From NCBI RefSeq assembly GCF_038002225.1, contig NZ_JBBOCA010000001.1, forward strand, positions 5,766,001 to 5,830,000: a stretch of 64,000 nt of DNA, given 5' to 3'. Below, in pieces: positions 1-64,000 of the stretch (positions are counted from its first letter, which is position 1; each line of letters begins with the position of its first letter). The notes under the pieces are model-generated. The model had not been told where the DNA came from and did no database searches. It saw only the letters and a list, made by a program, of their open reading frames with translations. Made by a program: the position numbers and the translations under genes. Source of the stretch: Paenibacillus sp. FSL R7-0204. Lineage in GTDB: Bacteria; Bacillota; Bacilli; Paenibacillales; Paenibacillaceae.

Positions 1-345
1 GAATCCCATAAGATTTCCTGTACTTTATGAGCTTTTCAGCGGCTTCAATCTCTACGGTAACGGTAAGTACTGTTTTTGGTGTTTGGTCTGGTATTTTGCC
101 TGCTCTGTATTGTGCAGTATGAATGAACTCTTCAAATACAGCAGAAGTCGTTGGATTCTGCTTTAATTGTATTGTCTTCTCATTCCAAGTGACAGCCTCT
201 GCACCACGATAATCTAAATATCTTATTGCTTCTTCGGACTGGTCAATAACCCCTCCTTGTTTTTCAAATGCTTTTTTCATCCTATCAAATTTTACAGGGT
301 CTATAGAACCAGATGAATACCCAGAACTTCTTGTAAGAGCTTCAC
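1..345 (-). pseudogene. Orphan alternative toxin tip (zincin-like), partial and out of frame
   Basis: Reading the minus strand one frame off from the orphan pre-toxin ORF gives an uninterrupted ~114-residue peptide that runs off the left edge. It contains FEEFIHTAQYRAG, an E-E-x-x-H-x-x-Q pattern like that of zincin-like metallopeptidase toxin tips (Tox-MPTase type) of polymorphic toxins; that family assignment is from memory. It has no start codon with a ribosome site. It follows the shared MQAEG linker, exactly where the main RHS protein carries a different tip. One additional G in the four-G run (plus-strand C349-352) would fuse it in frame to the upstream module. I read it as a stored or decayed alternative warhead. 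Its own immunity gene may lie beyond position 1. Confidence 0.6.
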
Positions 346-1014
346 TTACCCCTCAGCCTGCATCTTCAGGCCAGCTGAATTAGCCGCCTTAACCTCATCA
401 TCCGTTAGAGTGGTTGGAATACCTTGTTTTCTCAGTTTACTATACAGCCCACTCGGGCTGTTCGACAACATCTCCTGAACAGTCTGATTCCCTACTGCTG
501 CACTAGTTTGCTGCGCTGCTTTTTGGATCGCTTTACTTCCGGCTATTTCTGCTGCATCCTTTCCCACAGCTGATGTGACAGCTTTTCCTGTTATTTTGGC
601 TGCTATTTTTTCTGTTACTTGGATAGCACCTTTAACGCTAGATTTAACAAATGCGGCTTCACCAAACGTAGCAACGTTGAGGAGCAAGTTAGCAGAACCT
701 GCGCTTCTTTGCAAGAACGACTTATCTTTCCCAAAGGCCAGTTTGGCATCGTCACCAATCATTAAGTTGTAGGTATTTACAACTAAGTTCTTCGTTCCAT
801 TTTTTATTGAATTAAATACAGATCCGCTGGCAGTATTCTTTGCAGAAGACTTCACAGGTACAGGATCTTTCTTGACAGATGTTTTAGCTGCCTGGACAAC
901 TTGTTCCTCTTTCTTTGCTTTTTTTAGATCTACTGCCAAAACTGTATTTTTCTGCTGCAGCTTTGATATTGCAGCGGCGGCTGCACTTCCTGCTGCTGAT
1001 AATCCTGAAACCAC
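346..1014 (-). pseudogene. Orphan RHS pre-toxin module (duplicate of main RHS C-terminal region)
   Basis: This stretch encodes a near-identical copy of the RHS pre-toxin region (from the GSAAAAAISKL segment to MQAEG), with only about ten base differences over ~640 bp compared with about 1961-2600. It lacks the YD-repeat core, a signal peptide and a convincing ribosome site; the first possible start is a GTG at 1014 shortly downstream of an in-frame stop. It ends at a TAA directly after MQAEG, where a one-base change in a G run shifts out of the frame of the alternative tip. It sits downstream of the terminator of the RHS-immunity transcript, so it is probably silent. Orphan modules of this kind are known beside rhs and cdi loci and can recombine onto the main gene through the shared linker. 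Confidence 0.75.
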
Positions 1015-1138
1015 TAGTTGATGCAGTCCATTTTGGTATCACGGTGAATCAAAGGAATTCATCTTTTTACAGCTATTACATGGATTAAATCTGCTATCAA
1101 TTTAATAATTATTTCGTTCTTCAACCACACTTCACTAT

Positions 1139-1173
1139 GAAAAAACCTTGAAAGGCACGAAGCCGATCAAGGT
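1139..1173 (-). terminator. Terminator after the immunity gene
   Basis: On the minus strand a 7-bp stem (ACCTTGA / TCAAGGT) is followed by a run of T. It lies 14 bp beyond the immunity stop codon and separates the operon from the orphan module. Confidence 0.65.
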
Positions 1174-1186
1174 ATGAAGAGGAACA

Positions 1187-1585
1187 TTATTCGTTATCTT
1201 CAACTACCGGAACAAAAGGAGATAAAAATAAATCTTCTTTTAGTTGAATATTACCACGGGCTAAAACGAGTACTCTAAAGTTATTATCGTACCCTTCAAT
1301 ATCTTCATCGTCCCTTGTATATAGTACTCCGTAAGAACCTGATGAATGGTCTGCGATGAATTGATATAGCTTAATTATTTCCTCTGCCTCGGTAGTTTTA
1401 CGATTCAAGAAGCCGCCCACAGAAAGATAATAATTACCATTAGAAGGGTAAACCTCCAGAAGCCCAGCACTCCAATTTAACTCTGAAATAAATTTTTGTA
1501 TATTATTTACAATCATTTCCAAATTGCCTGCATCAGCTTCTGTAGTTGTCTCATGGATTGTTGCCCAACCGTGAAATTCATACAT
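1187..1585 (-). CDS. Imm7-family immunity protein
   Basis: A 132-aa cytoplasmic protein starting MYEFHGWATIHE, with YGVLYTRDDED in the middle and VLARG then LSPFVPVVED near the end. This layout matches what I recall of the Imm7 family of polymorphic-toxin immunity proteins. The ATG at 1585 is preferred over the upstream GTG (1594) because AGGTGAGG precedes it and because the family begins at this Met. It starts 9 bp after the stop of the RHS toxin, the usual place for a cognate immunity gene, and is followed by a terminator. Its likely role is to bind and neutralise the C-terminal tip of the adjacent toxin, protecting producer cells from siblings. The pairing is inferred from position. Confidence 0.85.
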   Translation of the reverse strand: MYEFHGWATIHETTTEADAGNLEMIVNNIQKFISELNWSAGLLEVYPSNGNYYLSVGGFLNRKTTEAEEIIKLYQFIADHSSGSYGVLYTRDDEDIEGYDNNFRVLVLARGNIQLKEDLFLSPFVPVVEDNE

Positions 1586-1594
1586 TATCCTCAC

Positions 1595-4500
1595 CTACTT
1601 CAAAGGTTTTGTATCAATTAAAACTTTTATTCCATATCTACTGCTGTACTCATTCAGTTTATCAATTACCGATTGAGCAGGTTGCCCTTCAAAATGGTAA
1701 TAAACCCTTCTACCAGTTTCCTGAGCAGCCTCGAATGTCGCTTTCATTTGGTCCCGAACACTTTTATTTACGGTATGGAGTGCAGGTTTAGATTGACCAA
1801 CATATTGGTCATTAATAGCATCAAACTCTCTACTAGCGGGATCGTTGGAGAACTTAACGCGGGATTGACCACCAATTCTTTCAGCTAATGCATCTGCCGC
1901 TGCATCAGGTTTATTTACAACCACCAAATCCCCTGAGTAGCGACCTGCTTTACCAGCTCCCTCAGCCTGCATCTTCAGGCCAGCTGAATTAGCCGCCTTG
2001 ACCTCATCATCCGTCAGAGTGGTCGGAATACCTTGTTTTCTCAGTTTACTATAAAGCCCACTCGGGCTGTTCGACAACATCTCCTGAACAGTCTGATTCC
2101 CTACTGCTGCACTAGTTTGCTGCGCTGCTTTTTGGATCGCCTTACTTCCGGCTATTTCTGCTGCATCCTTTACCACAGCTGATGTGACAGCTTTTCCTGT
2201 TATTTTGGCTGCTATTTTTTCTGTTACTTGGATAGCACCTTTAACGCTAGATTTAACAAATGCGGCTTCACCAAACGTAGCAACGTTGAGGAGCAAGTTA
2301 GCAGAACCTGCGCTTCTTTGCAAGAACGACTTATCTTTCCCAAAGGCCAGTTTGGCATCGTCACCAATCATTAAGTTGTAGGTATTTACAACTAAGTTCT
2401 TCGTTCCATTTTTTATTGAATTAAATACAGATCCGCTGGCAGTATTCTTTGCAGAAGACTTCACAGGTACAGGATCTTTCTTGACAGATGTTTTAGCTGC
2501 CTGGACAACTTGTTCCTCTTTCTTTGCTTTTTTTAGATCTACTGCCAAAACTGTATTTTTCTGCTGCAACTTTGATATTGCAGCCGCCGCTGCACTTCCA
2601 GATGCTGATGGACGTGAGCTACTAGTTGAGCCACTGTTTGATGTTGCCGGCGGCTTTGTTACCGTGGCTGGTGGAGTTGCTTTATTATTATTTGCTGGCG
2701 CCGACGAAGCAGACTTCTTCGAATTCTGTGCAGGCTTCGTTGGTGCTGGTGGCTCTTGTTTTGGAGGCGGTGTGGACGCCTTCTGCTTAGCCAGAAACAG
2801 ATGCTCTTGGCGGTCCGCAGCAGCGTCGTTTCGGTTGATCTGGCTTTGAATGGAGCTTGCCGTTGCTTTGTGACCAGTCGGATCGATATACTGAATCGGA
2901 TCATTATTGGCATAAGTGTAGAGATTGAGACTGAGCGGGTTATTGTCTTCCCCCCAGTAGCTGTCTTCTGACAGGAAACGCCCGATGTACGGATCGTAAT
3001 AACGTGCCCGAAGGTAGTACAGCCCTGTCTCCCCATCATAATACTCTCCTGCATAACGGATGGATTCCGAATAGGACTCGATGCTTAAAACCGGATTACC
3101 AAAGACATCATAGTCATATTGGTTCTGCACTTCTCCTGCAGATGTTACAGTCTGCACAACATCTCCGTGTCCATTGAACAAATAATAAGTATATGCCTTA
3201 GCTTGATTCATTCTGGCAATATAGTTAATACCCCGGATGTAACGGGCGCTGAGCTTGCTGCCTCCGTCCATCTCCAGAATCACATGCTGACGGTCATATA
3301 CATAATTCGTTTCCTTTGCTATATTCCCTGCTTTAGCACTGCTTACCGTTTTCTTTACTCGTAAGCCGTCTCCATTATAAACATAATCTACAGTTGTCCG
3401 GTCTCCCGCCTTCACCTTGACAGCTTTCGTTAATCGGTTGAACCCGTCATAGACTTGAGTTACTTTTTCGATAAGACTATTAATTTCTTTAGTCTGTGCC
3501 TCGTAAGTATCTCCCCCGGTAGACTGGTGCATTGCTGTTGTATGAGGCTGGGTATAGGCTGTCCGTTGGCTAAGCTCATTCCCGTTCTTATCAAAAAGAT
3601 AATCTACAGTTTTGAGCAGCAACTCCTTCCCTGTTGTATCGCTCATCCGCTCTTCAAGCTTCATCAACTGATTACTTGAAGAATACTGGTATTCACTCTT
3701 CTTCAATTTATACTGAAGTGCTTGCTTGGTATCCGGGAAGATATAACTGCTAGGCTGCAGCGAGGTATAGGTCTCCAGCATAGACTGCCGATTTCCTGCC
3801 CTGTCATAGGCATAGACAGTCGTCTTTCCCGGTGCTTCTACCTGCTTAATACGGCCAGCATCGTCGTAGCTGTATGCCGTTGATCCAAAACTATCTGTCT
3901 TGGTAATCTGCCGGCCAGCATCATCATAGGTATAACGGTAACTGGAGATCTCAGAACCATTGTTCCGTTTGTTTGTTAAGGTTAGCAGACGATTGTTCAG
4001 ATCGTACGTATAGACCTCCTTGAGACCATCTTCATACTGCACCATCGTACGGTTGCCATTCTTATCATAGGAATAGGCAGTTTCTTTACCATCATAGTCA
4101 ACACGGGCCATCCGGCTGGACTTGTCATACTGGTAAGTTGTGGTGTAGCCCAAGATGTCTGTCACCGATTCTACATTTCCAATTACATCGTAAGTGTATT
4201 TGATCTGAACCTTACTGTCTTTACTAATCTGGAGCAGTTGATTCTGGGAATTATAAGTGTAGCTATACGTTCCACTCACATCATTCATGCCAGTCCGATT
4301 TCCAGCTTCGTCATAGCTAAAGTTAATTTTGTCCCCAGTCTCTACTACTCTCATCTCAGTTAACAGATTCTGATTACTATATAAATATAGTGTACTATTT
4401 CCCTGACGGTCGATCATACGCTGCTTGTTCAGTGCCAGATCATAGGTGTAACTGATGGTTGCATTGCCAGCATCCGTGACGGATTGCAGTACCCCAAAAG

Positions 4501-7500
4501 ATCCATAGCGGTACTGGGTAACTTTACCTCTTCCGTCTTTCATGGACTGCTTGTTGCCCATACGGTCATAGCTATAGCTGACCTCCACACCCAGCGCATC
4601 AGTAACCTGAGTTAAACGTCCAGCATTATCATATTCATAGCGAATAGAGTTACCAAGCGCATCCGTTTTTTGAATAAGGTTACCGTAGATATTGTACTGA
4701 TAAACAGTAGTGAATTTACTTGTACCATTTTTACTAGCTAATACCGGATCAATAGCAGCAGTCACACGATTGCCTAAATCATAATGATAAGTAATTCCAT
4801 ACCGGGAGCCATCCGTCTCTCCTGCCGCATAGCCTTTAGCATCAATGCTCTTGACCATATTGCCCTTCGCATCATAAATCTTCTTGCCGACCACTGTACC
4901 ATATGGGTCAATGGTAAGAGATACTCTATTTAATTTGTCATAGGTGTATGACATACTGTAGCCCTTGGCATTGGTATCCGCGATTTTATTCCCTGCCAGA
5001 TCATATGCTGTTGTAAATTTGTTGCCTTCCGGGTCAGTAACTACAGTAATCCGGTTAACTGGATCATACGCATACTTGGTTACGTATCCCCTCTCATCCT
5101 TATCCGAAATTTTATTTCCGGCCGCGTCATAGCTGTATTGTCTTACACTCTCTGTCGAACCTAGAGCACGAATGACCTTCTCCACACGGTTCATAGCATC
5201 ATAGGTATAATTTATGGTGTATGCCTTTCGGTTAGCCGAATCAGAGGACAAGAATCCGTTTGCTCTAGGATCTGTTTCCTGAATTTTATTGCCAAGCACG
5301 TCATAGCTGTAAGTTGTAATCTGCATGATTTTATTCGGATAGGAAGAATCAAGTAGATCAGCTAGATTAGGCAAAGTTGAATAACCTTCAACGGTTGTCT
5401 TATCCAGCCATCCAATCCGTTTCACCATGCGGTTCTGGGAATCATACTCATACTGCTCCACATCCTTGAGATCGGAATCTCTTAACTTTTCTGATTTGAT
5501 GAGATTACCATTCTTGTCATACTCCATGGATGAGCTGGCACCGCTGTTGTCAATGATGCCTTTAAGCAGATTGTTATCGAAATAGATATAAGTAGTTTCT
5601 CGGTTAGCAGAATCTTCTTTTGATCCCAATACAATCTTCTTAGTCATATTTCCTGCCGCATCATAATGGAAGCTCTCTACAGCGTAAATCACGTTTCTGC
5701 TCTCATCGAGTGCGAGCGGTGATTTTTTGTCGATGAGCCTGTTTCCGGCATCATAGTTGAACAGGGTTATGCTGTCTGCTTGATCTTTTACCGACACCAA
5801 ATTCCCGTTAAGATCATACTTGTTTTCAACTGTATACCCGTAGGGGTCTTTTACAACCTTTTCTTTGCCAAATGAAGTGTAGCTGGTAGTAGTTACTGCT
5901 CCAAGCGGATTGGTCTCGGAAGTCTTTCTGCCCTGCTTATCAAAGGTATACTTGAAAATCCCACCATCTGCATAAATAATTTTAGCAGGTGTTCCGTCAG
6001 GATTGACTTCATATGAAGTCGTGTTGCCCCGTTCATCCGTTCGAGCCAGCAAATGATCAAGCACATCATATTCATACCGTTTACTGTCGCCCAGAACATT
6101 GGTTTCTTTAATCAGCCGGCCAAGCCCATCATATAAATAGGTTATACCTTTGGAAGAGCCAATATTGCCTGAGTACCTGAGACCATCCACTTTTTTGGAC
6201 ATCTGTCCCTTAGCATCATATTCGAGGTATTCCACGACCGTCCCTTCAGGAGATACTGTGGATAGTCTGCGGTTCATCTTGTCATAAGTATACGACATCC
6301 CCTTCATACTCAAGACCTGATTGGTACTATCCAGCTCTTTCTTGTATTGATTAGGTGAGATTTCCCGAATCAGATTACCACTTAAGTCATAGATGTATCG
6401 TGTTACAGCCAATCCGCCGTCTGCAGCGGGCAGACTTTTACGCAGCACACGATCAAGTGCATCATACTCATAGCGGGTTTGCATTCCAATGGAATTGGTC
6501 TCGGTTAGTACATTGCCCGCAGCATCATATTGATACAGCGTTGAACCTTTCATAGCATCGGTCTTCTTCAATAGCTGCTTATTATAATTATATTCAAATG
6601 AAGTTGTGTTCCCCTTAGCATCGCTCTGGCTTAACAATTGATCATTCTTAGAATAGGTATAGGTTGTTGCTGCCTCCAGACGGTCCACATATTCATTGTC
6701 AAAAATAGCTCCCGGTAAAAAACCTGCACTGATATCTGCAGTCTTAACCAGTAAAGCACTTTTGGTAAGGCGTGATCTGGAGTCATAGCTGTTCCGTGTA
6801 ATATCATAGTTATTATCGCTACTCTTTTGATAAGTCGTAATCACATTCCCGGCACGGTCGTAATCCTGTTTACTCTCTCTGCCAAACGGTCCTGTAACCT
6901 GAATAACTCTTCCGCCCTTATCATAGATCTGCTGAGTAAGATCCCCCATGCTGGTCTGAGTTACGGCTCCATTTTTATTAGAGACAATGAGTTGAAAGGT
7001 TTCTGTCGAGAGCAATTTAGCAGCTTCATCATACTTCATTAGGGTAAACCGGTAATACGTATTGGTTTGATCCGCACGAATATATTCTTTTTTGGATATT
7101 TGATTACCCGCTAAATCGTAACCGTAGTAAATAGACTTCCCATTCTGGTCTGTGCTTTCCAGCAATTCGCCTTGCGATGAATAACGGAAGGACTCAGAGG
7201 TACCGTCTGGATATTCTATTAGGTAAGGAGAGCCAAAAATAGTATTGTAGCTTTTGGTCTGTTGGCCTGACTTATCCGTGTTAATAGTGACCCATTTACC
7301 TGTAAGATCATAGTCAACCGTTGTACGTGAGCCGTCAGCATAGGTTGTTTGCTTCAAACGGCCTCCAAGATCATAGAGATATGAAGTAGTATGACCAAGC
7401 TCATCCGTCTCGCTCAATACGTTACCAGAACCATCATAGATAAGCTGTTTGCCGATTTTCCCGATGCCCTGCTGTTTGTTATCATAAGCAGCCTGGGCTG

Positions 7501-10500
7501 AAATAATTTCAACAGGCTTATCAACAACATTGTATTGATATAACAGACCTATAGACTGCTCTGGATGAGTAGCATTATACCCTTCTCCATCGACATCTTT
7601 GATAAGGTTGCCCCTACCATCATATTCCTTGTAAGCAATGACCTCACGATTGGTTCCGTCAAAGGCAATAGTCTTTATTAACCGGTTCTCTGCATCATAT
7701 ATATTCTCAATGCCAGGAGCCTGTTCCATAGCAAGAGCAGAATATCTTGAATCCACAGTTTTTAGCAAATTGCCCATCGTATCATACTGATAACGGCTTG
7801 AATTCCCCAAAGGATCGGTTGTCCCAGTTGCGAAGCCTAATCCGTCGTAAGTATAAGAGGTTGTCCGCTCTGTTCCATCAATTACTGACGTCTCAGCAAT
7901 CAGATTGCCGGACTTGTCGTATTGATAACGGCTGATTCTAGGCCCCTTGTCATTAAAAGGCTTGGAGCTAGATACCTTAAGATTTCTATAATTGTACGTA
8001 TTCTCCTCAGTATCATAACCCGTACCATTGAATCGCCTCGTCTTCAGAAGGTTTCCTTCGAGATCAAATTCGTTTAAGGTCTGATAGGCCCCTCTTTCTA
8101 CAAGTGATCCGTCCTCCCCTTTTTCTTTGGATGATCCTGTCTCTGACGTTATGTTTCCGGCAAAATCATATTGATAATTCTGTACAATCTGTTTAGCGCC
8201 AGTTGAATCTGCGTATTCTACAGTCTTAGTTTTATTCCCGTTTGCATCATACTCGTTAGATGTGTGAGAACGGTTAGCAGCGTCCAGGCTGACATATTGA
8301 TCTGTCACTTGGTTAAGCGAATCATATGAAAAGGAGGTTATTGAAGAGTCCTTGTTAGCTCCTGCTGAATATAGCCCTTGCGTAAGTTTAATTCTGTTAT
8401 TCACCGCATCATATTGGCTATTTGTATAGAAATAATCCGAAGTTCCCGCCTGATAGATTTTTTGAATGGTGTTTCTACCCAATCCATCGTAGATCCACTC
8501 TGTGATTTTCCCGCCGGGAGCTTTCTCGGAGACCGGTTGCTCCATCGCGTTATAGCCATATTCTGTCGTGTTACCCAGTGCATCAGTGGCGCTAATCTTT
8601 CTTCCCAAGGCATCATAAGTATAAAGTGTAGTATGTTTGCCTTCGTCAGTGTCTGTTATGAGGTTGCCGACATAGTCATAAGTGAAGGTTGAGGCGTAAT
8701 ACGTCTGACGATCCGGCGTAACCTCTTGCTTGATCAATTGGCTCTCAAGGTCATAGTAGTACCTTTTACCATAGCCTTCTTCATTCGTAATCGTCATAAG
8801 CATAGGAAACTGGGGAGAAGAATTGATCTGATAATCAATTTTCACAGCTGCCCTAAGCGCCTTATCATTGTCATAGAAGGATTTCTCCACAATCTGCTGA
8901 TTGCTGTCGTAGGTATAGCGAGTACTGTGTCCATTACTATTCATTTCTTTAGTCAGATTGCCAAAAGCATCATATTGCAGGGAGGATAACCTCTCCCATG
9001 TACCTTGGCTATTGATGCTATGGTTCAGCAAATTCCCCTCAATATCATACTCATTCAGATACTTGTAATTTCCCGCATCCGTGTACTGTATCTTGAAGTT
9101 GGCATACGGGCTCTCCTGATATTCGTACTGCAGTGCCTTATTATCCGGCCGGATGTTCTTCAGTACGCGGCCTACTGCATCATATTGATACGATGTCTTG
9201 TTTCCATTCGCATCGATCTCGCTGACTATATTGCCGGTCTGCATATCATAGGCGTAGGTTTTGGCATAAGTCTTACCATCCGCCTGCTGATATTGTTTGG
9301 TCAGGTAAGCCCCTTTGGTATTAGTGCCATTGGCGTCGATGCCATATTCATAGTGAGTGGTGAAATCCTGTGAACGGTCATGGGCCGTTTTACGGATTAG
9401 ATTGCCATAGGAATCATAGGCGTAATCTGTGATTAACCAGGGATTCGCCGGATCATTTGTGGCTTTGCTCTCTTTGATTACGTTACCTTTACTATCCAGC
9501 TCATAATTGGTCTGAGCCGTTGTATTGGGGTTGAGCTTCCAGGTCTTCTGGGTCAGAATATGATATTTATTAATATCATAGGTAAATAGTTCGGTGTGTT
9601 CATTGTTCACCGGATAACCTTTGCTGTCACGATCGGCAATCGGTCCGGTATGACTGGTCATATTGCCGTACTCATCATAACGGTAGTTCTCAATGCTATG
9701 AACCGGCTCACCTGTAGCCTGCCCGCCAGCCACTTGATAGATAAGAGTCTCCTGTTTCTTGACCAGCTTCAGCTCATCATGCTCACTGGTAACGGTCTCC
9801 TTGTGATTCTTTCCCAGCTTCTCAGTGAGAATCATTTCCTGATTACCGTTGTATGTATATTTGACAGTGCTGCCGTTAACATCTGTAATGGTTGTGTAGT
9901 AACGGTATGTATCTTTAAGATAGGCCTTATCATCCTGCTTATAGTCTACCGTGCCGTACCCGTCAGCTTCATTGGTATAGGTGTAGGTCTGCTTGTTATA
10001 GGTATCGGTTACGAATTTATCCAGAAAGTTTGGTTTGGCAGGATCGAGCCCTTTCTTGATCAGATCCTTACTCTCAAAAATCTTTCTGTATTGCATACTG
10101 CCTTCATTCAGCCGTTTGGTGTAAGTGTTATATACATAGCTCTTCGCCTTATTGCTCTTCACTTCATCTACCAGTACAAGATTCTCGTAACGGGAATACG
10201 CAGAATATTTATCTTTATTGAAGTAGGTGAAGCCCAGATCAGGCTGCTCATACCAGAACATGAATTTCGGTTTCGCATCCGTGTCATATACCCTTTGCAG
10301 CCGGGTTCGTATGACATGCTTGGAATCATTAACGAGCGCCGCTGACTTGTCATACACAATACTTTTATCGCCCGGAAGATGAACAATCACTTGGAACTTA
10401 CCCTTTAGATCTCCGGAATCCGTATTATTGGGGCTTTGCGATGCGTTATAATAGTTGTTCGCATTTACAGGAGAATCAATGCTAATCGGGCCTACTGTGT

Positions 10501-11323
10501 AATTGAAATCCTCCTTGTATTCAATCGTGGTATCGCGGCCCACTGAATCCGTAATTTTGGAGATCAGTTTTTTGTTGATGGAATGACCATCCATATAATA
10601 ACTCAAGGACTCATACTGAAAATTAATAGTGTTGCCATACCGGTCCACGATTCCCAAGATCCGGCCGTCTTCGGCGAAATAGGTATTCTTCCCATCCTTT
10701 CCTGTCATTACATACTTGGAGGTTCCGTCTGCTTGTCCATTCTGATAAGCGGCAGTCTCACGGACTACCACATCTTTCACAGTCTGGCCCTCCGGCAAAA
10801 ATACATAGGCTCCGTCCAGATTCGCAGGCTTAAGACGGTATACATCTCCGCTGTCTGTATGCAAAAACTTATGGCTGGAGCCGTCCGAATTCACCTTCAC
10901 TTCAATATTCGGGAAGGAGAAGCGCATACCCATGCCGAGGTTATATCTATCCTCATAGAAGGAGGAGGTTTTGGCATAAGAGAAGGCTCTGTCTACCCAG
11001 GCTCCGTCTACATAATTCACTTCCATCTCTTGCACATTCGCTGTTTCATTCTTATAAATTCGTTTGAATTCAAGATCTAGTCCGTTCTTGCCAGGCAGGA
11101 CATAATCTGTCTGAGTAATGGTAAGTGAACCACTCTGAGGACTAATTTCGTCAATCGTTTCATTGGTTCTTAAATATGCCGGTGAGAGCATAGTATTGTA
11201 CTTTTGTTTGGGACCTACCAGATTGTTCAATTGATCCTGTAAGGTCTCGGCACTTGCTGCCGGTAAGAAAAACATCATCAAGATAAAAGAAGCCAATGAT
11301 ATTCGGATACATGCTTTCTTCAC
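1595..11323 (-). CDS. Secreted RHS/YD-repeat polymorphic toxin with nuclease-like tip
   Basis: A 3242-aa WapA-like protein. GTG start with GGGGG seven bases upstream; N-terminal signal peptide (residues 1-25, ending AASA). After an N-terminal beta domain come dozens of YD repeats (YDxxGN type) up to the RHS core signature GLYYLRARYYDPYIGRFLSED and DPTGH (about residue 2818). A Pro/Ala/Ser/Lys-rich linker (about 2820-2905) and a pre-toxin region (to about 3116) precede a ~125-residue tip with REFDAINDQYVGQSKP and YYHFEG. The tip resembles restriction-endonuclease-fold toxins (PD-(D/E)xK-like D...QxK arrangement), so nuclease activity is likely but unproven. RHS shells encapsulate and deliver the tip in contact-dependent competition. 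Last but one gene of the riboswitch-led operon, 25 bp after its neighbour and 9 bp before the immunity gene. Confidence 0.9.
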   Translation of the reverse strand: MKKACIRISLASFILMMFFLPAASAETLQDQLNNLVGPKQKYNTMLSPAYLRTNETIDEISPQSGSLTITQTDYVLPGKNGLDLEFKRIYKNETANVQEMEVNYVDGAWVDRAFSYAKTSSFYEDRYNLGMGMRFSFPNIEVKVNSDGSSHKFLHTDSGDVYRLKPANLDGAYVFLPEGQTVKDVVVRETAAYQNGQADGTSKYVMTGKDGKNTYFAEDGRILGIVDRYGNTINFQYESLSYYMDGHSINKKLISKITDSVGRDTTIEYKEDFNYTVGPISIDSPVNANNYYNASQSPNNTDSGDLKGKFQVIVHLPGDKSIVYDKSAALVNDSKHVIRTRLQRVYDTDAKPKFMFWYEQPDLGFTYFNKDKYSAYSRYENLVLVDEVKSNKAKSYVYNTYTKRLNEGSMQYRKIFESKDLIKKGLDPAKPNFLDKFVTDTYNKQTYTYTNEADGYGTVDYKQDDKAYLKDTYRYYTTITDVNGSTVKYTYNGNQEMILTEKLGKNHKETVTSEHDELKLVKKQETLIYQVAGGQATGEPVHSIENYRYDEYGNMTSHTGPIADRDSKGYPVNNEHTELFTYDINKYHILTQKTWKLNPNTTAQTNYELDSKGNVIKESKATNDPANPWLITDYAYDSYGNLIRKTAHDRSQDFTTHYEYGIDANGTNTKGAYLTKQYQQADGKTYAKTYAYDMQTGNIVSEIDANGNKTSYQYDAVGRVLKNIRPDNKALQYEYQESPYANFKIQYTDAGNYKYLNEYDIEGNLLNHSINSQGTWERLSSLQYDAFGNLTKEMNSNGHSTRYTYDSNQQIVEKSFYDNDKALRAAVKIDYQINSSPQFPMLMTITNEEGYGKRYYYDLESQLIKQEVTPDRQTYYASTFTYDYVGNLITDTDEGKHTTLYTYDALGRKISATDALGNTTEYGYNAMEQPVSEKAPGGKITEWIYDGLGRNTIQKIYQAGTSDYFYTNSQYDAVNNRIKLTQGLYSAGANKDSSITSFSYDSLNQVTDQYVSLDAANRSHTSNEYDANGNKTKTVEYADSTGAKQIVQNYQYDFAGNITSETGSSKEKGEDGSLVERGAYQTLNEFDLEGNLLKTRRFNGTGYDTEENTYNYRNLKVSSSKPFNDKGPRISRYQYDKSGNLIAETSVIDGTERTTSYTYDGLGFATGTTDPLGNSSRYQYDTMGNLLKTVDSRYSALAMEQAPGIENIYDAENRLIKTIAFDGTNREVIAYKEYDGRGNLIKDVDGEGYNATHPEQSIGLLYQYNVVDKPVEIISAQAAYDNKQQGIGKIGKQLIYDGSGNVLSETDELGHTTSYLYDLGGRLKQTTYADGSRTTVDYDLTGKWVTINTDKSGQQTKSYNTIFGSPYLIEYPDGTSESFRYSSQGELLESTDQNGKSIYYGYDLAGNQISKKEYIRADQTNTYYRFTLMKYDEAAKLLSTETFQLIVSNKNGAVTQTSMGDLTQQIYDKGGRVIQVTGPFGRESKQDYDRAGNVITTYQKSSDNNYDITRNSYDSRSRLTKSALLVKTADISAGFLPGAIFDNEYVDRLEAATTYTYSKNDQLLSQSDAKGNTTSFEYNYNKQLLKKTDAMKGSTLYQYDAAGNVLTETNSIGMQTRYEYDALDRVLRKSLPAADGGLAVTRYIYDLSGNLIREISPNQYKKELDSTNQVLSMKGMSYTYDKMNRRLSTVSPEGTVVEYLEYDAKGQMSKKVDGLRYSGNIGSSKGITYLYDGLGRLIKETNVLGDSKRYEYDVLDHLLARTDERGNTTSYEVNPDGTPAKIIYADGGIFKYTFDKQGRKTSETNPLGAVTTTSYTSFGKEKVVKDPYGYTVENKYDLNGNLVSVKDQADSITLFNYDAGNRLIDKKSPLALDESRNVIYAVESFHYDAAGNMTKKIVLGSKEDSANRETTYIYFDNNLLKGIIDNSGASSSMEYDKNGNLIKSEKLRDSDLKDVEQYEYDSQNRMVKRIGWLDKTTVEGYSTLPNLADLLDSSYPNKIMQITTYSYDVLGNKIQETDPRANGFLSSDSANRKAYTINYTYDAMNRVEKVIRALGSTESVRQYSYDAAGNKISDKDERGYVTKYAYDPVNRITVVTDPEGNKFTTAYDLAGNKIADTNAKGYSMSYTYDKLNRVSLTIDPYGTVVGKKIYDAKGNMVKSIDAKGYAAGETDGSRYGITYHYDLGNRVTAAIDPVLASKNGTSKFTTVYQYNIYGNLIQKTDALGNSIRYEYDNAGRLTQVTDALGVEVSYSYDRMGNKQSMKDGRGKVTQYRYGSFGVLQSVTDAGNATISYTYDLALNKQRMIDRQGNSTLYLYSNQNLLTEMRVVETGDKINFSYDEAGNRTGMNDVSGTYSYTYNSQNQLLQISKDSKVQIKYTYDVIGNVESVTDILGYTTTYQYDKSSRMARVDYDGKETAYSYDKNGNRTMVQYEDGLKEVYTYDLNNRLLTLTNKRNNGSEISSYRYTYDDAGRQITKTDSFGSTAYSYDDAGRIKQVEAPGKTTVYAYDRAGNRQSMLETYTSLQPSSYIFPDTKQALQYKLKKSEYQYSSSNQLMKLEERMSDTTGKELLLKTVDYLFDKNGNELSQRTAYTQPHTTAMHQSTGGDTYEAQTKEINSLIEKVTQVYDGFNRLTKAVKVKAGDRTTVDYVYNGDGLRVKKTVSSAKAGNIAKETNYVYDRQHVILEMDGGSKLSARYIRGINYIARMNQAKAYTYYLFNGHGDVVQTVTSAGEVQNQYDYDVFGNPVLSIESYSESIRYAGEYYDGETGLYYLRARYYDPYIGRFLSEDSYWGEDNNPLSLNLYTYANNDPIQYIDPTGHKATASSIQSQINRNDAAADRQEHLFLAKQKASTPPPKQEPPAPTKPAQNSKKSASSAPANNNKATPPATVTKPPATSNSGSTSSSRPSASGSAAAAAISKLQQKNTVLAVDLKKAKKEEQVVQAAKTSVKKDPVPVKSSAKNTASGSVFNSIKNGTKNLVVNTYNLMIGDDAKLAFGKDKSFLQRSAGSANLLLNVATFGEAAFVKSSVKGAIQVTEKIAAKITGKAVTSAVVKDAAEIAGSKAIQKAAQQTSAAVGNQTVQEMLSNSPSGLYSKLRKQGIPTTLTDDEVKAANSAGLKMQAEGAGKAGRYSGDLVVVNKPDAAADALAERIGGQSRVKFSNDPASREFDAINDQYVGQSKPALHTVNKSVRDQMKATFEAAQETGRRVYYHFEGQPAQSVIDKLNEYSSRYGIKVLIDTKPLK

Positions 11324-11348
11324 AAAGCTACCCCCGTCTGCCTGTTAG

Positions 11349-12143
11349 TTATTGCCCGTACTTTTCCGTATAGGTCTGGGCCATGATCATTTCATCTGAA
11401 AAGCCTTGCGCAACTCTAGTAACAACAACTTTGGCAGACTCTCCAAGCTTCTGTGCCAGTACAAAAGCATGTGTAACCTGCTGCTCGGAAAGCTTACCAT
11501 CCCCAGTATATTTACGAACTTCTTCCTCTGTTATCTGAACCCTCGGAAATGGATTTCCGCTGTACAATACCTTCTCCCGTTCAAAAACACTGCTCCATTT
11601 ACCACTTTTCAGCTTCTCATTCAATAAATCTCCAAACAGCTTGCCGGTTACGAAAGATATCCTGTCCGCGATCATAATATCGTCAGAGGTTGCTCCTTGC
11701 ACCTGCATTAGTAGCTCAAGTTCTTCTGATTCGAAGGATCTGGGGATAAACTCTTTATGTGTCTCACGATATTGTGTGAAAAGTGTCTCCCAGGACTTGC
11801 CTACGCTTCTGGCCTCAAGCATTGCGGTCCAATCATTCACATTACCGAAATTGTGGTATAAGAAGTCATACGCAGTTAATACCGCAGCACGGCTATAACC
11901 GCCAGCAACCAGCTCTTCAATCTGCTTACGGTATGTCTCTTGAACACTGAATTCTTTCAGGAACTGATCATATGAACTCTGGACCACTTCAGACTGTACA
12001 GGTCCAGCGTTCATTCCATGACTGTCTTCAGTCTCCGCTTTAGGAGTAACGGCCACTTTGGCATAGGCTAATACCCCTGCCTGGAACACCAATACCAGAA
12101 TGATTATAAAAGCGGAAATCCGAAGTACCTTGCGTTTGTTCAT
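11349..12143 (-). CDS. Membrane-anchored helical-repeat protein, function unknown (264 aa)
   Basis: I do not recognise this family. One N-terminal hydrophobic segment (residues ~8-28) acts as signal or anchor; the remainder looks exported and largely helical. The motif G-[FAY]-[ST]-[DE]-[DE]-x-[IM]-M-x-A recurs: GATSDDIMIAD and GFSDEMIMAQTY, with a weaker GYSRAAVLTAYDF. Related copies occur in the next gene upstream, so the two are probably diverged relatives. The start has AGAGGAG nine bases upstream. It sits between that relative (14-bp gap) and the RHS toxin (25-bp gap), which suggests a role in export, assembly or surface retention of the toxin or of the large fibronectin-III proteins. 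This role is inference from position alone. Confidence 0.7.
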   Translation of the reverse strand: MNKRKVLRISAFIIILVLVFQAGVLAYAKVAVTPKAETEDSHGMNAGPVQSEVVQSSYDQFLKEFSVQETYRKQIEELVAGGYSRAAVLTAYDFLYHNFGNVNDWTAMLEARSVGKSWETLFTQYRETHKEFIPRSFESEELELLMQVQGATSDDIMIADRISFVTGKLFGDLLNEKLKSGKWSSVFEREKVLYSGNPFPRVQITEEEVRKYTGDGKLSEQQVTHAFVLAQKLGESAKVVVTRVAQGFSDEMIMAQTYTEKYGQ

Positions 12144-12157
12144 TCCTCTTAGCTCCT

Positions 12158-13096
12158 CTATTTGTAATTAGGATTCATTGCCTGAATTTCTTGTCTGACC
12201 GCTTCACCCGGATTTTCCGGCCTCACATCCTGCACCGTAGGCGGGTTAATATCCGGAATCAGCGATTCCTTATCTTCGGTTACAAAATTATTGGGGTCAG
12301 GTTTCCTCTCTGCAACTTCAAGATCGGGTGCTGCCTTCCCCCGCTGTAATTGCTCCAGCATCCTCTTCTCAAGAGAGTCCAGCGTTACAATCTCACTCTC
12401 TTTTAGAGTAATGGTTTGTTGTTCTTTATTTTCCTGATACTGTTTGGGATCAGTAATGTAGTCCTTGAGATTCAGCCCAATCTGAAGAGACAGTATATAT
12501 TCATTCATTACAGCCTCCATGGAACCGAACTCCTGTTGCAAGGTAAGCAGGAGCGTAACCGCCTCTCCCTCATTAAATTGCTCGTTAATTGTTACGTACG
12601 CAGACTCTACATCCTCCTCAGCCGAGCCGGAGAGTTCTGAGGATGCTTCCGGCTTTTCCACAATTGATGCTGCACTGCTGACAACTTCTTTTAACTGCTG
12701 CATAGTTCTCTCCGTGAGCATTTTAGCTTCCATGATCTCGTCATCCTGGAAGCCTTTCTGACGAAGCTCCTTAAGTAATTCCTCACCCAGACCAGCCTCA
12801 TGAAGCAGATTTGAACGCCCCTGCTTGTCTTCCGTATTGTTCGCCGGAAGCTGCTGCTTCAGAGTCTCCGTAATTTCATTCCATGAAGAACCTGATTTTT
12901 TCATTTCCATAATCTTTACTGCCGCAACTCCGCTCAGGTTAGAGAGCTCTGCAGCCGTCTGTTCATCTTGTTGCTGGGAAGACTCTTGTACTGCTGAATC
13001 CCGGTTAAGTCTTGGAAAGGTCACAATCGCTGCTTCAGACAGCAACGCCACTATGATTGCTATGGATATATATCTGTATTTTCGCTTGCGGATCAT
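12158..13096 (-). CDS. Membrane-anchored helical-repeat protein, function unknown (312 aa)
   Basis: Unrecognised family. The ATG at 13096 is chosen because GAAGGAG lies seven bases before it, whereas the ATG two codons upstream overlaps the ribosome site. An N-terminal hydrophobic segment follows RKRKYRY. The body is charged, Gln/Glu-rich and predicted helical, with GFQDDEIMEAKML and FNEGEAVTLLLTLQQEFG, motifs shared with the 264-aa protein downstream. The C-terminal ~50 residues are Pro-rich and probably unstructured (INPPTVQDVRPENPGEAV). Gaps of 22 bp upstream and 14 bp downstream place it inside the six-gene operon. An accessory role for the surface proteins or RHS toxin is plausible but not demonstrated. 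Confidence 0.7.
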   Translation of the reverse strand: MIRKRKYRYISIAIIVALLSEAAIVTFPRLNRDSAVQESSQQQDEQTAAELSNLSGVAAVKIMEMKKSGSSWNEITETLKQQLPANNTEDKQGRSNLLHEAGLGEELLKELRQKGFQDDEIMEAKMLTERTMQQLKEVVSSAASIVEKPEASSELSGSAEEDVESAYVTINEQFNEGEAVTLLLTLQQEFGSMEAVMNEYILSLQIGLNLKDYITDPKQYQENKEQQTITLKESEIVTLDSLEKRMLEQLQRGKAAPDLEVAERKPDPNNFVTEDKESLIPDINPPTVQDVRPENPGEAVRQEIQAMNPNYK

Positions 13097-13118
13097 TATC
13101 ATTCTCCTTCAATATCAT

Positions 13119-16100
13119 TCAATCTACCGTAACTTTCACGTTGCTATCACCCGTTATTTTCGACTTGAAGGTGAGCGTAGCAATCTCTCCAGACCAAGAG
13201 GTTCCGGGTACAACATTCTGATCGACAGAATAAGTGATTTTCCCAGGGGTATATGAAGCAGTTAAATTAGAACCGGCAATCCTTCCGCTAGAAAGATCTC
13301 TGGCTGGAGTGAAATCATATAAGTCGATTAATTCAAGCTCATCCGGATTATAGGTCACCACAAATTCCAGTTCACTGAAATCCTGTACATTTTGAGCCAG
13401 CAGCGTCAGACTTGCTTCCTTATCCTTCTTGACTTTAAGCACGTATTCCGGACTGGTAGTACTCTTCTGTAGAGAAGGGCTCCAGGCAGTCACTCCTGAT
13501 GTATTTTTTGCTCTTACCCGGTACGTATGAGCGGTTCCAGAAGTAAGTTCGCTATGTTGATAGGTTATATTGTTACCGACATCAATCGTCTTTCCATCTA
13601 CTTCAAGCTGGTAGCCATTCGCCCCGTCCATCTTCTCCCAGCGCAATTCAATCGAGTTGTTTTGGGCAAATCCATCTATTTTGGAAGGGGAGTCAGGCAG
13701 GTTGGGAAGTGTAGAGAGGGCTAATACTGCCACCCAGTCTCCACGTTCATTTCCTTGCTTCACTCTAATTTTATAGAGATGGTATTCTTCTGCTTTCAGT
13801 CCGGTATGATTGTAAATCGTGTCCGCAGCGTTATCCAATAATTTGCCGTCTACTTCTATTTCATATCTTGCATTCGCGGCAACCGTATCCCAGGACAGGG
13901 TAATAGACTTATTCGTCACTACCGCTACCACATTAGTTAAAGATTCCGTATTCATTCCAACAGGCATGGTAGTCATGGCTATCGGTTTGGACCATTCACT
14001 TGTTCCGCTAATATTAGCGGCTCTGATTCTATAGGTATGTTTGGAATCTGCAGTGAGCTGGTCATGCACGAACAGATTCTCCTTCACAGTGGTTATAGTT
14101 CCGCCATCCACTTCAATGTCGTAAGTATCCGTATGAGGAACATTGTGCCAGGATGCTGTAATCTGCCCTTCATCCGCAGTGGTCATTATGTTCGTAGGTA
14201 CATCCGGTATTTCCGGATGGGTGGTTACATCCAGAGGAGAACTCCACTTACTTTTGCCTCCTATGTTGACAGCGCGAATTCTGTAGGTATGACCGCTCAG
14301 AGCATCTAATCCTTCATGCGTATAGCTAGTCATCTGCTTGTTGTCGATAATTAGCCCGTCCACTTCAATCTCGTAGCCGCTGGCCCGCTCCATCTCCTCC
14401 CACTTCACAGTTACCGTATGAATATCCTGCACTGCAGATATCTTCGTAGGGGTCTCTGGCGGATTAGGCCAAGTCTGTTGTATAGCGGGGGTGCTCCATT
14501 CACTCACCCCTCCTGTGTTACCGGCTCTTACACGATACGTATGATCCGTTGAAGCTTCCAGATCTTTGTGCGTGAAGGAGTTAAGGGTGCCGTTATCCGT
14601 CACAACTCCATCGGCTTCCACTTCATACCGCGTAGCATGAGGAACCAAATCCCAGGTTAATGAAACGAACTTCTGCGATGGGACTGTCAATAGATTGAGT
14701 GGTGAAGCCGGTGGTTCAGGCAGGGTCATTTGAGTAAAAGCCTGGCTCCAGCTACTCGTACCTCCCGGATTGATAATTCTAACTCTATAGGTGTGCTGAG
14801 TATTAGGTAATAATCCATTGTGCGTATAGGAAGTAGAAGTTCCATTATTGATAATGGCTCCACCTGCCTCTACCTCATAACCTAAGGCACCCGCTGATGG
14901 AGGCCATGCAAGCTTAATCCATTGCTGTGAAGCTTCTGCAGTTATTCCGCCGGGTGCAGCGGCTAATGTAGTTCCGCTTGCCGGCCCTCCGAACCCTGTC
15001 TCTACCCCTTCGTTATTTCTTGCTTTTACCTGGAAGGAGTAAGAAGTATTTGCTGTTAAACCATTAATCACTACTGTCTTATTAGACGGGGTAAACCATA
15101 CAGGCGAAGAACTGAGAGTGCCGGAAGGAGTAGCATATGCAGTACCCATTTGAATCAAATATTGGGTTGAAGCAGCATTCTGATCATGAAGCTGCATGAT
15201 TAAGGATGTTTCACCATTTTGCTGAACAGATATTGCCGGTACTTGTGCTTTCGTATAAACATTCTGCTCATGGACCGCACTATTCCCCACTTTATCTCTG
15301 GCTTCAATCCTGGTATAAAATGCAGTATTTGGCATTAATCCTGTTGCAGTAAAGCTTGGCTGTGTAGTCCAGCCGCTCGACTGGCTTCCGACTGTGTAAT
15401 GATATGGAACGTTATCCAATCCTGATATGGAATCTGCGGCTGTTCCCGATATCTGAACCTGTGAGTCGGAAGAAATAATATTGATATTTCCAATTACCGG
15501 AGGAGATTTATCTACAAAGATGGTTACCGAATTCTGGGTGGTGACTTTTCCGTCATTGGCTGTAAAGCGGATGGTATGGCTGCCTTCAGATAAAGCTGCT
15601 ATGTTCAATGGACTAAAAGATACGTTTTGGGTTGTAGCTGTATTGGTTATCGTCTTACTTTCCCTTGCAGCTGCCTCTGAATCTATATAATATTTCAGCT
15701 CCAGCGCATCACCGTTCGAATCTGATACCCCTATTACAGGAATGAACAGGGAGCTTGGGCCAATTTGCTGACCGTTGGGTGTGGGTATGGTAATTGTAGG
15801 GGCTGCATTGGAGGTTAAATTTTGTGCTGGGAGATATTCAGATAGTGAGTTTCTCCATCCATTAGGGGGGTCATTCACTTCGTGTTGATTATCTCCTGCA
15901 CTTACCAAAACACTCACCTCTGATGGAATTTCACCAGTCAGCTGCTCCTCCCAAGGATAGCTAGGATAGGCAACTAAATCACCTTCATTAGTTATGAATT
16001 TGTTATTTGACTCACCCGTAGTCAAGTTTTCTACGCGTTTATGCGTATAGGACCCTACTCTTGAACTGCTGCTCGAGTTACTCATATAAACAGCTATGTC

Positions 16101-16445
16101 CAGATATCTAGTACGTTGCATGTCACGAAACCAATAGGTTCTGGAACCTGAGGTCATAATGGCCGCCTTATCCAAAGCAATATCGTAACTCATTTTTCTT
16201 GAAGATAAATCAAAGCGTATGTTTTTGACCGTAATTCCCGGCATGTCCAATGTAATTTCGGCAATATCACCCATGGCAGGAACCCATTCAGCCGTTTTTA
16301 TGAAACCATCGAAGTGAAGATCTGCAAAGCTGATAATATTAGACTCCCCTGCTGCTTTAACCTGTGATCCGCCTGGAAATAGAATTAATGTAACCATTAC
16401 ACAAACACATAAAATAGATATCCATCTGTTCAGCATATCCTTCAT
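13119..16445 (-). CDS. Secreted fibronectin type III protein with cohesin-like C-terminus (1108 aa)
   Basis: Signal peptide (residues 1-32, ending VKAA). Residues ~33-215 form an unrecognised beta-rich N-terminal domain, followed by cadherin/Ig-like modules (PTITIPTPNG...; DKSPPVIGNI). About eight fibronectin-III modules follow (about 330-1000), shown by the recurring W-x-x-V...Y-x-I/V-E-V-D-G...H-T-Y-R-V-R-A...G-x-S-x-W-S pattern. The last ~105 residues (VTYNPDELELIDLY, then PGKITYSV) look like a cohesin-type domain. No LPXTG, SLH or transmembrane anchor is visible. The start has AGGAGAGG just upstream. It lies 25 bp after its larger relative, whose architecture it partly shares, so the two probably act together as an extracellular adhesin or matrix scaffold. 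Confidence 0.8.
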   Translation of the reverse strand: MKDMLNRWISILCVCVMVTLILFPGGSQVKAAGESNIISFADLHFDGFIKTAEWVPAMGDIAEITLDMPGITVKNIRFDLSSRKMSYDIALDKAAIMTSGSRTYWFRDMQRTRYLDIAVYMSNSSSSSRVGSYTHKRVENLTTGESNNKFITNEGDLVAYPSYPWEEQLTGEIPSEVSVLVSAGDNQHEVNDPPNGWRNSLSEYLPAQNLTSNAAPTITIPTPNGQQIGPSSLFIPVIGVSDSNGDALELKYYIDSEAAARESKTITNTATTQNVSFSPLNIAALSEGSHTIRFTANDGKVTTQNSVTIFVDKSPPVIGNINIISSDSQVQISGTAADSISGLDNVPYHYTVGSQSSGWTTQPSFTATGLMPNTAFYTRIEARDKVGNSAVHEQNVYTKAQVPAISVQQNGETSLIMQLHDQNAASTQYLIQMGTAYATPSGTLSSSPVWFTPSNKTVVINGLTANTSYSFQVKARNNEGVETGFGGPASGTTLAAAPGGITAEASQQWIKLAWPPSAGALGYEVEAGGAIINNGTSTSYTHNGLLPNTQHTYRVRIINPGGTSSWSQAFTQMTLPEPPASPLNLLTVPSQKFVSLTWDLVPHATRYEVEADGVVTDNGTLNSFTHKDLEASTDHTYRVRAGNTGGVSEWSTPAIQQTWPNPPETPTKISAVQDIHTVTVKWEEMERASGYEIEVDGLIIDNKQMTSYTHEGLDALSGHTYRIRAVNIGGKSKWSSPLDVTTHPEIPDVPTNIMTTADEGQITASWHNVPHTDTYDIEVDGGTITTVKENLFVHDQLTADSKHTYRIRAANISGTSEWSKPIAMTTMPVGMNTESLTNVVAVVTNKSITLSWDTVAANARYEIEVDGKLLDNAADTIYNHTGLKAEEYHLYKIRVKQGNERGDWVAVLALSTLPNLPDSPSKIDGFAQNNSIELRWEKMDGANGYQLEVDGKTIDVGNNITYQHSELTSGTAHTYRVRAKNTSGVTAWSPSLQKSTTSPEYVLKVKKDKEASLTLLAQNVQDFSELEFVVTYNPDELELIDLYDFTPARDLSSGRIAGSNLTASYTPGKITYSVDQNVVPGTSWSGEIATLTFKSKITGDSNVKVTVD

Positions 16446-16470
16446 AGTTCCTCTCCTACCGCTATTAAAT

Positions 16471-19400
16471 CTACTCTATGGTATAGGTTACTTTAGTAAA
16501 TTGATTAGTCAGGGCAGTGAAGATAATAGTGTTCATCGCCGCCTTATTGCTCATTTGTACGCTGAAGACTATTTTCCCCGGTTCAAACTGGATTACATGG
16601 ATTGGAGTTCCTGCAATACTGCCAGTCCCAAGTTCCATTTCCGGAGTCTCTGCACGCAGATCCATGACCTCAAGATCCTTGGCATTATAGGTGACTGTAA
16701 CTCTGCGCTCGGATTTGTCACTTTTATAAGGGATGATCATTACAAAATTAAGCTGAGAGTCCTTTTCCGGCTTGATCGTTACTGCAGGAGTCGTTGTTTT
16801 CTTCAAAAGCTCGGACCAGTCGCTGGTGGCTCCTGCATTCTTAGCCCGGACACGATAAGCGTGCATTGTGTTGGGTTCAAGGCCACTGTGTGTGTATTCC
16901 AGCTGATTGGAATTCGAAATCACTTGTCCATCTACTTCCAAATCATAGCCGGATGCACCATTCACTGAATCCCAGACAAGCTGGACCGAATTCACAGTAA
17001 CTTCGCCTCTAAGGTTCTTAGGTACCTCCGGTGCTGTAACCCCGGTGACAATCGTAGTCCATTCACTCCAATCACTGACGAGCTGAGTATTCTTGGCACG
17101 TATCCTGTAATTGTGCTTGGTGTTAGGCAACAAACCGGTATGCGTGAAAGCAATCTTGCTGCCATTGTCAATCATTGTGCCGTCCGCTTCAATTTCGTAG
17201 CCGGTAGCACCCTTAACGGAATCCCAGGATAATCGGATTTGATTGCTCTTGGTCTCCGTCTTTACATTTCCCGGAATCCCGAGCACGGTTGAAATCGTCA
17301 GCGGTTCGCTCCATTCTCCAAGGAAGCTTCCCTGCTTCGCTCTGACCCGATAATTATGCCAGGAATAGGGTTCCAATCCAGAATGCTTATAGGATAACGA
17401 TTCTTCATTATTCAGAACCTCGCCATCTACCAGGAGATCATAGCCAGTTGCGCTCTCTACCTTGTCCCAAGTAAGTTCAATACTTGTATTCTTGGCTAAT
17501 GCCTTGAGATTAGAGGGTTTGCCGAAGGTAGTGGTTGCAGATACGTATCCGCTCCACTCGGCTGCACCAGCCACATTTACAGCTCTTACCCTATATTTGT
17601 GCGTGGAGAAGGGCACTAGCTTCTTATGGATATAGATGTTATCCGTAACATTTCGAATCGTTGCCCCATCCAATTCAATATCGTAACTTAGCGCACCTGC
17701 AACTATATCCCAAGTTATTGTAATTTCGTTGCTCTTCGCTGAAGTCTGAATATTAGCAGGAACGCCCGCATGAGTGGAGTAAACAATGGTTTTCGTCCAG
17801 CTTCCGACTCTCTCTTCATTCTTCGCCCGCACTCTGTAGGTATGCTCTGAATTCAATGCTAGCTGTGAATGAGTGAATTCAAGCTTCAATTCATTATCCA
17901 GCACATCACCATCTACCTCGATGTCATACCCTGTGGCCCCGGCAACTGGGTCCCAAGCTACATGCACAGAGCTTCCTTCCACTTGTGCTGTAAGATTCTG
18001 CGGAACCCCAGGCAGAGTATGCACTGTGATGGTATCGCTCCATTCACTGATTCCATCATCGTTCTTAGCTCGTACACGATAGCTATGCTTGCTGTTAGAT
18101 TGGAGACTTCCATGTATAAACGAATTATCGGTAATGTTATTACTAACAACTCCATCTATTTCCAAATCATAGGAAATGGCTCCTGATACAGCATCCCAGT
18201 GCAGATGAATGGACTGATCATCAGCAATCCCCTGCAGCTTGGAAGGGACTCCCACCAGAGTAGTCTTCGTAACGACTTCGCTCCACACTCCCGCTCCGCT
18301 GCTGTTCACGGCTCGGATACGGAATACTTTTGGCATGTTCGGATTCAGATCAGTCTCCTGATAAGTTAGCACGGCTCCTATATTCTTCGTGCTGTTATTA
18401 ACCTCTATTTCATAACTAGTGGCTCCAATCACCGGCTCCCATTCCAGAGTAATGGTATGGCTTGTTGCATTCATTTGAATATTCAGCGGTGCAGCCGGCA
18501 AGGTCCAATAAGATGAAGGGATTGACCACTCCCCTTTGATGTCACCGCTGATTGCCCGGATACGGTAGAAATGCTCAGTTCCCGGACTAAGCCCCCCCTT
18601 GAGAAAATCAGGTTCACTGCCGAGGACGGTAACCTCCTTATCAAATTCCACCTCATATCCGTCTGCATTAAACAAAGAAGGCCAACTGAGGGTAATCGTT
18701 GTATCTGTTGCACTCGCATTTACTGCAGGTTTAGAAAAAGGTCTTAAAGATACAGAGGGCACCACTTCACGAATCTGCTGCCCGCTCTCCCAGAATAAGC
18801 TGGCCTGAGGATTCCCCATATCATTAGCGTATTCCATCTTCAGGTCATATTTTTTACCGGCTTCAAGCTGGATGGTGCCTTGCTCCACATGCTGCTTCGT
18901 TGTCCAGGCATCTACCAGGAGCTGATCATTCACCCAGAGTCTGACTCCACCTGACGTTCTGGCGGAAAAGGTATATTGATCTGTATAGTTAGGTTGAATT
19001 TTCCCTGTCCATCTTACTGAAAAATGCTGGTCTGCTATTCCCGGCACACCCAGAACAGGTTGGCCAGCCAAAGAAATAGATTCATCCACCTTCACGGCCT
19101 TCTTGCCCGTAAAATCATTGCCGCTGTAATACTCAGCCTTAAGGCCTGACAGAACATACTTCAATAATGTACGTCCTGCTTGCTCATTCCCCGTGTGAAT
19201 TACAGGTCTTTGATTCGAGATGACATTACCGCCAACTGCAAATAATCCGCCTGTATTGATGTTCAGATGATTATTCACACTGACATTGTCCCGGACGAAC
19301 AAATCACCCTTGGTTACATTCAGCTCTGCTTTTGAATTATTGGACACCACTTCTCCAATAGACATTTCTTCGTCTACATTCATAGTTACCATAGTATTGA

Positions 19401-20589
19401 TATTCATATTGCCTTGTACTACTATCCGTTTTGCGGATAGATCGAGAGAGCCATTGTTATAAACCAAAGAACCTGCAAACAATTCATTATCTACATGAAC
19501 CTTGGAATTATTATTCAAATGCACAGTCCCCTGTACCCATAGGTTACCAAGATTCTCATCTGGTGCAGGGTTGATAACATTAACATCCAACGCTGTATTT
19601 GCATTTAATCCTCCACGGAGGATTAACGACCCGTACACCGTTACATTCAGATTCCGGTTCGTATTCATACCGTCGACGATTAAAATGACAGGCTGTTCTG
19701 CGCTTCCGAACGTCACGCTTGATTCTAAATTCAATTGTCCGACTGCAATAATGGCAGGCTTCTTGCCGCTGGAGCGGATAGAGCTTTGTATAGCTTCTAT
19801 ATCCGAATTTCCTATTGCCACCGCATGTTGGTTAATCTGCTGTATTTGTTGTTCAATAGATTCTATTTGTCCGCGGATATGGCGGGAGATTTCTACCTGC
19901 AGGCCGTTCACCCTGATAAAAGGCGGAGCGTTGTGTATGTTGGTCATGCTTCCCGATAGAAGAACTTTGTCACCAGCAACCTTATTGGGTTCAAAGGGCA
20001 GGCGTATTTGAGGCGGGATCAAGGCGGGAGTGTATGTATTAACCAATGAAAGTTCTATGCTATTGAGAGCAGTCTCAATGCCAGTAGCATTGATTTGACT
20101 TATAGTCAGTCTTCCATCTTCGACAGCAACCTTCTTCTTAACCGTTCTATGCTGCCCTGCTTCAAGAGTGAGTCCCTCCATCACTTTGATATTCTCAACT
20201 GAAAGCGAGTTGTTGCTGCTATATACAGAGTCACCTACGGTTACTGAGACTTCATAAGTACCATTGTCTAGTGCAATTTCCCATTTTCCATCCGGATGGA
20301 TTCGTGTCAGGCTGCTTATGCCGGAGTCATCGTATGTATCTCTTGAGACTGTTGCATCGGTATGATCCATATTCCAGCCGTAGGAGTATTGGTTTTTGAC
20401 GCTAAAAACGGCTCCAGAATCTGCAAGCTCTCCGTCCTGTACAGGAGCATCTTCGGGCTGAAACCGGATCCTGAGAATACTGTCCTGTGCGGAAATCTTC
20501 ATCCCTGAGAATTCTACAAAAGGTGCAAGAAGTTGAGCCAGAATGATAAAACACAGTACCTTACATATAAAGCTTTTCCTATTTTTCAT
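16471..20589 (-). CDS. Secreted PA14/fibronectin-III adhesin-like protein with cohesin-like C-terminus (1372 aa)
   Basis: First gene after the cyclic-di-GMP riboswitch. The ATG at 20589 (MKNRKSFICK) has GGAGG six bases upstream; an in-frame start farther upstream would lie inside the leader and is rejected. A signal peptide is followed by a carbohydrate-binding-like beta domain (~35-185, RIRFQPEDAPVQDG). Next is a region of short repeated Asn/Val beta strands (~250-470) reminiscent of a beta-solenoid or polymer-forming domain. A PA14 domain (~480-610, LKAEYYSGNDFTGKK to ASLFWES) and about eight fibronectin-III repeats (~620-1290) follow, ending in a cohesin-like domain (VTYNAKDLEVMDLR). It is probably a large sugar-binding surface or biofilm-matrix protein. 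No covalent cell-wall anchor motif is seen, so retention is unexplained. Confidence 0.82.
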   Translation of the reverse strand: MKNRKSFICKVLCFIILAQLLAPFVEFSGMKISAQDSILRIRFQPEDAPVQDGELADSGAVFSVKNQYSYGWNMDHTDATVSRDTYDDSGISSLTRIHPDGKWEIALDNGTYEVSVTVGDSVYSSNNSLSVENIKVMEGLTLEAGQHRTVKKKVAVEDGRLTISQINATGIETALNSIELSLVNTYTPALIPPQIRLPFEPNKVAGDKVLLSGSMTNIHNAPPFIRVNGLQVEISRHIRGQIESIEQQIQQINQHAVAIGNSDIEAIQSSIRSSGKKPAIIAVGQLNLESSVTFGSAEQPVILIVDGMNTNRNLNVTVYGSLILRGGLNANTALDVNVINPAPDENLGNLWVQGTVHLNNNSKVHVDNELFAGSLVYNNGSLDLSAKRIVVQGNMNINTMVTMNVDEEMSIGEVVSNNSKAELNVTKGDLFVRDNVSVNNHLNINTGGLFAVGGNVISNQRPVIHTGNEQAGRTLLKYVLSGLKAEYYSGNDFTGKKAVKVDESISLAGQPVLGVPGIADQHFSVRWTGKIQPNYTDQYTFSARTSGGVRLWVNDQLLVDAWTTKQHVEQGTIQLEAGKKYDLKMEYANDMGNPQASLFWESGQQIREVVPSVSLRPFSKPAVNASATDTTITLSWPSLFNADGYEVEFDKEVTVLGSEPDFLKGGLSPGTEHFYRIRAISGDIKGEWSIPSSYWTLPAAPLNIQMNATSHTITLEWEPVIGATSYEIEVNNSTKNIGAVLTYQETDLNPNMPKVFRIRAVNSSGAGVWSEVVTKTTLVGVPSKLQGIADDQSIHLHWDAVSGAISYDLEIDGVVSNNITDNSFIHGSLQSNSKHSYRVRAKNDDGISEWSDTITVHTLPGVPQNLTAQVEGSSVHVAWDPVAGATGYDIEVDGDVLDNELKLEFTHSQLALNSEHTYRVRAKNEERVGSWTKTIVYSTHAGVPANIQTSAKSNEITITWDIVAGALSYDIELDGATIRNVTDNIYIHKKLVPFSTHKYRVRAVNVAGAAEWSGYVSATTTFGKPSNLKALAKNTSIELTWDKVESATGYDLLVDGEVLNNEESLSYKHSGLEPYSWHNYRVRAKQGSFLGEWSEPLTISTVLGIPGNVKTETKSNQIRLSWDSVKGATGYEIEADGTMIDNGSKIAFTHTGLLPNTKHNYRIRAKNTQLVSDWSEWTTIVTGVTAPEVPKNLRGEVTVNSVQLVWDSVNGASGYDLEVDGQVISNSNQLEYTHSGLEPNTMHAYRVRAKNAGATSDWSELLKKTTTPAVTIKPEKDSQLNFVMIIPYKSDKSERRVTVTYNAKDLEVMDLRAETPEMELGTGSIAGTPIHVIQFEPGKIVFSVQMSNKAAMNTIIFTALTNQFTKVTYTIE

Positions 20590-20631
20590 AAAAGACCTCC
20601 GCTCAATTACAATTCCTTTAAAAAAGGACGC

Positions 20632-20663
20632 AAAAAAACCACCGGAAAGAGCGGCCCGGCTGC
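20632..20663 (-). terminator. Riboswitch-associated terminator
   Basis: On the minus strand GCAGCCGG can pair with CCGGTGG (one mismatch, some G-U pairs), followed by TTTTTTT. Its 5' arm is the 3' strand of the aptamer, so folding of the two should be mutually exclusive. If that is right, cyclic-di-GMP binding would favour read-through, an ON switch. This is inference from pairing by eye. Confidence 0.55.
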
Positions 20664-20742
20664 CATTCACAGAGGGGTGTCCCCCTCCCTGTGATAAGGC
20701 CCGTGGCTTTGCGTCCCTGACTTTCGTACAGGTTTGCCTTTT
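20650..20742 (-). promoter_or_regulatory. Cyclic-di-GMP-I (GEMM) riboswitch
   Basis: Minus-strand leader with the class I signature: GGCAAACC, a P2 hairpin capped by a GAAA tetraloop, the core GGGACGCAAAGCCACGGGCC, a variable hairpin (CACAG...CTGTG), then AATGGCAGCCGGGCCGC as the receptor arm. The order and core match the Vibrio Vc2 aptamer. It lies about 60 bp ahead of the start of the 1372-aa surface protein and therefore of the whole six-gene run ending in the RHS toxin and immunity genes. Confidence 0.88.
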
Positions 20743-20832
20743 TAGTTCTAATGGTTAATTCAAGAAAAATCATGTGTAATTCACTTCAATTACAATCTGT
20801 ACTTACCTTGGCAATAATACCCTATATTTGAA

Positions 20833-22050
20833 TCATATAATATTGTTATTTTTGTGAACATTTGAACTAAGCAATCCCCTCACCACCACCCAGCTCCCCA
20901 GCGGTGCGGCACCCAGCAGCAGCATGAGCAAAGTAAGCGTCTGCGGAGACTGGTCCAGTGACAGCACGGCGATGAAGATCAGCAGGCCGAGGAGGCGGCC
21001 GCTCATCAGGCTAAGCTCCCTGAGCACTACCAGCTCCACGCGTTTGCCGGCGCTCTCCTCGGACACTCCCATAAGGTCGAAGCTGGTGGATAGCATCGGC
21101 AGCATGTAGAGCGGCAGGCAGAGAGAGGTCCCTATCCCCATGATGAGGAGGGTCGTAAAGTTCACCTTCCACAGCAGCGGAAGAAGGAAGGCGATGAGCA
21201 GCAGACTGCCTGCCAGCATACCGCCGAGGCGGGCACGGGGCTTGAACCATCTGCCGGCCGCATAATAGCTGATCAGGGAGACGGCCGAGGTCAGCAGGGC
21301 GAACTGTCCCAGTTTGCTCTCCTCCTGTGCTGCAATGTAGACGAGCAGACCGATCAGGAAGGAGAATACGCCTTCCCGGATGCCCTGGAACACGAGCGCA
21401 GCCGCAACTGGCCGCCAAGGACTGCCGGAGCGGGTAAGCTCGCGCCAGGGCTCCAGCCAGAGATAGGCTTCTCCGCGCGGCCGTTTGCGCAGGCCGAAGC
21501 TGAGCACAGCAGCCGCCCCATAGATACATAGCGACAGTATGAATACCATGCGGTAGCCTTGTCCGCCTTGCCAGCGGGAGATCATCCAGCCGGACACCCA
21601 GGGTCCGGCAATTCCCGTCAGGGAACCCAGCAAGCCCATCCACCCGTTATAGAAATCGCGGTTCCTTACGTCCGTAATCTCGAAGAAAACAATATTGAAC
21701 GCCAGCCAGTACAGCCCGATGGATAGCCCGAGGACCCCGCCCAGCGGCCAAATGTAATGAATCGCGTCGCCCTGCAGCCACAGCACCAGCAAATAAAAAA
21801 AGCCCGATACGGCAATTCCCAGCCGTAGGGCATTCATTTTGTTATGTTCTTTCACCCACTTGCCGCCCAGCCAAAAGCTGAGACCCACGGCAAGCTGCTG
21901 GGCCACGGTAAACCAGCCGATCATGGCGAAGTTCTGCCGGCTTTTCCACAGATACACGTTAAGGAACGTCCCTGCAAGCACTGTAGCCAGCAGGTATAGC
22001 CCGCCTACAGCCAGCAGCAGCACCGCCTGTCCCCGTTCTGAACCTCTCAT
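20833..22050 (-). CDS. MFS transporter
   Basis: A 405-aa polytopic protein with about 11-12 hydrophobic segments from residue 8 to ~395 and a central basic loop (LRKRPRGEAYLWLEPWRELTRSGS) typical of the two six-helix halves of the major facilitator superfamily. GKWVKEHNK after the second helix resembles the family's loop 2-3. Substrate is unknown. The ATG has GGGAGGG five bases upstream. No clear terminator is seen after the stop, which lies about 90 bp before the riboswitch leader on the same strand, so some read-through into that leader is possible. Base composition is clearly more GC-rich than the operon downstream. Confidence 0.8.
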   Translation of the reverse strand: MRGSERGQAVLLLAVGGLYLLATVLAGTFLNVYLWKSRQNFAMIGWFTVAQQLAVGLSFWLGGKWVKEHNKMNALRLGIAVSGFFYLLVLWLQGDAIHYIWPLGGVLGLSIGLYWLAFNIVFFEITDVRNRDFYNGWMGLLGSLTGIAGPWVSGWMISRWQGGQGYRMVFILSLCIYGAAAVLSFGLRKRPRGEAYLWLEPWRELTRSGSPWRPVAAALVFQGIREGVFSFLIGLLVYIAAQEESKLGQFALLTSAVSLISYYAAGRWFKPRARLGGMLAGSLLLIAFLLPLLWKVNFTTLLIMGIGTSLCLPLYMLPMLSTSFDLMGVSEESAGKRVELVVLRELSLMSGRLLGLLIFIAVLSLDQSPQTLTLLMLLLGAAPLGSWVVVRGLLSSNVHKNNNII

Positions 22051-22133
22051 GCCAACCCTCCCTGCTCGTCCTAATAAGACACTTCATCTATCAATAACAT
22101 GTCCAGATGGCAGGGAAAGCATGAATCCGATCT

Positions 22134-22679
22134 TTATTCGGCTGCGGTGCTGAGATTGCGGACAAGCTGGATGCGGTCTTCCTGCGCCAGACTATGCTGG
22201 ACATGGAAGCAGGAAGGACAGACGTACAGATTCAGCGCGAAGGGAGGCTTCAACACCGCTGCGCCGCCTAGCGCTTCCGGCGTTGCCGGAGTGAACCCGT
22301 CCACCTGCTGTGTACCGGAGTGAAGCATCAGCTCATGGCATTGCGGACATTCCGGCGCTTCCAGCTGGGCAGCCAGCAAGCCTGAGACCTTGTCCTCATA
22401 ACGCTTCAGATCATAGTCATCGCCGAACTGGCTCAGCGTACCCCATACAGGCACTACGCTATCCTTATCGTCGTCATCCCACAGATTATCGTCGCTAATC
22501 TCTTCCTCTCCGGAAGCTTCCTGCATATCCGGCTCTTCATCCTCTATATCCTCTGCACCTATCGTCACTGTGCGGTAGCCGCTAAGCTCGTTATTGCAAT
22601 GAGGACAGGTATCCTCGGGGCCAAACTCCTCATCCCATACAATCTCGGTATGGCACCATGGGCAAACTGTTGTCTCCAT
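22134..22679 (-). CDS. Zinc-ribbon protein of unknown function
   Basis: A 181-aa soluble protein. The N-terminus has two CxxC knuckles (CPWCHTE and CPHCNNE), and the C-terminal half has two more (CPQCHE and CPSCFH), consistent with two zinc ribbons. Between them is a very acidic stretch (EDIEDEEPDMQEASGEEEISDD), probably disordered. AAGGAG lies nine bases before the ATG. I do not know a function. It follows the 26-aa micropeptide, yshE and mutS2 on the same strand and may be co-transcribed with them. Confidence 0.7.
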   Translation of the reverse strand: METTVCPWCHTEIVWDEEFGPEDTCPHCNNELSGYRTVTIGAEDIEDEEPDMQEASGEEEISDDNLWDDDDKDSVVPVWGTLSQFGDDYDLKRYEDKVSGLLAAQLEAPECPQCHELMLHSGTQQVDGFTPATPEALGGAAVLKPPFALNLYVCPSCFHVQHSLAQEDRIQLVRNLSTAAE

Positions 22680-22712
22680 CTGTATAATCTCCTTCGCTTT
22701 CTCACATTCGGT

Positions 22713-22793
22713 TCAATTCACCGTTAAATATATAATGCCGGCCGCTATAAAAGCCAGGGCTGAAAAAAACAGAATCCGAATCAGCAGCTTCAT
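22713..22793 (-). CDS. 26-aa single-pass membrane micropeptide
   Basis: A short ORF below usual length limits: M-K-L-L-I-R then a hydrophobic stretch (ILFFSALAFIAAGIIYLTV) and N-stop. It starts 17 bp after the yshE stop with GGGGGG about eight bases upstream of the ATG, and ends 34 bp before the zinc-ribbon gene. The positive N-terminus and ~19-residue hydrophobic core fit a small transmembrane peptide. No conservation check was possible here. Confidence 0.5.
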   Translation of the reverse strand: MKLLIRILFFSALAFIAAGIIYLTVN

Positions 22794-22809
22794 CTCCCTG
22801 CCCCCCAAT

Positions 22810-23229
22810 TCAGAATATGGCTGCGCCGATAACATAGGACAAGGATATGGAGAGCAGCATGGCTGTCAGTCCTACGGCCCGGTTATCCGCAGCAATCTCT
22901 TCATCAATTGAAAAGACCGGAGTAAAAAACTCGAACAGGAAGTAAGCCAGCAGCAGCAGCAAAAAGCCTACAAGTGACCATTTCATCGTCTCATAGATGG
23001 ATGCCCCCGCTTCAATGCTGAAGCGCAGAATATTGCAGATTCCGAAGATTTTGCCTCCGGTTGCCATGGCTACGGCCACATTCCCCTTACGGATTTCTTC
23101 CCAGCAGTTGTATTTCGTCACCATTTCGAAGAAGGACAGGAATACGACCAGCCCCAATATGGCGACAGTGAAGTAGCCTAGCAGCGCCCCCAGCGGATGT
23201 TCCAGCAAAAGATCAATATTATCCTGCAC
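22810..23229 (-). CDS. yshE: DUF350/UPF0719 membrane protein (YshE-like)
   Basis: A 139-aa protein with four hydrophobic segments (about 15-37, 55-70, 80-102, 118-138) and the conserved loop FEMVTKYNCWEEIRKGNVAVA, typical of the DUF350 family whose Bacillus subtilis member YshE follows mutSB. The GTG start has GAGGGG five bases upstream. It lies 32 bp after mutS2, keeping the mutS2-yshE order known from B. subtilis. Function is not established; membrane location is clear. Confidence 0.8.
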   Translation of the reverse strand: MQDNIDLLLEHPLGALLGYFTVAILGLVVFLSFFEMVTKYNCWEEIRKGNVAVAMATGGKIFGICNILRFSIEAGASIYETMKWSLVGFLLLLLAYFLFEFFTPVFSIDEEIAADNRAVGLTAMLLSISLSYVIGAAIF

Positions 23230-23261
23230 ACTTTCCCCTCTTCCCTGCCGGACTATGGGCG

Positions 23262-25628
23262 CTACTCCAGTTCAGCTACCGTCACACCCGCGCCGCCTTC
23301 ATTGTAGTTCCCGAGCCGATAGCTTTTGACATGCTTGTGCTTGCGGAGGTATTCCTGTATTCCTGTCCGCAGCACCCCCGTCCCCTTGCCGTGGATAATG
23401 GAGATCTGCCCGAGATTGCCGAGAAAAGCTTCGTCGATAAAGCGGTCGGTCTCCATAATGGCTTCCTCCAGGTTCGCACCGCGCAAATCAAGCTCACTAC
23501 GGATATTCTCATCGCGTGTACGCTTGACCGTTGTGGCCCTGCGCAGAGCCGGCGGAGGAGCATCCGGTGCGGAAGCCAGGAATTCGAGATCACTCAGATT
23601 GACCTTCATCTTCATGATGCCGAACTGTACAACAGCTTCCTTGGTTCCGCTCAGCTCAACCACAAGGCCCTTCTGATTCACATTCGCTACCTTAACTTCA
23701 TCCCCTGGCTGAATCTTGCGCGGCGCCTTGACCGTGCTGCGCGGCACAGCCTTCTTGCGTGGTGCAGGCTCTGCTTCATCCAGCCGGCGGCGCGCTTCGA
23801 TCAGCTTATGCTCCTTGACGGATGCACCTTCCTCCAGTGCCAGGCGGCGGAGGTCACTGATAATCTCCTCGGCTTCCTTGCGTGCCTTGGCCAGAAGTTC
23901 GCTGGCATCCTTCTCTGCCTTCTCAAGGCGTTTGTCGCGTGAGCCCTCCAGCTTCTCCAGCTCCTGCTGCTGCCGCTTACGGAACTCCTCCGCTTCACGG
24001 CGAATCTCTTCCGCCCGTATGCGTTCGTTCTCTGCGGTAAGGCGGTTCTCCTCAAGCGATGCAATCATATGCTCAACACGCATATCTTCTTCCTTCACTT
24101 CACCGCGCGCATGCTCAAGAATTGCACCCGGCATCCCGAGGCGTTCTGCAATGGCGAATGCATTGCTTCGTCCAGGTACACCAACCAGCAGCCGGTATGT
24201 AGGACTCAGGCTCTGCACATCGAATTCCATGCTGGCATTAATAACGCCTGCCCGTTCATAAGCGTATGCCTTGAGTTCACTGTAATGTGTAGTGGCAACC
24301 ATCCGGGATTCCGTCCGGTGAATATTCTCCAGAATCGCTATCGCCAGTGCGGAGCCTTCGGCCGGATCTGTTCCTGCACCGACCTCATCGAGCAGAATCA
24401 GACTCTTTGGTGTCATCCGCTTCAGAATGGATATAATATTCGTCATATGGCTGGAGAAGGTACTGAGGCTCTGCTCAATGCTCTGCTCATCGCCGATGTC
24501 GGCGTAGATCGCATCGAAGACACACAGCTGGCTGCCTTCCTCGGCCGGAATGAAGAGGCCCGACATCGCCATCAGGCTGAGCAGGCCGATCGTCTTCAGG
24601 GTCACGGTCTTCCCGCCCGTATTCGGTCCGGTCACGATGATGGAGCGGTAATCATTGCCCAGCTCCACATCCAGCGGCACAACCTGCTCAGCCGGAATGA
24701 GCGGATGGCGGCCCTTGCGCAGGCGCAGGTATCCGCGGTCATTCATCCGCGGCTGGGTAGCCTTCAGGTCGCGTGCCAGACGCGCCTTGGCGAAGATAAA
24801 GTCCAGCTCGCCGAGAATGTCGATATCATAAGCCATCTCCTCGGCAATATCGCCGACCAGCGCCGTCAGCCGGTGCAGGATGATCTCGATCTCACGCTCT
24901 TCGCGCAGCCGCGTCTCCCGCAGCTTGTTGTTCATCGCCACAATGGATTCCGGCTCGATGAATAGCGTTGCCCCTGAGCCCGACTGGTCATGCACAATAC
25001 CGCCAAAGTGGGCGCGGTACTCCGCCTTGACCGGAATGACGAACCGGTCACCACGGATCGTCACAAGCTGATCCTGGAGCATCTTCGAGACCGAAGACGA
25101 GCGGATCATCGAATCCAGCTTCTCACGGATACGTGTCTCTCCCCCGCGCAGCTCGCGGCGGAGGGAGGCAAGCTCCGTGCTCGCCGAATCCATTACATCG
25201 GCATTCTCGTCAATACACATGCGGATGGCATCCTCCACATGCTTTTGCTCCGACAGCAGATCACTCTGTGCGAAGAGGGTAGGAATGCTCTCATCATCAT
25301 GCATGGCATGGATGAACCGCTTCACCCTGCGGGCCCCGCCAATCGTGTTGCCTACCGCAAGCAGCTCTGCTGTACCCAGCATTCCGCCAATTGATGCACG
25401 CTTCAGCGCAGGACGGATATCGGTTACGCCGCCGAATGAAGGAATTCCCTTCAACCGGTCAACATTTACCGCCTCATCCGTAGCCTGCAGGAGCTTCTTC
25501 ACCCCTTCGAAATCACCGGAAGGCTTCAGGAGCTCGGCGGTCAGCCGTCCCATCGGCGTCTGCGTATACTGCATCAATTTATTTAAAATCTTGCGATATT
25601 CAAGCGTATGCAAAATTTTGTCGTCCAA
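23262..25628 (-). CDS. mutS2: Endonuclease MutS2
   Basis: A 788-aa MutS-family ATPase without the mismatch-binding domain. Core and clamp helices occupy about 1-310; Walker A GPNTGGKT and Walker B ILLDEVGAGTDP are visible, then a long charged coiled coil (about 510-640), a basic linker and a C-terminal Smr nuclease domain (LDLRGANLEEA, IIHGKGTGVLR). In Bacillus, MutS2 acts on collided ribosomes and branched DNA; suppression of recombination is reported for relatives. The start is a TTG with GGGAG 12 bases upstream. A possible -10 TATAAT lies about 30 bp upstream. In B. subtilis the gene follows zapA-yshB-polX; here an unrelated ~11-kb block lies between zapA and mutS2. Confidence 0.95.
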   Translation of the reverse strand: MDDKILHTLEYRKILNKLMQYTQTPMGRLTAELLKPSGDFEGVKKLLQATDEAVNVDRLKGIPSFGGVTDIRPALKRASIGGMLGTAELLAVGNTIGGARRVKRFIHAMHDDESIPTLFAQSDLLSEQKHVEDAIRMCIDENADVMDSASTELASLRRELRGGETRIREKLDSMIRSSSVSKMLQDQLVTIRGDRFVIPVKAEYRAHFGGIVHDQSGSGATLFIEPESIVAMNNKLRETRLREEREIEIILHRLTALVGDIAEEMAYDIDILGELDFIFAKARLARDLKATQPRMNDRGYLRLRKGRHPLIPAEQVVPLDVELGNDYRSIIVTGPNTGGKTVTLKTIGLLSLMAMSGLFIPAEEGSQLCVFDAIYADIGDEQSIEQSLSTFSSHMTNIISILKRMTPKSLILLDEVGAGTDPAEGSALAIAILENIHRTESRMVATTHYSELKAYAYERAGVINASMEFDVQSLSPTYRLLVGVPGRSNAFAIAERLGMPGAILEHARGEVKEEDMRVEHMIASLEENRLTAENERIRAEEIRREAEEFRKRQQQELEKLEGSRDKRLEKAEKDASELLAKARKEAEEIISDLRRLALEEGASVKEHKLIEARRRLDEAEPAPRKKAVPRSTVKAPRKIQPGDEVKVANVNQKGLVVELSGTKEAVVQFGIMKMKVNLSDLEFLASAPDAPPPALRRATTVKRTRDENIRSELDLRGANLEEAIMETDRFIDEAFLGNLGQISIIHGKGTGVLRTGIQEYLRKHKHVKSYRLGNYNEGGAGVTVAELE

Positions 25629-25780
25629 TTACTGTCACAGCTCCCTTCATAGATGGAACCATTATACCTAATTTAGCCCATTTTCGCTATTTGGGTATGA
25701 TTTCTGGGCATAGAAATCCGGCTTCGGGCCACAATAACAACGCACATATCCTTAAGCGAACGCCAAAGGAGGTTAGTTCA

Positions 25781-26128
25781 TTGAGATTTTTAGCTCATGT
25801 AGTACGGTTTGTGGTCGCAGCAATCGTGCTGATGGTGGTCGGCTGGATTGTTCCGCAGTTCACGGTCGGGGGCTTCTGGAGCGCATTCATGCTTGCTCTG
25901 GTGATCGCGCTGCTCGGCTGGGTCGTTGAAGGCATTTTCGGCAAAAAAACAACGCCCTTCGGCCGCGGTATCGTCGGCTTCCTGGTCAGCGCCCTGGTTA
26001 TCTGGATTGCCCAGTTTGTCGTCAGCGGAGTCAGCGTCTCGGTGCTTGGTGCCTTGCTTGCCGCACTGGTCATCGGGATCATCGACCTTTTCCTGCCCGT
26101 ATCCACTCCGTTCGAAGCAGGCAAATAA
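25781..26128 (+). CDS. YvlD-like four-helix membrane protein (phage holin superfamily 4)
   Basis: A 115-aa protein, almost entirely hydrophobic with four membrane segments and the FGKKTTPFGRGIVGF loop typical of YvlD-type proteins. The TTG at 25781 (RFLAHVVRF) is chosen because AAAGGAGG lies eight bases before it; the earlier in-frame ATG has no ribosome site. Transcribed divergently from mutS2, it is followed by a shared bidirectional terminator. YvlD relatives are often tied to envelope-stress regulons, but the molecular role is not known. Confidence 0.8.
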   Translation: MRFLAHVVRFVVAAIVLMVVGWIVPQFTVGGFWSAFMLALVIALLGWVVEGIFGKKTTPFGRGIVGFLVSALVIWIAQFVVSGVSVSVLGALLAALVIGIIDLFLPVSTPFEAGK

Positions 26129-26154
26129 ATTACGCCAGGCCCGTGCAGACAATG

Positions 26155-26195
26155 AAACCCCCAGCTCCCGGTTTATATCGGAACTTGGGGGTTTT
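26155..26195. terminator. Bidirectional terminator between convergent genes
   Basis: Nine-base stem AAACCCCCA / TGGGGGTTT with T runs available on both strands. It serves the YvlD-like gene and overlaps the last codons of the diguanylate cyclase gene coming the other way. Confidence 0.7.
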
Positions 26196-27306
26196 CTGTA
26201 AATTTATGTTCTTCACCGGAAGTGACCGCAGAAGTCACCACAGCATTCTTCCCGCCCCGCTTGGCCGTATACAGCGAATCGTCCGTCTTGCGGAACAGCA
26301 ACTCCTTGCCGTCTCCAAGCTGGTAGTGACACAGACCGATACTGACAGTAATGGGCTTGTTCCCGGCATACGGATGGCACATGGAAGCAATGCTGATACG
26401 CATTTGCTCGACGGCAGCATAGGCTTCCTGCAAGCTTTTATCCGTAAAAATCACTGCGAATTCTTCCCCGCCATACCTTGCCGCGAAGTCATTTAACCCG
26501 ATCAGGCTGCTCATCTTGGCGGCCACCTCTTTGAGCACAAGATCGCCAACCCAGTGTCCGTATCTGTCATTGACCTGCTTGAAATTATCGATGTCAATCA
26601 ACGCAAGCTGCAGCCTCAGTCCGTTGCTCTCACACTGCTCCAGCAGCGAATCCAGATATTCATGGAACGTCTTGTGGTTATACAGGCCGGTTAACGCATC
26701 TATCTTCAGCAGCTTGTCCGAGATCGCCCGCTCCACCATCAGTTCCTGCTCCGACTTGGTGAGCTGCTCCAGATATTCGCGCGTCTCCCGGCCACGGAGG
26801 ATCACCGCCTGCGCCGTCAGGGCAAAAACAACATACACACATTCCACCAGCACGAACTCCAGCAGCGGCTTGCCAAGCAGCGGCCGTTCAAGCCCAAAGT
26901 AGACCCCTCCGTAGAAAGCGATACTGAATGCTCCAAGCGAGTACAGCAGCCGCTGGTCGAAATAGATGAGGGATAGCATAATGGGCATCATGAGTGCCAT
27001 CTGGGCACCGTCTACATAAGGCTCCAGCACAAAATACATCAGATAAGAAACCATGAAGCTGCAGACCACAACCGCCTGCTTATGATAACGGAGCGAGCGG
27101 CGCAGCCAGACCTCGGCAGAAGCCATAGTCAGGATAATCATCATATTGCAGACTATGAATAGATGCCCGTTGCCGGGACTGAATATCGTCTGCATCTCAT
27201 CAGAACGGGAGTATAGCATATACAGGAACTGGGCGAGCAACAAACAGAGTACAAGGATCCAGTAGCCGTACAGTATTCTCCGGTGCCATCTCTCAGCACT
27301 TTGCAA
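26173..27306 (-). CDS. Membrane diguanylate cyclase (GGDEF)
   Basis: A 377-aa protein with six or so membrane helices (about 10-185) followed by a complete GGDEF domain (DALTGLYNHKTFHEYL; active site RYGGEEFAVIF). It should make cyclic-di-GMP from two GTP at the inner membrane face. The inhibitory RxxD site five residues before the active site is not intact (G in place of R), so feedback inhibition may be absent. The TTG at 27306 has no ribosome site near it; AGGGGAG instead sits seven bases before an in-frame ATT at 27321, which may be the real start and would add five residues. Convergent with the YvlD-like gene. It may feed the riboswitch at 20.7 kb. Confidence 0.85.
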   Translation of the reverse strand: MQSAERWHRRILYGYWILVLCLLLAQFLYMLYSRSDEMQTIFSPGNGHLFIVCNMMIILTMASAEVWLRRSLRYHKQAVVVCSFMVSYLMYFVLEPYVDGAQMALMMPIMLSLIYFDQRLLYSLGAFSIAFYGGVYFGLERPLLGKPLLEFVLVECVYVVFALTAQAVILRGRETREYLEQLTKSEQELMVERAISDKLLKIDALTGLYNHKTFHEYLDSLLEQCESNGLRLQLALIDIDNFKQVNDRYGHWVGDLVLKEVAAKMSSLIGLNDFAARYGGEEFAVIFTDKSLQEAYAAVEQMRISIASMCHPYAGNKPITVSIGLCHYQLGDGKELLFRKTDDSLYTAKRGGKNAVVTSAVTSGEEHKFTENPQVPI

Positions 27307-27477
27307 CGCGTAATCTATAATGATCTGACTCCCCTGCTTCTAGCCGAATAATATGAAGCTTTAATTATATTAGGCTTAATTATAATTAATTTTAAACACT
27401 TTTGCATCATATTTTTGCGCAAAATTCGACAAAGTTCGCAGCGGCAGAGACGGCGGCGGTTGGAGTTTTTTTCATAG

Positions 27478-27501
27478 ATTGATCAAGACAACTTGATCAA
27501 T
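27478..27501. promoter_or_regulatory. Perfect inverted repeat, putative operator
   Basis: Nine-base arms ATTGATCAA and TTGATCAAT around a 6-base spacer, about 48 bp before the cupredoxin start codon and in the divergent intergenic region. Each arm is itself palindromic at TTGATCAA. Resembles an operator for a dimeric repressor; no binding protein is encoded next to it. Confidence 0.45.
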
Positions 27502-27548
27502 TTAGGCTATGCTAAGGTTAACTGCCCAAGTAGATGAGGAGGATGAAT

Positions 27549-27935
27549 ATGATCAGGAAATCGGCTATTCTGTGTTCTATTATATTTGCGCTTCTGCTAA
27601 CGGCCTGCGGAGGGAACAGCAGCAATTCTGATAGCGCTAACAATGCAGCTGCCGGGAGCAATCTGACGGCGGAGGAAGAACTAGTCATTACGGCGACCAA
27701 TTATAGCTTTGACCAGCCGGAATACCATTTGAAGAAGGGCGTCCCTGTCAAAATCATCTTCGAAAATGAGAGCGGCAATCACGGCATACTGATCCCGGAG
27801 ATGAAGCTGAGGCTGGACGCCAAGAATTCCTCTGAGGTGGTCCTTCCCGAGAAGGCGGGAACCTACGAGATGACCTGTGCCATCATGTGCGGCTCCGGCC
27901 ACAGTGGAATGACCGCCAAGATTATTGTGGAGTAG
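27549..27935 (+). CDS. CuA-type cupredoxin lipoprotein
   Basis: A 128-aa lipoprotein. The ATG at 27549 is preferred because AGGAGG lies six bases upstream. A signal peptide ends at the lipobox LLTAC, followed by a short Ser/Asn linker and a cupredoxin domain. The motif CAIMCGSGHSGM (C-x3-C-x3-H-x2-M) plus an upstream His in GNHGI matches the dinuclear copper CuA ligand set of cytochrome oxidase subunit II. It is therefore anchored on the outer face of the membrane and probably handles electrons or copper. It lacks the two N-terminal helices of subunit II, so it is not an oxidase subunit itself. No respiratory gene is adjacent. Confidence 0.8.
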   Translation: MIRKSAILCSIIFALLLTACGGNSSNSDSANNAAAGSNLTAEEELVITATNYSFDQPEYHLKKGVPVKIIFENESGNHGILIPEMKLRLDAKNSSEVVLPEKAGTYEMTCAIMCGSGHSGMTAKIIVE

Positions 27936-27984
27936 CGGGATAATTAACCGATTGGAATAACCCCGCTGCCGGCGGGCTCTGAAG

Positions 27985-28155
27985 GATTTATCCCTTTCAT
28001 TTGATCCGTCCACCCGCATTCGGCGGATTCAGAGGGATTTATCCCTTTCATTTGATCCGTCCACCCGCATTCGGCGGATTCAGAGGGATTTATCCCTTTC
28101 ATTTGATCCGTCCGACCACTTTCGGCGAATTCAGAGGGATTTATCCCTTTCATTT
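27985..28155. repeat. Tandem array of 51-bp repeats (3.3 copies)
   Basis: Units begin at 27985, 28036, 28087 and (partial) 28138, each starting GATTTATCCCTTTCATTTG and ending GGATTCAGAGG. 51 is a multiple of three, so long ORFs open on both strands (17-residue periodic peptides). No ribosome site supports them as genes. Confidence 0.85.
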
Positions 28156-28216
28156 CCTTCATTCGCTTCATTCGCTCAGTTGGTCAACTTTCCAGTGACT
28201 CAGGGGCAATTGTGCA

Positions 28217-28287
28217 GCACTAGTGCACCTCATTGGCTCGTTTGACCCTCATCTGAGGAATTCAGGTGCACTAGTGCACCTCATTGG
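28217..28287. repeat. Two diverged 51-bp repeat copies with palindromic core
   Basis: GCACTAGTGCACCTCATTGG occurs at 28217 and again at 28268, exactly 51 bp apart, with a GA(G)GAATTCAGG segment between. This looks like a variant of the preceding 51-bp family with a different core (GCACTAGTGC). Confidence 0.65.
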
Positions 28288-28322
28288 GTTCGCTTGGCCT
28301 GCACGCGGCTCTTTCACCTACG

Positions 28323-28504
28323 CACTGGCATATTATATTAGTTTTTTTGCATACATCCGGCCCACTCACCTCCGCACTGGCACATTGTGTTCAGTTTTTC
28401 GTATACATCTGGCCCACTCACCCTCGCACGTGCACATTATATTCGGTTTTCCGCATACATCCGGCTCACTCACCTAGCACGTGTACATTGTGTTCGGTTT
28501 TCCG
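28323..28504. repeat. Tandem array of 52-bp repeats (3.5 copies)
   Basis: Units start at 28323, 28375, 28427 and 28478, each opening with CAC(T/G)(G/T)GCACATT and carrying ATACATCCGGCCCACTCACC. Sequence is unrelated to the 51-bp family. Occupies the rest of the gap between the cupredoxin and xylH genes; no gene is seen there. Confidence 0.8.
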
Positions 28505-28536
28505 TCAGTCACATACTATAGTTTTCTACTACAACA

Positions 28537-28575
28537 AATAAACCGGCCAGGACATCGTCCCTGCCGGCTTATTCA
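28537..28575 (-). terminator. Terminator of the xylFGH operon
   Basis: Stem AAGCCGGCAGGGAC / GTCCTGGCCGGTTT with a small loop and a following T-rich stretch on the minus strand, just after the xylH stop. Confidence 0.7.
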
Positions 28576-28587
28576 TGTTAATTGCTC

Positions 28588-29781
28588 TTACTTCACACCC
28601 TTGCTGCGGCCTGAAATGTCCAGCCAGACGGCGATGACCAGGATCGAGCCTTTGACCACATACTGCCAGAACGACTCCAGTCCCATCAGCGACATGCCGT
28701 TATCCAGCGAGGTCATGACCAGCGCTCCGATGAGAGCGCCGATGACCGTTCCGGCTCCGCCCATCAGCGAGGTGCCGCCGATAACACAAGCGGCAATGGC
28801 ATCCATCTCGGCCATATTGCCTGCGGTGATGGTCGCCGAGGCCAGGCGGGAGGTCAGCACGATGGCGGCGATGGAGCCGAGCAGGCCGCTGAGGATGAAG
28901 ACCAGCATCGTCTTGCGTTTGATATTGATGCCAGAGAGCCGTGCAGCCTCAATATTGCCGCCGATGGCGTAGATGTGGCGGCCGAAGGTCGTCTTGGTGG
29001 ACAGGAAGTAGAAGATGGCCGCCAGTACAATGACAAAGATGATCGGGAACGGAATTCCTTTGTAATTATTCATCAAGGCCACGAAGACTACCACTAGCAG
29101 GGACAGTCCTGTTACCTTCGCGATGTCCATGCCAAGCGGGGCGACGGTGAACCCGTATTTCTTGCGGGAGCGCCGCTTCGTGAACGCGCTATACAGCAGC
29201 AGGGCCACTGCGAGCATGCCGAGAATGATTCCGAAGCCTGAGGCAAAATAAGCATTGCCGAGCAGCGCCAGCACCGGATCCGATACCGGGATGGTCATCG
29301 ATTCCGTCACGCCCATCAGCACCCCGCGGAACACCATCATCCCGCCGAGGGTGACGATGAAGGCGGGAATCATTTTATAAGCGACCAGCCAGCCCTGAAC
29401 CAGACCCAGTACCGCACCTGCGGCCACGGTACCGAGAATGACCACAATAGCGGGCAGCTCCAGCCAGTTGCTGAGAATCGCCGCCATCCCGCCGGTCAAA
29501 CCGACGATGGAGCCGACGGACAGGTCAATATGGCCCGCCACGATAACCAGCACCATGCCAATGGCCAGTATAGAGGTCACCGACATCTGCGTGAACAGAT
29601 TGGACAGGTTCCGCGAGGTCAGGAAAGTCGGATTCAGCGCGCCGAACAGGACCCAGATCAGAATTAATGCGCCAATCATCGTATAAGCACGCATATCCAT
29701 TTTGCCGAACAGGGTACGCAAGCGCGATCCTCCGGCGGCCGGAACCGTTTCAGGTTCCTTAAGCTCTTTTTGCAGCTGCAT
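28588..29781 (-). CDS. xylH: Xylose-type sugar ABC transporter permease
   Basis: A 397-aa polytopic permease of the ribose/xylose (CUT2) family: about ten membrane helices and the conserved segments AIGMVLVIVAGHIDLSVGS and AACVIGGTSLMGGAGTV. The central insert (KRRSRKKYGF) separates helices as in XylH and GguB-type permeases. AGGAGG lies nine bases before the ATG, 2 bp after the stop of the ATPase gene. Together with that ATPase and the binding protein upstream it forms a complete importer for a monosaccharide, most likely D-xylose from the binding-protein sequence. Followed by a terminator. Confidence 0.9.
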   Translation of the reverse strand: MQLQKELKEPETVPAAGGSRLRTLFGKMDMRAYTMIGALILIWVLFGALNPTFLTSRNLSNLFTQMSVTSILAIGMVLVIVAGHIDLSVGSIVGLTGGMAAILSNWLELPAIVVILGTVAAGAVLGLVQGWLVAYKMIPAFIVTLGGMMVFRGVLMGVTESMTIPVSDPVLALLGNAYFASGFGIILGMLAVALLLYSAFTKRRSRKKYGFTVAPLGMDIAKVTGLSLLVVVFVALMNNYKGIPFPIIFVIVLAAIFYFLSTKTTFGRHIYAIGGNIEAARLSGINIKRKTMLVFILSGLLGSIAAIVLTSRLASATITAGNMAEMDAIAACVIGGTSLMGGAGTVIGALIGALVMTSLDNGMSLMGLESFWQYVVKGSILVIAVWLDISGRSKGVK

Positions 29782-29783
29782 CT

Positions 29784-31295
29784 CTATCTGCCTCCTGTGG
29801 CGGCCAGCATAATATTCTCCTGCGTTGCCTCGCGCCAGTCATATTCCCGTACCAGTTGTCCTTCGCACATCACCAGAATCCGGTCGCTCATCCCCAGCAC
29901 CTCTGGAAGCTCGGAGGAGATCATAATAATAGCAACTCCCTGTTCTACCAGCTTGTTCATCAGGTTATAGATTTCGTACTTCGCCCCTACATCGATGCCC
30001 CGGGTGGGTTCGTCCATAATCAGAATCTTGGGGTCACTCATCAGCCATTTGCCGATAACCACCTTCTGCTGGTTGCCCCCGGAGAGTGTGCCGACGAGTG
30101 TCTCCAGCGAAGCTGTTTTCGTCTTCAGATCCTTCACATACTGCTCAGACCACTTGATCTCCTCATTCTCATTGAGCACTCCAAGCCTTGAGACCTTGCC
30201 GAGTGTGGCCAGAGTGGTATTGCGCTTGACATCCATCCCCATGACCAGCCCCTGGCGCTTGCGGTCTTCCGTGACCAGAGCAATCCCGGCCTTAATCGCC
30301 TCGGCAATGGAACGGATCTTGACCGCCTTGCCTTCGATCAGCACCGTGCCTTCGCTTCTTCCGCCATACGCGCCGAACAGGCTGCTGACCAGTTCTGTCC
30401 GTCCGGCCCCCATCAGTCCGGCAATGCCCAGAATCTCACCTTGACGGAGCGTGAACCCAATATCCCGGAGCACCTTCTGCTGACGCTTCTCCGGGTGCCA
30501 GACATTATAGTCTGCGACCTCAAGCACCTTGTCCCCGGGTGAATGCGGGACGCGCGGATAGCGCTCCGTCAGCTCACGGCCGACCATCAGCGATACCACC
30601 TGATCGTCGTTCGTCTCCTGGCGGTCCAGGGTTGCCACCGTCCGCCCGTCGCGCAGCACGGTAATTGAATCGGCCAGCGCGAACACCTCTGGCATTTTGT
30701 GCGAAATATAGACACAGGTAACCCCTTCGCGCCGCAGCTGGTTCAGAATGCCCATCAGGATGGACACTTCGCTCTCGGTCAGCGCCGCTGTTGGTTCATC
30801 CAATATGAGAATCCGGGTATGCTTGGAGAGCGCCTTGGCAATCTCCACAAGCTGCTGCTGGCCGATACCCAGATTACCAATCTTCGTATCAGGCGACAGG
30901 TTCAGTCCGACCTTCTTCAACCACTGCGAAGCCTGATGGTACAGCTCATTCCACTGGATCGCCCCGCGCTTCACCGGCTCTGCCCCCAGGAAAATATTCT
31001 CGCCGACCGTCATCTCCTTCACGAGTGCCAGCTCCTGATGGATAATCGCAATACCGGCCTGCTCGGCATCGGTAATTTGGTGGAATGCCTTCTTCTCCCC
31101 GCCGATGCGGATTTCGCCTTCATATGTCCCTGCAGGATACAGTCCGCTCAGCACCTTCATCAGCGTGGATTTGCCTGCACCGTTCTCCCCGCATAAGGCG
31201 TGAATCTCCCCTTGCTTCACCTTGAAGTTCACATGGTCCAGCGCCTTCACGCCGGGGAAGCTCTTGCTGATCTCTACCATTTCAAGTACATCCAT
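29784..31295 (-). CDS. xylG: Xylose-type sugar ABC transporter ATP-binding protein
   Basis: A 503-aa protein with two fused ATPase halves, as in XylG/RbsA. The first has GENGAGKST, the signature LGIGQQQLVEIAKAL and LILDEPTAAL. The second has the degenerate P-loop GLMGAGRTE, LSGGNQQKVVIGKWL and LIMDEPTRGID. The degenerate second P-loop is usual for this family. It hydrolyses ATP to drive import through XylH. AGGAGG sits ten bases before the ATG. The 87-bp gap from xylF contains a strong hairpin that may lower its expression relative to the binding protein. Confidence 0.92.
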   Translation of the reverse strand: MDVLEMVEISKSFPGVKALDHVNFKVKQGEIHALCGENGAGKSTLMKVLSGLYPAGTYEGEIRIGGEKKAFHQITDAEQAGIAIIHQELALVKEMTVGENIFLGAEPVKRGAIQWNELYHQASQWLKKVGLNLSPDTKIGNLGIGQQQLVEIAKALSKHTRILILDEPTAALTESEVSILMGILNQLRREGVTCVYISHKMPEVFALADSITVLRDGRTVATLDRQETNDDQVVSLMVGRELTERYPRVPHSPGDKVLEVADYNVWHPEKRQQKVLRDIGFTLRQGEILGIAGLMGAGRTELVSSLFGAYGGRSEGTVLIEGKAVKIRSIAEAIKAGIALVTEDRKRQGLVMGMDVKRNTTLATLGKVSRLGVLNENEEIKWSEQYVKDLKTKTASLETLVGTLSGGNQQKVVIGKWLMSDPKILIMDEPTRGIDVGAKYEIYNLMNKLVEQGVAIIMISSELPEVLGMSDRILVMCEGQLVREYDWREATQENIMLAATGGR

Positions 31296-31326
31296 GCCTG
31301 CCGTTCCTCCTTCCCGCCCTCAAGCA

Positions 31327-31368
31327 GCAAGCAGATGCGGGTTCGCCACTGGCGCCGCATCTGCTTGC
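31327..31368 (-). promoter_or_regulatory. Intercistronic hairpin between xylF and xylG
   Basis: A perfect 14-bp stem (GCAAGCAGATGCGG / CCGCATCTGCTTGC) around a 14-base loop, without a T run. Such hairpins in binding-protein operons commonly protect the upstream message end and set a high ratio of binding protein to transporter; that role is inference here. Confidence 0.6.
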
Positions 31369-31382
31369 CGTACAGGCTGCCC

Positions 31383-32471
31383 TTATTGTTTCGGCCACTG
31401 GTCCTTGGGAACGTTCTTGTACACATCCTCCAGCTTGTGGAAGCCGTCCTTGATCAGCACATCCAGGTTATCTTTATTGACGGCAATCGGATCAAGCAGT
31501 ACGGATGGAACATCAATTTTACCGTTGTTAACAGTCTTATCTGTTGAAATAGTCTCTCCCTTGGCAGCCGCCACCGCCATTTCCGCCGCCTTCGTGGCAA
31601 TCGCGTTGATCGGCTTGTAGACCGTCATCAGCTGTGTGCCTTCGGCTATACGCTGTACCGCGGCAAGGTCCGCATCCTGGCCGGATACCGGAATTTTGCC
31701 CGCCATGCCCTGCGCCGTCAGCGCCTGGATTGAGCCGCCAGCTGTCCCGTCGTTCGCAGCTACCACGCCCTGTACATCGTTATTGTTCGCGGTCAGCGCA
31801 TTCTCCATATTCTTCAGCGCTTCCTCGGGCTTCCAGTCCTTGGAGAATTGGTCGTAGACGATTTTGATATCTCCCTTGTCTGCAAGCGGCTTCAGAATAT
31901 TCATCGCGCCTTCCTTGAACATGTGTGCATTGTTATCGGTATCCGCACCCCCGATGTAGACGATATTGCCCTTAGGAGCCTTGTCGATAACCGCCTGAGC
32001 CTGGAATTCACCGACACGTACATTATCGAAGGAGATGTAATAATCCACCTCGGAATTGTTGATCAGCCGGTCATAAGCAATGACCTTGATGCCTTCCTTA
32101 TGCGCCTTATCCACGATGGGAGCCGTAGCCTCCGCATTATGGGCAATGACCACGAGCACATCCACACCCTGGGAGATCAATTGCTCCGCCTGGCTTAGCT
32201 GGGTAGCATCATCCCCGTTCGCGGCCAGCACCTTCACTTCACCGCCAAGCTCCTGCACCTTTGCTGTGAAAATATCCCGGTCCTTCTGCCAGCGCTCCTC
32301 CTTCAAGGTATCCATGGACATGCCGATGACAATTTTGTCCCCGTCCTTGGCTGCTCCCGCAGATTCCTTCTTCTCGTTGTCACCGCTTGAGACCACACCG
32401 CAGCCCGCCATCGATGCCGCCAGCACCATCGCCGCCAGCCCGAGGGAAACTATTCTTCCGTATTTTCTCAC
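31383..32471 (-). CDS. xylF: D-xylose-binding lipoprotein
   Basis: A 362-aa substrate-binding lipoprotein: signal peptide with lipobox ASMAGC, then a periplasmic-binding-protein type I fold with the XylF hallmarks KVIAYDRLI, YYISFDNVRVGE, IVYIGGADTDNNA and VSGQDADLAAVQRI. It captures the sugar outside the membrane and hands it to XylGH. GTG start with AAGGGG about ten bases upstream. A cre-like site lies about 35 bp upstream of the start. The gene follows the YesN-like regulator with its own leader after a terminator, so it is probably the regulated target of that system. Xylose is the best guess; arabinose or another monosaccharide is possible. Confidence 0.88.
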   Translation of the reverse strand: MRKYGRIVSLGLAAMVLAASMAGCGVVSSGDNEKKESAGAAKDGDKIVIGMSMDTLKEERWQKDRDIFTAKVQELGGEVKVLAANGDDATQLSQAEQLISQGVDVLVVIAHNAEATAPIVDKAHKEGIKVIAYDRLINNSEVDYYISFDNVRVGEFQAQAVIDKAPKGNIVYIGGADTDNNAHMFKEGAMNILKPLADKGDIKIVYDQFSKDWKPEEALKNMENALTANNNDVQGVVAANDGTAGGSIQALTAQGMAGKIPVSGQDADLAAVQRIAEGTQLMTVYKPINAIATKAAEMAVAAAKGETISTDKTVNNGKIDVPSVLLDPIAVNKDNLDVLIKDGFHKLEDVYKNVPKDQWPKQ

Positions 32472-32504
32472 GATTGCTACGCCCCTTTTCGTCAGCCCTA
32501 TATT

Positions 32505-32518
32505 TGATTGCGCTTACA
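32505..32518. promoter_or_regulatory. Putative CcpA cre site upstream of xylF
   Basis: On the minus strand TTGTAAGCGCAATCA fits the relaxed consensus WTGNAANCGNWNNCW. Located 34-47 bp before the xylF start, it would allow glucose repression of the transporter. Confidence 0.5.
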
Positions 32519-32658
32519 AAAAAAGTGTAGCATGGAAAAACCGCCCCGGGAGCAGCGATTCCCTGCACTTATATGCCTTCCACCCGCATTCTTGGTCTTG
32601 CCTGATGTAATGTAATTCTCCTCCCCGGCTTTCATAGGATAATCCGGGGCAACAGCAC

Positions 32659-32686
32659 AAAAAAGTCCTTGCTACTCAGCAAGGAC
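32659..32686 (-). terminator. Terminator overlapping the end of the regulator gene
   Basis: Stem GTCCTTGC / GCAAGGAC followed by TTTTTT on the minus strand. The stop codon TGA of the YesN-like regulator lies in the loop, so the last codons form one arm. Confidence 0.75.
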
Positions 32687-34256
32687 CCGATTTCTCCTGC
32701 TGCTGGCGGAATTCGCTTGGCGTCATCCCCGCAGCCTTCTTGAAGACCCGGCTGAAATAATTCGGGTCCTTATAGCCTACTTCATAGCAGATTTCCTTCA
32801 GGTTCAGCTGATCCTCAGCGATCAGGCGTTTCGCTTCATTCATCCGCAGCCGTGTGACATAGTCGATGAAGGTCTCTCCTTCATGCTGCCGGAACAATTT
32901 GCTGAAATAATGCGGGCTCAGGTTCACATATTCAGCCGTCTGCTCCATGGAGATATCCTCTTTATACTTCTGGCTGATGTAGAGCAGCGCCCGCTGATGC
33001 ACATGCGACCGGTGATGCTCCTGCTCCTCCTCCAGGCCATCGATCAGCCGCTCCAGCCAGGACTCCGCGCTTAACCGCAGAGAGCGCGGATCTTCCGCTG
33101 CGTTCAGCGAAGCCAGCAGCTCCGCACCGGCTGTGGAGTGAACGCCTCTGGCCAGGAACAGCAGCAGGCCGGTTACCTCCCCCCGCACGGCGGACAGCGG
33201 CTGCTCCCCTCCCTGCTCGAAGGTGTCATACAGCAGGCTGAAGCGCTGGGCGGCCTCCTGCTTGCTGCGCTGGAGCAGGGCGGTAAGCAGCTTCTTCTCT
33301 TCATCCAGCGAGACCGCCGTCTGCCCCGAGCTCTGGATCATATCATCGTAATGATGCACACCGAATGAATGCTGGTGGTCTGCACATACCCGGACAGCTT
33401 CGCGGTAAGAGCGGCTAAGCCCGTCCCAGCCCTCGCGGATCGAGCCGATCCCGATGCCAAGGGGCAGGCCGAAGCGCTCCCGGGCATAGGTGCGGAGCCG
33501 CTCCCCCCAGTCCAGCGAGCTGACACGCTGGGAATACCCTGTCCGCCCCGGCGGCAGGGGAATGAACAGCGCCAGCTGATGCCCGGCCAGCGGTCCGGCG
33601 AGGCAGCCCAGTCCTGTTTTGGCAAACTGCTTGAGCGCCTCATAGATCTCCCGCTTGGACTGCCGGAATGTCTCCCAGCCGCTCTCCCCGTGCCGGGGGA
33701 AGGACAGGACCATCGCATAGCCCTTGCTGAAGTGCAGCTCCAGCAGCCCGGCCAGCTGCTCCGGCTCCAGATCCTGCACATGCTCCAGCATCAGCATCAG
33801 AGTCAGCTCATTCTCGGCCAGCGGCAGCAGATGGGCCAGCTTCTCCTGCAGCTCCAGCTGTTCATTCCTGCTCCGCCGCTCCTCCTCAATGACCGCCATC
33901 AGCTTCCGCAGCACCTCCGCAACCTCTTCCCGCCGGGCTGGCTTCAGCAGATAGTCGCGCACACCGAGCAGCAGCCCCTCCTTGGCATACGCGAAGTAGT
34001 CATGGGCCGTAATCATCACAATCTGCGCCGCCGGAAGCTTCTCCCGGATCTGCCGCACCGCCTCCAGCCCCTGGATACCGGGCATCTTAATATCCATGAA
34101 AATCATATCCGGCCGGTGCTCCTCCGCCAGCTGAATCGCCTTCCGCCCGTTCCCGGCATGCAGGAATTCGAACTTGTCCGGGATCAGATGCCGGATCATC
34201 AGCTCCAGCCCCTCACGCTCCAGTGCTTCATCATCTGCGATCAGCAGCTTGTACAT
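32676..34256 (-). CDS. YesN-like response regulator with AraC DNA-binding domain
   Basis: A 526-aa regulator. Receiver domain at residues 1-120 (LLIADDEALEREGLE; phosphoacceptor Asp in MIFMDIKMPG; Thr and Lys of ITAHD and LLKPA), a ~280-residue linker, and a C-terminal AraC/XylS pair of helix-turn-helices (MEQTAEYVNLSPHYFSKLF and EICYEVGYKDPNYFSRVF). The start at MYKLLIADDE is taken because GGGGG precedes it; a longer reading adds an implausible MKGEKIT. It lies 36 bp after its kinase gene. By analogy with the xylose-sensing XylFII-LytS-YesN system of Clostridium beijerinckii, it probably activates the adjacent xylFGH genes. Confidence 0.88.
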   Translation of the reverse strand: MYKLLIADDEALEREGLELMIRHLIPDKFEFLHAGNGRKAIQLAEEHRPDMIFMDIKMPGIQGLEAVRQIREKLPAAQIVMITAHDYFAYAKEGLLLGVRDYLLKPARREEVAEVLRKLMAVIEEERRSRNEQLELQEKLAHLLPLAENELTLMLMLEHVQDLEPEQLAGLLELHFSKGYAMVLSFPRHGESGWETFRQSKREIYEALKQFAKTGLGCLAGPLAGHQLALFIPLPPGRTGYSQRVSSLDWGERLRTYARERFGLPLGIGIGSIREGWDGLSRSYREAVRVCADHQHSFGVHHYDDMIQSSGQTAVSLDEEKKLLTALLQRSKQEAAQRFSLLYDTFEQGGEQPLSAVRGEVTGLLLFLARGVHSTAGAELLASLNAAEDPRSLRLSAESWLERLIDGLEEEQEHHRSHVHQRALLYISQKYKEDISMEQTAEYVNLSPHYFSKLFRQHEGETFIDYVTRLRMNEAKRLIAEDQLNLKEICYEVGYKDPNYFSRVFKKAAGMTPSEFRQQQEKSGPC

Positions 34257-34292
34257 CGTTATCTTTTCCCCCTTCATTTCAGGTGAGTGCCT

Positions 34293-35726
34293 CTAGGCCG
34301 AGGTCCGGAAGGGCAGCCGGAACAGCACCGCCGTCCCCTGCCCTTCACTGCTGTTGATCTCGATGAGCTGCTGGCCGTCGAAGAATAAATGCAGTCTTTT
34401 AAAAACATTATGTGTCCCAAGCCCGGTAGACTGGCCCTTCCCGCTGGAATGCGGCGCCTCCTGCTGAGTCGAGCCCATCAGCCGGGCTACCGTCTCGCGG
34501 TTCATGCCCGCCCCGTTATCACTGATCACAATCTCCACCTGCCCGCTGCGGTAACGGATCGATAGCGTAAGTATAGCCCCCTCCTCCATCTGCTCAAGAC
34601 CATGAACGAAGGCATTCTCGAAGATCGGCTGCAGCGTCAGACACGGCACCATCCCGTCCATCGCCTCCTCATCAATCTCCATCTCAAAAGCAATCCGGTC
34701 CCGGAAGCGGGCCCGCTGGATGTTGATATACTCATTCACATGCTCGACCTCCTCGCGCAGCGGAACGGCCTGGTCCAGCTTTTGCAGATTATAGCGGAGC
34801 ATACGCGAGACCGACACGGTCAGATCACTGGTTCTCGCCGCCCCTTCCAGATACGCAAGCTTGGCGATGGAATTCAGTGTGTTGAACAGGAAATGCGGAT
34901 TGATCTGGCTCTGCAGCATCCTCAGCTCCAGCTCCTTGACCAGCCGGTCCTTCTCCGCACTCTGAATGTTCTCCTTCATCAGCTCCTGGATATTATCAAT
35001 CATCCCGTTAAAAGCGCGGCACAGTATGCTGATCTCATCGTTATTGACGCTCTCCGGCGCCTTGGTATCCATCCGTCCCTTCGAGATCTGCTTGGCCGTT
35101 GCCACCAGGCGGCGGATCGGTCCGGTAATGCTGCTGGACAGCCAGACCGCCATACAGATACTAAGCAGCGCCGCAGTAATCACCAGCAGACTGCCCATCC
35201 GGTTCAGCTTCGCTGTCGTGGACATAATCTCGGCATAGATCGGCTTATATTGGTCCAGCTCCAGATCAACCAGCTCCTGAGCCTCCTCGCGGATGAACCG
35301 CTGCGTCTGCTCCGCTCCGATATAGGCACCTGCCAGCGAATTCGCATCCTGTCCGTCAATCTCCGTAATCATCTGACCCGCCTGCTCCACAAAAGTATCA
35401 ATAAGGTGGCTGTAGTTCATCAGCGGAAGGCCGCTGCCCCCGATGGTATTCATTCCGTCCAGCCTGCTGCGCAGCTCCAGCACCGCGCCCAGATGCTTTT
35501 CCACCTCCGGGAAGCTGTCCGTATCCACCTGCATAATGAAGCGGTTCAAGGAGCGCATATTCTCGCCGACCTCATAGGATACCTCCTTATACAGCATGAT
35601 CCGGTTCATCATCAGATGGTAGCTCTCCTGCACATTCTTCCCGCTCTGGAACAGTACGAAGGAGACCGAGCTCATCAGCAGCACCAGCAGCGGAATGCAG
35701 ATCAGCAGCTTCAATCGGATGCTCAT
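34293..35726 (-). CDS. LytS/YesM-type sensor histidine kinase
   Basis: A 477-aa membrane kinase: first helix at about 5-25, an extracellular helical sensor (~30-175), second helix (~178-198), HAMP linker (GPIRRLVATAKQISKGRM), the His-kinase box with QSQINPHFLFNTLNS (phospho-acceptor His) and an ATPase domain (NAFVHGLEQ; DNGAGM; GLGTHNVFKRL). Its start overlaps the stop of the sugar-sensor gene by 4 bp (ATGA), indicating coupling. The overlap and order fit a complex in which the membrane-anchored binding protein reports sugar to the kinase, which phosphorylates the YesN-like regulator downstream. Confidence 0.9.
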   Translation of the reverse strand: MSIRLKLLICIPLLVLLMSSVSFVLFQSGKNVQESYHLMMNRIMLYKEVSYEVGENMRSLNRFIMQVDTDSFPEVEKHLGAVLELRSRLDGMNTIGGSGLPLMNYSHLIDTFVEQAGQMITEIDGQDANSLAGAYIGAEQTQRFIREEAQELVDLELDQYKPIYAEIMSTTAKLNRMGSLLVITAALLSICMAVWLSSSITGPIRRLVATAKQISKGRMDTKAPESVNNDEISILCRAFNGMIDNIQELMKENIQSAEKDRLVKELELRMLQSQINPHFLFNTLNSIAKLAYLEGAARTSDLTVSVSRMLRYNLQKLDQAVPLREEVEHVNEYINIQRARFRDRIAFEMEIDEEAMDGMVPCLTLQPIFENAFVHGLEQMEEGAILTLSIRYRSGQVEIVISDNGAGMNRETVARLMGSTQQEAPHSSGKGQSTGLGTHNVFKRLHLFFDGQQLIEINSSEGQGTAVLFRLPFRTSA

Positions 35727-36712
35727 AGGCTCTCCCCCTCCTGCACATTGGTCTTATCCAGTACCTTCACTCCTGTGTAGTACCGGGGCTGCAGATGGGC
35801 ACCATTAAAATACTCATGGAGCAGCCGGACCGCCATATTCCCCATCAGGTAGGGCTGCTGTGCAACAGTCGCTGTGATTGCTCCCCGGCTGATGGCATCC
35901 AGCGTCTCCGCCTGGTTATCGAAGCCGATAATGGTCAGCGGACCGCGCTTCAGGCTTCTCGATGCTTGGAGTACACCGAGCGCGTCCGTTGAACTGGTGC
36001 CCACCATTACATCAATCTCCGGATGATACCTAAGCATATCCGCCGCCTGCTGGATGGCCTCCATATGCGAGATGTTGGAGCTGCGGACATCGACAATCTC
36101 CATGCCGCCATAGTCCTTCACGATATTCTTCAGCCCGTCCAGGCGCTGAAGCTGGTTCTTGGCCAGCTCGCTGCCGATGATCACACCTATTTTGCCCTTC
36201 CCGCCAGTCGTCTTCACTACCATGCGTCCCAATGCCTCACCGGCAGCTACATTGTCGGTCCCCACATAGGCCAGTCTCCGGCTGGCCGGAGCATCCGTGT
36301 CAATCGTGATCACCGGAATCCCCCGGTTCACCGCCTTATCAATCACCGGCGTGAACTTCTCGTCGTTGAGCCCCTGCACGATGATCGCATCCGCTTGGGC
36401 GGCAATCGCTTTTTCCAGCAGACTGATCTGCTCCTCCATGTTGTTGCGCACCGGTCCCGTGAATTCGATCTCTATCCCGTATTTCGCTGCGGCCTCCGCC
36501 GCCCCCTTCTCGACCATCTCCCAGTACGGGTGGTACCGCTCCTGCTCGATCAGCACAATATGATATCCGGGCTTGTCCTGACTGGGCTGGCCGCTTAATT
36601 CCTTAACGATATTGCCCATCCGGGCAGAATGATGCGCGAAGCCTATAAACAAATATGACAACAGTATAAAAAGCACAACAACCCCAGCGCCGCTGACCCA
36701 TTTCTTATCCAT
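35723..36712 (-). CDS. Membrane-anchored sugar-binding sensor (XylFII-like)
   Basis: A 329-aa periplasmic-binding-protein type I protein: YHIVLIEQERYHPYWEMVEKG, DAIIVQGLNDEKFTPVID, VITIDTDAP, YVGTDNVAAGEALGR and IGFDNQAET. It keeps an uncleaved N-terminal helix (~7-25) with no lipobox Cys, so it is probably tethered as a sensor, not used for transport. The ATG at MDKKWVSG is chosen because GAGGTG lies six bases upstream. First gene of the sensor-kinase-regulator operon; a palindromic cre-like site lies about 33 bp before the start. Confidence 0.85.
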   Translation of the reverse strand: MDKKWVSGAGVVVLFILLSYLFIGFAHHSARMGNIVKELSGQPSQDKPGYHIVLIEQERYHPYWEMVEKGAAEAAAKYGIEIEFTGPVRNNMEEQISLLEKAIAAQADAIIVQGLNDEKFTPVIDKAVNRGIPVITIDTDAPASRRLAYVGTDNVAAGEALGRMVVKTTGGKGKIGVIIGSELAKNQLQRLDGLKNIVKDYGGMEIVDVRSSNISHMEAIQQAADMLRYHPEIDVMVGTSSTDALGVLQASRSLKRGPLTIIGFDNQAETLDAISRGAITATVAQQPYLMGNMAVRLLHEYFNGAHLQPRYYTGVKVLDKTNVQEGESL

Positions 36713-36744
36713 CCCGTTCACCTCAACCAACATCCTACCCCGGG

Positions 36745-36760
36745 TTGTAACCGGTTGCAA
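36745..36760. promoter_or_regulatory. Putative CcpA cre site before the sugar-sensor operon
   Basis: TTGTAACCGGTTGCAA is almost perfectly palindromic and fits WTGNAANCGNWNNCW. It lies 33-48 bp upstream of the sensor start codon. Confidence 0.55.
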
Positions 36761-36850
36761 TACTTATTATGTCAAAAGCACTCCATGCAGGGGGACAGTT
36801 AGGCTAATGTATTCTTCGTAGATGCGTTCGAACTTATTTAGCTCACATCC

Positions 36851-36930
36851 GGTGGATTCAAGGGCACTTGTGCTTCTCATTTGCTCATTTGACTAACTTC
36901 TGGTGGATTCAGGGGCACTTGTGCTCCTCA
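36851..36930. repeat. 51-bp family repeat, two copies
   Basis: GGTGGATTCA occurs at 36851 and 36902, 51 bp apart, each followed by (A/G)GGGCACTTGTGCT(T/C)CTCAT. Same period and frame elements as the arrays at 28.0 and 28.2 kb, with core CACTTGTG. Confidence 0.7.
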
Positions 36931-36948
36931 TCATGAGCTGTTATCGCC

Positions 36949-37130
36949 AAGTGTTGCACATTTTGCAGGATTCATATCGGATTGTAGCTTGAGAACGCCA
37001 AATGTTGCACATTTTGCAGGAATGTTACCAGTGGAGCGGATCATTAGCTGAGATATGTTGCATTCTAGGCAGGATTTCCCGCAATTTGCTGCCTCAGAGG
37101 TACGAATGTTGTATTTAGTGCAGGATTTGT
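36949..37130. repeat. Degenerate intergenic repeats with TTGCA...GCAGGA unit
   Basis: Four related units carry ATGTTGCA-CATTTT-GCAGGA or close variants, near 36954, 36998, 37053 and 37107. Spacing varies (about 44-55 bp). With the 51-bp repeats they fill the gap between the sugar-sensor operon and the ZapA gene. An ORF across them lacks a ribosome site and is rejected. Confidence 0.6.
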
Positions 37131-37240
37131 CCAAGATGGCAGCCTGGATGTCTTCTTCACTCCCCCCGTCCCTGCACAGCAGAAAAAGCCGTTCTAAGCA
37201 TTCCTGCTTATAACAGCTCTTCCTGTGATGCATCCGCCAT

Positions 37241-39706
37241 TCAACTGTCCTGTTCGATCAGTTGAATCCATTCATTATATTCGCTCTGTAGCTTGGCATA
37301 TTCCGCCTGCAGGCTGCGATGTTCCTGGGACAGCTTCTCCAGCTCTCCCTGCTGCAGCTCGAACTGGGCCTGAACCAGCCTCAGCTGGCCTTGGACCATC
37401 TCATAGCTCTCGCCGATCTCATCCAGCCGCTGCGCCGCCTCGGTGCGCGAGCGGCTGACTGATTCCGCCTGAGCCTCGGCTTCCCCGGCCTCCTGCTGCC
37501 AGATCTCAATCTCCTCACGCAGCTGTGCTTCCTGCTCGTTCCACTGCTGCTCACGCTGCTGAAGCTCCTCAACTTTCTGCTTCCAGGTAGCTTCGTACTC
37601 ACGGGTCTCACGGAGTGCTTCCTGCTGCTCCACCGCTGTAGCTGCAGCTTCACGGCCTGCCTCATACAGCTCTTCCAGACGCCGCGCAGCTTCCTCGCCT
37701 TCGGCTTCCAGCAGCTCGCAGCGTTCCTTCAGCTGCTCTCCATCCTGCAGAATCTCGTCGTACTGGGCGATCAGCTCCTCGTAACGGCCGCGCAGCGCAG
37801 ACAGTTCCTTGCGGGCTGTCTCTGCCGCCTCCTGCTGAACAGCAAGCGCCTGCTCCGCTTCGGCACGCAGACGCGCCTCCTGATCAAGCTGCTGGACCAT
37901 GCCGTCTGCCTGTCCGCGAAGGGTCTCCACTTCGCGTTGCAATACTGCCGACTTCTCCCCTTCTTCCAGAAGGTTCATCTCCAGCTCGCTGATATCCTCC
38001 ATATGTTTGTTCGCACGTTCCTGCCAGGACGCCGCTTCCTCTGCCGTACGGTCGAATTCGACCTGTGTCCGGCTGAGCTGATCTGCGGTCTCCCGCAGCG
38101 ATGTGCGCAGTGCTGCCGCTTCTTCCTGCGTCAGCTCATAACGCTGGCGCAGCCCTCCCAGCTCATCGTTCAGCAGATTGCCCAGCTCCTTAGCCGTGTG
38201 CAGCTCCTCCTGCGCTTCGCTTAGCTTGCCCTCTAGATCCCGCAGTTCGCTGCGGATCTCCACCGCCTCGCTCTGCGATGCCGCAACCTGCTTACGCAGC
38301 TCATCCAGCTCTTCGTTTAGCAGGGTGCCGAGCTCGCTCGCCGTGTGCAGCTCTTCCAGCGCAGCGTTTAGCTTGCCCTCTGCGTCCCGCAGTTCGCTGC
38401 GGAGCGTTTCCGCCTCGCTCTGCGCAGCTACAACCTGCTGGCGCAGCCCTTCCACCTCTTCGTTCAGCAGGGTGCCCAGCTCGTTCGCCGTGTGCAGCTC
38501 TTCCAGCGCAACGCTTAGCTTGTCCTCTGCGTCCCGCAGCTTGCTGCGGAGCGCTTCCGCCTCGCTCTGCGAAGCCGCAGCCTGCTTGCGCACTTCCTCC
38601 AGCGCCGCACTCTGCTGCTCTCCTTGCTCAGCGGCAAGCCGCAGCTCCTCTCCGAGCTGCTCCTCCCGCTTCAGCACAGCTTCGTACTGCGCCAGCAGCG
38701 TCAGCCGCGCATCGCGCTCGCCCTTCAGCCCGGCCTCTGCCGCCCGCAGCCGGGACTGGAGCTGCCCGGTTCCGCCGCGCAGCTCGCCAAGCTGCTTCTC
38801 CAGCTCCTGAAGCTGCTGCTTGTGCCGGTGCTCCTGCGTCCCTTGGGACTGCCGCAGCTCCTTGTTCTTGGCCAGCTCCTTCTCAAGCGCTTCCCGTTCC
38901 CCGGTAAGCTCACTCGTGAGCGCAGCCTTGGTATCAGCCAACTCCTTGCTAAGCGTGGAACGGATCTCCACGATCTCGCTGCCCATCGTCTCCCGCGTCT
39001 CATGCAGCTCCTGCTCCAAGGCAGACAACGTCTCTGTCTTCTCGCGGGTCAGCGTCTCGCGCAGCTGCTCCAGTTCCTGTTGATGGGCAGACTTCATCTC
39101 TTCCAGCTGCTGCAGCCGCATGGCTTCTGCGGCTTCCAGCTCCTGACGCGCTCCCTCGCGGCTTGCAGCCTGCTCTGCTTCATGACCCTCACGCAGCGCC
39201 TTAAGCTCATCCTCGCGCGCCTTCAGCTCCTGCACCAGCTGCTCGCGGGCAGCTGCTGCAGCCTGCTTCTCTTCCTCCAGCAGCTGGGCATGCAGCTGCC
39301 TCTCCTGCTCCTGCTGCTCCAGATGCCTGGAGCGTTCTTCTTCGGCGGCGGCAATCAGCCGTGCCGCCTCTTCCTTCGCAGCCGCTTCCTGCTTCTCATA
39401 TTCTTCCTGCTGTTCACGCTGCGCTTCCTGAAGGCGTGACACCTCCACACGAAGCTCGGTACGTTCACCGGTCAGCATATTCAGCTCATTCTTGAAATCC
39501 TGAACCTGGATTGCCTGCTCTGCCATATGTACAGCTGTAAGCACCGCAATCCGCGGCGTATCCAGTCTGGAATGTGATTTCGATATTGCACGCATATGCT
39601 CATCGACATGACGGGCGACCTGTTTCATATATTCTGTACTGCTTCCTACTAGCTTGTAGGAAGTTCCGTATATCTCCACGGCGACACGGGTCCGGTCCAT
39701 AGCCAC
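37241..39706 (-). CDS. zapA: ZapA-domain protein with a very long coiled coil (821 aa)
   Basis: Residues ~5-95 are a ZapA domain (RVAVEIYGTSYKLVG, then DTPRIAVLTAVHMAEQ), the FtsZ-ring-associated dimer. Ordinary ZapA ends soon afterwards (about 85-130 aa); here a ~720-residue Glu/Gln/Leu/Ala-rich coiled coil continues to the C-terminus. Residues ~370-540 contain three 49-residue repeats (EELHTA-ELG-LLN-E core, seven heptads each). The GTG start has AAAGGAGGG seven bases upstream, and a good sigma-A promoter precedes it. It follows pheST as zapA does in Bacillus. It should localise to the division septum through FtsZ, with the coiled coil as a spacer or bundler; the latter is inference. Confidence 0.85.
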   Translation of the reverse strand: MAMDRTRVAVEIYGTSYKLVGSSTEYMKQVARHVDEHMRAISKSHSRLDTPRIAVLTAVHMAEQAIQVQDFKNELNMLTGERTELRVEVSRLQEAQREQQEEYEKQEAAAKEEAARLIAAAEEERSRHLEQQEQERQLHAQLLEEEKQAAAAAREQLVQELKAREDELKALREGHEAEQAASREGARQELEAAEAMRLQQLEEMKSAHQQELEQLRETLTREKTETLSALEQELHETRETMGSEIVEIRSTLSKELADTKAALTSELTGEREALEKELAKNKELRQSQGTQEHRHKQQLQELEKQLGELRGGTGQLQSRLRAAEAGLKGERDARLTLLAQYEAVLKREEQLGEELRLAAEQGEQQSAALEEVRKQAAASQSEAEALRSKLRDAEDKLSVALEELHTANELGTLLNEEVEGLRQQVVAAQSEAETLRSELRDAEGKLNAALEELHTASELGTLLNEELDELRKQVAASQSEAVEIRSELRDLEGKLSEAQEELHTAKELGNLLNDELGGLRQRYELTQEEAAALRTSLRETADQLSRTQVEFDRTAEEAASWQERANKHMEDISELEMNLLEEGEKSAVLQREVETLRGQADGMVQQLDQEARLRAEAEQALAVQQEAAETARKELSALRGRYEELIAQYDEILQDGEQLKERCELLEAEGEEAARRLEELYEAGREAAATAVEQQEALRETREYEATWKQKVEELQQREQQWNEQEAQLREEIEIWQQEAGEAEAQAESVSRSRTEAAQRLDEIGESYEMVQGQLRLVQAQFELQQGELEKLSQEHRSLQAEYAKLQSEYNEWIQLIEQDS

Positions 39707-39765
39707 AGTTGTGCCCTCCTTTGTATGTGTGCGGATTCTAAGTTGGTTTCTTTGCTCTTGCTCCT

Positions 39766-39795
39766 ATTGTAGCGTGATTTCCTGACCTTTGGCAA
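39766..39795 (-). promoter_or_regulatory. Sigma-A promoter of the ZapA gene
   Basis: TTGCCA, 18-bp spacer, TACAAT on the minus strand, ending about 60 bp before the GTG start. Confidence 0.65.
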
Positions 39796-39851
39796 AAGCA
39801 CGCGTCCATTGCATTTATTTGCATGTTCCTCCGCACTTCACATGGGTACAG

Positions 39852-39897
39852 AAAAGCCGCAGCGAATCTCTGTTTCTAAATGGATTCGCTGCGGCTT
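39852..39897 (-). terminator. Terminator of pheST
   Basis: Perfect 15-bp stem AAGCCGCAGCGAATC / GATTCGCTGCGGCTT followed by TTTTC, 13 bp past the pheT stop. Confidence 0.85.
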
Positions 39898-39910
39898 TGC
39901 ACAATTCCTG

Positions 39911-42355
39911 CTATTTTCTTAATTCTGCACCAAAAGTTTGTTCAAGCGCAGAGACCACTTTGTCATGCACTTCCACAACTTCTTCGTCAGTCAGCGTATG
40001 CTCCGTATGGCGGTACAAGAGCGACAGCGCAACACTCTTCTTGCCTGCCTCCATCTTGCCTCCTGTGTAGATATCGAATACCTGCACATTCTGCAGCAGA
40101 GTGCCGCCATGCTCACGGATCGCCGCGATCAGTTCGCCTGCCGGAACCGCGTCATCCACTACCACCGCAATGTCCCGTTCCATGCCCGGGAAGCGGTGAA
40201 GCTCGCTATACTGCAATTGGGCACGCGCCGCATCATAGAGCGGCTGGAGCAAGACTTCGGATACGTAGGTATCCTCCAGATCCATCCGGCGCTGCAGCTC
40301 GGGATGAAGCTGCCCCATCGAGCCGATCTTCACGCGTCCCTCTGCCTGAAGCAGATAGATGGAAGCGGAGCGTCCCGGATGATAGCCTTCAGGCGCGTCC
40401 CCTTCGTAGACTACGCGATCCGTAAGGCCCAGATGCGCAAATACAGTCTCCAGCGCCCCCTTGAGGTCGAAGAAATCCACCAGCTCAGCAGCCACGTTCC
40501 ACTGCTTGGCTGCACGCGTACCGCTCAGCAGCAGCCCCAGCACCGGCAGCTCGCTCGGCTGGCGGGTAAGTACTTCTTCCTCCGTGAAGAACACATTGCC
40601 GATTTCGAACAACGCCAGATCGCCTTGGCGGCGGTTCGTGTTGTAGAGGGCAATCTCCAGCAGCTGCGGTAGCAGGCTGGTGCGCAGCACGCTGCGCTCC
40701 TCGCTCATCGGCATCGCCAGCTTCACTGACTGCTTGCCTTCCGCCAGCGTAGGGAAGAGCTTGCTCTGCTCCGGCTGGATGAAGGAATAGCCCATAACTT
40801 CCTGATATCCGCCAAGTGACAGCAGGCGGCGCAGCTCGCGGCGCAGAGATTGCTGTCTGGTAAGCGCGCCCGGTGTTGTTGTGCCTTCGATCAGGGTGGT
40901 CGGAATGTTGTCGTAGCCGTACAAGCGGGCGATCTCTTCAATCAGATCCACATCCTGGGTAATGTCTCCGCGCCGTGTCGGCACCTCGACCTCAACGATT
41001 CCCTGGGCGGCATCCCCACACTTGAAGTGCAGACGTCCGAACAGGGTTTTCACTTCCAGCAGCGACAGATCCGTGCCGAGATAGCGGTTCAGCTTTTCCA
41101 GCGATAATTGCAGCACTTTCTCCTGACCAGCGGTACTTCCGGCCTGGACAATCCCTTCATGCACCGTTCCACCGGCATACCGGGCAATCAATGCAGCTGC
41201 ACGGTTAAGCGCAGGGATGACCGCATTCGGGTCGACTTCCTTCTCGAACCGCTGGGACGCTTCTGAGCGCAGACCGAGCTGACGCGAGGTCTTGCGTACC
41301 GTTCCGCCATCGAATTTGGCTGATTCCAGAACGATATTAACAGTGTCTGCGGTAACTTCTGTAGACAGTCCGCCCATCACTCCGGCTAGGCCAATTGCGC
41401 CTGAGCCGTCGGCAATGACCAGCATCTGCGGCGCAAGCTTGCGCTCTTGGCCGTCAAGGGTAACCAGTCCTTCTCCTTCACGGGCAAACCGTACACCGAT
41501 GGTTCCGCCCTGGACCTGCCCGCCGTCAAAGGCATGCAGCGGCTGTCCGTATTCCAGCATCACATAGTTGGTAATGTCCACGATATTGTTAATCGGACGT
41601 ACCCCGGCCGCCATCAGGCGGTTCTGAATCCACAGCGGGGACGGCGCGGTCTTCACCCCGGCAATATAACGCACGGCATAATGACTGCAGAATGCCTCGT
41701 CCTCAATCGTAACCGTAATGGAGTCCGCAGCCTTGCCTCCCGTTTCCACGAGCTCTGCCGCCGGATCAGCCAGTTTCAGCTCACGGCCCAGTACCGCGCT
41801 TACCTCATAAGCGGCACCGATCATGCTCAGGCAGTCGGAACGGTTCGGCGTCAGGTCGAAATCAAGGATTTCGTCATTCAGTCCGAGCACCTTAAGAATA
41901 TCCTGGCCTACCTCGGTCTGCTCCGGGAGCACGAGAATGCCCTCCTGCAGCTCTTTGGGCAGCAGCTTGTCGTTCAGGCCCAGCTCTTTGGCCGAGCAGA
42001 TCATCCCCTGCGACAGCACGCCGCGCAGCTTGGCTTTTTTGATCTCCAGGCCCGGCAGCTTGGCGCCCACCAGCGCGACCGGAACCTTCTGGCCCGCTGC
42101 GACATTCTTCGCTCCGCAGACGATCTGCAGATCCTCGCCCTGCCCGGCATCGACGATACAGATATTCAGCTTATCAGCGTCCGGGTGCTTCTCCTTGGAT
42201 TTCACGTAGCCGGTCACAATCCCGGAAATCCCTTTGTTGCGGCGTTCTACTCCGTCAATCTCGATGCCGGCGGTGGTGATTTTGTCCGCCAGCTCATCAG
42301 CGGTCACCCCTTCCAGCGATATATAATCGGCCAGCCAGGCGGTTGATACTTTCAT
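39911..42355 (-). CDS. pheT: Phenylalanyl-tRNA synthetase beta subunit
   Basis: An 814-aa protein of normal family length. N-terminal EMAP-like tRNA-binding domain (GYVKSKEKHPDADKLNICIVD), B3/B4 editing domain (DITNYVMLEYGQPLHAFD), B5 domain, catalytic-like core (SFIQPEQSKLFPTLA; MSEERSVLRTSLLP) and C-terminal anticodon-binding domain (RFPGMERDIAVVVDD). With PheS it forms the (alpha-beta)2 enzyme that charges tRNA-Phe and edits mischarged Tyr. The start MKVSTAWLADY is preceded by AAGGAAG. Unusually, 342 bp separate it from pheS, so co-expression depends on read-through from the T-box promoter. Confidence 0.96.
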   Translation of the reverse strand: MKVSTAWLADYISLEGVTADELADKITTAGIEIDGVERRNKGISGIVTGYVKSKEKHPDADKLNICIVDAGQGEDLQIVCGAKNVAAGQKVPVALVGAKLPGLEIKKAKLRGVLSQGMICSAKELGLNDKLLPKELQEGILVLPEQTEVGQDILKVLGLNDEILDFDLTPNRSDCLSMIGAAYEVSAVLGRELKLADPAAELVETGGKAADSITVTIEDEAFCSHYAVRYIAGVKTAPSPLWIQNRLMAAGVRPINNIVDITNYVMLEYGQPLHAFDGGQVQGGTIGVRFAREGEGLVTLDGQERKLAPQMLVIADGSGAIGLAGVMGGLSTEVTADTVNIVLESAKFDGGTVRKTSRQLGLRSEASQRFEKEVDPNAVIPALNRAAALIARYAGGTVHEGIVQAGSTAGQEKVLQLSLEKLNRYLGTDLSLLEVKTLFGRLHFKCGDAAQGIVEVEVPTRRGDITQDVDLIEEIARLYGYDNIPTTLIEGTTTPGALTRQQSLRRELRRLLSLGGYQEVMGYSFIQPEQSKLFPTLAEGKQSVKLAMPMSEERSVLRTSLLPQLLEIALYNTNRRQGDLALFEIGNVFFTEEEVLTRQPSELPVLGLLLSGTRAAKQWNVAAELVDFFDLKGALETVFAHLGLTDRVVYEGDAPEGYHPGRSASIYLLQAEGRVKIGSMGQLHPELQRRMDLEDTYVSEVLLQPLYDAARAQLQYSELHRFPGMERDIAVVVDDAVPAGELIAAIREHGGTLLQNVQVFDIYTGGKMEAGKKSVALSLLYRHTEHTLTDEEVVEVHDKVVSALEQTFGAELRK

Positions 42356-42511
42356 AATCGCACACTTCCTTTTTGTTTCAGATGTATTAATCTCCATGCC
42401 GGCCTGCGCCGGGGTGCGGAAGCGGATATAAACAAGCCCACGTCAACTTCGCGCAAAAAAATTCTGCATTGCAGTGTTCCTACAGAGAATATTTGGACTT
42501 CCGGCCGCTGT

Positions 42512-42563
42512 TAGGATTGAATTTCCTGTTTACACTGCTGGCCGCAGTAGAAATCCAATCCTA
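42512..42563. repeat. Inverted repeat in the pheS-pheT gap
   Basis: Arms TAGGATTGAATTTC and GAAATCCAATCCTA (13 of 14 paired) enclose a 24-base loop. The remainder of the 342-bp gap (42356-42697) holds no ORF with a ribosome site, no T run after this stem and no recognisable promoter; it looks like an inserted intergenic repeat element. Confidence 0.65.
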
Positions 42564-42697
42564 CAGGCGGACGCTACCGCTCCTCCAGTTCCAAAATTCC
42601 CCTCCGGTCCTTCAATCGCAGTCATTTAATTAGCACTGCCGTCATCCCTCCGGCTTATCGCTATCCGGCCCGCGCCCCGCGCACGGCCGCCAAATCC

Positions 42698-43732
42698 CTA
42701 AATACCCTTGAACTGCTTCACAAAGCCCATATCATTCGTGTAGAAGTAGCGGATATCATCGATGCCGTATTTCAGCATCGCGATCCGTTCAGCGCCCATG
42801 CCGAACGCGAAGCCGCTGTAGACCTCAGGGTCGTAGCCGCCCATCCGCAGCACATTCGGGTGCACCATACCAGCGCCGAGGATCTCCAGCCAGCCGCTCT
42901 GCTTGCAGAGCCGGCAGCCTTCGCCGCCGCATTTGAAGCAGCTTACATCCACCTCAACGCTAGGCTCGGTGAACGGGAAGAAGCTTGGGCGCAGGCGGAT
43001 ACCCGCGCTAGGTCCGAACATCTCCTTCATGAACTGCTGCAGGGTCCCCTTCAGGTCGCTCATGCGGATATTGCGTCCGATCACCAGACCTTCAATCTGA
43101 TGGAACTGGAAGGAGTGAGTCGCATCGTCGTCGTCACGGCGGAACACCTTGCCCGGACAGATGACCTTGACCGGAGTCTCCCCGTTCATCGCCTGCATGG
43201 TACGGATCTGAACCGGCGAGGTCTGTGTGCGCATCAGAATGTCTTCCGTAATATAGAAGGAATCCTGCATATCGCGGGCCGGATGGTTCTTCGGAAGGTT
43301 AAGCGCCTCGAAGTTGTAATAATCTGTCTCCACTTCCGGTCCTTCCGCAACCTTGTAGCCCATGCCGATGAAAATATCCTCGATCTCCTGAATCACCCGG
43401 CTGAGCGGATGAATCCCGCCTTGCGGCATGCCGCGGCCCGGCAGAGTTACATCGACCTTCTCCGCACTGAGGCGGCTCTCTGTCTCCTGCTGCTGGAACA
43501 GCTCCTGCTTGGCGCCGATCACCTCTTCAATGGCGCTGCGCACCAGATTGGCCACCTGGCCGATCACCGGACGTTCCTCCGCGCTTAGTCCACCCATACC
43601 GCGCAGAACCTCTGTCAGCTCGCCTTTTTTGCCAAGGTATTTGACACGCAGGTCATTCAGAATCTGCGGATCGGATACCGCCTGCAGCTTCGTCAGTGCC
43701 TCGGCCTTCAGTGCTTCCAATTTGTCTTTCAT
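42698..43732 (-). CDS. pheS: Phenylalanyl-tRNA synthetase alpha subunit
   Basis: A 344-aa protein, the usual length. N-terminal coiled coil (residues 1-85), class II catalytic core with [22 protein letters not shown], motif 2 [20 protein letters not shown], and the C-terminal [22 protein letters not shown] motif 3. The cysteine cluster [12 protein letters not shown] is a small zinc-like knuckle seen in many PheS. The ATG at 43732 has GAGGGGG 11 bases upstream; the longer in-frame reading runs back through the T-box terminator and is rejected. Controlled by the T-box upstream. Confidence 0.96.
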
Positions 43733-43767
43733 GGCTTGTACTGCCCCCTCAAATCTCGTATTGTTCA

Positions 43768-44127
43768 ACAAAAAAAGGCCTTTCCTCCCGGTAAAGGGAC
43801 GAAAAGACCGTGGTACCACCCTTGTTAGACGGCCGTACGCTTCCCTTAAGAGCAATATTCCCTCTTTCGGTGCGGCAAAGACCTGTCTCACTTTATACAG
43901 AAATAACGGTCTGCGGCCGGTCCCCCCTACTAGCGCTCTTCAAGGAGGCCTTGAAGCACATTCAGGGAACTGCTCCGGAGTGAACTTCGGCAGCTCTGCT
44001 CTCTTAGAAACGCTCTCAATCTGCGGCGCTTCCTCCCTGTAAGCCAGGCACTGCGTACTCTTCTCCATCATTGCATGTATGCGGATTATAAACTCTACAC
44101 TTCGATCCTCCGCTTGGGAAGATATGC
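43768..44127 (-). promoter_or_regulatory. T-box riboswitch leader of pheST
   Basis: The minus strand holds the invariant T-box GGGTGGTACCACGGTC (about 43806-43822). It is followed by a terminator stem (GGTCTTTTCGTCCC / GGGAGGAAAGGCC, then TTTTTTT) at 43768-43810. About 250 bases upstream form stem I and associated helices (AGAGAGCAGAGC; GATGGAGAAGAGTACGC). A TTC triplet (Phe) followed by purines lies in the region expected for the specifier loop, which fits the downstream genes; the exact fold was not computed. Uncharged tRNA-Phe should favour antitermination. Confidence 0.9.
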
Positions 44128-44133
44128 CCATCT

Positions 44134-44162
44134 ATTATATGCAAAAACAGCCAGTTTGACAA
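44134..44162 (-). promoter_or_regulatory. Sigma-A promoter of pheST
   Basis: TTGTCA, 17-bp spacer, TATAAT on the minus strand, immediately before the T-box leader. Confidence 0.85.
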
Positions 44163-44194
44163 GCCGCGCAAATTCCGCTTATTTTTTATCTACT

Positions 44195-44214
44195 TTTAAG
44201 CTTCCTTTAAGCTT
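44195..44214 (+). promoter_or_regulatory. 11-bp direct repeat, possible response-regulator box
   Basis: TTTAAGCTT at 44195 repeats at 44206, one helical turn apart, about 90 bp before the secreted-protein gene. Direct repeats at 11-bp period are typical for OmpR/PhoP-type regulators. No regulator gene is adjacent and no clear -10 was recognised. Confidence 0.35.
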
Positions 44215-44300
44215 TAGCACGGTTTGAAGGCTTTTTTTTCAGCGGGCATTCAGTCAATGTTGATATTTTGCCTTATGAGATCATTCAAGGAGGAAATTAC

Positions 44301-46847
44301 ATGCTTACACGAAAAAAAGCATTTGTTCTGCTGCTGCTCAGCACATTTGCCGCAAGTCAAACCACAGGAAGCCCGGGAACCACGGCCTATGCTGCTTCAT
44401 CCGGTTCAACGGCTGCCACAGCAGCAATCACGGTCACGGAAGTCTCCACACTTAACGGTCTAAGTGCGCTCAAGCTCAGCACCGCACTTCAGGTGAAACT
44501 GAGCCATGTAGGGATTCAGAGCCAAACCGGCGGTAATATTCTCACCTACACGCTCACCTATACCAACACTGCCGGCAGCAGCGTCAATCTGGCAGACTAT
44601 TTCTCCAAAATTGTAACTGCGGGCGGCAGCATCATCAAGGGAAAACCGGTCAGTGCAGACAATGCTGTCAAGAAAATCCCCGCCAAGCAGAGCACCAGCC
44701 TTACATACTATGCGAATATTGGTACTGCCGCTTCCGTCAAAGGACTCAAAATCAACATCTACGGCTGGAATTTCAGTGCCGCTAATTATGAACAGCGTAT
44801 AGGCACGTTCACGATTCCTTCCTATTATTCTCTGTCCTCGCTTACAGGCGAGACCCGGAAAGTTGAACTCGGCGGCATTACAGCCGGCACCAAAGCCGAA
44901 TCCGTGCAAATCTACAAATATAACGGCAAAGTCTATGCCAAGGTCGGGCTTAGCCTAACCAATCTGGGTACCAAAGTGCTTACAGATCCGGGCTATACTT
45001 TGTACCTGAATTCCTCGGGCGGCTCTGTCTTCACACTTACGCTGGATGAAGGCAGCTCCGAATTCAAGCTTCAGCCTCAGGAGAAGAAGACGCTCTATTA
45101 TATGACCGAGATTCCCTCCTACATGAACGTCACCCGGATGACGCTGCAGATCGCCAAGCTGGATGAAGGACTCAAGCTGTACTTGCCTGTCTCTTCCTAT
45201 GCCCTTCCGGCTGCGGTAACCGCAGATTTCACTGTAGCGGCGGGTTATACCAAAAAGGTCTCCATCGACAGCAATAGGGTGGACATGCAGCTGCTGAAGG
45301 CAAGTGTGCATGCGGATAACGGGAACGGTGTGTGGAGCTATCAGCTCCGGGTGAAGAATACCGGCAGTACAGCGGTTACTTTGCCTGCTTATGAGCTTAA
45401 CATCAAGTCGGCGGAAGGCTATAGCTTCCCGGTGACAGCCGCAGCCTTCAACGGCCTGACCCTGAAGCCGCTGGAAGAAAAGCTGATTGAGCTGAGCGCC
45501 AGTGTTCCGCTGGAGCTGGCTCAGAATTCGCTGGAGCTGCAAATGATTGCTCCTGCAGCCAGCGCGGATAAGGTAACGCTGCCTGTGGCCTATTTCCGCA
45601 TCCCTTATGCGCCGGAGAGCCAAATTCATCTCGCTGCCGAGACCAGCGTAACCAATACCTATGGCACCTTCGCTGTCTCTCTGGACTCCCTGCTGCGTCT
45701 GCCTTGGGGCAGCGAGGATCTGGTGCAGGCTGTACTAACGATACGCAATGCAACGTCCAGGACCATTACTTTGCCTGCTTTTACCGGAATACTGCTGGTG
45801 GATCAGAAGGATCTCAGCTCCTCTTCTCAGACTTATACGGACAACAGCTCTTCGGTCCTTGCCCCTGGTGCCAGCACTCAGATAACGGTTCAAGGCCATA
45901 TTCCATACACCCTGGATTTCAGACAAGTCAAGCTCATCCTCCAGGAGACCAAGGGTACAGAAGTGTCGCAGTTCCTCTCTCTCAGCACAAGCGACAGTGC
46001 CGTTAAGAGTGTTGCTCCGCTGGCTGCAGGGGAAGCCTTCAAGATCTTGGCCACCGGCAAAAAAGCCACCGTGAAGGAACGTTCCACCCTCCTGTATACA
46101 GGAACCGGCTCGAACCTGGTGTACAGCGAAGTGGAAATGAACAGCGACGAAGTCCGGCAGGCAGATCTGGCCCGTCTGTACGGGCAGTTCAGGACTGCTG
46201 ACGGGCAGTATTTTGAAGCAACCGTAAGCCAGTCTGAGCTGCCAACCAGCCCTGAGGGCAAAACTCTGGTTACCTTCTGGGCGAAAGTTCCGGCTGCTCT
46301 GGACACCGCAGGTCTTCAGCTGTATATCAGCCAGGCAATTGCGGATGGCAAGCTGACTGCCGCAGGAACGGCTGCGACGGGATACGTGAATACGGCAGCG
46401 CTGACACTGACACCGGCAGAGGTTACGCCTTTGACCAATCTGGCTTCTGTCTCCCTCTTCCCTTATACATTGGCTGTTACCAGCTCAACAGGGGAACTCA
46501 CCAAGGGCGCAAGCAGCATTGCAGTGACGTTCAATTACAATCTCAATCAGGATACTACCTATCAGACAGGCGCTTACCAGCATAAGCTCATCCTTCAGGT
46601 TATAGATCCTTATGGACAGTCTCATGAGAAAGCACTGATGCTCGGCACCGACTTGACCCTGGGAACAAACAACTCTTATTCTACGACCCTTACCAGCGCC
46701 CTGTTCAAAAATCTGAGCTCCGGCACCTACGCCCTTAAATTCTACGATGAATTCCAGGGAGTACGGACAGAGCTCGCCAGCCAGGCCTATTCCCTTGAGG
46801 TTACCGCCAAAGCAACCACCTCTTCCCCCGAAGGAGCTGCACAATGA
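44301..46847 (+). CDS. Secreted repeat protein of an ABC-exporter operon, function unknown (848 aa)
   Basis: Signal peptide (residues ~1-31, ending AYA) after an AAGGAGG site seven bases before ATG at 44301. The remainder consists of several beta-rich segments of ~130-170 residues with recurring patterns such as N-T-[AG]-[ST]-x-V-x-L-P-[AD]-[FY] (NTAGSSVNLADYF; NTGSTAVTLPAYE; NATSRTITLPAFT). These look like repeated immunoglobulin-like domains. I do not recognise a family. It overlaps the membrane-fusion-protein gene by 4 bp, so it is made together with a MacAB-type exporter and may be an extracytoplasmic partner, sensor or delivery factor for it. No anchor motif is visible. Confidence 0.75.
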   Translation: MLTRKKAFVLLLLSTFAASQTTGSPGTTAYAASSGSTAATAAITVTEVSTLNGLSALKLSTALQVKLSHVGIQSQTGGNILTYTLTYTNTAGSSVNLADYFSKIVTAGGSIIKGKPVSADNAVKKIPAKQSTSLTYYANIGTAASVKGLKINIYGWNFSAANYEQRIGTFTIPSYYSLSSLTGETRKVELGGITAGTKAESVQIYKYNGKVYAKVGLSLTNLGTKVLTDPGYTLYLNSSGGSVFTLTLDEGSSEFKLQPQEKKTLYYMTEIPSYMNVTRMTLQIAKLDEGLKLYLPVSSYALPAAVTADFTVAAGYTKKVSIDSNRVDMQLLKASVHADNGNGVWSYQLRVKNTGSTAVTLPAYELNIKSAEGYSFPVTAAAFNGLTLKPLEEKLIELSASVPLELAQNSLELQMIAPAASADKVTLPVAYFRIPYAPESQIHLAAETSVTNTYGTFAVSLDSLLRLPWGSEDLVQAVLTIRNATSRTITLPAFTGILLVDQKDLSSSSQTYTDNSSSVLAPGASTQITVQGHIPYTLDFRQVKLILQETKGTEVSQFLSLSTSDSAVKSVAPLAAGEAFKILATGKKATVKERSTLLYTGTGSNLVYSEVEMNSDEVRQADLARLYGQFRTADGQYFEATVSQSELPTSPEGKTLVTFWAKVPAALDTAGLQLYISQAIADGKLTAAGTAATGYVNTAALTLTPAEVTPLTNLASVSLFPYTLAVTSSTGELTKGASSIAVTFNYNLNQDTTYQTGAYQHKLILQVIDPYGQSHEKALMLGTDLTLGTNNSYSTTLTSALFKNLSSGTYALKFYDEFQGVRTELASQAYSLEVTAKATTSSPEGAAQ

Positions 46848-48271
46848 ATAAGAAAAAGATCATCATTATCGCTTCAGCGATAGTCCTCGTTGCTATTGCA
46901 GGGATTGCGGGCTATAAGCTCTGGCCGGATCAGAACCGGCAGATCAATGCCGCTCCGCTGAATACGGCAGTTGCCAGTAAGGGGGATATCCTGGTGGGTG
47001 TCTCTGGTTCAGGTGCAGTATCGGCGATCAACAGCGAGAGCATCCGTACCAAAGAAGCCGGGAAGGTCGATACGGTCATGGTTAAGAAAGGCGATGTCGT
47101 TAAAAAGGGCGCGGTGCTGATCACATTTGTCGCGGGCGATCTGGACGATAAGCTGAAGGAAGCCACGAAGTCACTGGAGAATCTCAAGACAGAGCTTGCG
47201 AATAAACAGGAGAGCTACAAGACGCTGGCTATGAATAACGCGACAGAAGAAGAGCTGGAGTCGGCAAAAAAAACCATTGATAAGGCCAATAGCGATATCG
47301 TAGACCAGCAGGAATCCATCGCTGCCATCCATGAAGATATGGCTCCGCCTGATCCGCTGACCGCTCCGATCGATGGAACGATCACTGCCGTGAATATTAC
47401 GGCCGGCGAACAGGCCCAGAATGGTACAGAGCTGTTCACCATGACCGACTACGTGAACCTAAGCGTAACCGTGCAGGTAGACGAGCTGGATATTCCCAAA
47501 ATCAAGCTGAATCAAGCCTCGGCTATTACACTGGATGCCCTTGAGGACAAGTCTTTTACCGGTAAAGTTATAGATATCGCCAAAGAAGGGACCTCCTCTA
47601 ATGGTGTCTCCTTGTTCAACGTCACTGTTGGATTAAATGACTCGGAGGGTGTGCTTATCGGCATGTCTGCTGAGGTGGCAATTACGATCGAAGAGAAAAA
47701 GGATATTCTGACCGTTCCCATCGAAGCTGTAACGAAGATAAACGGGAAATCCTTCGTCAATGTGCCGGGGACCGGGGATGAAGAATCCGGCAGGGCGGAC
47801 AGAAATGCAGCGGGATCTAATTCCCCTGCCGGCGCTGCAGCGGGCAGTGAACACTCCGGTAGTGAAGCAGGGACCAGAGGCACAGGCGCCCGCAGCGGCA
47901 GAGAATTCCAGGGCGGTGAGCTTCCGTCTGGAGAGCTCCCTGCTGGCGCGGAGTTTCCCGGCAGAGCAGCCGGAAGCAAAGGGGCAGCAGGTTTCGCCTC
48001 AGGCATGAAACGAATGGCCGTAGAGACCGGTATCCACAATGAGAGCAGCATCGAAATCGTCAGCGGCTTAAGTGAAGGGGATGAAGTGATCCTCCCCACC
48101 GTGATTTCCTCAGGCAATACCACCTCCCCGCTGCAAGGCGGTATGGGCGGTATGGGCGGCTTCGGCGGCGGCGGAATGACCGGCGGGAGCGGGGGCTTTC
48201 CCGGCGGAGGCGGCGGCTTCGGCGGCGGGGGTAGCGGCGGTGGCTTCAGCGGTGGCGGTGACGGACGATGA
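46844..48271 (+). CDS. HlyD/YknX-type membrane fusion protein with Gly-rich tail
   Basis: A 475-aa protein: N-terminal membrane helix (5-25), biotinyl-lipoyl-like half motif (VMVKKGDVVKKGAVLITF), a short coiled coil (~105-160), second half (APIDGTITAVNITAGEQ) and beta barrel. The C-terminal third is odd: a low-complexity Gly/Ser/Glu/Ala insert (~310-380) interrupts the membrane-proximal domain, and the last ~50 residues are almost pure Gly with Met, Phe and Ser. It resembles YknX of the YknWXYZ exporter. Overlaps its neighbours by 4 bp on both sides. In the complex it should bridge the ABC permease to extracellular partners. Confidence 0.82.
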   Translation: MNKKKIIIIASAIVLVAIAGIAGYKLWPDQNRQINAAPLNTAVASKGDILVGVSGSGAVSAINSESIRTKEAGKVDTVMVKKGDVVKKGAVLITFVAGDLDDKLKEATKSLENLKTELANKQESYKTLAMNNATEEELESAKKTIDKANSDIVDQQESIAAIHEDMAPPDPLTAPIDGTITAVNITAGEQAQNGTELFTMTDYVNLSVTVQVDELDIPKIKLNQASAITLDALEDKSFTGKVIDIAKEGTSSNGVSLFNVTVGLNDSEGVLIGMSAEVAITIEEKKDILTVPIEAVTKINGKSFVNVPGTGDEESGRADRNAAGSNSPAGAAAGSEHSGSEAGTRGTGARSGREFQGGELPSGELPAGAEFPGRAAGSKGAAGFASGMKRMAVETGIHNESSIEIVSGLSEGDEVILPTVISSGNTTSPLQGGMGGMGGFGGGGMTGGSGGFPGGGGGFGGGGSGGGFSGGGDGR

Positions 48272-48969
48272 TCTCACCAGAACCGCTGATCCGGGTTGAG
48301 AAGATGCAGCACAGCTACACGATGGCCGGAGAATCGATGACAGTTCTGAGGAGCCTGAGCTTCAACATTCATCACGGTGAATTCGTGGCGATCATCGGCC
48401 CGTCAGGGTCAGGCAAGTCCACCCTGATGAACATGCTGGGCTGCCTCGATGTCGCTAATGAAGGCGATTATTTCCTCGACGGCCAGGAGATCCGCAGGCT
48501 ATCTGACAACAGGCTGGCCCAGATCCGCAATGAAAAGATTGGCTTCATATTTCAGAACTTCAATCTGCTGCCGAAATTATCTGCGGTAGAGAATGTAGAG
48601 CTGCCCTTGATCTATCGGGGAATGTCCCATAGGGAGCGCAGAGAAATTGCCCGCAGTGCCCTGGTTCGGGTAGGCCTGGAGAGCAGAATGAATCACCGTC
48701 CCTCCGAGCTGTCCGGAGGCCAGCAGCAGCGTGTGGCCATTGCCCGCGCTCTTGCCGGAACCCCTCCTATTCTTCTTGCCGATGAGCCAACCGGAGCGCT
48801 GGACTCCAAGACAGGCAAGGAAGTTCTGCAGATGATTAAGGAGCTTAACGAACAGGGGCATACCATTATTCTGATCACGCATGACCTGGAGATTGCCGAG
48901 CAGGCCAAACGGGTGATCCGGATTCAAGACGGGGATCTTGTAGAGGATCGGAAGGTGGTGCACTCATGA
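48268..48969 (+). CDS. MacB/LolD-type ABC transporter ATPase
   Basis: A 233-aa ATPase: Walker [11 protein letters not shown]-loop [22 protein letters not shown], signature [15 protein letters not shown], Walker [14 protein letters not shown] and switch His in LITHD. This is the YknY/MacB ATPase subfamily, which drives mechanotransmission by its FtsX-like partner. The start overlaps the stop of the fusion-protein gene and its stop overlaps the permease start, so all four genes are translationally coupled. Confidence 0.93.
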
Positions 48970-50138
48970 TGCTCTACCAGAGTATGAAAATGGCCTTCAA
49001 AAGTATCCTGAGCAGCAAAATAAGAGCCTTTCTTACCATGCTGGGTATCATTATCGGGGTCTCCTCCGTCATTGCCCTTGTCGCTGTCGGTCAGGGCACC
49101 ACCTCGCAGATCACAGAATCCCTAAGCTCCCTGGGAACCAACCAGCTGACCGTCAACATTATGGGCCGCGGAGCCACCACTTCGCTAACCTACGAGGAGG
49201 CCTTGGCCCTGGGTGAGATTGAAGGGGTGGATAATGTATCCCCGGTAATCTCCGGGAACGTTACCGCCAAGCACGGAACCGAGAATGTTTCCGTATCCGT
49301 AGAAGGCATTACACCTGCCTACGAAGAGGTCCAGGATTTCCATGTGCAGTCCGGAAGATTCCTGCTTGAGATGGATACAGAATACCGGCAGAAGGTTGCG
49401 TTAATCGGATCAGATACAGCAGAGGATCTATTCGGTACAGATAATCCTGTAGGCCAAAAGGTACAGATCAACGGAAGCAGCTTCAAGATCGTCGGGCTGC
49501 TGGAGAGTAAAGGCTCCACCAGCGTCGGTTCGAGCGACGAGAAGCTGCTGATCCCCATCTCTACAGCCGAACGGTTCCTGCAGAGCAAGGGAGTCCGCTC
49601 CATTACGCTCACCACCACTTCCAATGACAATGTGGATGAGGTCAAAGCCAAGCTGGAGGCCAGTCTTACTGCCAAGTTCAGTGCAGCAGAGAATGCCTAC
49701 TCTGTCTTTGATTCCCGGGAGATGCTGGAAACGGTAAATGAGACCAGCTCCACTCTGTCCATGGCCCTTGGCGGTATCGCCGGTATTTCGTTATTTGTAG
49801 GCGGAATAGGGATTATGAACATTATGATTGTCTCAGTCAATGAGCGAACCAGAGAGATAGGCATCCGCAAGGCCATCGGGGCCAAAAAAAAGAACATTAT
49901 GATGCAGTTCATGATCGAGTCCGTGGTCTTAAGCGGCACCGGGGGCCTGATCGGAGTCGCACTGGGACTTGGCGCCAGCTGGGCTGTCGGTCATTATACC
50001 GCCTTGAATGTGGCGCCCTCCTGGAATATGGTCCTGATCTCCTTTTCCTTCTCCTTGATCATCGGTGTCCTCTTCGGAATGATTCCTGCAAGCAAGGCTG
50101 CAAGAATGCGCCCTATTCATGCGCTGCGCAACGAGTAG
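48966..50138 (+). CDS. MacB/FtsX-type ABC transporter permease
   Basis: A 390-aa permease with the family topology: helix 1 at ~20-42 after a basic N-terminus (SMKMAFKSILSSKIRAFLTMLGIIIGVSSVIALVAVG), a large extracytoplasmic domain (~45-265), then three helices (~270-300, 320-345, 355-375). The conserved NERTREIGIRKAIGA loop contacts the ATPase. It resembles YknZ, which in B. subtilis protects from the SdpC toxin; whether this system exports a peptide, a lipid or a drug is unknown. A strong terminator follows. Confidence 0.92.
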   Translation: MMLYQSMKMAFKSILSSKIRAFLTMLGIIIGVSSVIALVAVGQGTTSQITESLSSLGTNQLTVNIMGRGATTSLTYEEALALGEIEGVDNVSPVISGNVTAKHGTENVSVSVEGITPAYEEVQDFHVQSGRFLLEMDTEYRQKVALIGSDTAEDLFGTDNPVGQKVQINGSSFKIVGLLESKGSTSVGSSDEKLLIPISTAERFLQSKGVRSITLTTTSNDNVDEVKAKLEASLTAKFSAAENAYSVFDSREMLETVNETSSTLSMALGGIAGISLFVGGIGIMNIMIVSVNERTREIGIRKAIGAKKKNIMMQFMIESVVLSGTGGLIGVALGLGASWAVGHYTALNVAPSWNMVLISFSFSLIIGVLFGMIPASKAARMRPIHALRNE

Positions 50139-50176
50139 CGTCCTCCTAGACGCTGCAGTTTGTAATGTGCTGTTCC

Positions 50177-50214
50177 ATCCGCCAGTCTCAGATCCCTGGG
50201 CTGGCGGATTTTTC
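50177..50214 (+). terminator. Terminator of the exporter operon
   Basis: Stem ATCCGCCAG / CTGGCGGAT with a 15-base loop and TTTTTCT following, 38 bp after the permease stop. Confidence 0.85.
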
Positions 50215-50662
50215 TGTTATATTTTTAATGCACAATTGATACCACAGGGGTATCGTTTGCAGTAAAAGTGGGTAATAGGACTCAAAGGTCAGAATATCTT
50301 TACATAGTAGTTAAGTATACATACTAGTTCTTTGTATCGGCTGTAACGGATATGTCTCCACTGTTTCCACTCCGGCTCCAAGGTCTGCTTCACGGCCTGT
50401 GCATCCGCAGCGGAGGCTGACGGGGCTTATTATTTTTTCAGTAATTGCTCTGCTTAAGGGATGTCCTATATACTGGTGAAAAGAAACCGCGATCTAACCG
50501 GAAGTTATTCTTTCTATTGCCTCTTTCTTCCCCTGCTCTCTAGGACTCGCTAACGTATACTCTCTTACATGCCTGCATGAAGCCATATTCCGCATAAGGA
50601 TAAGTTTCGCATGCACCAAAGCTACACCCATGAGATTTGCAAAAGTTCTGTGCGGGGAGAGG
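50215..50662. other. Intergenic stretch without recognised gene
   Basis: Holds an imperfect palindrome GATACCACAGGGGTATC near 50239 and AT-rich sequence at 50290-50340 that could contain a promoter for the diguanylate cyclase gene, but no -35/-10 pair convinced me. No ORF with a ribosome site on either strand. Confidence 0.4.
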
Positions 50663-50668
50663 ATGACA

Positions 50669-52273
50669 GTGGCAGTTTTTTCGGAAAACACAAGTACACG
50701 CAGACTGATTATATTATTCACGTCCATCACCGTTCTTCTGGTTGGGATCAGTGTGGCCTCCCTGCTGATTCTGAATCATACGATGAACAAATTATCCGAT
50801 TCCTTATACAGTGACGTCTACCAGAATTCCGAGCTCATTCTGAATGCCGACCGCGATCTGTATCAGGCAGCCCTTGCGCTTCAGACCACAGTCGGCGGGA
50901 TGCTGACCAGCGCGCAGCGCAGTACGCTGTCGCAGGAATTCGAGGACAATAATGCCCAGGCGCTGCAACGGGTCAATACCGCCCGCTACAATCTGGATGC
51001 GGTGAAGAGCCCGTTCAATGGAATGAAGCAGAGCGAGCGGCTGCTGGACGAGCTGAGGAATGAGCTGGGTCACTTCGGAACCACGCTCACCGCGTGGAGG
51101 GATAACGGCCGGGAGCTGATCTCGCAGCGGGTCCAGAGCGATTGGAACCCTGCCTCCTATTCTGCCCTCACTATACATACGCAGCTGAATGAGGTACGGG
51201 AAAGCCTGAATCAGGCAGAGGATAAGATTGATACCTATGCCAGCCAAGTCATGACGGAGTTCAATAATCTCAAAAGCTCTCTGTTTGCCGTCTACTCCGT
51301 ATTCCTGTTCCTGCTTGTTCTGGTCATCATCTATCTCAGCCGCAGACTCATCTCCCTGCAGAACGAAATGCAGGACGAGAAATCACTCTATCAGCTGATC
51401 GGTGAGACGATGTCTGACTTCATTGTGCTGACAGATCCGAACGGTCTGATCCTGTATGCCTCGCCTTCCCATGCAACTGCACTTGGCTATGTGCCAAGCA
51501 AAGGAGCGCCGCTCTCCAACTATATCCGTGAAGCCGAGATCTCTTGGGCCAAGCTCAAGAGCGTGGTGCAGTCTTCTCCGAGAATATCCGAGCTGCGCAT
51601 GCGTTCGGCCGAAGGGCATTGGGTATGGCTGGAGACCAAGGTTACCCCGATTGCGGGCAGCCGTAATTTCCCGGCACAGTTCATGCTGGTCTCGCGTGAG
51701 ATTACCCAGCGCAAGCAATATGAGGAGCGGCTGCACAAGCTGGCCTTCTATGATCATCTGACGGCGATTCCCAACCGTGCCCATTTCAAAATGTACATGG
51801 AGAACCTGATCAACCAGCCCGAGGACCGCCGGCAGGAGATCGCCGTGGCGCTGCTGGACTGCGACCGGTTCAAGCAGCTGAATGATACGCTCGGCCATCT
51901 GGCCGGGGATGAATTCCTGCAGCTGCTCTCCCGGGAGCTGCAGCAGACCGTGAAGGGCTCCGGTCAGGCCTTCCGGATCGGCGGGGATGAATTCGCCGTG
52001 GTGCTGCACCGGTTCACCAGCCCGCAAATGCTGGACGAGCTGCTGGACCGTCTGCTCCAGCTGTTCAACAAATCCTGGTCCATCAACCAGGGCTCCAGCT
52101 TCCACACCTCTGCCAGCATTGGCGTGGCTCTGTACCCGCAGCACGGCAGCAGCATCAATGAGCTGCTCCGTGCCGCCGACCTTGCGATGTACCGATCCAA
52201 GAACCATGGCGGCAATGAGGCTAACCTGTACAGCGAGCATGTGGATAAGAAGTACAGTGATCAGCGGAACTAG
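50669..52273 (+). CDS. Membrane PAS-GGDEF diguanylate cyclase
   Basis: A 534-aa protein. Membrane helix (~15-37), extracellular helical sensor (~40-205), second helix (~208-228), PAS domain (~245-360, with a PAC-like EITQRKQYEERL end) and GGDEF domain (DHLTAIPNRAHFKMYM; active site RIGGDEFAVVL). It should synthesise cyclic-di-GMP in response to an external or PAS-bound signal. The inhibitory RxxD site is absent (KGSG). The GTG at 50669 fits the GGGGAG site best; ATG at 50663 lies very close to the site, and ATG at 50630 lacks one. It ends in two successive hairpins. Confidence 0.88.
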   Translation: MAVFSENTSTRRLIILFTSITVLLVGISVASLLILNHTMNKLSDSLYSDVYQNSELILNADRDLYQAALALQTTVGGMLTSAQRSTLSQEFEDNNAQALQRVNTARYNLDAVKSPFNGMKQSERLLDELRNELGHFGTTLTAWRDNGRELISQRVQSDWNPASYSALTIHTQLNEVRESLNQAEDKIDTYASQVMTEFNNLKSSLFAVYSVFLFLLVLVIIYLSRRLISLQNEMQDEKSLYQLIGETMSDFIVLTDPNGLILYASPSHATALGYVPSKGAPLSNYIREAEISWAKLKSVVQSSPRISELRMRSAEGHWVWLETKVTPIAGSRNFPAQFMLVSREITQRKQYEERLHKLAFYDHLTAIPNRAHFKMYMENLINQPEDRRQEIAVALLDCDRFKQLNDTLGHLAGDEFLQLLSRELQQTVKGSGQAFRIGGDEFAVVLHRFTSPQMLDELLDRLLQLFNKSWSINQGSSFHTSASIGVALYPQHGSSINELLRAADLAMYRSKNHGGNEANLYSEHVDKKYSDQRN

Positions 52274-52346
52274 CGCCAGCGGAAGCTGACTCCGGCATTG
52301 TTTATTACCCTATAGTAAAGGCTATTTAAATACAGCCCAAGTGGAA

Positions 52347-52378
52347 ATGGTACTGTCTTTTTTAAAGGACGGTACCAT
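52347..52378 (+). terminator. First hairpin after the GGDEF gene
   Basis: Stem ATGGTACTGTC / GACGGTACCAT with a T- and A-rich loop, 73 bp after the stop codon. May act with the following stem. Confidence 0.45.
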
Positions 52379-52425
52379 ATCAAACAGCCCGCATATGATC
52401 GATCCAAATACGGGCTGTTTGATAT
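52377..52425. terminator. Strong hairpin terminator between convergent genes
   Basis: A perfect 15-bp stem, ATATCAAACAGCCCG / CGGGCTGTTTGATAT, followed by T-rich sequence on the plus strand. It lies between the GGDEF gene and the frameshifted gene that ends at 52431 on the other strand. Confidence 0.7.
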
Positions 52426-52430
52426 TGTAT

Positions 52431-52809
52431 TTATTGTATATTCAAGGATTCTTCATTAGTAATATTAAGAAATTCTCCTCCATGATTAACAAATACACTC
52501 TCATCCTCATTAATGAGGATATAATTACCATCATTAAGTTTTTTTAAGAATAACGCTTCCATCAGACCCTCCCATTTGAGAGATTGTAATAATTTTTCGA
52601 TTTTCATTCGGATCGCCTTTGATTACTTTGGTGACTTCTAAGCTAACATCAGTGTAATAAGTATAGTACGTTCCTTCCTTGCCGATATTACTTCCCAAAT
52701 CTTCTTTTACAACCCCTTGAACCACTAAATCAGCAGCTTCAGCAAGTTCTTTATCATCCTCATAGTAAACTGACCAGAGCAAAGGCAGGATAATGACTGT
52801 TGACAACAC
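52431..52809 (-). pseudogene. Frameshifted membrane-anchored protein, function unknown
   Basis: The reading frame starting GTG at 52809 encodes a hydrophobic N-terminus (LSTVIILPLLWSVYY) and a beta-rich domain (ADLVVQGVVKEDLG; VSLEVTKVIKGDPNENRKIITISQMGG), then stops after ILKKT at 52534. Removing one A from the seven-A run (plus-strand T52539-52545) continues it as KKLNDGNYILINEDESVFVN to a TAA at 52431, which completes a typical beta domain. So either the gene is decayed, phase-variable, or there is a sequence error. It overlaps the end of the metalloprotease gene by 50 bp, suggesting the two belong together. Confidence 0.6.
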
Positions 52810-53257
52810 TAATATCAGTAGAGGACGGATTTAGCACCTTAACAAATTGGCCTGAACTATTAAATGAATATGGCCACATTATTGACGAGCTTTCTACCAC
52901 TGAAGCCTCATTTAAACCAAGTGAATGACCTAATTCATGGGCAGCTACAGCCGCCTTTTGTGCCGCAGAATAAGAACGTTGTGTAAATGCCCAAGTATTT
53001 AAATATACTTCCGCTTTAATAATCGTTCCACTCGGGTCTAAAATAGTGGAATAAGTGACTCCGTCCCATTGCACACCTTCAACAAAGGCATCTGTAGCAA
53101 AATAATTAGAAACAGACCCTAAAATTGATGAAAGCTTGAAATTTGTATTGTTATACCACCTTCCGTCAGTAGTAACAGCGGCAGATGCACTTGTACTGGT
53201 AACAACTAGTGAAAATACAGCAATCGTGAATACTTTAAAGAACTTAATTCTTTTCAT
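52760..53257 (-). CDS. Secreted matrixin-like zinc metalloprotease
   Basis: A 165-aa protein with a signal peptide (1-27, SASA) and a small metzincin-like catalytic domain. The zinc motif is HELGHSLGLNE followed by a Met-turn SSIMWP. In matrixins the third ligand of HExxHxxGxxH is His (or Asp); here the position is Glu, so zinc binding may differ or activity may be reduced. AGAGAGG lies five bases before the ATG. AT-rich compared with its neighbours. It is followed by, and overlaps, a frameshifted membrane-anchored gene that may have been a partner or inhibitor. Confidence 0.75.
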   Translation of the reverse strand: MKRIKFFKVFTIAVFSLVVTSTSASAAVTTDGRWYNNTNFKLSSILGSVSNYFATDAFVEGVQWDGVTYSTILDPSGTIIKAEVYLNTWAFTQRSYSAAQKAAVAAHELGHSLGLNEASVVESSSIMWPYSFNSSGQFVKVLNPSSTDISVVNSHYPAFALVSLL

Positions 53258-53445
53258 TTTATCCTCTCTAGTACTTATTATTTTTTTAATTAAAAATTCG
53301 GCTAAAAAAGAGATTATCAGAACAATATCTTTATTATGGATATGCCACCTCCATTATTTAACTTTTTTTAAATACATTACAATAATATCGCTGTTAATTA
53401 CTAGTTTCAAAGCTAGTCATTAAGATTATGAGTGCATAGTGTAGG

Positions 53446-53497
53446 AAAAAGAGCTGATTAGCTTCCCTCCCCCAGGAGATCGAACTAATCAGCTCTT
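53446..53497 (-). terminator. Terminator of the pullulanase gene
   Basis: Perfect 13-bp stem AAGAGCTGATTAG / CTAATCAGCTCTT, then TTTT on the minus strand, just past the pullulanase stop. Confidence 0.85.
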
Positions 53498-53505
53498 CTT
53501 ATATT

Positions 53506-55905
53506 CTAGCTGGTCTGCTGCAAAGGATCAGCCAGCTCTGTACTATGTTCTGGACTACGCTCCCGAACCGTCACCATGATAACCTGTTCCCCGCTGCCCG
53601 AGCAGTCGATGAAGCGGTCAGCGGTGCCGTCCTTCTCCTCCCAGTCGTTCAGCCGGAGGATGTAGCCTATCGTGGAGGTCCCCGGCAGCACTTCAATCCG
53701 TGCTACGGCATGACCTTCCTCCATGTGCTGGAAGTCCCGTTGCCCATCCTGAATGCCTGTACCCCACACCCAGAGATTCCAGCCCCGGTAATCGCCGTCC
53801 GGGCGGTCATAATGAACTTCCACAATCTTCGATCTCGGCTCAGGCTCCCCGTATTTATCATAGAGTACCATCATCGACAGTCCGAATACCTCAACACTGC
53901 CGTTCTCCGTCTGCCGGAAGGCCTCCGGTCCGGCATGGGTATGATCGACTACGATGTTCCAGCAGCCGGAGGTCTCCGGGAGGCACTGGGTGACCGGCTC
54001 CATATTGGCATTATAGATCACCACGATATTATTCCATGTATCTCCGCCGGCGTGATCCTTCAGTCTGTAGGCAACGATTCCGCTGTCACAGCGCAGGAAC
54101 TCCAGACTGCGTTCAATCTCCTGGCGTCCGTGCAAGCGGAAGGCCGGATGTGTCCGGCGCAGCTCAATCAGACCTTTGTAATATTGAAATACTGCAATGA
54201 ATTTGCTTTTGTTCTCCCAGCGGATCGCATTGATACAGTCCGGGCTGCGGTAGCTGTTATGATCTCCGTATTTGCTGCGCAGCAGCTCATCCCCGGCATG
54301 AAGGAACGGAATTCCCTGCGAGGTCAGAATGATTCCATTAGCCAGCAACGAACGGCGTACTGTCTCATTATCCAGCACATTCTCGGAATCTACTCCCACA
54401 TACGGATTCGCCTGCTCTAGTGCGGCCTTGAGATCCCCGCCGCCCCGCAGCTTGCCGCCCTCAAGTTCCGGCAGTCCGGCTTCCCCGCGAAGTCCCCGGG
54501 TAGTCAGAATTTTGTCCCACAGGTTGAGATTATCATGTGCGGTTACATAGTTCACAGTCTCTGTAGGCGCATCGGTGAATTCATGAATCGCCCCGCTCAC
54601 TCCGGACGCGATCGCGCCTTCCTTGCCGTAATCCCCGGTCACGAAGCCTTTGCCCCAGCCGTCGCTGTCTCCCTTGATGGCTGCGCGGAAGTTGTCGTTG
54701 AAGACGGCGTAGCCTTTGCCGCGCTGCACGCCCTTCAGCGTCTTGGAGGCAAGCGGCGAGTCGCCGCCAGTCCACGGTTCACCATAGATCAGCAGCCCCG
54801 GATTAATCTCCAGCCGCAGCTCCTCGGTAATCTCTCGCATGGTCACGCTGTCCATCAGCCCCATCAGATCGAAGCGGAACCCGTCAATATGGTACTCCTT
54901 AGCCCAGTAGGACAGGGAATCCTTGATATACTTTCGGACCATCGGCCGTTCTGTAGCCAGCTCATTGCCGACGCCCGAGCCGTTAGAGAGCCGCCCGCTC
55001 TGATCATGACGGTAGTAATAGTCTGGCACCAGCGGCTGGAAGGGTCCCTTCTGGAAGCCATAGGTATGATTGTAGACCACATCCATAATCACCGAGATGC
55101 CGCGGCTGTGCAGCGCCTGGACCATCTCCTTGAATTCCCGGATACGGCTAAGCGGGTTAGCCGGGTCTGTGCTATAGGAGCCTTCCGGCACATTATAGTG
55201 CTGGGGATCGTAGCCCCAGTTATAATCTGTGAAGATGGAGGATGCATGTTCTTCCCCTGCCTTGCCCAGCTCATCCACCGTCTGGTAGTCGAACACCGGC
55301 AGCAGATGAACATGCGTGATGCCCAGCTCAGCCAGATGATCAATGCCCAGCAGATGACCCGCCTCATCCCGCAGACCGGTCTCGGTGAAGGCCTTGAATT
55401 TCCCCTTATACGTCAGACCGGAGCCAGGGTCTGACGAGAAATCGCGCACATGCAGCTCATAGATTACAGCATCTGCCGGATGTGGTAGCACCGGAGAGGC
55501 ATCGCTCTCCCAGCCGTCCGGGTCTGTCTCGGACAAATCCACAATGGCTGTGCGTGTTCCATTGGCCGATACAGCCGTAGCGTAAGGATCGGCCGCTTCA
55601 TTTATCGACCCGTCCGCAAATACGGCGCGGTACATGTAATATTTTCCCTTGAGGTTACCGGGAACCTGGATCGTCCATACTCCGCCCTCAGTGCGCTCCA
55701 TACTAAGAATTTTGCCGCTGTCCTTGTAATCTGCGGTCTGCGGGGTCAGCCCGTTTCCGCCTGTTGCATATAATACGAGCGACACTGTGAAGGCTGTTGG
55801 GGCCCAGACTTTGAATACACAGTATTCCGCTGTGTAGGTCAAGCCGAGGTCATTGCCTTGATAGGTATCGATTTCTTGTTCTGCTTGTATATAATTGCTG
55901 CTCAT
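53506..55905 (-). CDS. pulA: Type I pullulanase with C-terminal CBM41-like domain
   Basis: A 799-aa GH13 debranching enzyme without a signal peptide, so cytoplasmic. N-terminal CBM48-like domain (~20-120, FKVWAPTAFTVSLVLY), the type I pullulanase motif YNWGYDPQHYNVPEGSY, and catalytic residues in GFRFDLMGLMD (nucleophile Asp), IYGEPW (acid Glu) and TAHDNLNLWD. It hydrolyses alpha-1,6 branches in glycogen or maltodextrins. After the catalytic domain (~690) comes EVHYDRPDGDYRGWNLWVWG, which resembles the pullulanase-associated CBM41 domain that is normally N-terminal. A possible promoter lies ~150 bp upstream; the ribosome site is weak (GATGGTGA). Confidence 0.92.
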   Translation of the reverse strand: MSSNYIQAEQEIDTYQGNDLGLTYTAEYCVFKVWAPTAFTVSLVLYATGGNGLTPQTADYKDSGKILSMERTEGGVWTIQVPGNLKGKYYMYRAVFADGSINEAADPYATAVSANGTRTAIVDLSETDPDGWESDASPVLPHPADAVIYELHVRDFSSDPGSGLTYKGKFKAFTETGLRDEAGHLLGIDHLAELGITHVHLLPVFDYQTVDELGKAGEEHASSIFTDYNWGYDPQHYNVPEGSYSTDPANPLSRIREFKEMVQALHSRGISVIMDVVYNHTYGFQKGPFQPLVPDYYYRHDQSGRLSNGSGVGNELATERPMVRKYIKDSLSYWAKEYHIDGFRFDLMGLMDSVTMREITEELRLEINPGLLIYGEPWTGGDSPLASKTLKGVQRGKGYAVFNDNFRAAIKGDSDGWGKGFVTGDYGKEGAIASGVSGAIHEFTDAPTETVNYVTAHDNLNLWDKILTTRGLRGEAGLPELEGGKLRGGGDLKAALEQANPYVGVDSENVLDNETVRRSLLANGIILTSQGIPFLHAGDELLRSKYGDHNSYRSPDCINAIRWENKSKFIAVFQYYKGLIELRRTHPAFRLHGRQEIERSLEFLRCDSGIVAYRLKDHAGGDTWNNIVVIYNANMEPVTQCLPETSGCWNIVVDHTHAGPEAFRQTENGSVEVFGLSMMVLYDKYGEPEPRSKIVEVHYDRPDGDYRGWNLWVWGTGIQDGQRDFQHMEEGHAVARIEVLPGTSTIGYILRLNDWEEKDGTADRFIDCSGSGEQVIMVTVRERSPEHSTELADPLQQTS

Positions 55906-56054
55906 TGCTATTCACCATCCCTACGCTCATCCGTAATACTCCCGGAGAACTATCATTCTATTACTATCAAGCTATGTCCACATTCTCCTTAACTAATACT
56001 GTGTACTTGCACAGCTCTGCAAGCGGATGACGCCGGAATTGCTACATAGGGTTC

Positions 56055-56082
56055 ATTATATAATATGTAACACTATGTTCAC
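56055..56082 (-). promoter_or_regulatory. Possible pullulanase promoter
   Basis: TATAAT with GTGAAC 16 bp upstream on the minus strand, 150 bp before pulA. The -35 matches only three of six bases. Confidence 0.35.
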
Positions 56083-56174
56083 AGGTCTGGGTTAAGGGTT
56101 GAATTATGTCACTGGATATATATCCTATATCGGCAGGGATCGCCGGGGATTGAAGCTAATGAAGTTCCAAAACA

Positions 56175-57419
56175 TCATGACCGCTTCCGCAGCACCCTGC
56201 CATATAACGCTATCACAGGTAGCAGCAGGAAGCCCGCCGACAGCAGCGAAGCTCTGATAGAGATTCTGCTGCCGATATATCCTACAACCGGACCGCCTGC
56301 ACTCTGACCCAGGGCATCGGCCTGGCTGATCATCGACAAGAGGGTCGCCCGGTTCCGGGATGGCAGTTTCGTGTTCAGCCAGGTGGTATAGATCGGGTCG
56401 CTGACCGAAGTGACCACCCCCAGGAGCAGCACCGCCCCGATAGCCCAGTAGAAACTAGGCGCAAGTGCCACCATTATAATGCAGCCGGCACGGATGGATG
56501 TCAGGAGGAACAAAGCGGCCGCTACTTGACGTTCCTTTTGCAAATCAATGATCTTCCCGGCCATATAGACAGCCAGCACACCCAACAGAGTAGTCGCCGC
56601 ACTGATCAGCCCGAAGCCAGCCGCCATCGAGACTCCAATCTCCGGGAACCCGACTTCATTCATAAGAAAGACTTGCCACAGACGGTCATATCCTTCAGAC
56701 GCAGCACCGCTAAATAAAGTTACAACCGTCAGCAGCAGGAGCAGCGGATGATGCCTCAGGATAGAGACGCCGCTGATCCAGGTCTTGCCCAGCTCACGGA
56801 TAGCGGAGGATTGCGGCTCACGCTTCCGGCGTATGAACCCCGTCTCTTTCATGTAACGTATCAATATGAACCCCAGGACGAAATAGATGACTCCACCCGC
56901 CAGAAAAGGGAGATTTGTCGCAACATGGGATAATCCTACGCTGACCGCGATGCCCAGCAGGGAAGCGCTTAAGCCGAATATTTTGGAGCGCATGAAGAGT
57001 CTTCCCGTCTGCTCTTCTCCAAGCTCGTCCACGATCCATGCGGTATCCGCCCCGCTCAGGAAGGTCCAGCCGATCCCGTACAGTATCTGAGAGATCAGCA
57101 GCCAGCCGAAGGCAGGCAACAGGGAAGCCGGGTGCATGATCCAGACAATGCTCCCTTCAAGGACAAAAGCACTCCCCACAACGAACACGGCAATGATGAC
57201 GGACAGCTTGCGGCTATAGGTATCGGCGACCACTCCGGTAATACCCTCGAACACAAGCACCGTTATCTCCAGCACCGTTCCAATCAGCACAAGCTGAAGC
57301 GGATTCAGCTTAAGTTCAACTACATAATAAATACTGTAGGTTGTAAATATCGTACTGGCCGCAAGCGACAACATAAACACATGGAACAAATAAATCTGTG
57401 GAGCACTGAATCTCTGCAA
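56175..57419 (-). CDS. MFS transporter
   Basis: A 414-aa protein with about 12 hydrophobic segments. Loop 2-3 reads GVVADTYSRKLSVI, the major facilitator signature, and the C-terminal half has MAGKIIDLQKERQV at the matching place. A tetracycline/macrolide-efflux-like arrangement, substrate unknown. The TTG at 57419 (QRFSAPQIYLFHV) is favoured because GGAGGG lies about ten bases upstream; the ATG 33 bp earlier has no ribosome site. It stands alone between pulA and the PTS operon terminator, with no shared function evident. Confidence 0.8.
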   Translation of the reverse strand: MQRFSAPQIYLFHVFMLSLAASTIFTTYSIYYVVELKLNPLQLVLIGTVLEITVLVFEGITGVVADTYSRKLSVIIAVFVVGSAFVLEGSIVWIMHPASLLPAFGWLLISQILYGIGWTFLSGADTAWIVDELGEEQTGRLFMRSKIFGLSASLLGIAVSVGLSHVATNLPFLAGGVIYFVLGFILIRYMKETGFIRRKREPQSSAIRELGKTWISGVSILRHHPLLLLLTVVTLFSGAASEGYDRLWQVFLMNEVGFPEIGVSMAAGFGLISAATTLLGVLAVYMAGKIIDLQKERQVAAALFLLTSIRAGCIIMVALAPSFYWAIGAVLLLGVVTSVSDPIYTTWLNTKLPSRNRATLLSMISQADALGQSAGGPVVGYIGSRISIRASLLSAGFLLLPVIALYGRVLRKRS

Positions 57420-57509
57420 TATGGTTCCACCCTCCGGAAGTAATGGACTCATTATATAAAATAACGCCCGGGCGGGCGGTTCCAGATTTGCTGAAATTCA
57501 TATAACCGC

Positions 57510-57580
57510 AAAAAAAAGCCCCCTGTAAAGGAGGCCGTAAAGTAGTTGGAGTTATAACCAATGCTCCTCTTACAGGGAGC
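57510..57580 (-). terminator. Terminator of the ptsGHI operon
   Basis: Long stem GCTCCCTGTAAGAGGAGC / GCCTCCTTTACAGGGGGC with an extended loop, then TTTTTTTT on the minus strand, 39 bp after the ptsI stop. Confidence 0.8.
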
Positions 57581-57618
57581 AGCTAACTGCGGAATGCAGT
57601 CAACCAGAGTAGAACGAA

Positions 57619-59331
57619 TTAATTCACGCGGGATTGCACCAGTGCGGCTACTTCCTCGGCCGTGCCGAGTTGCAGGGCCTGGGCAGCCATTTCCTTCATG
57701 TCGGCCGCAGACAGCTTCGAAATCTGGCTGCGTGCTGGCAGAATGGAGGTGGCGCTCATGCTGAATTCATCGAGGCCAAGACCGAGCAGCAGTGGAATAG
57801 CCGTGGCATCCCCCGCCATTTCTCCGCACATACCGGTCCATTTGCCTTCGGCGTGTGCAGCATCGATGACGATTTTGACCAGTCGCAGAATTGCCGGGTT
57901 GTATGGCTGATACAGGTAGGCTACCTGTTCATTCATACGGTCCGCAGCCATTGTATATTGGATAAGGTCGTTGGTTCCGATACTGAAGAAATCCACTTCC
58001 TTGGCGAACTGATCCGCCAGTACAGCCGTCGAAGGAATCTCTACCATGATCCCCAGCTGGATGCTGTCGGACACTTCTTTGCCTTCTTCACGCAGCTTGG
58101 CCTTCTCTTCCAGCAGCAGATCACGGGCTGCACGGAATTCACCAAGGGTAGCGATCATTGGGAACATGATACGCAGGTCACCGTGGGCACTTGCTCTGAG
58201 CAAGGCACGCAGCTGGGTGCGGAAGATATCCTGACGGTCCAGACAGAGACGGATCGCACGGTAGCCGAGGAACGGGTTCATTTCCTTCGGCAGCTCCAGA
58301 TAAGGCAGCTCCTTGTCTCCGCCGATATCCAGCGTACGCACTACAACCGGCTTGCCCTGCATATTCTCAAGCACAGTCTTGTAGGCATTATACTGGATCT
58401 CTTCGGAAGGCAGCTTGTCGCGGCCCATATAGAGGAACTCGGTGCGGTACAGACCTACACCTTCGCCGCCGTTCTCAATAACGCCAGTCACATCATTCGG
58501 AGTCCCGATGTTGGCTGCCAGCTCTACATGCTTGCCGTCGGCAGATACCGTCGGCTCGTCGCGGAGCTTTTTCCATTCAGCAATCTGAATATCGTAAGCT
58601 TCCTGCTTCGCTCTATACTCGGCAACCTCAGCTTCCGAAGGGTTGATCAGCACATCGCCGCTCAGACCATCCACGATGACCAGATCGCCTGCTTTGACCA
58701 GCGACATCACGTTCTTCGTTCCCACAACCGCCGGAATCTCCAGGGAACGGGCCATAATTGCCGAATGGGAAGTCCGTCCGCCGATATTGGTGGTGAAGCC
58801 TTTGACGAAATTGCGGTTAAGCTGTGCTGTATCCGATGGGGTCAGATCCAGGGCAATAACGATAACCTCTTCACTGATCTCAGCCGGGCTCACATAGTGA
58901 ATGCCAAGCAGATGGTTCAGCACACGTTTGGTTACGTCACGCATATCTGCTGCACGTTCCTGCAGATATGCGCTCTTCATGTTCTGGAACATTTCCACAA
59001 ATTGAGTAGCTACTTCATTCAGTGCGTAGTCCGCATTTACCGATTCCTCACGGATTTTGTCCATTACAGGGGTAATGAGCTCAGGATCATCAAGGATCAG
59101 CAGATGGGATTCGAAAATCTCCGCCTTCTTCTCGCCAAGCTCAGCCAAGGTACGCTCTTTGATGGTCTGAAGTTCGCCTCTGGATTTGTCCAGGGCATCT
59201 TTCAGCTTCGCAAGCTCAGCGTCCACATCCGTGACCGCTGTTTTGGTAATGGTATAGTCCGGGTGTTCCAGGATAAAGGCACGGGCTACTGCAATACCTG
59301 CGGAAGCCGCGATTCCTGAAATCTTATTCAT
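57619..59331 (-). CDS. ptsI: PTS enzyme I (phosphoenolpyruvate-protein phosphotransferase)
   Basis: A 570-aa protein, the family's usual length. N-terminal HPr-binding and swivel domains with phospho-His in [19 protein letters not shown], then the PEP-binding barrel ([39 protein letters not shown] with the catalytic Cys). It transfers phosphate from phosphoenolpyruvate to HPr in the cytoplasm. The ATG overlaps the ptsH stop by 8 bp, giving translational coupling, and a terminator follows. Together with HPr it feeds the glucose permease encoded just upstream. Confidence 0.97.
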
Positions 59332-59599
59332 GAACTTCTCCCAGCCCTTCTTTAACCATAACCTCCTGCAGCGCGTTCAGTGCTTCTGCTTCTTCACTGC
59401 CTTCAGTAATAAGGGTCAGGGTATCTCCTGCTTCAAGACCCAGGGACAGAACGCCCAGGATGGATTTAAGGGTAACTTTTTTGCCTTTAGCTTCTGCAAA
59501 AGCTTCAGTGCCTTTAAATTTTGTAGCTGTATTTACCAGCGCTGTTGCCGGGCGTGCGTGAATTCCGTCTTCGTCAATAATTCTGAAAGTTGTTTGCAT
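59324..59599 (-). CDS. ptsH: HPr phosphocarrier protein
   Basis: A 91-aa protein beginning [22 protein letters not shown], with the catalytic His in GIHARPA and the regulatory Ser in [10 protein letters not shown]. That Ser is phosphorylated by HPr kinase in Firmicutes to act with CcpA in catabolite repression, which connects to the two cre-like sites in the xylose locus. The start is set at this Met by family alignment; the longer reading adds an unsupported leader, and the ribosome site is weak. The 101-bp gap from ptsG contains two TATAAT boxes and a palindrome GAAGCGCTTC, so an internal promoter is possible. Confidence 0.96.
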
Positions 59600-59700
59600 A
59601 ATATAATCCAACTCGCTTTCTGTTAATTTGGGATGGTGAATTATAGTGAAGGCTTGCGCTCCCCCTTCATTATAATGGAAGCGCTTCGCCATTGCACATT

Positions 59701-61767
59701 TTACTGAATAGTGATGATATCCTTGTCGCCGATGACTACTCTGCCCGGCTTCTTCAAGGTAACGGAGGAGCCTTCCGGCAGGTTGGAGAAGATGACCGGA
59801 GAGATAACAGAAGGTGCATTCGCCTTCACATACTCCAGATCCACTTCCATAATCGGCTGTCCGGCAGCTACCAGATCGCCTTCCTCCACCAGAACTGTGA
59901 AGCCCTGGCCCTTAAGCTTAACAGTGTTGACCCCGATATGCACAAGGACTTCCTTGCCGCCGTCTGACATGATGCCAATGGCATGCTTACTAGGGAACAC
60001 GTTGAATACCTTGCCGTATACCGGCGAAGCAATCTTGCCGTCTTCGGACAGGAAAGCGAAGCCGTCACCGGTCATTTTCTGCGAGAAGACCGCATCGGGA
60101 ACCTCTGTAATATCCATCAGCTCGCCGTTTACCGGGGATACGATATCCTCAGGTATAATAGCCTCGCCCTGCTCGCCGGCCTGCTGTTCAGGCTCCGGCT
60201 TCGGAGCAGCAGGGGCTGCAGCCGGTGTTCTGCCGTTCATGACATCCTGAATCTGTGACTTGATCGTGTCCGAACGAGTCCCGAAGATCGCTTGTACGTT
60301 GTTACCCACTTCAAGAACACCAGAAGCACCAAGCTTCTTCAGACGATTCTTGTCTACGCCCGCTTTGTCTTTCACTTCGACCCGCAGACGCGTGATACAG
60401 GCATCCAGATGGGTGATGTTCTCTTTGCCGCCCAGGGCGGACAGAATGTTGCGCGGAAGATCGTCGCCAGTCTTGGAGACACTCTCCAGGCTTACCTCAT
60501 CCTCATCCTCGGAGGCATCCTCACGGCCAGGAGTCTTCAGGTTGAACTTACGGATAACGAAGCGGAACCCGAAGTAATAAATCACGGCCAGTACCAGACC
60601 TACCGGGATAACCAGCCACCAGGCGGTACGGTTCGGAATGATGCCGAACAGCACATAGTCGATGAACCCGCCGGAGAAGGTCATGCCGATTTTGACATTA
60701 AGAAGATGCATGGTCATGAAGGACAAGCCTGCGAACACAGCATGGACTGCGAACAGCAGCGGAGCCACGAACAGGAAGGAGAATTCCAGCGGCTCGGTGA
60801 TCCCCGTCAGGAACGAGGTCAGCGCTGCGGAGATCATCAAGCTTCCGACAATTCGTCTGTTCTCAGGCTTCGACTCATGGTAAATCGCAAGAGCCGCTGC
60901 CGGAAGACCGAACATCATGAACGGATATTTACCGGTTGTAAATGTACCCGCTGTGAACTCGACACCGTCACGAAGCTGCTGCATGAAGATGCGCTGGTCA
61001 CCGCGGACCAGATCGCCCGCCTTGTCAATATAGCTTCCGAATTCATACCAGAACGGTGAATAGAAGATATGGTGCAGACCGAACGGGATCAGGGAACGCT
61101 CGATGACCCCGAAGATAAAGGCTGACAGCGTCAGGTTGGTATTAATCATACTCTGTGACACATAGTTCAGACCGTGCTGGATCGGAGGCCACACAATCGT
61201 GAGCGCAAGACCGAGCATCAGGGAGGTCACTGCCGTCATAATCGGTACGAACCGTTTACCCGCGAAGAAGCCTAAGTACGAAGGCAATTCTATACGGAAG
61301 AACCTTTTGTACATAGACGCAGCCAGTATCCCGACCAGGATACCACCGAACACCCCAGTCTGCAAGGTTGGTATCCCCAGCACACTGGAATACGAGAAAT
61401 CCTTCCAGGTCAGCACGTAAGCATTGACGCCCACTACCGTACCCATGGTTACGTTCATCACCAGGAAGCCGATAATCGCTGCAAGCCCGGCTACACCTTC
61501 TCCTCCGGCCAGCCCGATGGCTACGCCGACTGCAAAGAGCAGGGAGAGGTTATCAAATACGATTTGCCCGGAGTTCATAAGTACTGTGGCTATCGCCTGA
61601 ACAGTATGATTCTCCAGTGCAGGCACATATTGCAGGAAGTCCGGGTTAACCAGCATATTCCCGATTCCAAGCAGCAGGCCTGCCGCAGGCAGAATGGCAA
61701 CTGGCAGCATAAGCGCCTTACCGACTCTCTGCAGAACGCCAAATAATTTTTTAAACATTCGGGTCAC
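59701..61767 (-). CDS. ptsG: Glucose-specific PTS permease EIICBA
   Basis: A 688-aa three-domain permease. EIIC membrane domain (~1-410) starting [33 protein letters not shown] domain (~435-515) with phospho-Cys in [13 protein letters not shown], an Ala/Pro/Glu linker, and EIIA domain (~545-688) with phospho-His in [12 protein letters not shown]. It imports and phosphorylates glucose (or N-acetylglucosamine as a less likely alternative). Transcription is controlled by the RAT/terminator leader and GlcT encoded directly upstream. Fifth-base spacing and order ptsG-ptsH-ptsI match B. subtilis. Confidence 0.94.
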
Positions 61768-61801
61768 TTCCTAATCCTTAATTTCTGTCAACAGAAGCCA
61801 A

Positions 61802-61925
61802 AAAAGGCATGAGCAATACAGTATGCAGATTGCCCGGCTAACGCTAACGTTAGAGTACCCCGAGAGGGGGCTGGACAACCATAATACTGTAAATCACTCA
61901 TGCCTGATCGTATCAGTTACACGTT
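61802..61925 (-). promoter_or_regulatory. RAT antiterminator and overlapping terminator of ptsG
   Basis: The minus-strand leader has the RAT sequence (about 61893-61923, GTGTAACTGATACGATCAGG), nearly the same as that of B. subtilis ptsG. Its 3' half AGGCATGAGTGATTTACAGTAT is also the 5' arm of a terminator whose 3' arm ends GCTCATGCCTTTTTT near 61802. GlcT binding to the RAT should prevent terminator formation. The terminator loop is about 55 bases and holds its own small hairpin (CTAACGTTAG). Confidence 0.88.
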
Positions 61926-61956
61926 TGTATTCTGCTTCTGTTTCATAACAGGGATC

Positions 61957-61985
61957 ATTGTAGCACCATTGATTTGAAGTTGCAA
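61957..61985 (-). promoter_or_regulatory. Sigma-A promoter of ptsGHI
   Basis: TTGCAA, 17-bp spacer, TACAAT on the minus strand, directly upstream of the RAT leader and only 13 bp after the glcT stop codon. Confidence 0.8.
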
Positions 61986-61997
61986 CCCCAAAATCAT

Positions 61998-62873
61998 CTA
62001 CAGATTATCCGGCAGCTCCAGCTCCGGCTCATCTTCCTTCTTCTGGGCAATGCGCTGCAGATGAATCGTCAGATAGCTGACCTCGGCCGGATATACCGGA
62101 ATGCGCACCCGCTGCTCGATCACCTTCGTGAGCTTCCAGGCAAGCATGTACATCTCGGGGTACTCCCGCTTCATTAGTCCATCCAGGGACGAGGTCTCGC
62201 GCACAGTCTCTCCCCGGCGCAGACGTTCCAGAACGAACCGCAAATGGGTCACCAGCCTTGAATAATCCAGTGAATCCCGCGGAATACGGTATTCCAGATT
62301 ATCCTCCACCAGCCCCACCATATCCCCGATCAGCTGGGAATGCTGCTTCACCTCGGAGATATGGCGGTTGCTAAGCGCACTGACAATATGCAGGGCCACG
62401 AAGCCGATCTCATCCGGCGGCAGCGTCACCTTCATCGCCTCATTGATCCGTTCCACTGCATATTCCGCCAGACTGTATTCCTCCGGATAAATCTCCCGGG
62501 TCTCGTACAGAAACGGATTATGAATAGCCATATGCTGCTCGCTTCTGCGGATCGCGAAGGAAATATGGTCGGTAAGAGCAATATGGATATGCTCATTCAG
62601 CGTCTGGCGGCTGCTCTGCATAATATGCAGCACAATCTCCTGGACCACCTCAATCAGCTTCTCGTCCACCTGCGGCACCAGCTGCTTGTATTGCTCCTGC
62701 TCCTCCTGGCTGCGCAGGATGAACATCTTCTCTACGGAGGACAGATTGATCCGGTCCCGCGGTTTACGGTTGAAGCCGATCCCCTTGCCGATCACCACAA
62801 CCTCGGCATATTGGGGATGCTCGGCAATGATCACGTTATTATTAAGCACCTTGCCCACGGTAATGCTGCTCAC
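61998..62873 (-). CDS. glcT: GlcT transcription antiterminator
   Basis: A 291-aa BglG-family protein: N-terminal RNA-binding domain (SSITVGKVLNNNVIIA; VVIGKGIGFNRK) and two PTS regulation domains with His residues (ALTDHISFAIRR; LHIVSALSNRH; VTHLRFVLERL; YLTIHLQRI). The unphosphorylated protein dimerises and binds the ptsG RAT when glucose flows. The GTG at 62873 is chosen because AAAGAGGTG lies six bases upstream and the RNA-binding domain begins there; an upstream ATG adds 18 unrelated residues. An extended -10 (TGTTATGAT) lies in the upstream gap. Confidence 0.93.
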   Translation of the reverse strand: MSSITVGKVLNNNVIIAEHPQYAEVVVIGKGIGFNRKPRDRINLSSVEKMFILRSQEEQEQYKQLVPQVDEKLIEVVQEIVLHIMQSSRQTLNEHIHIALTDHISFAIRRSEQHMAIHNPFLYETREIYPEEYSLAEYAVERINEAMKVTLPPDEIGFVALHIVSALSNRHISEVKQHSQLIGDMVGLVEDNLEYRIPRDSLDYSRLVTHLRFVLERLRRGETVRETSSLDGLMKREYPEMYMLAWKLTKVIEQRVRIPVYPAEVSYLTIHLQRIAQKKEDEPELELPDNL

Positions 62874-63018
62874 TTGCGACACCTCTTTTACTTCCGAATC
62901 CTGATCTATTCCAGCAGCACGATGCATGGTTCAACGTGTGATTCGTTACCTTAAGCTTCTATCATAACATCAAGAATCTCAAATTAGAAGTGTGTTGCAG
63001 GCAACCCGCAGGCTCCCT

Positions 63019-64000
63019 TCATTTCACCCGAAAAGTCCGGCCCGAGAACCTGTATACCATAATCAGGGCAGCCAGCATATACACCACAGCAGAGAGCACT
63101 ACGATCATCGCAAACATTCCAAGCTCACTCTCGAACTGCATCGTGACGAATCCTACCCCCAGCACCACACTGTTCACAATCGTAAAGAACGGATTCTTCA
63201 CATTGAGCTCTGTGCTATAGGGCTGAAAGATATAGTACATGAACAGATGATGCACCGAGAAGAACAGCGACAGCGCCACAATTGTCACGCAAAAGAGTAC
63301 GGCATCCCCCGCGCCCCAGCTCTCCGCTGACAGCAGCAGCAGCAAGTTCACTGCCAGGCAGATCGCGGCAGCCGGGATCAGATTAAGCACGCTGATACGC
63401 AGCAGCCGGATGCGGAAGTTGCTTAAAATCGCCGATTGTTCACGGTAGAATCCGTAGCGCAGCAGGCTGAGATCACAGTTATAGAACATCGCCTTGCAGA
63501 GGCGTTCGCCAATGGACGTATAGTTCATAATGATCAGGAAGGTCGGCAACGCCGTAATCAGATAGTGAGTCATCTTGGTAAAAGCGGTCTGGGACAACAG
63601 CATCGTCAGCAAAGCAGCAACAAAGAGCGAGCCAATGATAACCAGCCTGCGCACTATCGGACTGGTGATCAGCCGCCGGTGGCGTGAGAAAAAGATTGCA
63701 TTCAGGTAGGCATAACCGCTTTTTCCCTCGAACTGGCCTTGATTCAGTTGTTCCGCCGAGTAGTGCTGATCTTGGGTGGCCACATCCTTCACTCTTGCTT
63801 CTTTCATCATCCGGCCCATGTCGAGCAGCGGATCATCGATTTTGGTGACGGCATCGACGGCATTCGTATAGTCCTTATAACGGGCGATATAGACCGCACT
63901 TAAGGTTCCCAGCACCAATATGCTTAGAACCACAGGCAGATTGAACAGCATTCCGCTCTCTACTACCGCAAATCCGGGGAGCAGCGGAAGATAAGCCAGC
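63019..64000 (-). CDS. Polytopic membrane protein, N-terminus beyond the window
   Basis: Partial gene: the frame stays open to position 64000 (LAYLPLLPGFAVVESG upstream of the first internal Met at 63951), so the true start is outside. About 327 residues are visible, with at least six hydrophobic segments and a cytoplasmic charged region (~60-125) reading VKDVATQDQHYSAEQLN and FFSRHRRLITSPIVRR. Organisation resembles the membrane part of an ABC-type exporter, but I recognise no diagnostic motif. An ATPase gene might lie to the right. Confidence 0.65.
   Translation of the reverse strand, partial: LAYLPLLPGFAVVESGMLFNLPVVLSILVLGTLSAVYIARYKDYTNAVDAVTKIDDPLLDMGRMMKEARVKDVATQDQHYSAEQLNQGQFEGKSGYAYLNAIFFSRHRRLITSPIVRRLVIIGSLFVAALLTMLLSQTAFTKMTHYLITALPTFLIIMNYTSIGERLCKAMFYNCDLSLLRYGFYREQSAILSNFRIRLLRISVLNLIPAAAICLAVNLLLLLSAESWGAGDAVLFCVTIVALSLFFSVHHLFMYYIFQPYSTELNVKNPFFTIVNSVVLGVGFVTMQFESELGMFAMIVVLSAVVYMLAALIMVYRFSGRTFRVK

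Follow-up and report, generated by a model that had tools for sequence, protein, structure and literature searches.

The locus described here raises the question of whether a single cyclic-di-GMP riboswitch could control both surface proteins and a toxin directed at neighboring cells, and, if so, in which direction. RHS proteins with variable C-termini and accompanying immunity genes act as weapons between bacteria. Such a pair lies at the end of a long gene series in the 64,000-nucleotide stretch of Paenibacillus sp. FSL R7-0204 DNA that was analyzed (hereafter, the window).

Riboswitch aptamer and operon genes

The first-pass annotation of the window had called a class I cyclic-di-GMP aptamer at 20632-20742 and named a covariance-model search as the check. 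This search identified a GEMM-I aptamer (RF01051, c-di-GMP-I) that runs from 20748 to 20647 on the minus strand, with a score of 65.3 bits against a gathering cutoff of 35, a match to model positions 1-87 of 87 and an E value of 1.6e-10 for the whole window. The identity and the site of the call were thus correct, but its span missed six bases at the 5' end and included the first U-run of the adjoining tail. The strand had not been given; the whole switch and operon lie on the minus strand. The features of the leader are as follows.

20807..20858, minus strand: conserved AT-rich block 5' of the aptamer (TTCACA ... TATTATTRCCA), from the alignment of eight leaders
20647..20748, minus strand: GEMM-I (c-di-GMP-I) riboswitch aptamer, kept in seven of seven testable relatives
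20700..20717, minus strand: aptamer core GGGACGCAAAGCCACGGG, a strand that the tail could capture, identical in eight of eight aligned leaders
20651..20664, minus strand: 3' strand of aptamer helix P1 (GGCAGCCGGGCCGC), 93-100% identical in seven relatives
20620..20650, minus strand: expression-platform tail of 31 nt, with a core-complementary strand at 20626-20645

The first stem is closed by a GNRA tetraloop, CGAAAG in all eight leaders, as the first-pass reading of a GAAA loop had it. All eight also carry a G (AAGGCAAACC) at what would be Vc2 position 20, where a G would point to specificity for c-di-GMP over c-GAMP. The aptamer of one relative, G111, was assigned to RF03167 (c-di-GMP-I-GGC), a family of the same clan, and scored 61.1 bits with RF01051. 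The leader RNA probably senses the biofilm signal cyclic-di-GMP.

The genome (7.71 Mb) contains eight c-di-GMP-I aptamers, the other seven of which are at other loci. By eye, one of these leaders (L047) shows a hairpin and U-run overlapping the 3' end of the aptamer, before a gene for a 953-aa protein, and another (L043) contains a tandem aptamer pair before a gene for a 269-aa protein. The AT-rich block at the present locus is perhaps a promoter or operator; a sigma-70 scan found no convincing promoter within it, and yielded 10 sigma-70-like matches in 20000-23500 on both strands versus 2.6 in shuffled sequence.

The genes 3' of the aptamer and the elements at the end of the operon are listed below in the order of transcription.

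16471..20589, minus strand: gene 1, 1372 aa, PA14 and repeated fn3 domains (Pfam)
13119..16445, minus strand: gene 2, 1108 aa, repeated fn3 domains (Pfam)
12158..13102, minus strand: gene 3, 314 aa, N-terminal hydrophobic helix, without known family
11349..12143, minus strand: gene 4, 264 aa, N-terminal hydrophobic helix and all-helical domain, without known family
1595..11323, minus strand: gene 5, RHS/YD-repeat protein, 3242 aa (PF05593, E = 8.1e-156; TIGR03696)
1616..1927, minus strand: Tox-REase-3, the C-terminal toxin domain of gene 5, residues 3133-3236 (PF15647, E = 5.5e-19)
1187..1585, minus strand: gene 6, Imm7 immunity protein (PF15585, E = 8.7e-40)
1140..1173, minus strand: intrinsic terminator 3' of the immunity gene, hairpin and U6 (fold z-score -5.53, -13.4 kcal/mol)
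346..1014, minus strand: orphan RHS C-terminal fragment (displaced cassette) with an RHS pre-toxin repeat, beyond the terminator and outside the operon proper

The intergenic gaps are, in order, 25, 16, 14, 25 and, before the immunity gene, 9 bp, and the series extends over approximately 19.6 kb up to the terminator at 1140-1173; six co-directional genes with gaps of 9-25 bp over 19 kb had been described in the first-pass annotation, and these measurements agree with it. Its RHS toxin and immunity gene were likewise recovered, as Pfam matches to RHS repeats, Tox-REase-3 and Imm7. The aptamer and the gene content, like the conservation and the mutual exclusion described below, were established by computation.

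Genes 1 and 2 both begin with a hydrophobic segment (by eye), and gene 1 is predicted to encode a surface or secreted protein. The last ~105 aa of the two proteins are related to each other, with about 30% identity in alignment. An impression on reading that these C-termini are cohesin-like was unsupported, the best PDB profile match having an E value of 0.11. Gene 3 gave no Pfam or NCBIfam match at E ≤ 0.001; 25 homologues were found in a set of 5.8 billion proteins, in which scoring was limited to the 8000 candidates with the most words in common. All homologues with a species in their name belong to Paenibacillus, and one is named for a compost metagenome. The structure model of this protein is helical and of low confidence (mean pLDDT of 62.7). 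Gene 4 also lacks a Pfam or NCBIfam family at E ≤ 0.001, and its AlphaFold model is all-helical (mean pLDDT of 77.0), with 69 matches in the PDB at E ≤ 10 and none at E ≤ 0.001.

The protein encoded by gene 5 contains an RHS-associated core (TIGR03696, 78.3 bits against a cutoff of 32.5), and its N-terminus resembles a signal peptide by eye. The Imm7 gene is located directly 3' of the RHS gene, and its reading frame is also open from a GTG at 1594; Tox-REase-3 and Imm7 are listed together in the portion of PMC3482391 consulted. Elsewhere in the window, an ordinary T-box leader (RF00230, 97.9 bits) is present at 43792-44080 on the minus strand, directly 5' of pheS and pheT.

Conservation of the switch-operon pairing and exchange of toxins

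Gene 3 was detected in 9 of 100 congeneric genomes, that of the window included, and a family of long RHS proteins was found in the same nine, with 78-100% identity over the N-terminus; all RHS N-terminus matches outside this family showed 42% identity or less. The order of genes 1-5 is kept in all eight relatives, two of whose loci are partial (the G086 contig ends inside the RHS gene and the G025 contig starts inside gene 1). Gaps in the relatives are 11-32 bp, except that 106 bp separate gene 1 from gene 2 in G060; the value for the same gap in G111 is unreliable, extrapolation gave some start codons that are not real starts (in G119, G060, G111 and G025), and the gene 1 entry for G025 is a cross-match to gene 2.

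The aptamer is present in all seven relatives that have the leader on the contig, and lies 9.3-9.5 kb 5' of the RHS gene in eight of the nine members of the long RHS family (window included), the contig of the ninth, G025, being without the leader. Another G025 contig (C36) carries an aptamer and was considered as the missing leader, but tblastn found no operon proteins on it. The RHS N-terminus gave 70 matches in 39 genomes; six of these matches come from three genes, each split into two pieces (G020, G085, G117). A same-strand aptamer within 20 kb upstream was found for eight matches, all of the long RHS family, and for none of the 61 other RHS matches, some of which are on shorter contigs; in this count of distances, 130 rows and 32 of 139 were processed by script and the remainder by eye. 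An aptamer located 33 kb 5' of the RHS gene in G117 was treated as unrelated on the sole ground of distance. For the two other RHS clusters of the window's genome, no Rfam match was found in the ~20 kb around each. A general association of GEMM aptamers with RHS genes in Paenibacillus was rejected on these results.

Given that eight of nine family members have the aptamer versus none of the 61 other matches, the linkage is a property of this operon family. It is kept even in the divergent G060 and G111, most of whose operon proteins are 49-64% identical to those of the window (78% for the G111 RHS protein).

Complete RHS proteins are available from the window and six relatives. All seven share homology as far as the RHS core, and four of them to about residue 3127, after which their C-termini are all different. 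Two displaced cassettes of G114 match toxins of other loci: one, located 3' of the operon, shares 97% identity with the toxin of the window, and the other shares 96% identity with that of G087. Among the RHS C-termini of the six relatives, one had a Pfam match above cutoff (NTP_transf_2, G060) and five had none. Toxin cassettes are thus exchanged beneath a fixed switch. Behind the operon of the window (1-1014, minus strand; also L041, 13945-14423), a pre-toxin repeat whose reading frame stops is followed by a region 47-49% identical to the active toxin end of G115.

Expression platform, direction of control and extent of the transcript

The tail contains CCGGUGGUUUUUUUGCGUCC followed by UUUUUU, and its two U-runs (U1, 20632-20638; U2, 20620-20625) make it a candidate dual terminator. 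In the window, the tail can pair with the core GGGACGCAAAGCCACGGG at -25.9 kcal/mol, and none of 1000 dinucleotide shuffles paired as well. The corresponding numbers of shuffles per 1000 were 3 for G114, 10 for G087, 3 for G115, 2 for G086, 0 for G119, 119 for G060 and 5 for G111. The core:tail duplex amounted to -20.5 to -25.9 kcal/mol in seven of the eight operon leaders, compared with -16.1 kcal/mol at best elsewhere, and that of G060 (-12.7 kcal/mol) was not apart from other GEMM-I leaders. The comparison comprised 45 GEMM-I leaders from other Paenibacillus loci, of which 44 had a valid core: 38 kept from 40 hand-chosen leaders of eight other genomes, and seven from the window's genome. 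Two leaders were dropped (L111, wrong side; L112, core pattern absent), the value for L004 is meaningless because its core was mis-picked, L005 is the window's own leader, and for the tandem aptamer pairs L109 and L117 the downstream aptamer alone was scored.

The probability of P1 fell from 0.63-0.95 before the tail to 0.04-0.11 at the second U-run in seven of eight leaders; the values for G060 were 0.86 and 0.84, respectively. The cost of holding P1 was 1.4-2.1 kcal/mol in the seven leaders other than G060, so that P1 would be poised and ligand binding could tip the balance. Five relatives have a tail 90-97% identical to that of the window, and identity drops to 87% in G111 and to 74% in G060; the values were 93-100% for the aptamer strands, 32-89% for the spacer to the Shine-Dalgarno (SD) site, 52-89% for the region 5' of the aptamer and 20-87% for the distal P3 loop. 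The core is invariant in all leaders, and compensatory changes are therefore not visible; five leaders have one A-U to A.C mismatch in the tail helix, and the G060 helix has more breaks than the others.

The whole leader folded better than its shuffles (z-score of -2.34). The isolated 61-nt tail region did not (z-score of 0.25, with 119 of 200 shuffles as good), and a terminator scan around the leader was at chance level, with four sites found versus 3.7 expected. The hairpin on the 3' arm of the aptamer (the P1 3' strand) was weak, at -7.7 kcal/mol, and at -4.2 kcal/mol in G119 and -1.2 kcal/mol in G060. What survives of the overlapping terminator proposed in the first-pass annotation is accordingly a tail pairing that requires aptamer strands rather than a strong 3'-arm hairpin. 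The ON control that it had predicted is supported in seven of eight leaders, in which the aptamer and the tail pairing exclude each other, with the difference that the main competitor is the core-complementary tail and not mainly that hairpin.

Since each of the two candidate terminator pairings draws on strands of the aptamer, a terminator and a bound aptamer would exclude each other, and an ON switch is therefore the best reading. Without ligand, the leader tail would capture the GGGACGCAAAGCCAC core together with the strands of P1, and RNA polymerase would halt at one of the two U-runs. Binding of c-di-GMP would lock P1 and the core and leave the tail free, and transcription would read through the two fn3 proteins, the two small anchored helical proteins, the RHS carrier and the immunity gene, to 1140-1173. 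We infer the ligand response and its direction in this way, and consider it likely that a class I c-di-GMP riboswitch, acting by premature transcription termination, turns on one long operon.

Alternatively, the aptamer might bind c-di-GMP without switching in vivo, the U-runs serving only to attenuate as in Bc1 of Bacillus thuringiensis, or it might act as an OFF switch. Bc1 has two terminators and was unresponsive in its native host (PMC11218506, in the part available), the functional class I switches of Clostridioides difficile are uniformly OFF according to the excerpt of PMC6366702, the G060 platform looks weak and, as noted, the isolated tail folds at chance level. The second Bc1 terminator, T2, stays intact in the presence of ligand, however, whereas both pairings here require aptamer strands, and the scan of 20000-23500 revealed no terminator-like site between the aptamer and the start codon that was independent of the aptamer 3' strand. 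We regard this alternative as unlikely, and OFF control was weighed and found less supported than ON.

With regard to the extent of the ON-controlled transcript, the tight gaps, the gene order in eight of eight relatives, the lack of terminator-like sites in the gaps of the window and the terminator after the Imm7 gene make one operon that includes the RHS and immunity genes well supported by the sequence. For the terminator at 1140-1173, none of 200 shuffles folded as well. A scan 3' of the immunity gene at seven loci detected a terminator in four (the window's own, G087, G115 and G060) and none in G114, G119 and G111.

A narrower regulon is nevertheless conceivable, in which the riboswitch governs the surface proteins alone (genes 1-2, perhaps 3-4) and the RHS and immunity genes are expressed mainly from an internal promoter. 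Polarity is likely over an operon 19 kb long, and promoter-like matches are present inside genes; their number in 1-20000 is at chance level, however (41 versus 41.8 expected, both strands). Terminator-like matches in the same region numbered 11 versus 16.6 expected on both strands, and none of those on the minus strand fell in an intergenic gap. In G060 (L068), the 106 bp that separate gene 1 from gene 2 contain a strong hairpin followed by TATTTT, a possible internal attenuator; this hairpin and short U-run would favor a separate promoter for the RHS gene, and the other relatives, with gaps of 14-32 bp, showed no such hairpin. Set against the narrower regulon are also the gaps flanking the RHS gene, of 25 and 9 bp, and the co-occurrence of the RHS family with gene 3, the two being found in precisely the same 9 genomes out of 100. 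We judge it to be quite unlikely.

Translational control, with the aptamer gating the SD site of gene 1, is very improbable and was also found less supported than ON termination: although another GEMM-I leader of the genome (L043) has a start codon ~14 nt past the aptamer, the class I switches of Vibrio cholerae act otherwise than by termination (PMC6366702, excerpt), and forcing P1 lowered SD accessibility somewhat in four of eight leaders (from 0.64 to 0.51 in the window's own, 0.71 to 0.59 in G114, 0.47 to 0.38 in G115 and 0.40 to 0.15 in G111), it left accessibility unchanged in G087, G119 and G060 and raised it from 0.27 to 0.55 in G086, and it is the tail with its two U-runs that is conserved and not the spacer to the SD site.

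Relation to known systems and implications

Among the full-text matches listed for the open-licence PMC literature, no paper linked a c-di-GMP riboswitch to an RHS toxin. The closest regulatory parallel is Bc2 of B. thuringiensis, a class I ON switch of a Gram-positive bacterium in which an anti-terminator forms on c-di-GMP binding and which controls a surface adhesin, cap. The text of PMC4933901 covered describes one adhesin gene and no toxin, whereas the operon here has six genes, including a polymorphic RHS toxin and its immunity gene; set against Bc2, the core-pairing tail is a feature of the present Paenibacillus leader. In Bc1 of the Bacillus cereus group, a class I aptamer is likewise joined to a single platform that contains two candidate terminators, but there T2, intact with ligand, masks the response, and the gene controlled encodes a chemotaxis receptor (PMC11218506, excerpt). 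The pilM riboswitch of Geobacter is also a transcriptional ON switch with mutually exclusive aptamer and terminator folds; it senses c-GAMP, forms its terminator by combining the 3' strand of the aptamer with strands further downstream, and controls other genes (PMC9262584, excerpt). A platform whose conserved tail strand is complementary to the ligand-binding core was not found described elsewhere, and appears to be a variant new here.

The WapA protein has N-terminal cell-wall-binding repeats. Against Pfam at E ≤ 0.001, the gene 5 protein (3242 aa) matched RHS_repeat and Tox-REase-3 alone, and the WapA N-terminal repeats were not found. The WapA-WapI system of Bacillus subtilis resembles the present one in its exported RHS protein, its strain-variable C-terminal toxin and the immunity gene directly downstream, but according to the available portion of PMC8321402, WapA is active under non-biofilm conditions, inhibited by matrix and repressed by DegS-DegU. 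No c-di-GMP-I match was obtained in any of 14 control genomes, B. subtilis among them. By analogy, the product of gene 5 may work like WapA, yet we do not class it as WapA.

In Vibrio, contact-dependent killing also lies downstream of a step that depends on c-di-GMP, that of TfoY; that route is indirect, through a regulator, is favored at low c-di-GMP and leads to a Gram-negative T6SS (PMC6618264, excerpt). Bacterial teneurin-like proteins, for which a Paenibacillus example has been named, share the large YD-shell, the variable toxic C-termini and the adjacent immunity gene (PMC13018210), and the main text of that paper mentions neither riboswitches nor c-di-GMP. Unlike teneurin-like proteins, the RHS protein showed no FN-plug, NHL or TTR family in Pfam at E ≤ 0.001. 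The parts of the locus are thus known (GEMM-I, fn3 surface proteins, RHS and Imm), whereas their combination and the platform were not found described. A class I switch directly before a polymorphic toxin operon, predicted to be ON, would be wired differently from WapA or the Vibrio T6SS.

At high c-di-GMP, in the sessile state, the surface proteins and the contact-type RHS toxin would be produced together, with the antidote on the same transcript. Since the pairing of switch and operon is kept in related species, our analysis suggests that settling and attacking neighbors are switched on together, and the toxin's role would tie contact-dependent killing to the biofilm state. As a tentative proposal, to which we give somewhat less than even weight, the locus encodes a c-di-GMP-licensed and adhesin-assisted RHS weapon: genes 3 and 4 would form a display or delivery device for the 3250-aa carrier, the terminator strand would capture the core, and the same biofilm signal would govern whichever cassette had entered the last gene by recombination.

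For the deployment of RHS toxins by Gram-positive bacteria in biofilms, the conserved switch would represent a direct and testable link between the sessile state and killing of neighbors. Genes 3 and 4 would be new candidate proteins for RHS display, and exchangeable toxins would inherit one fixed regulator.
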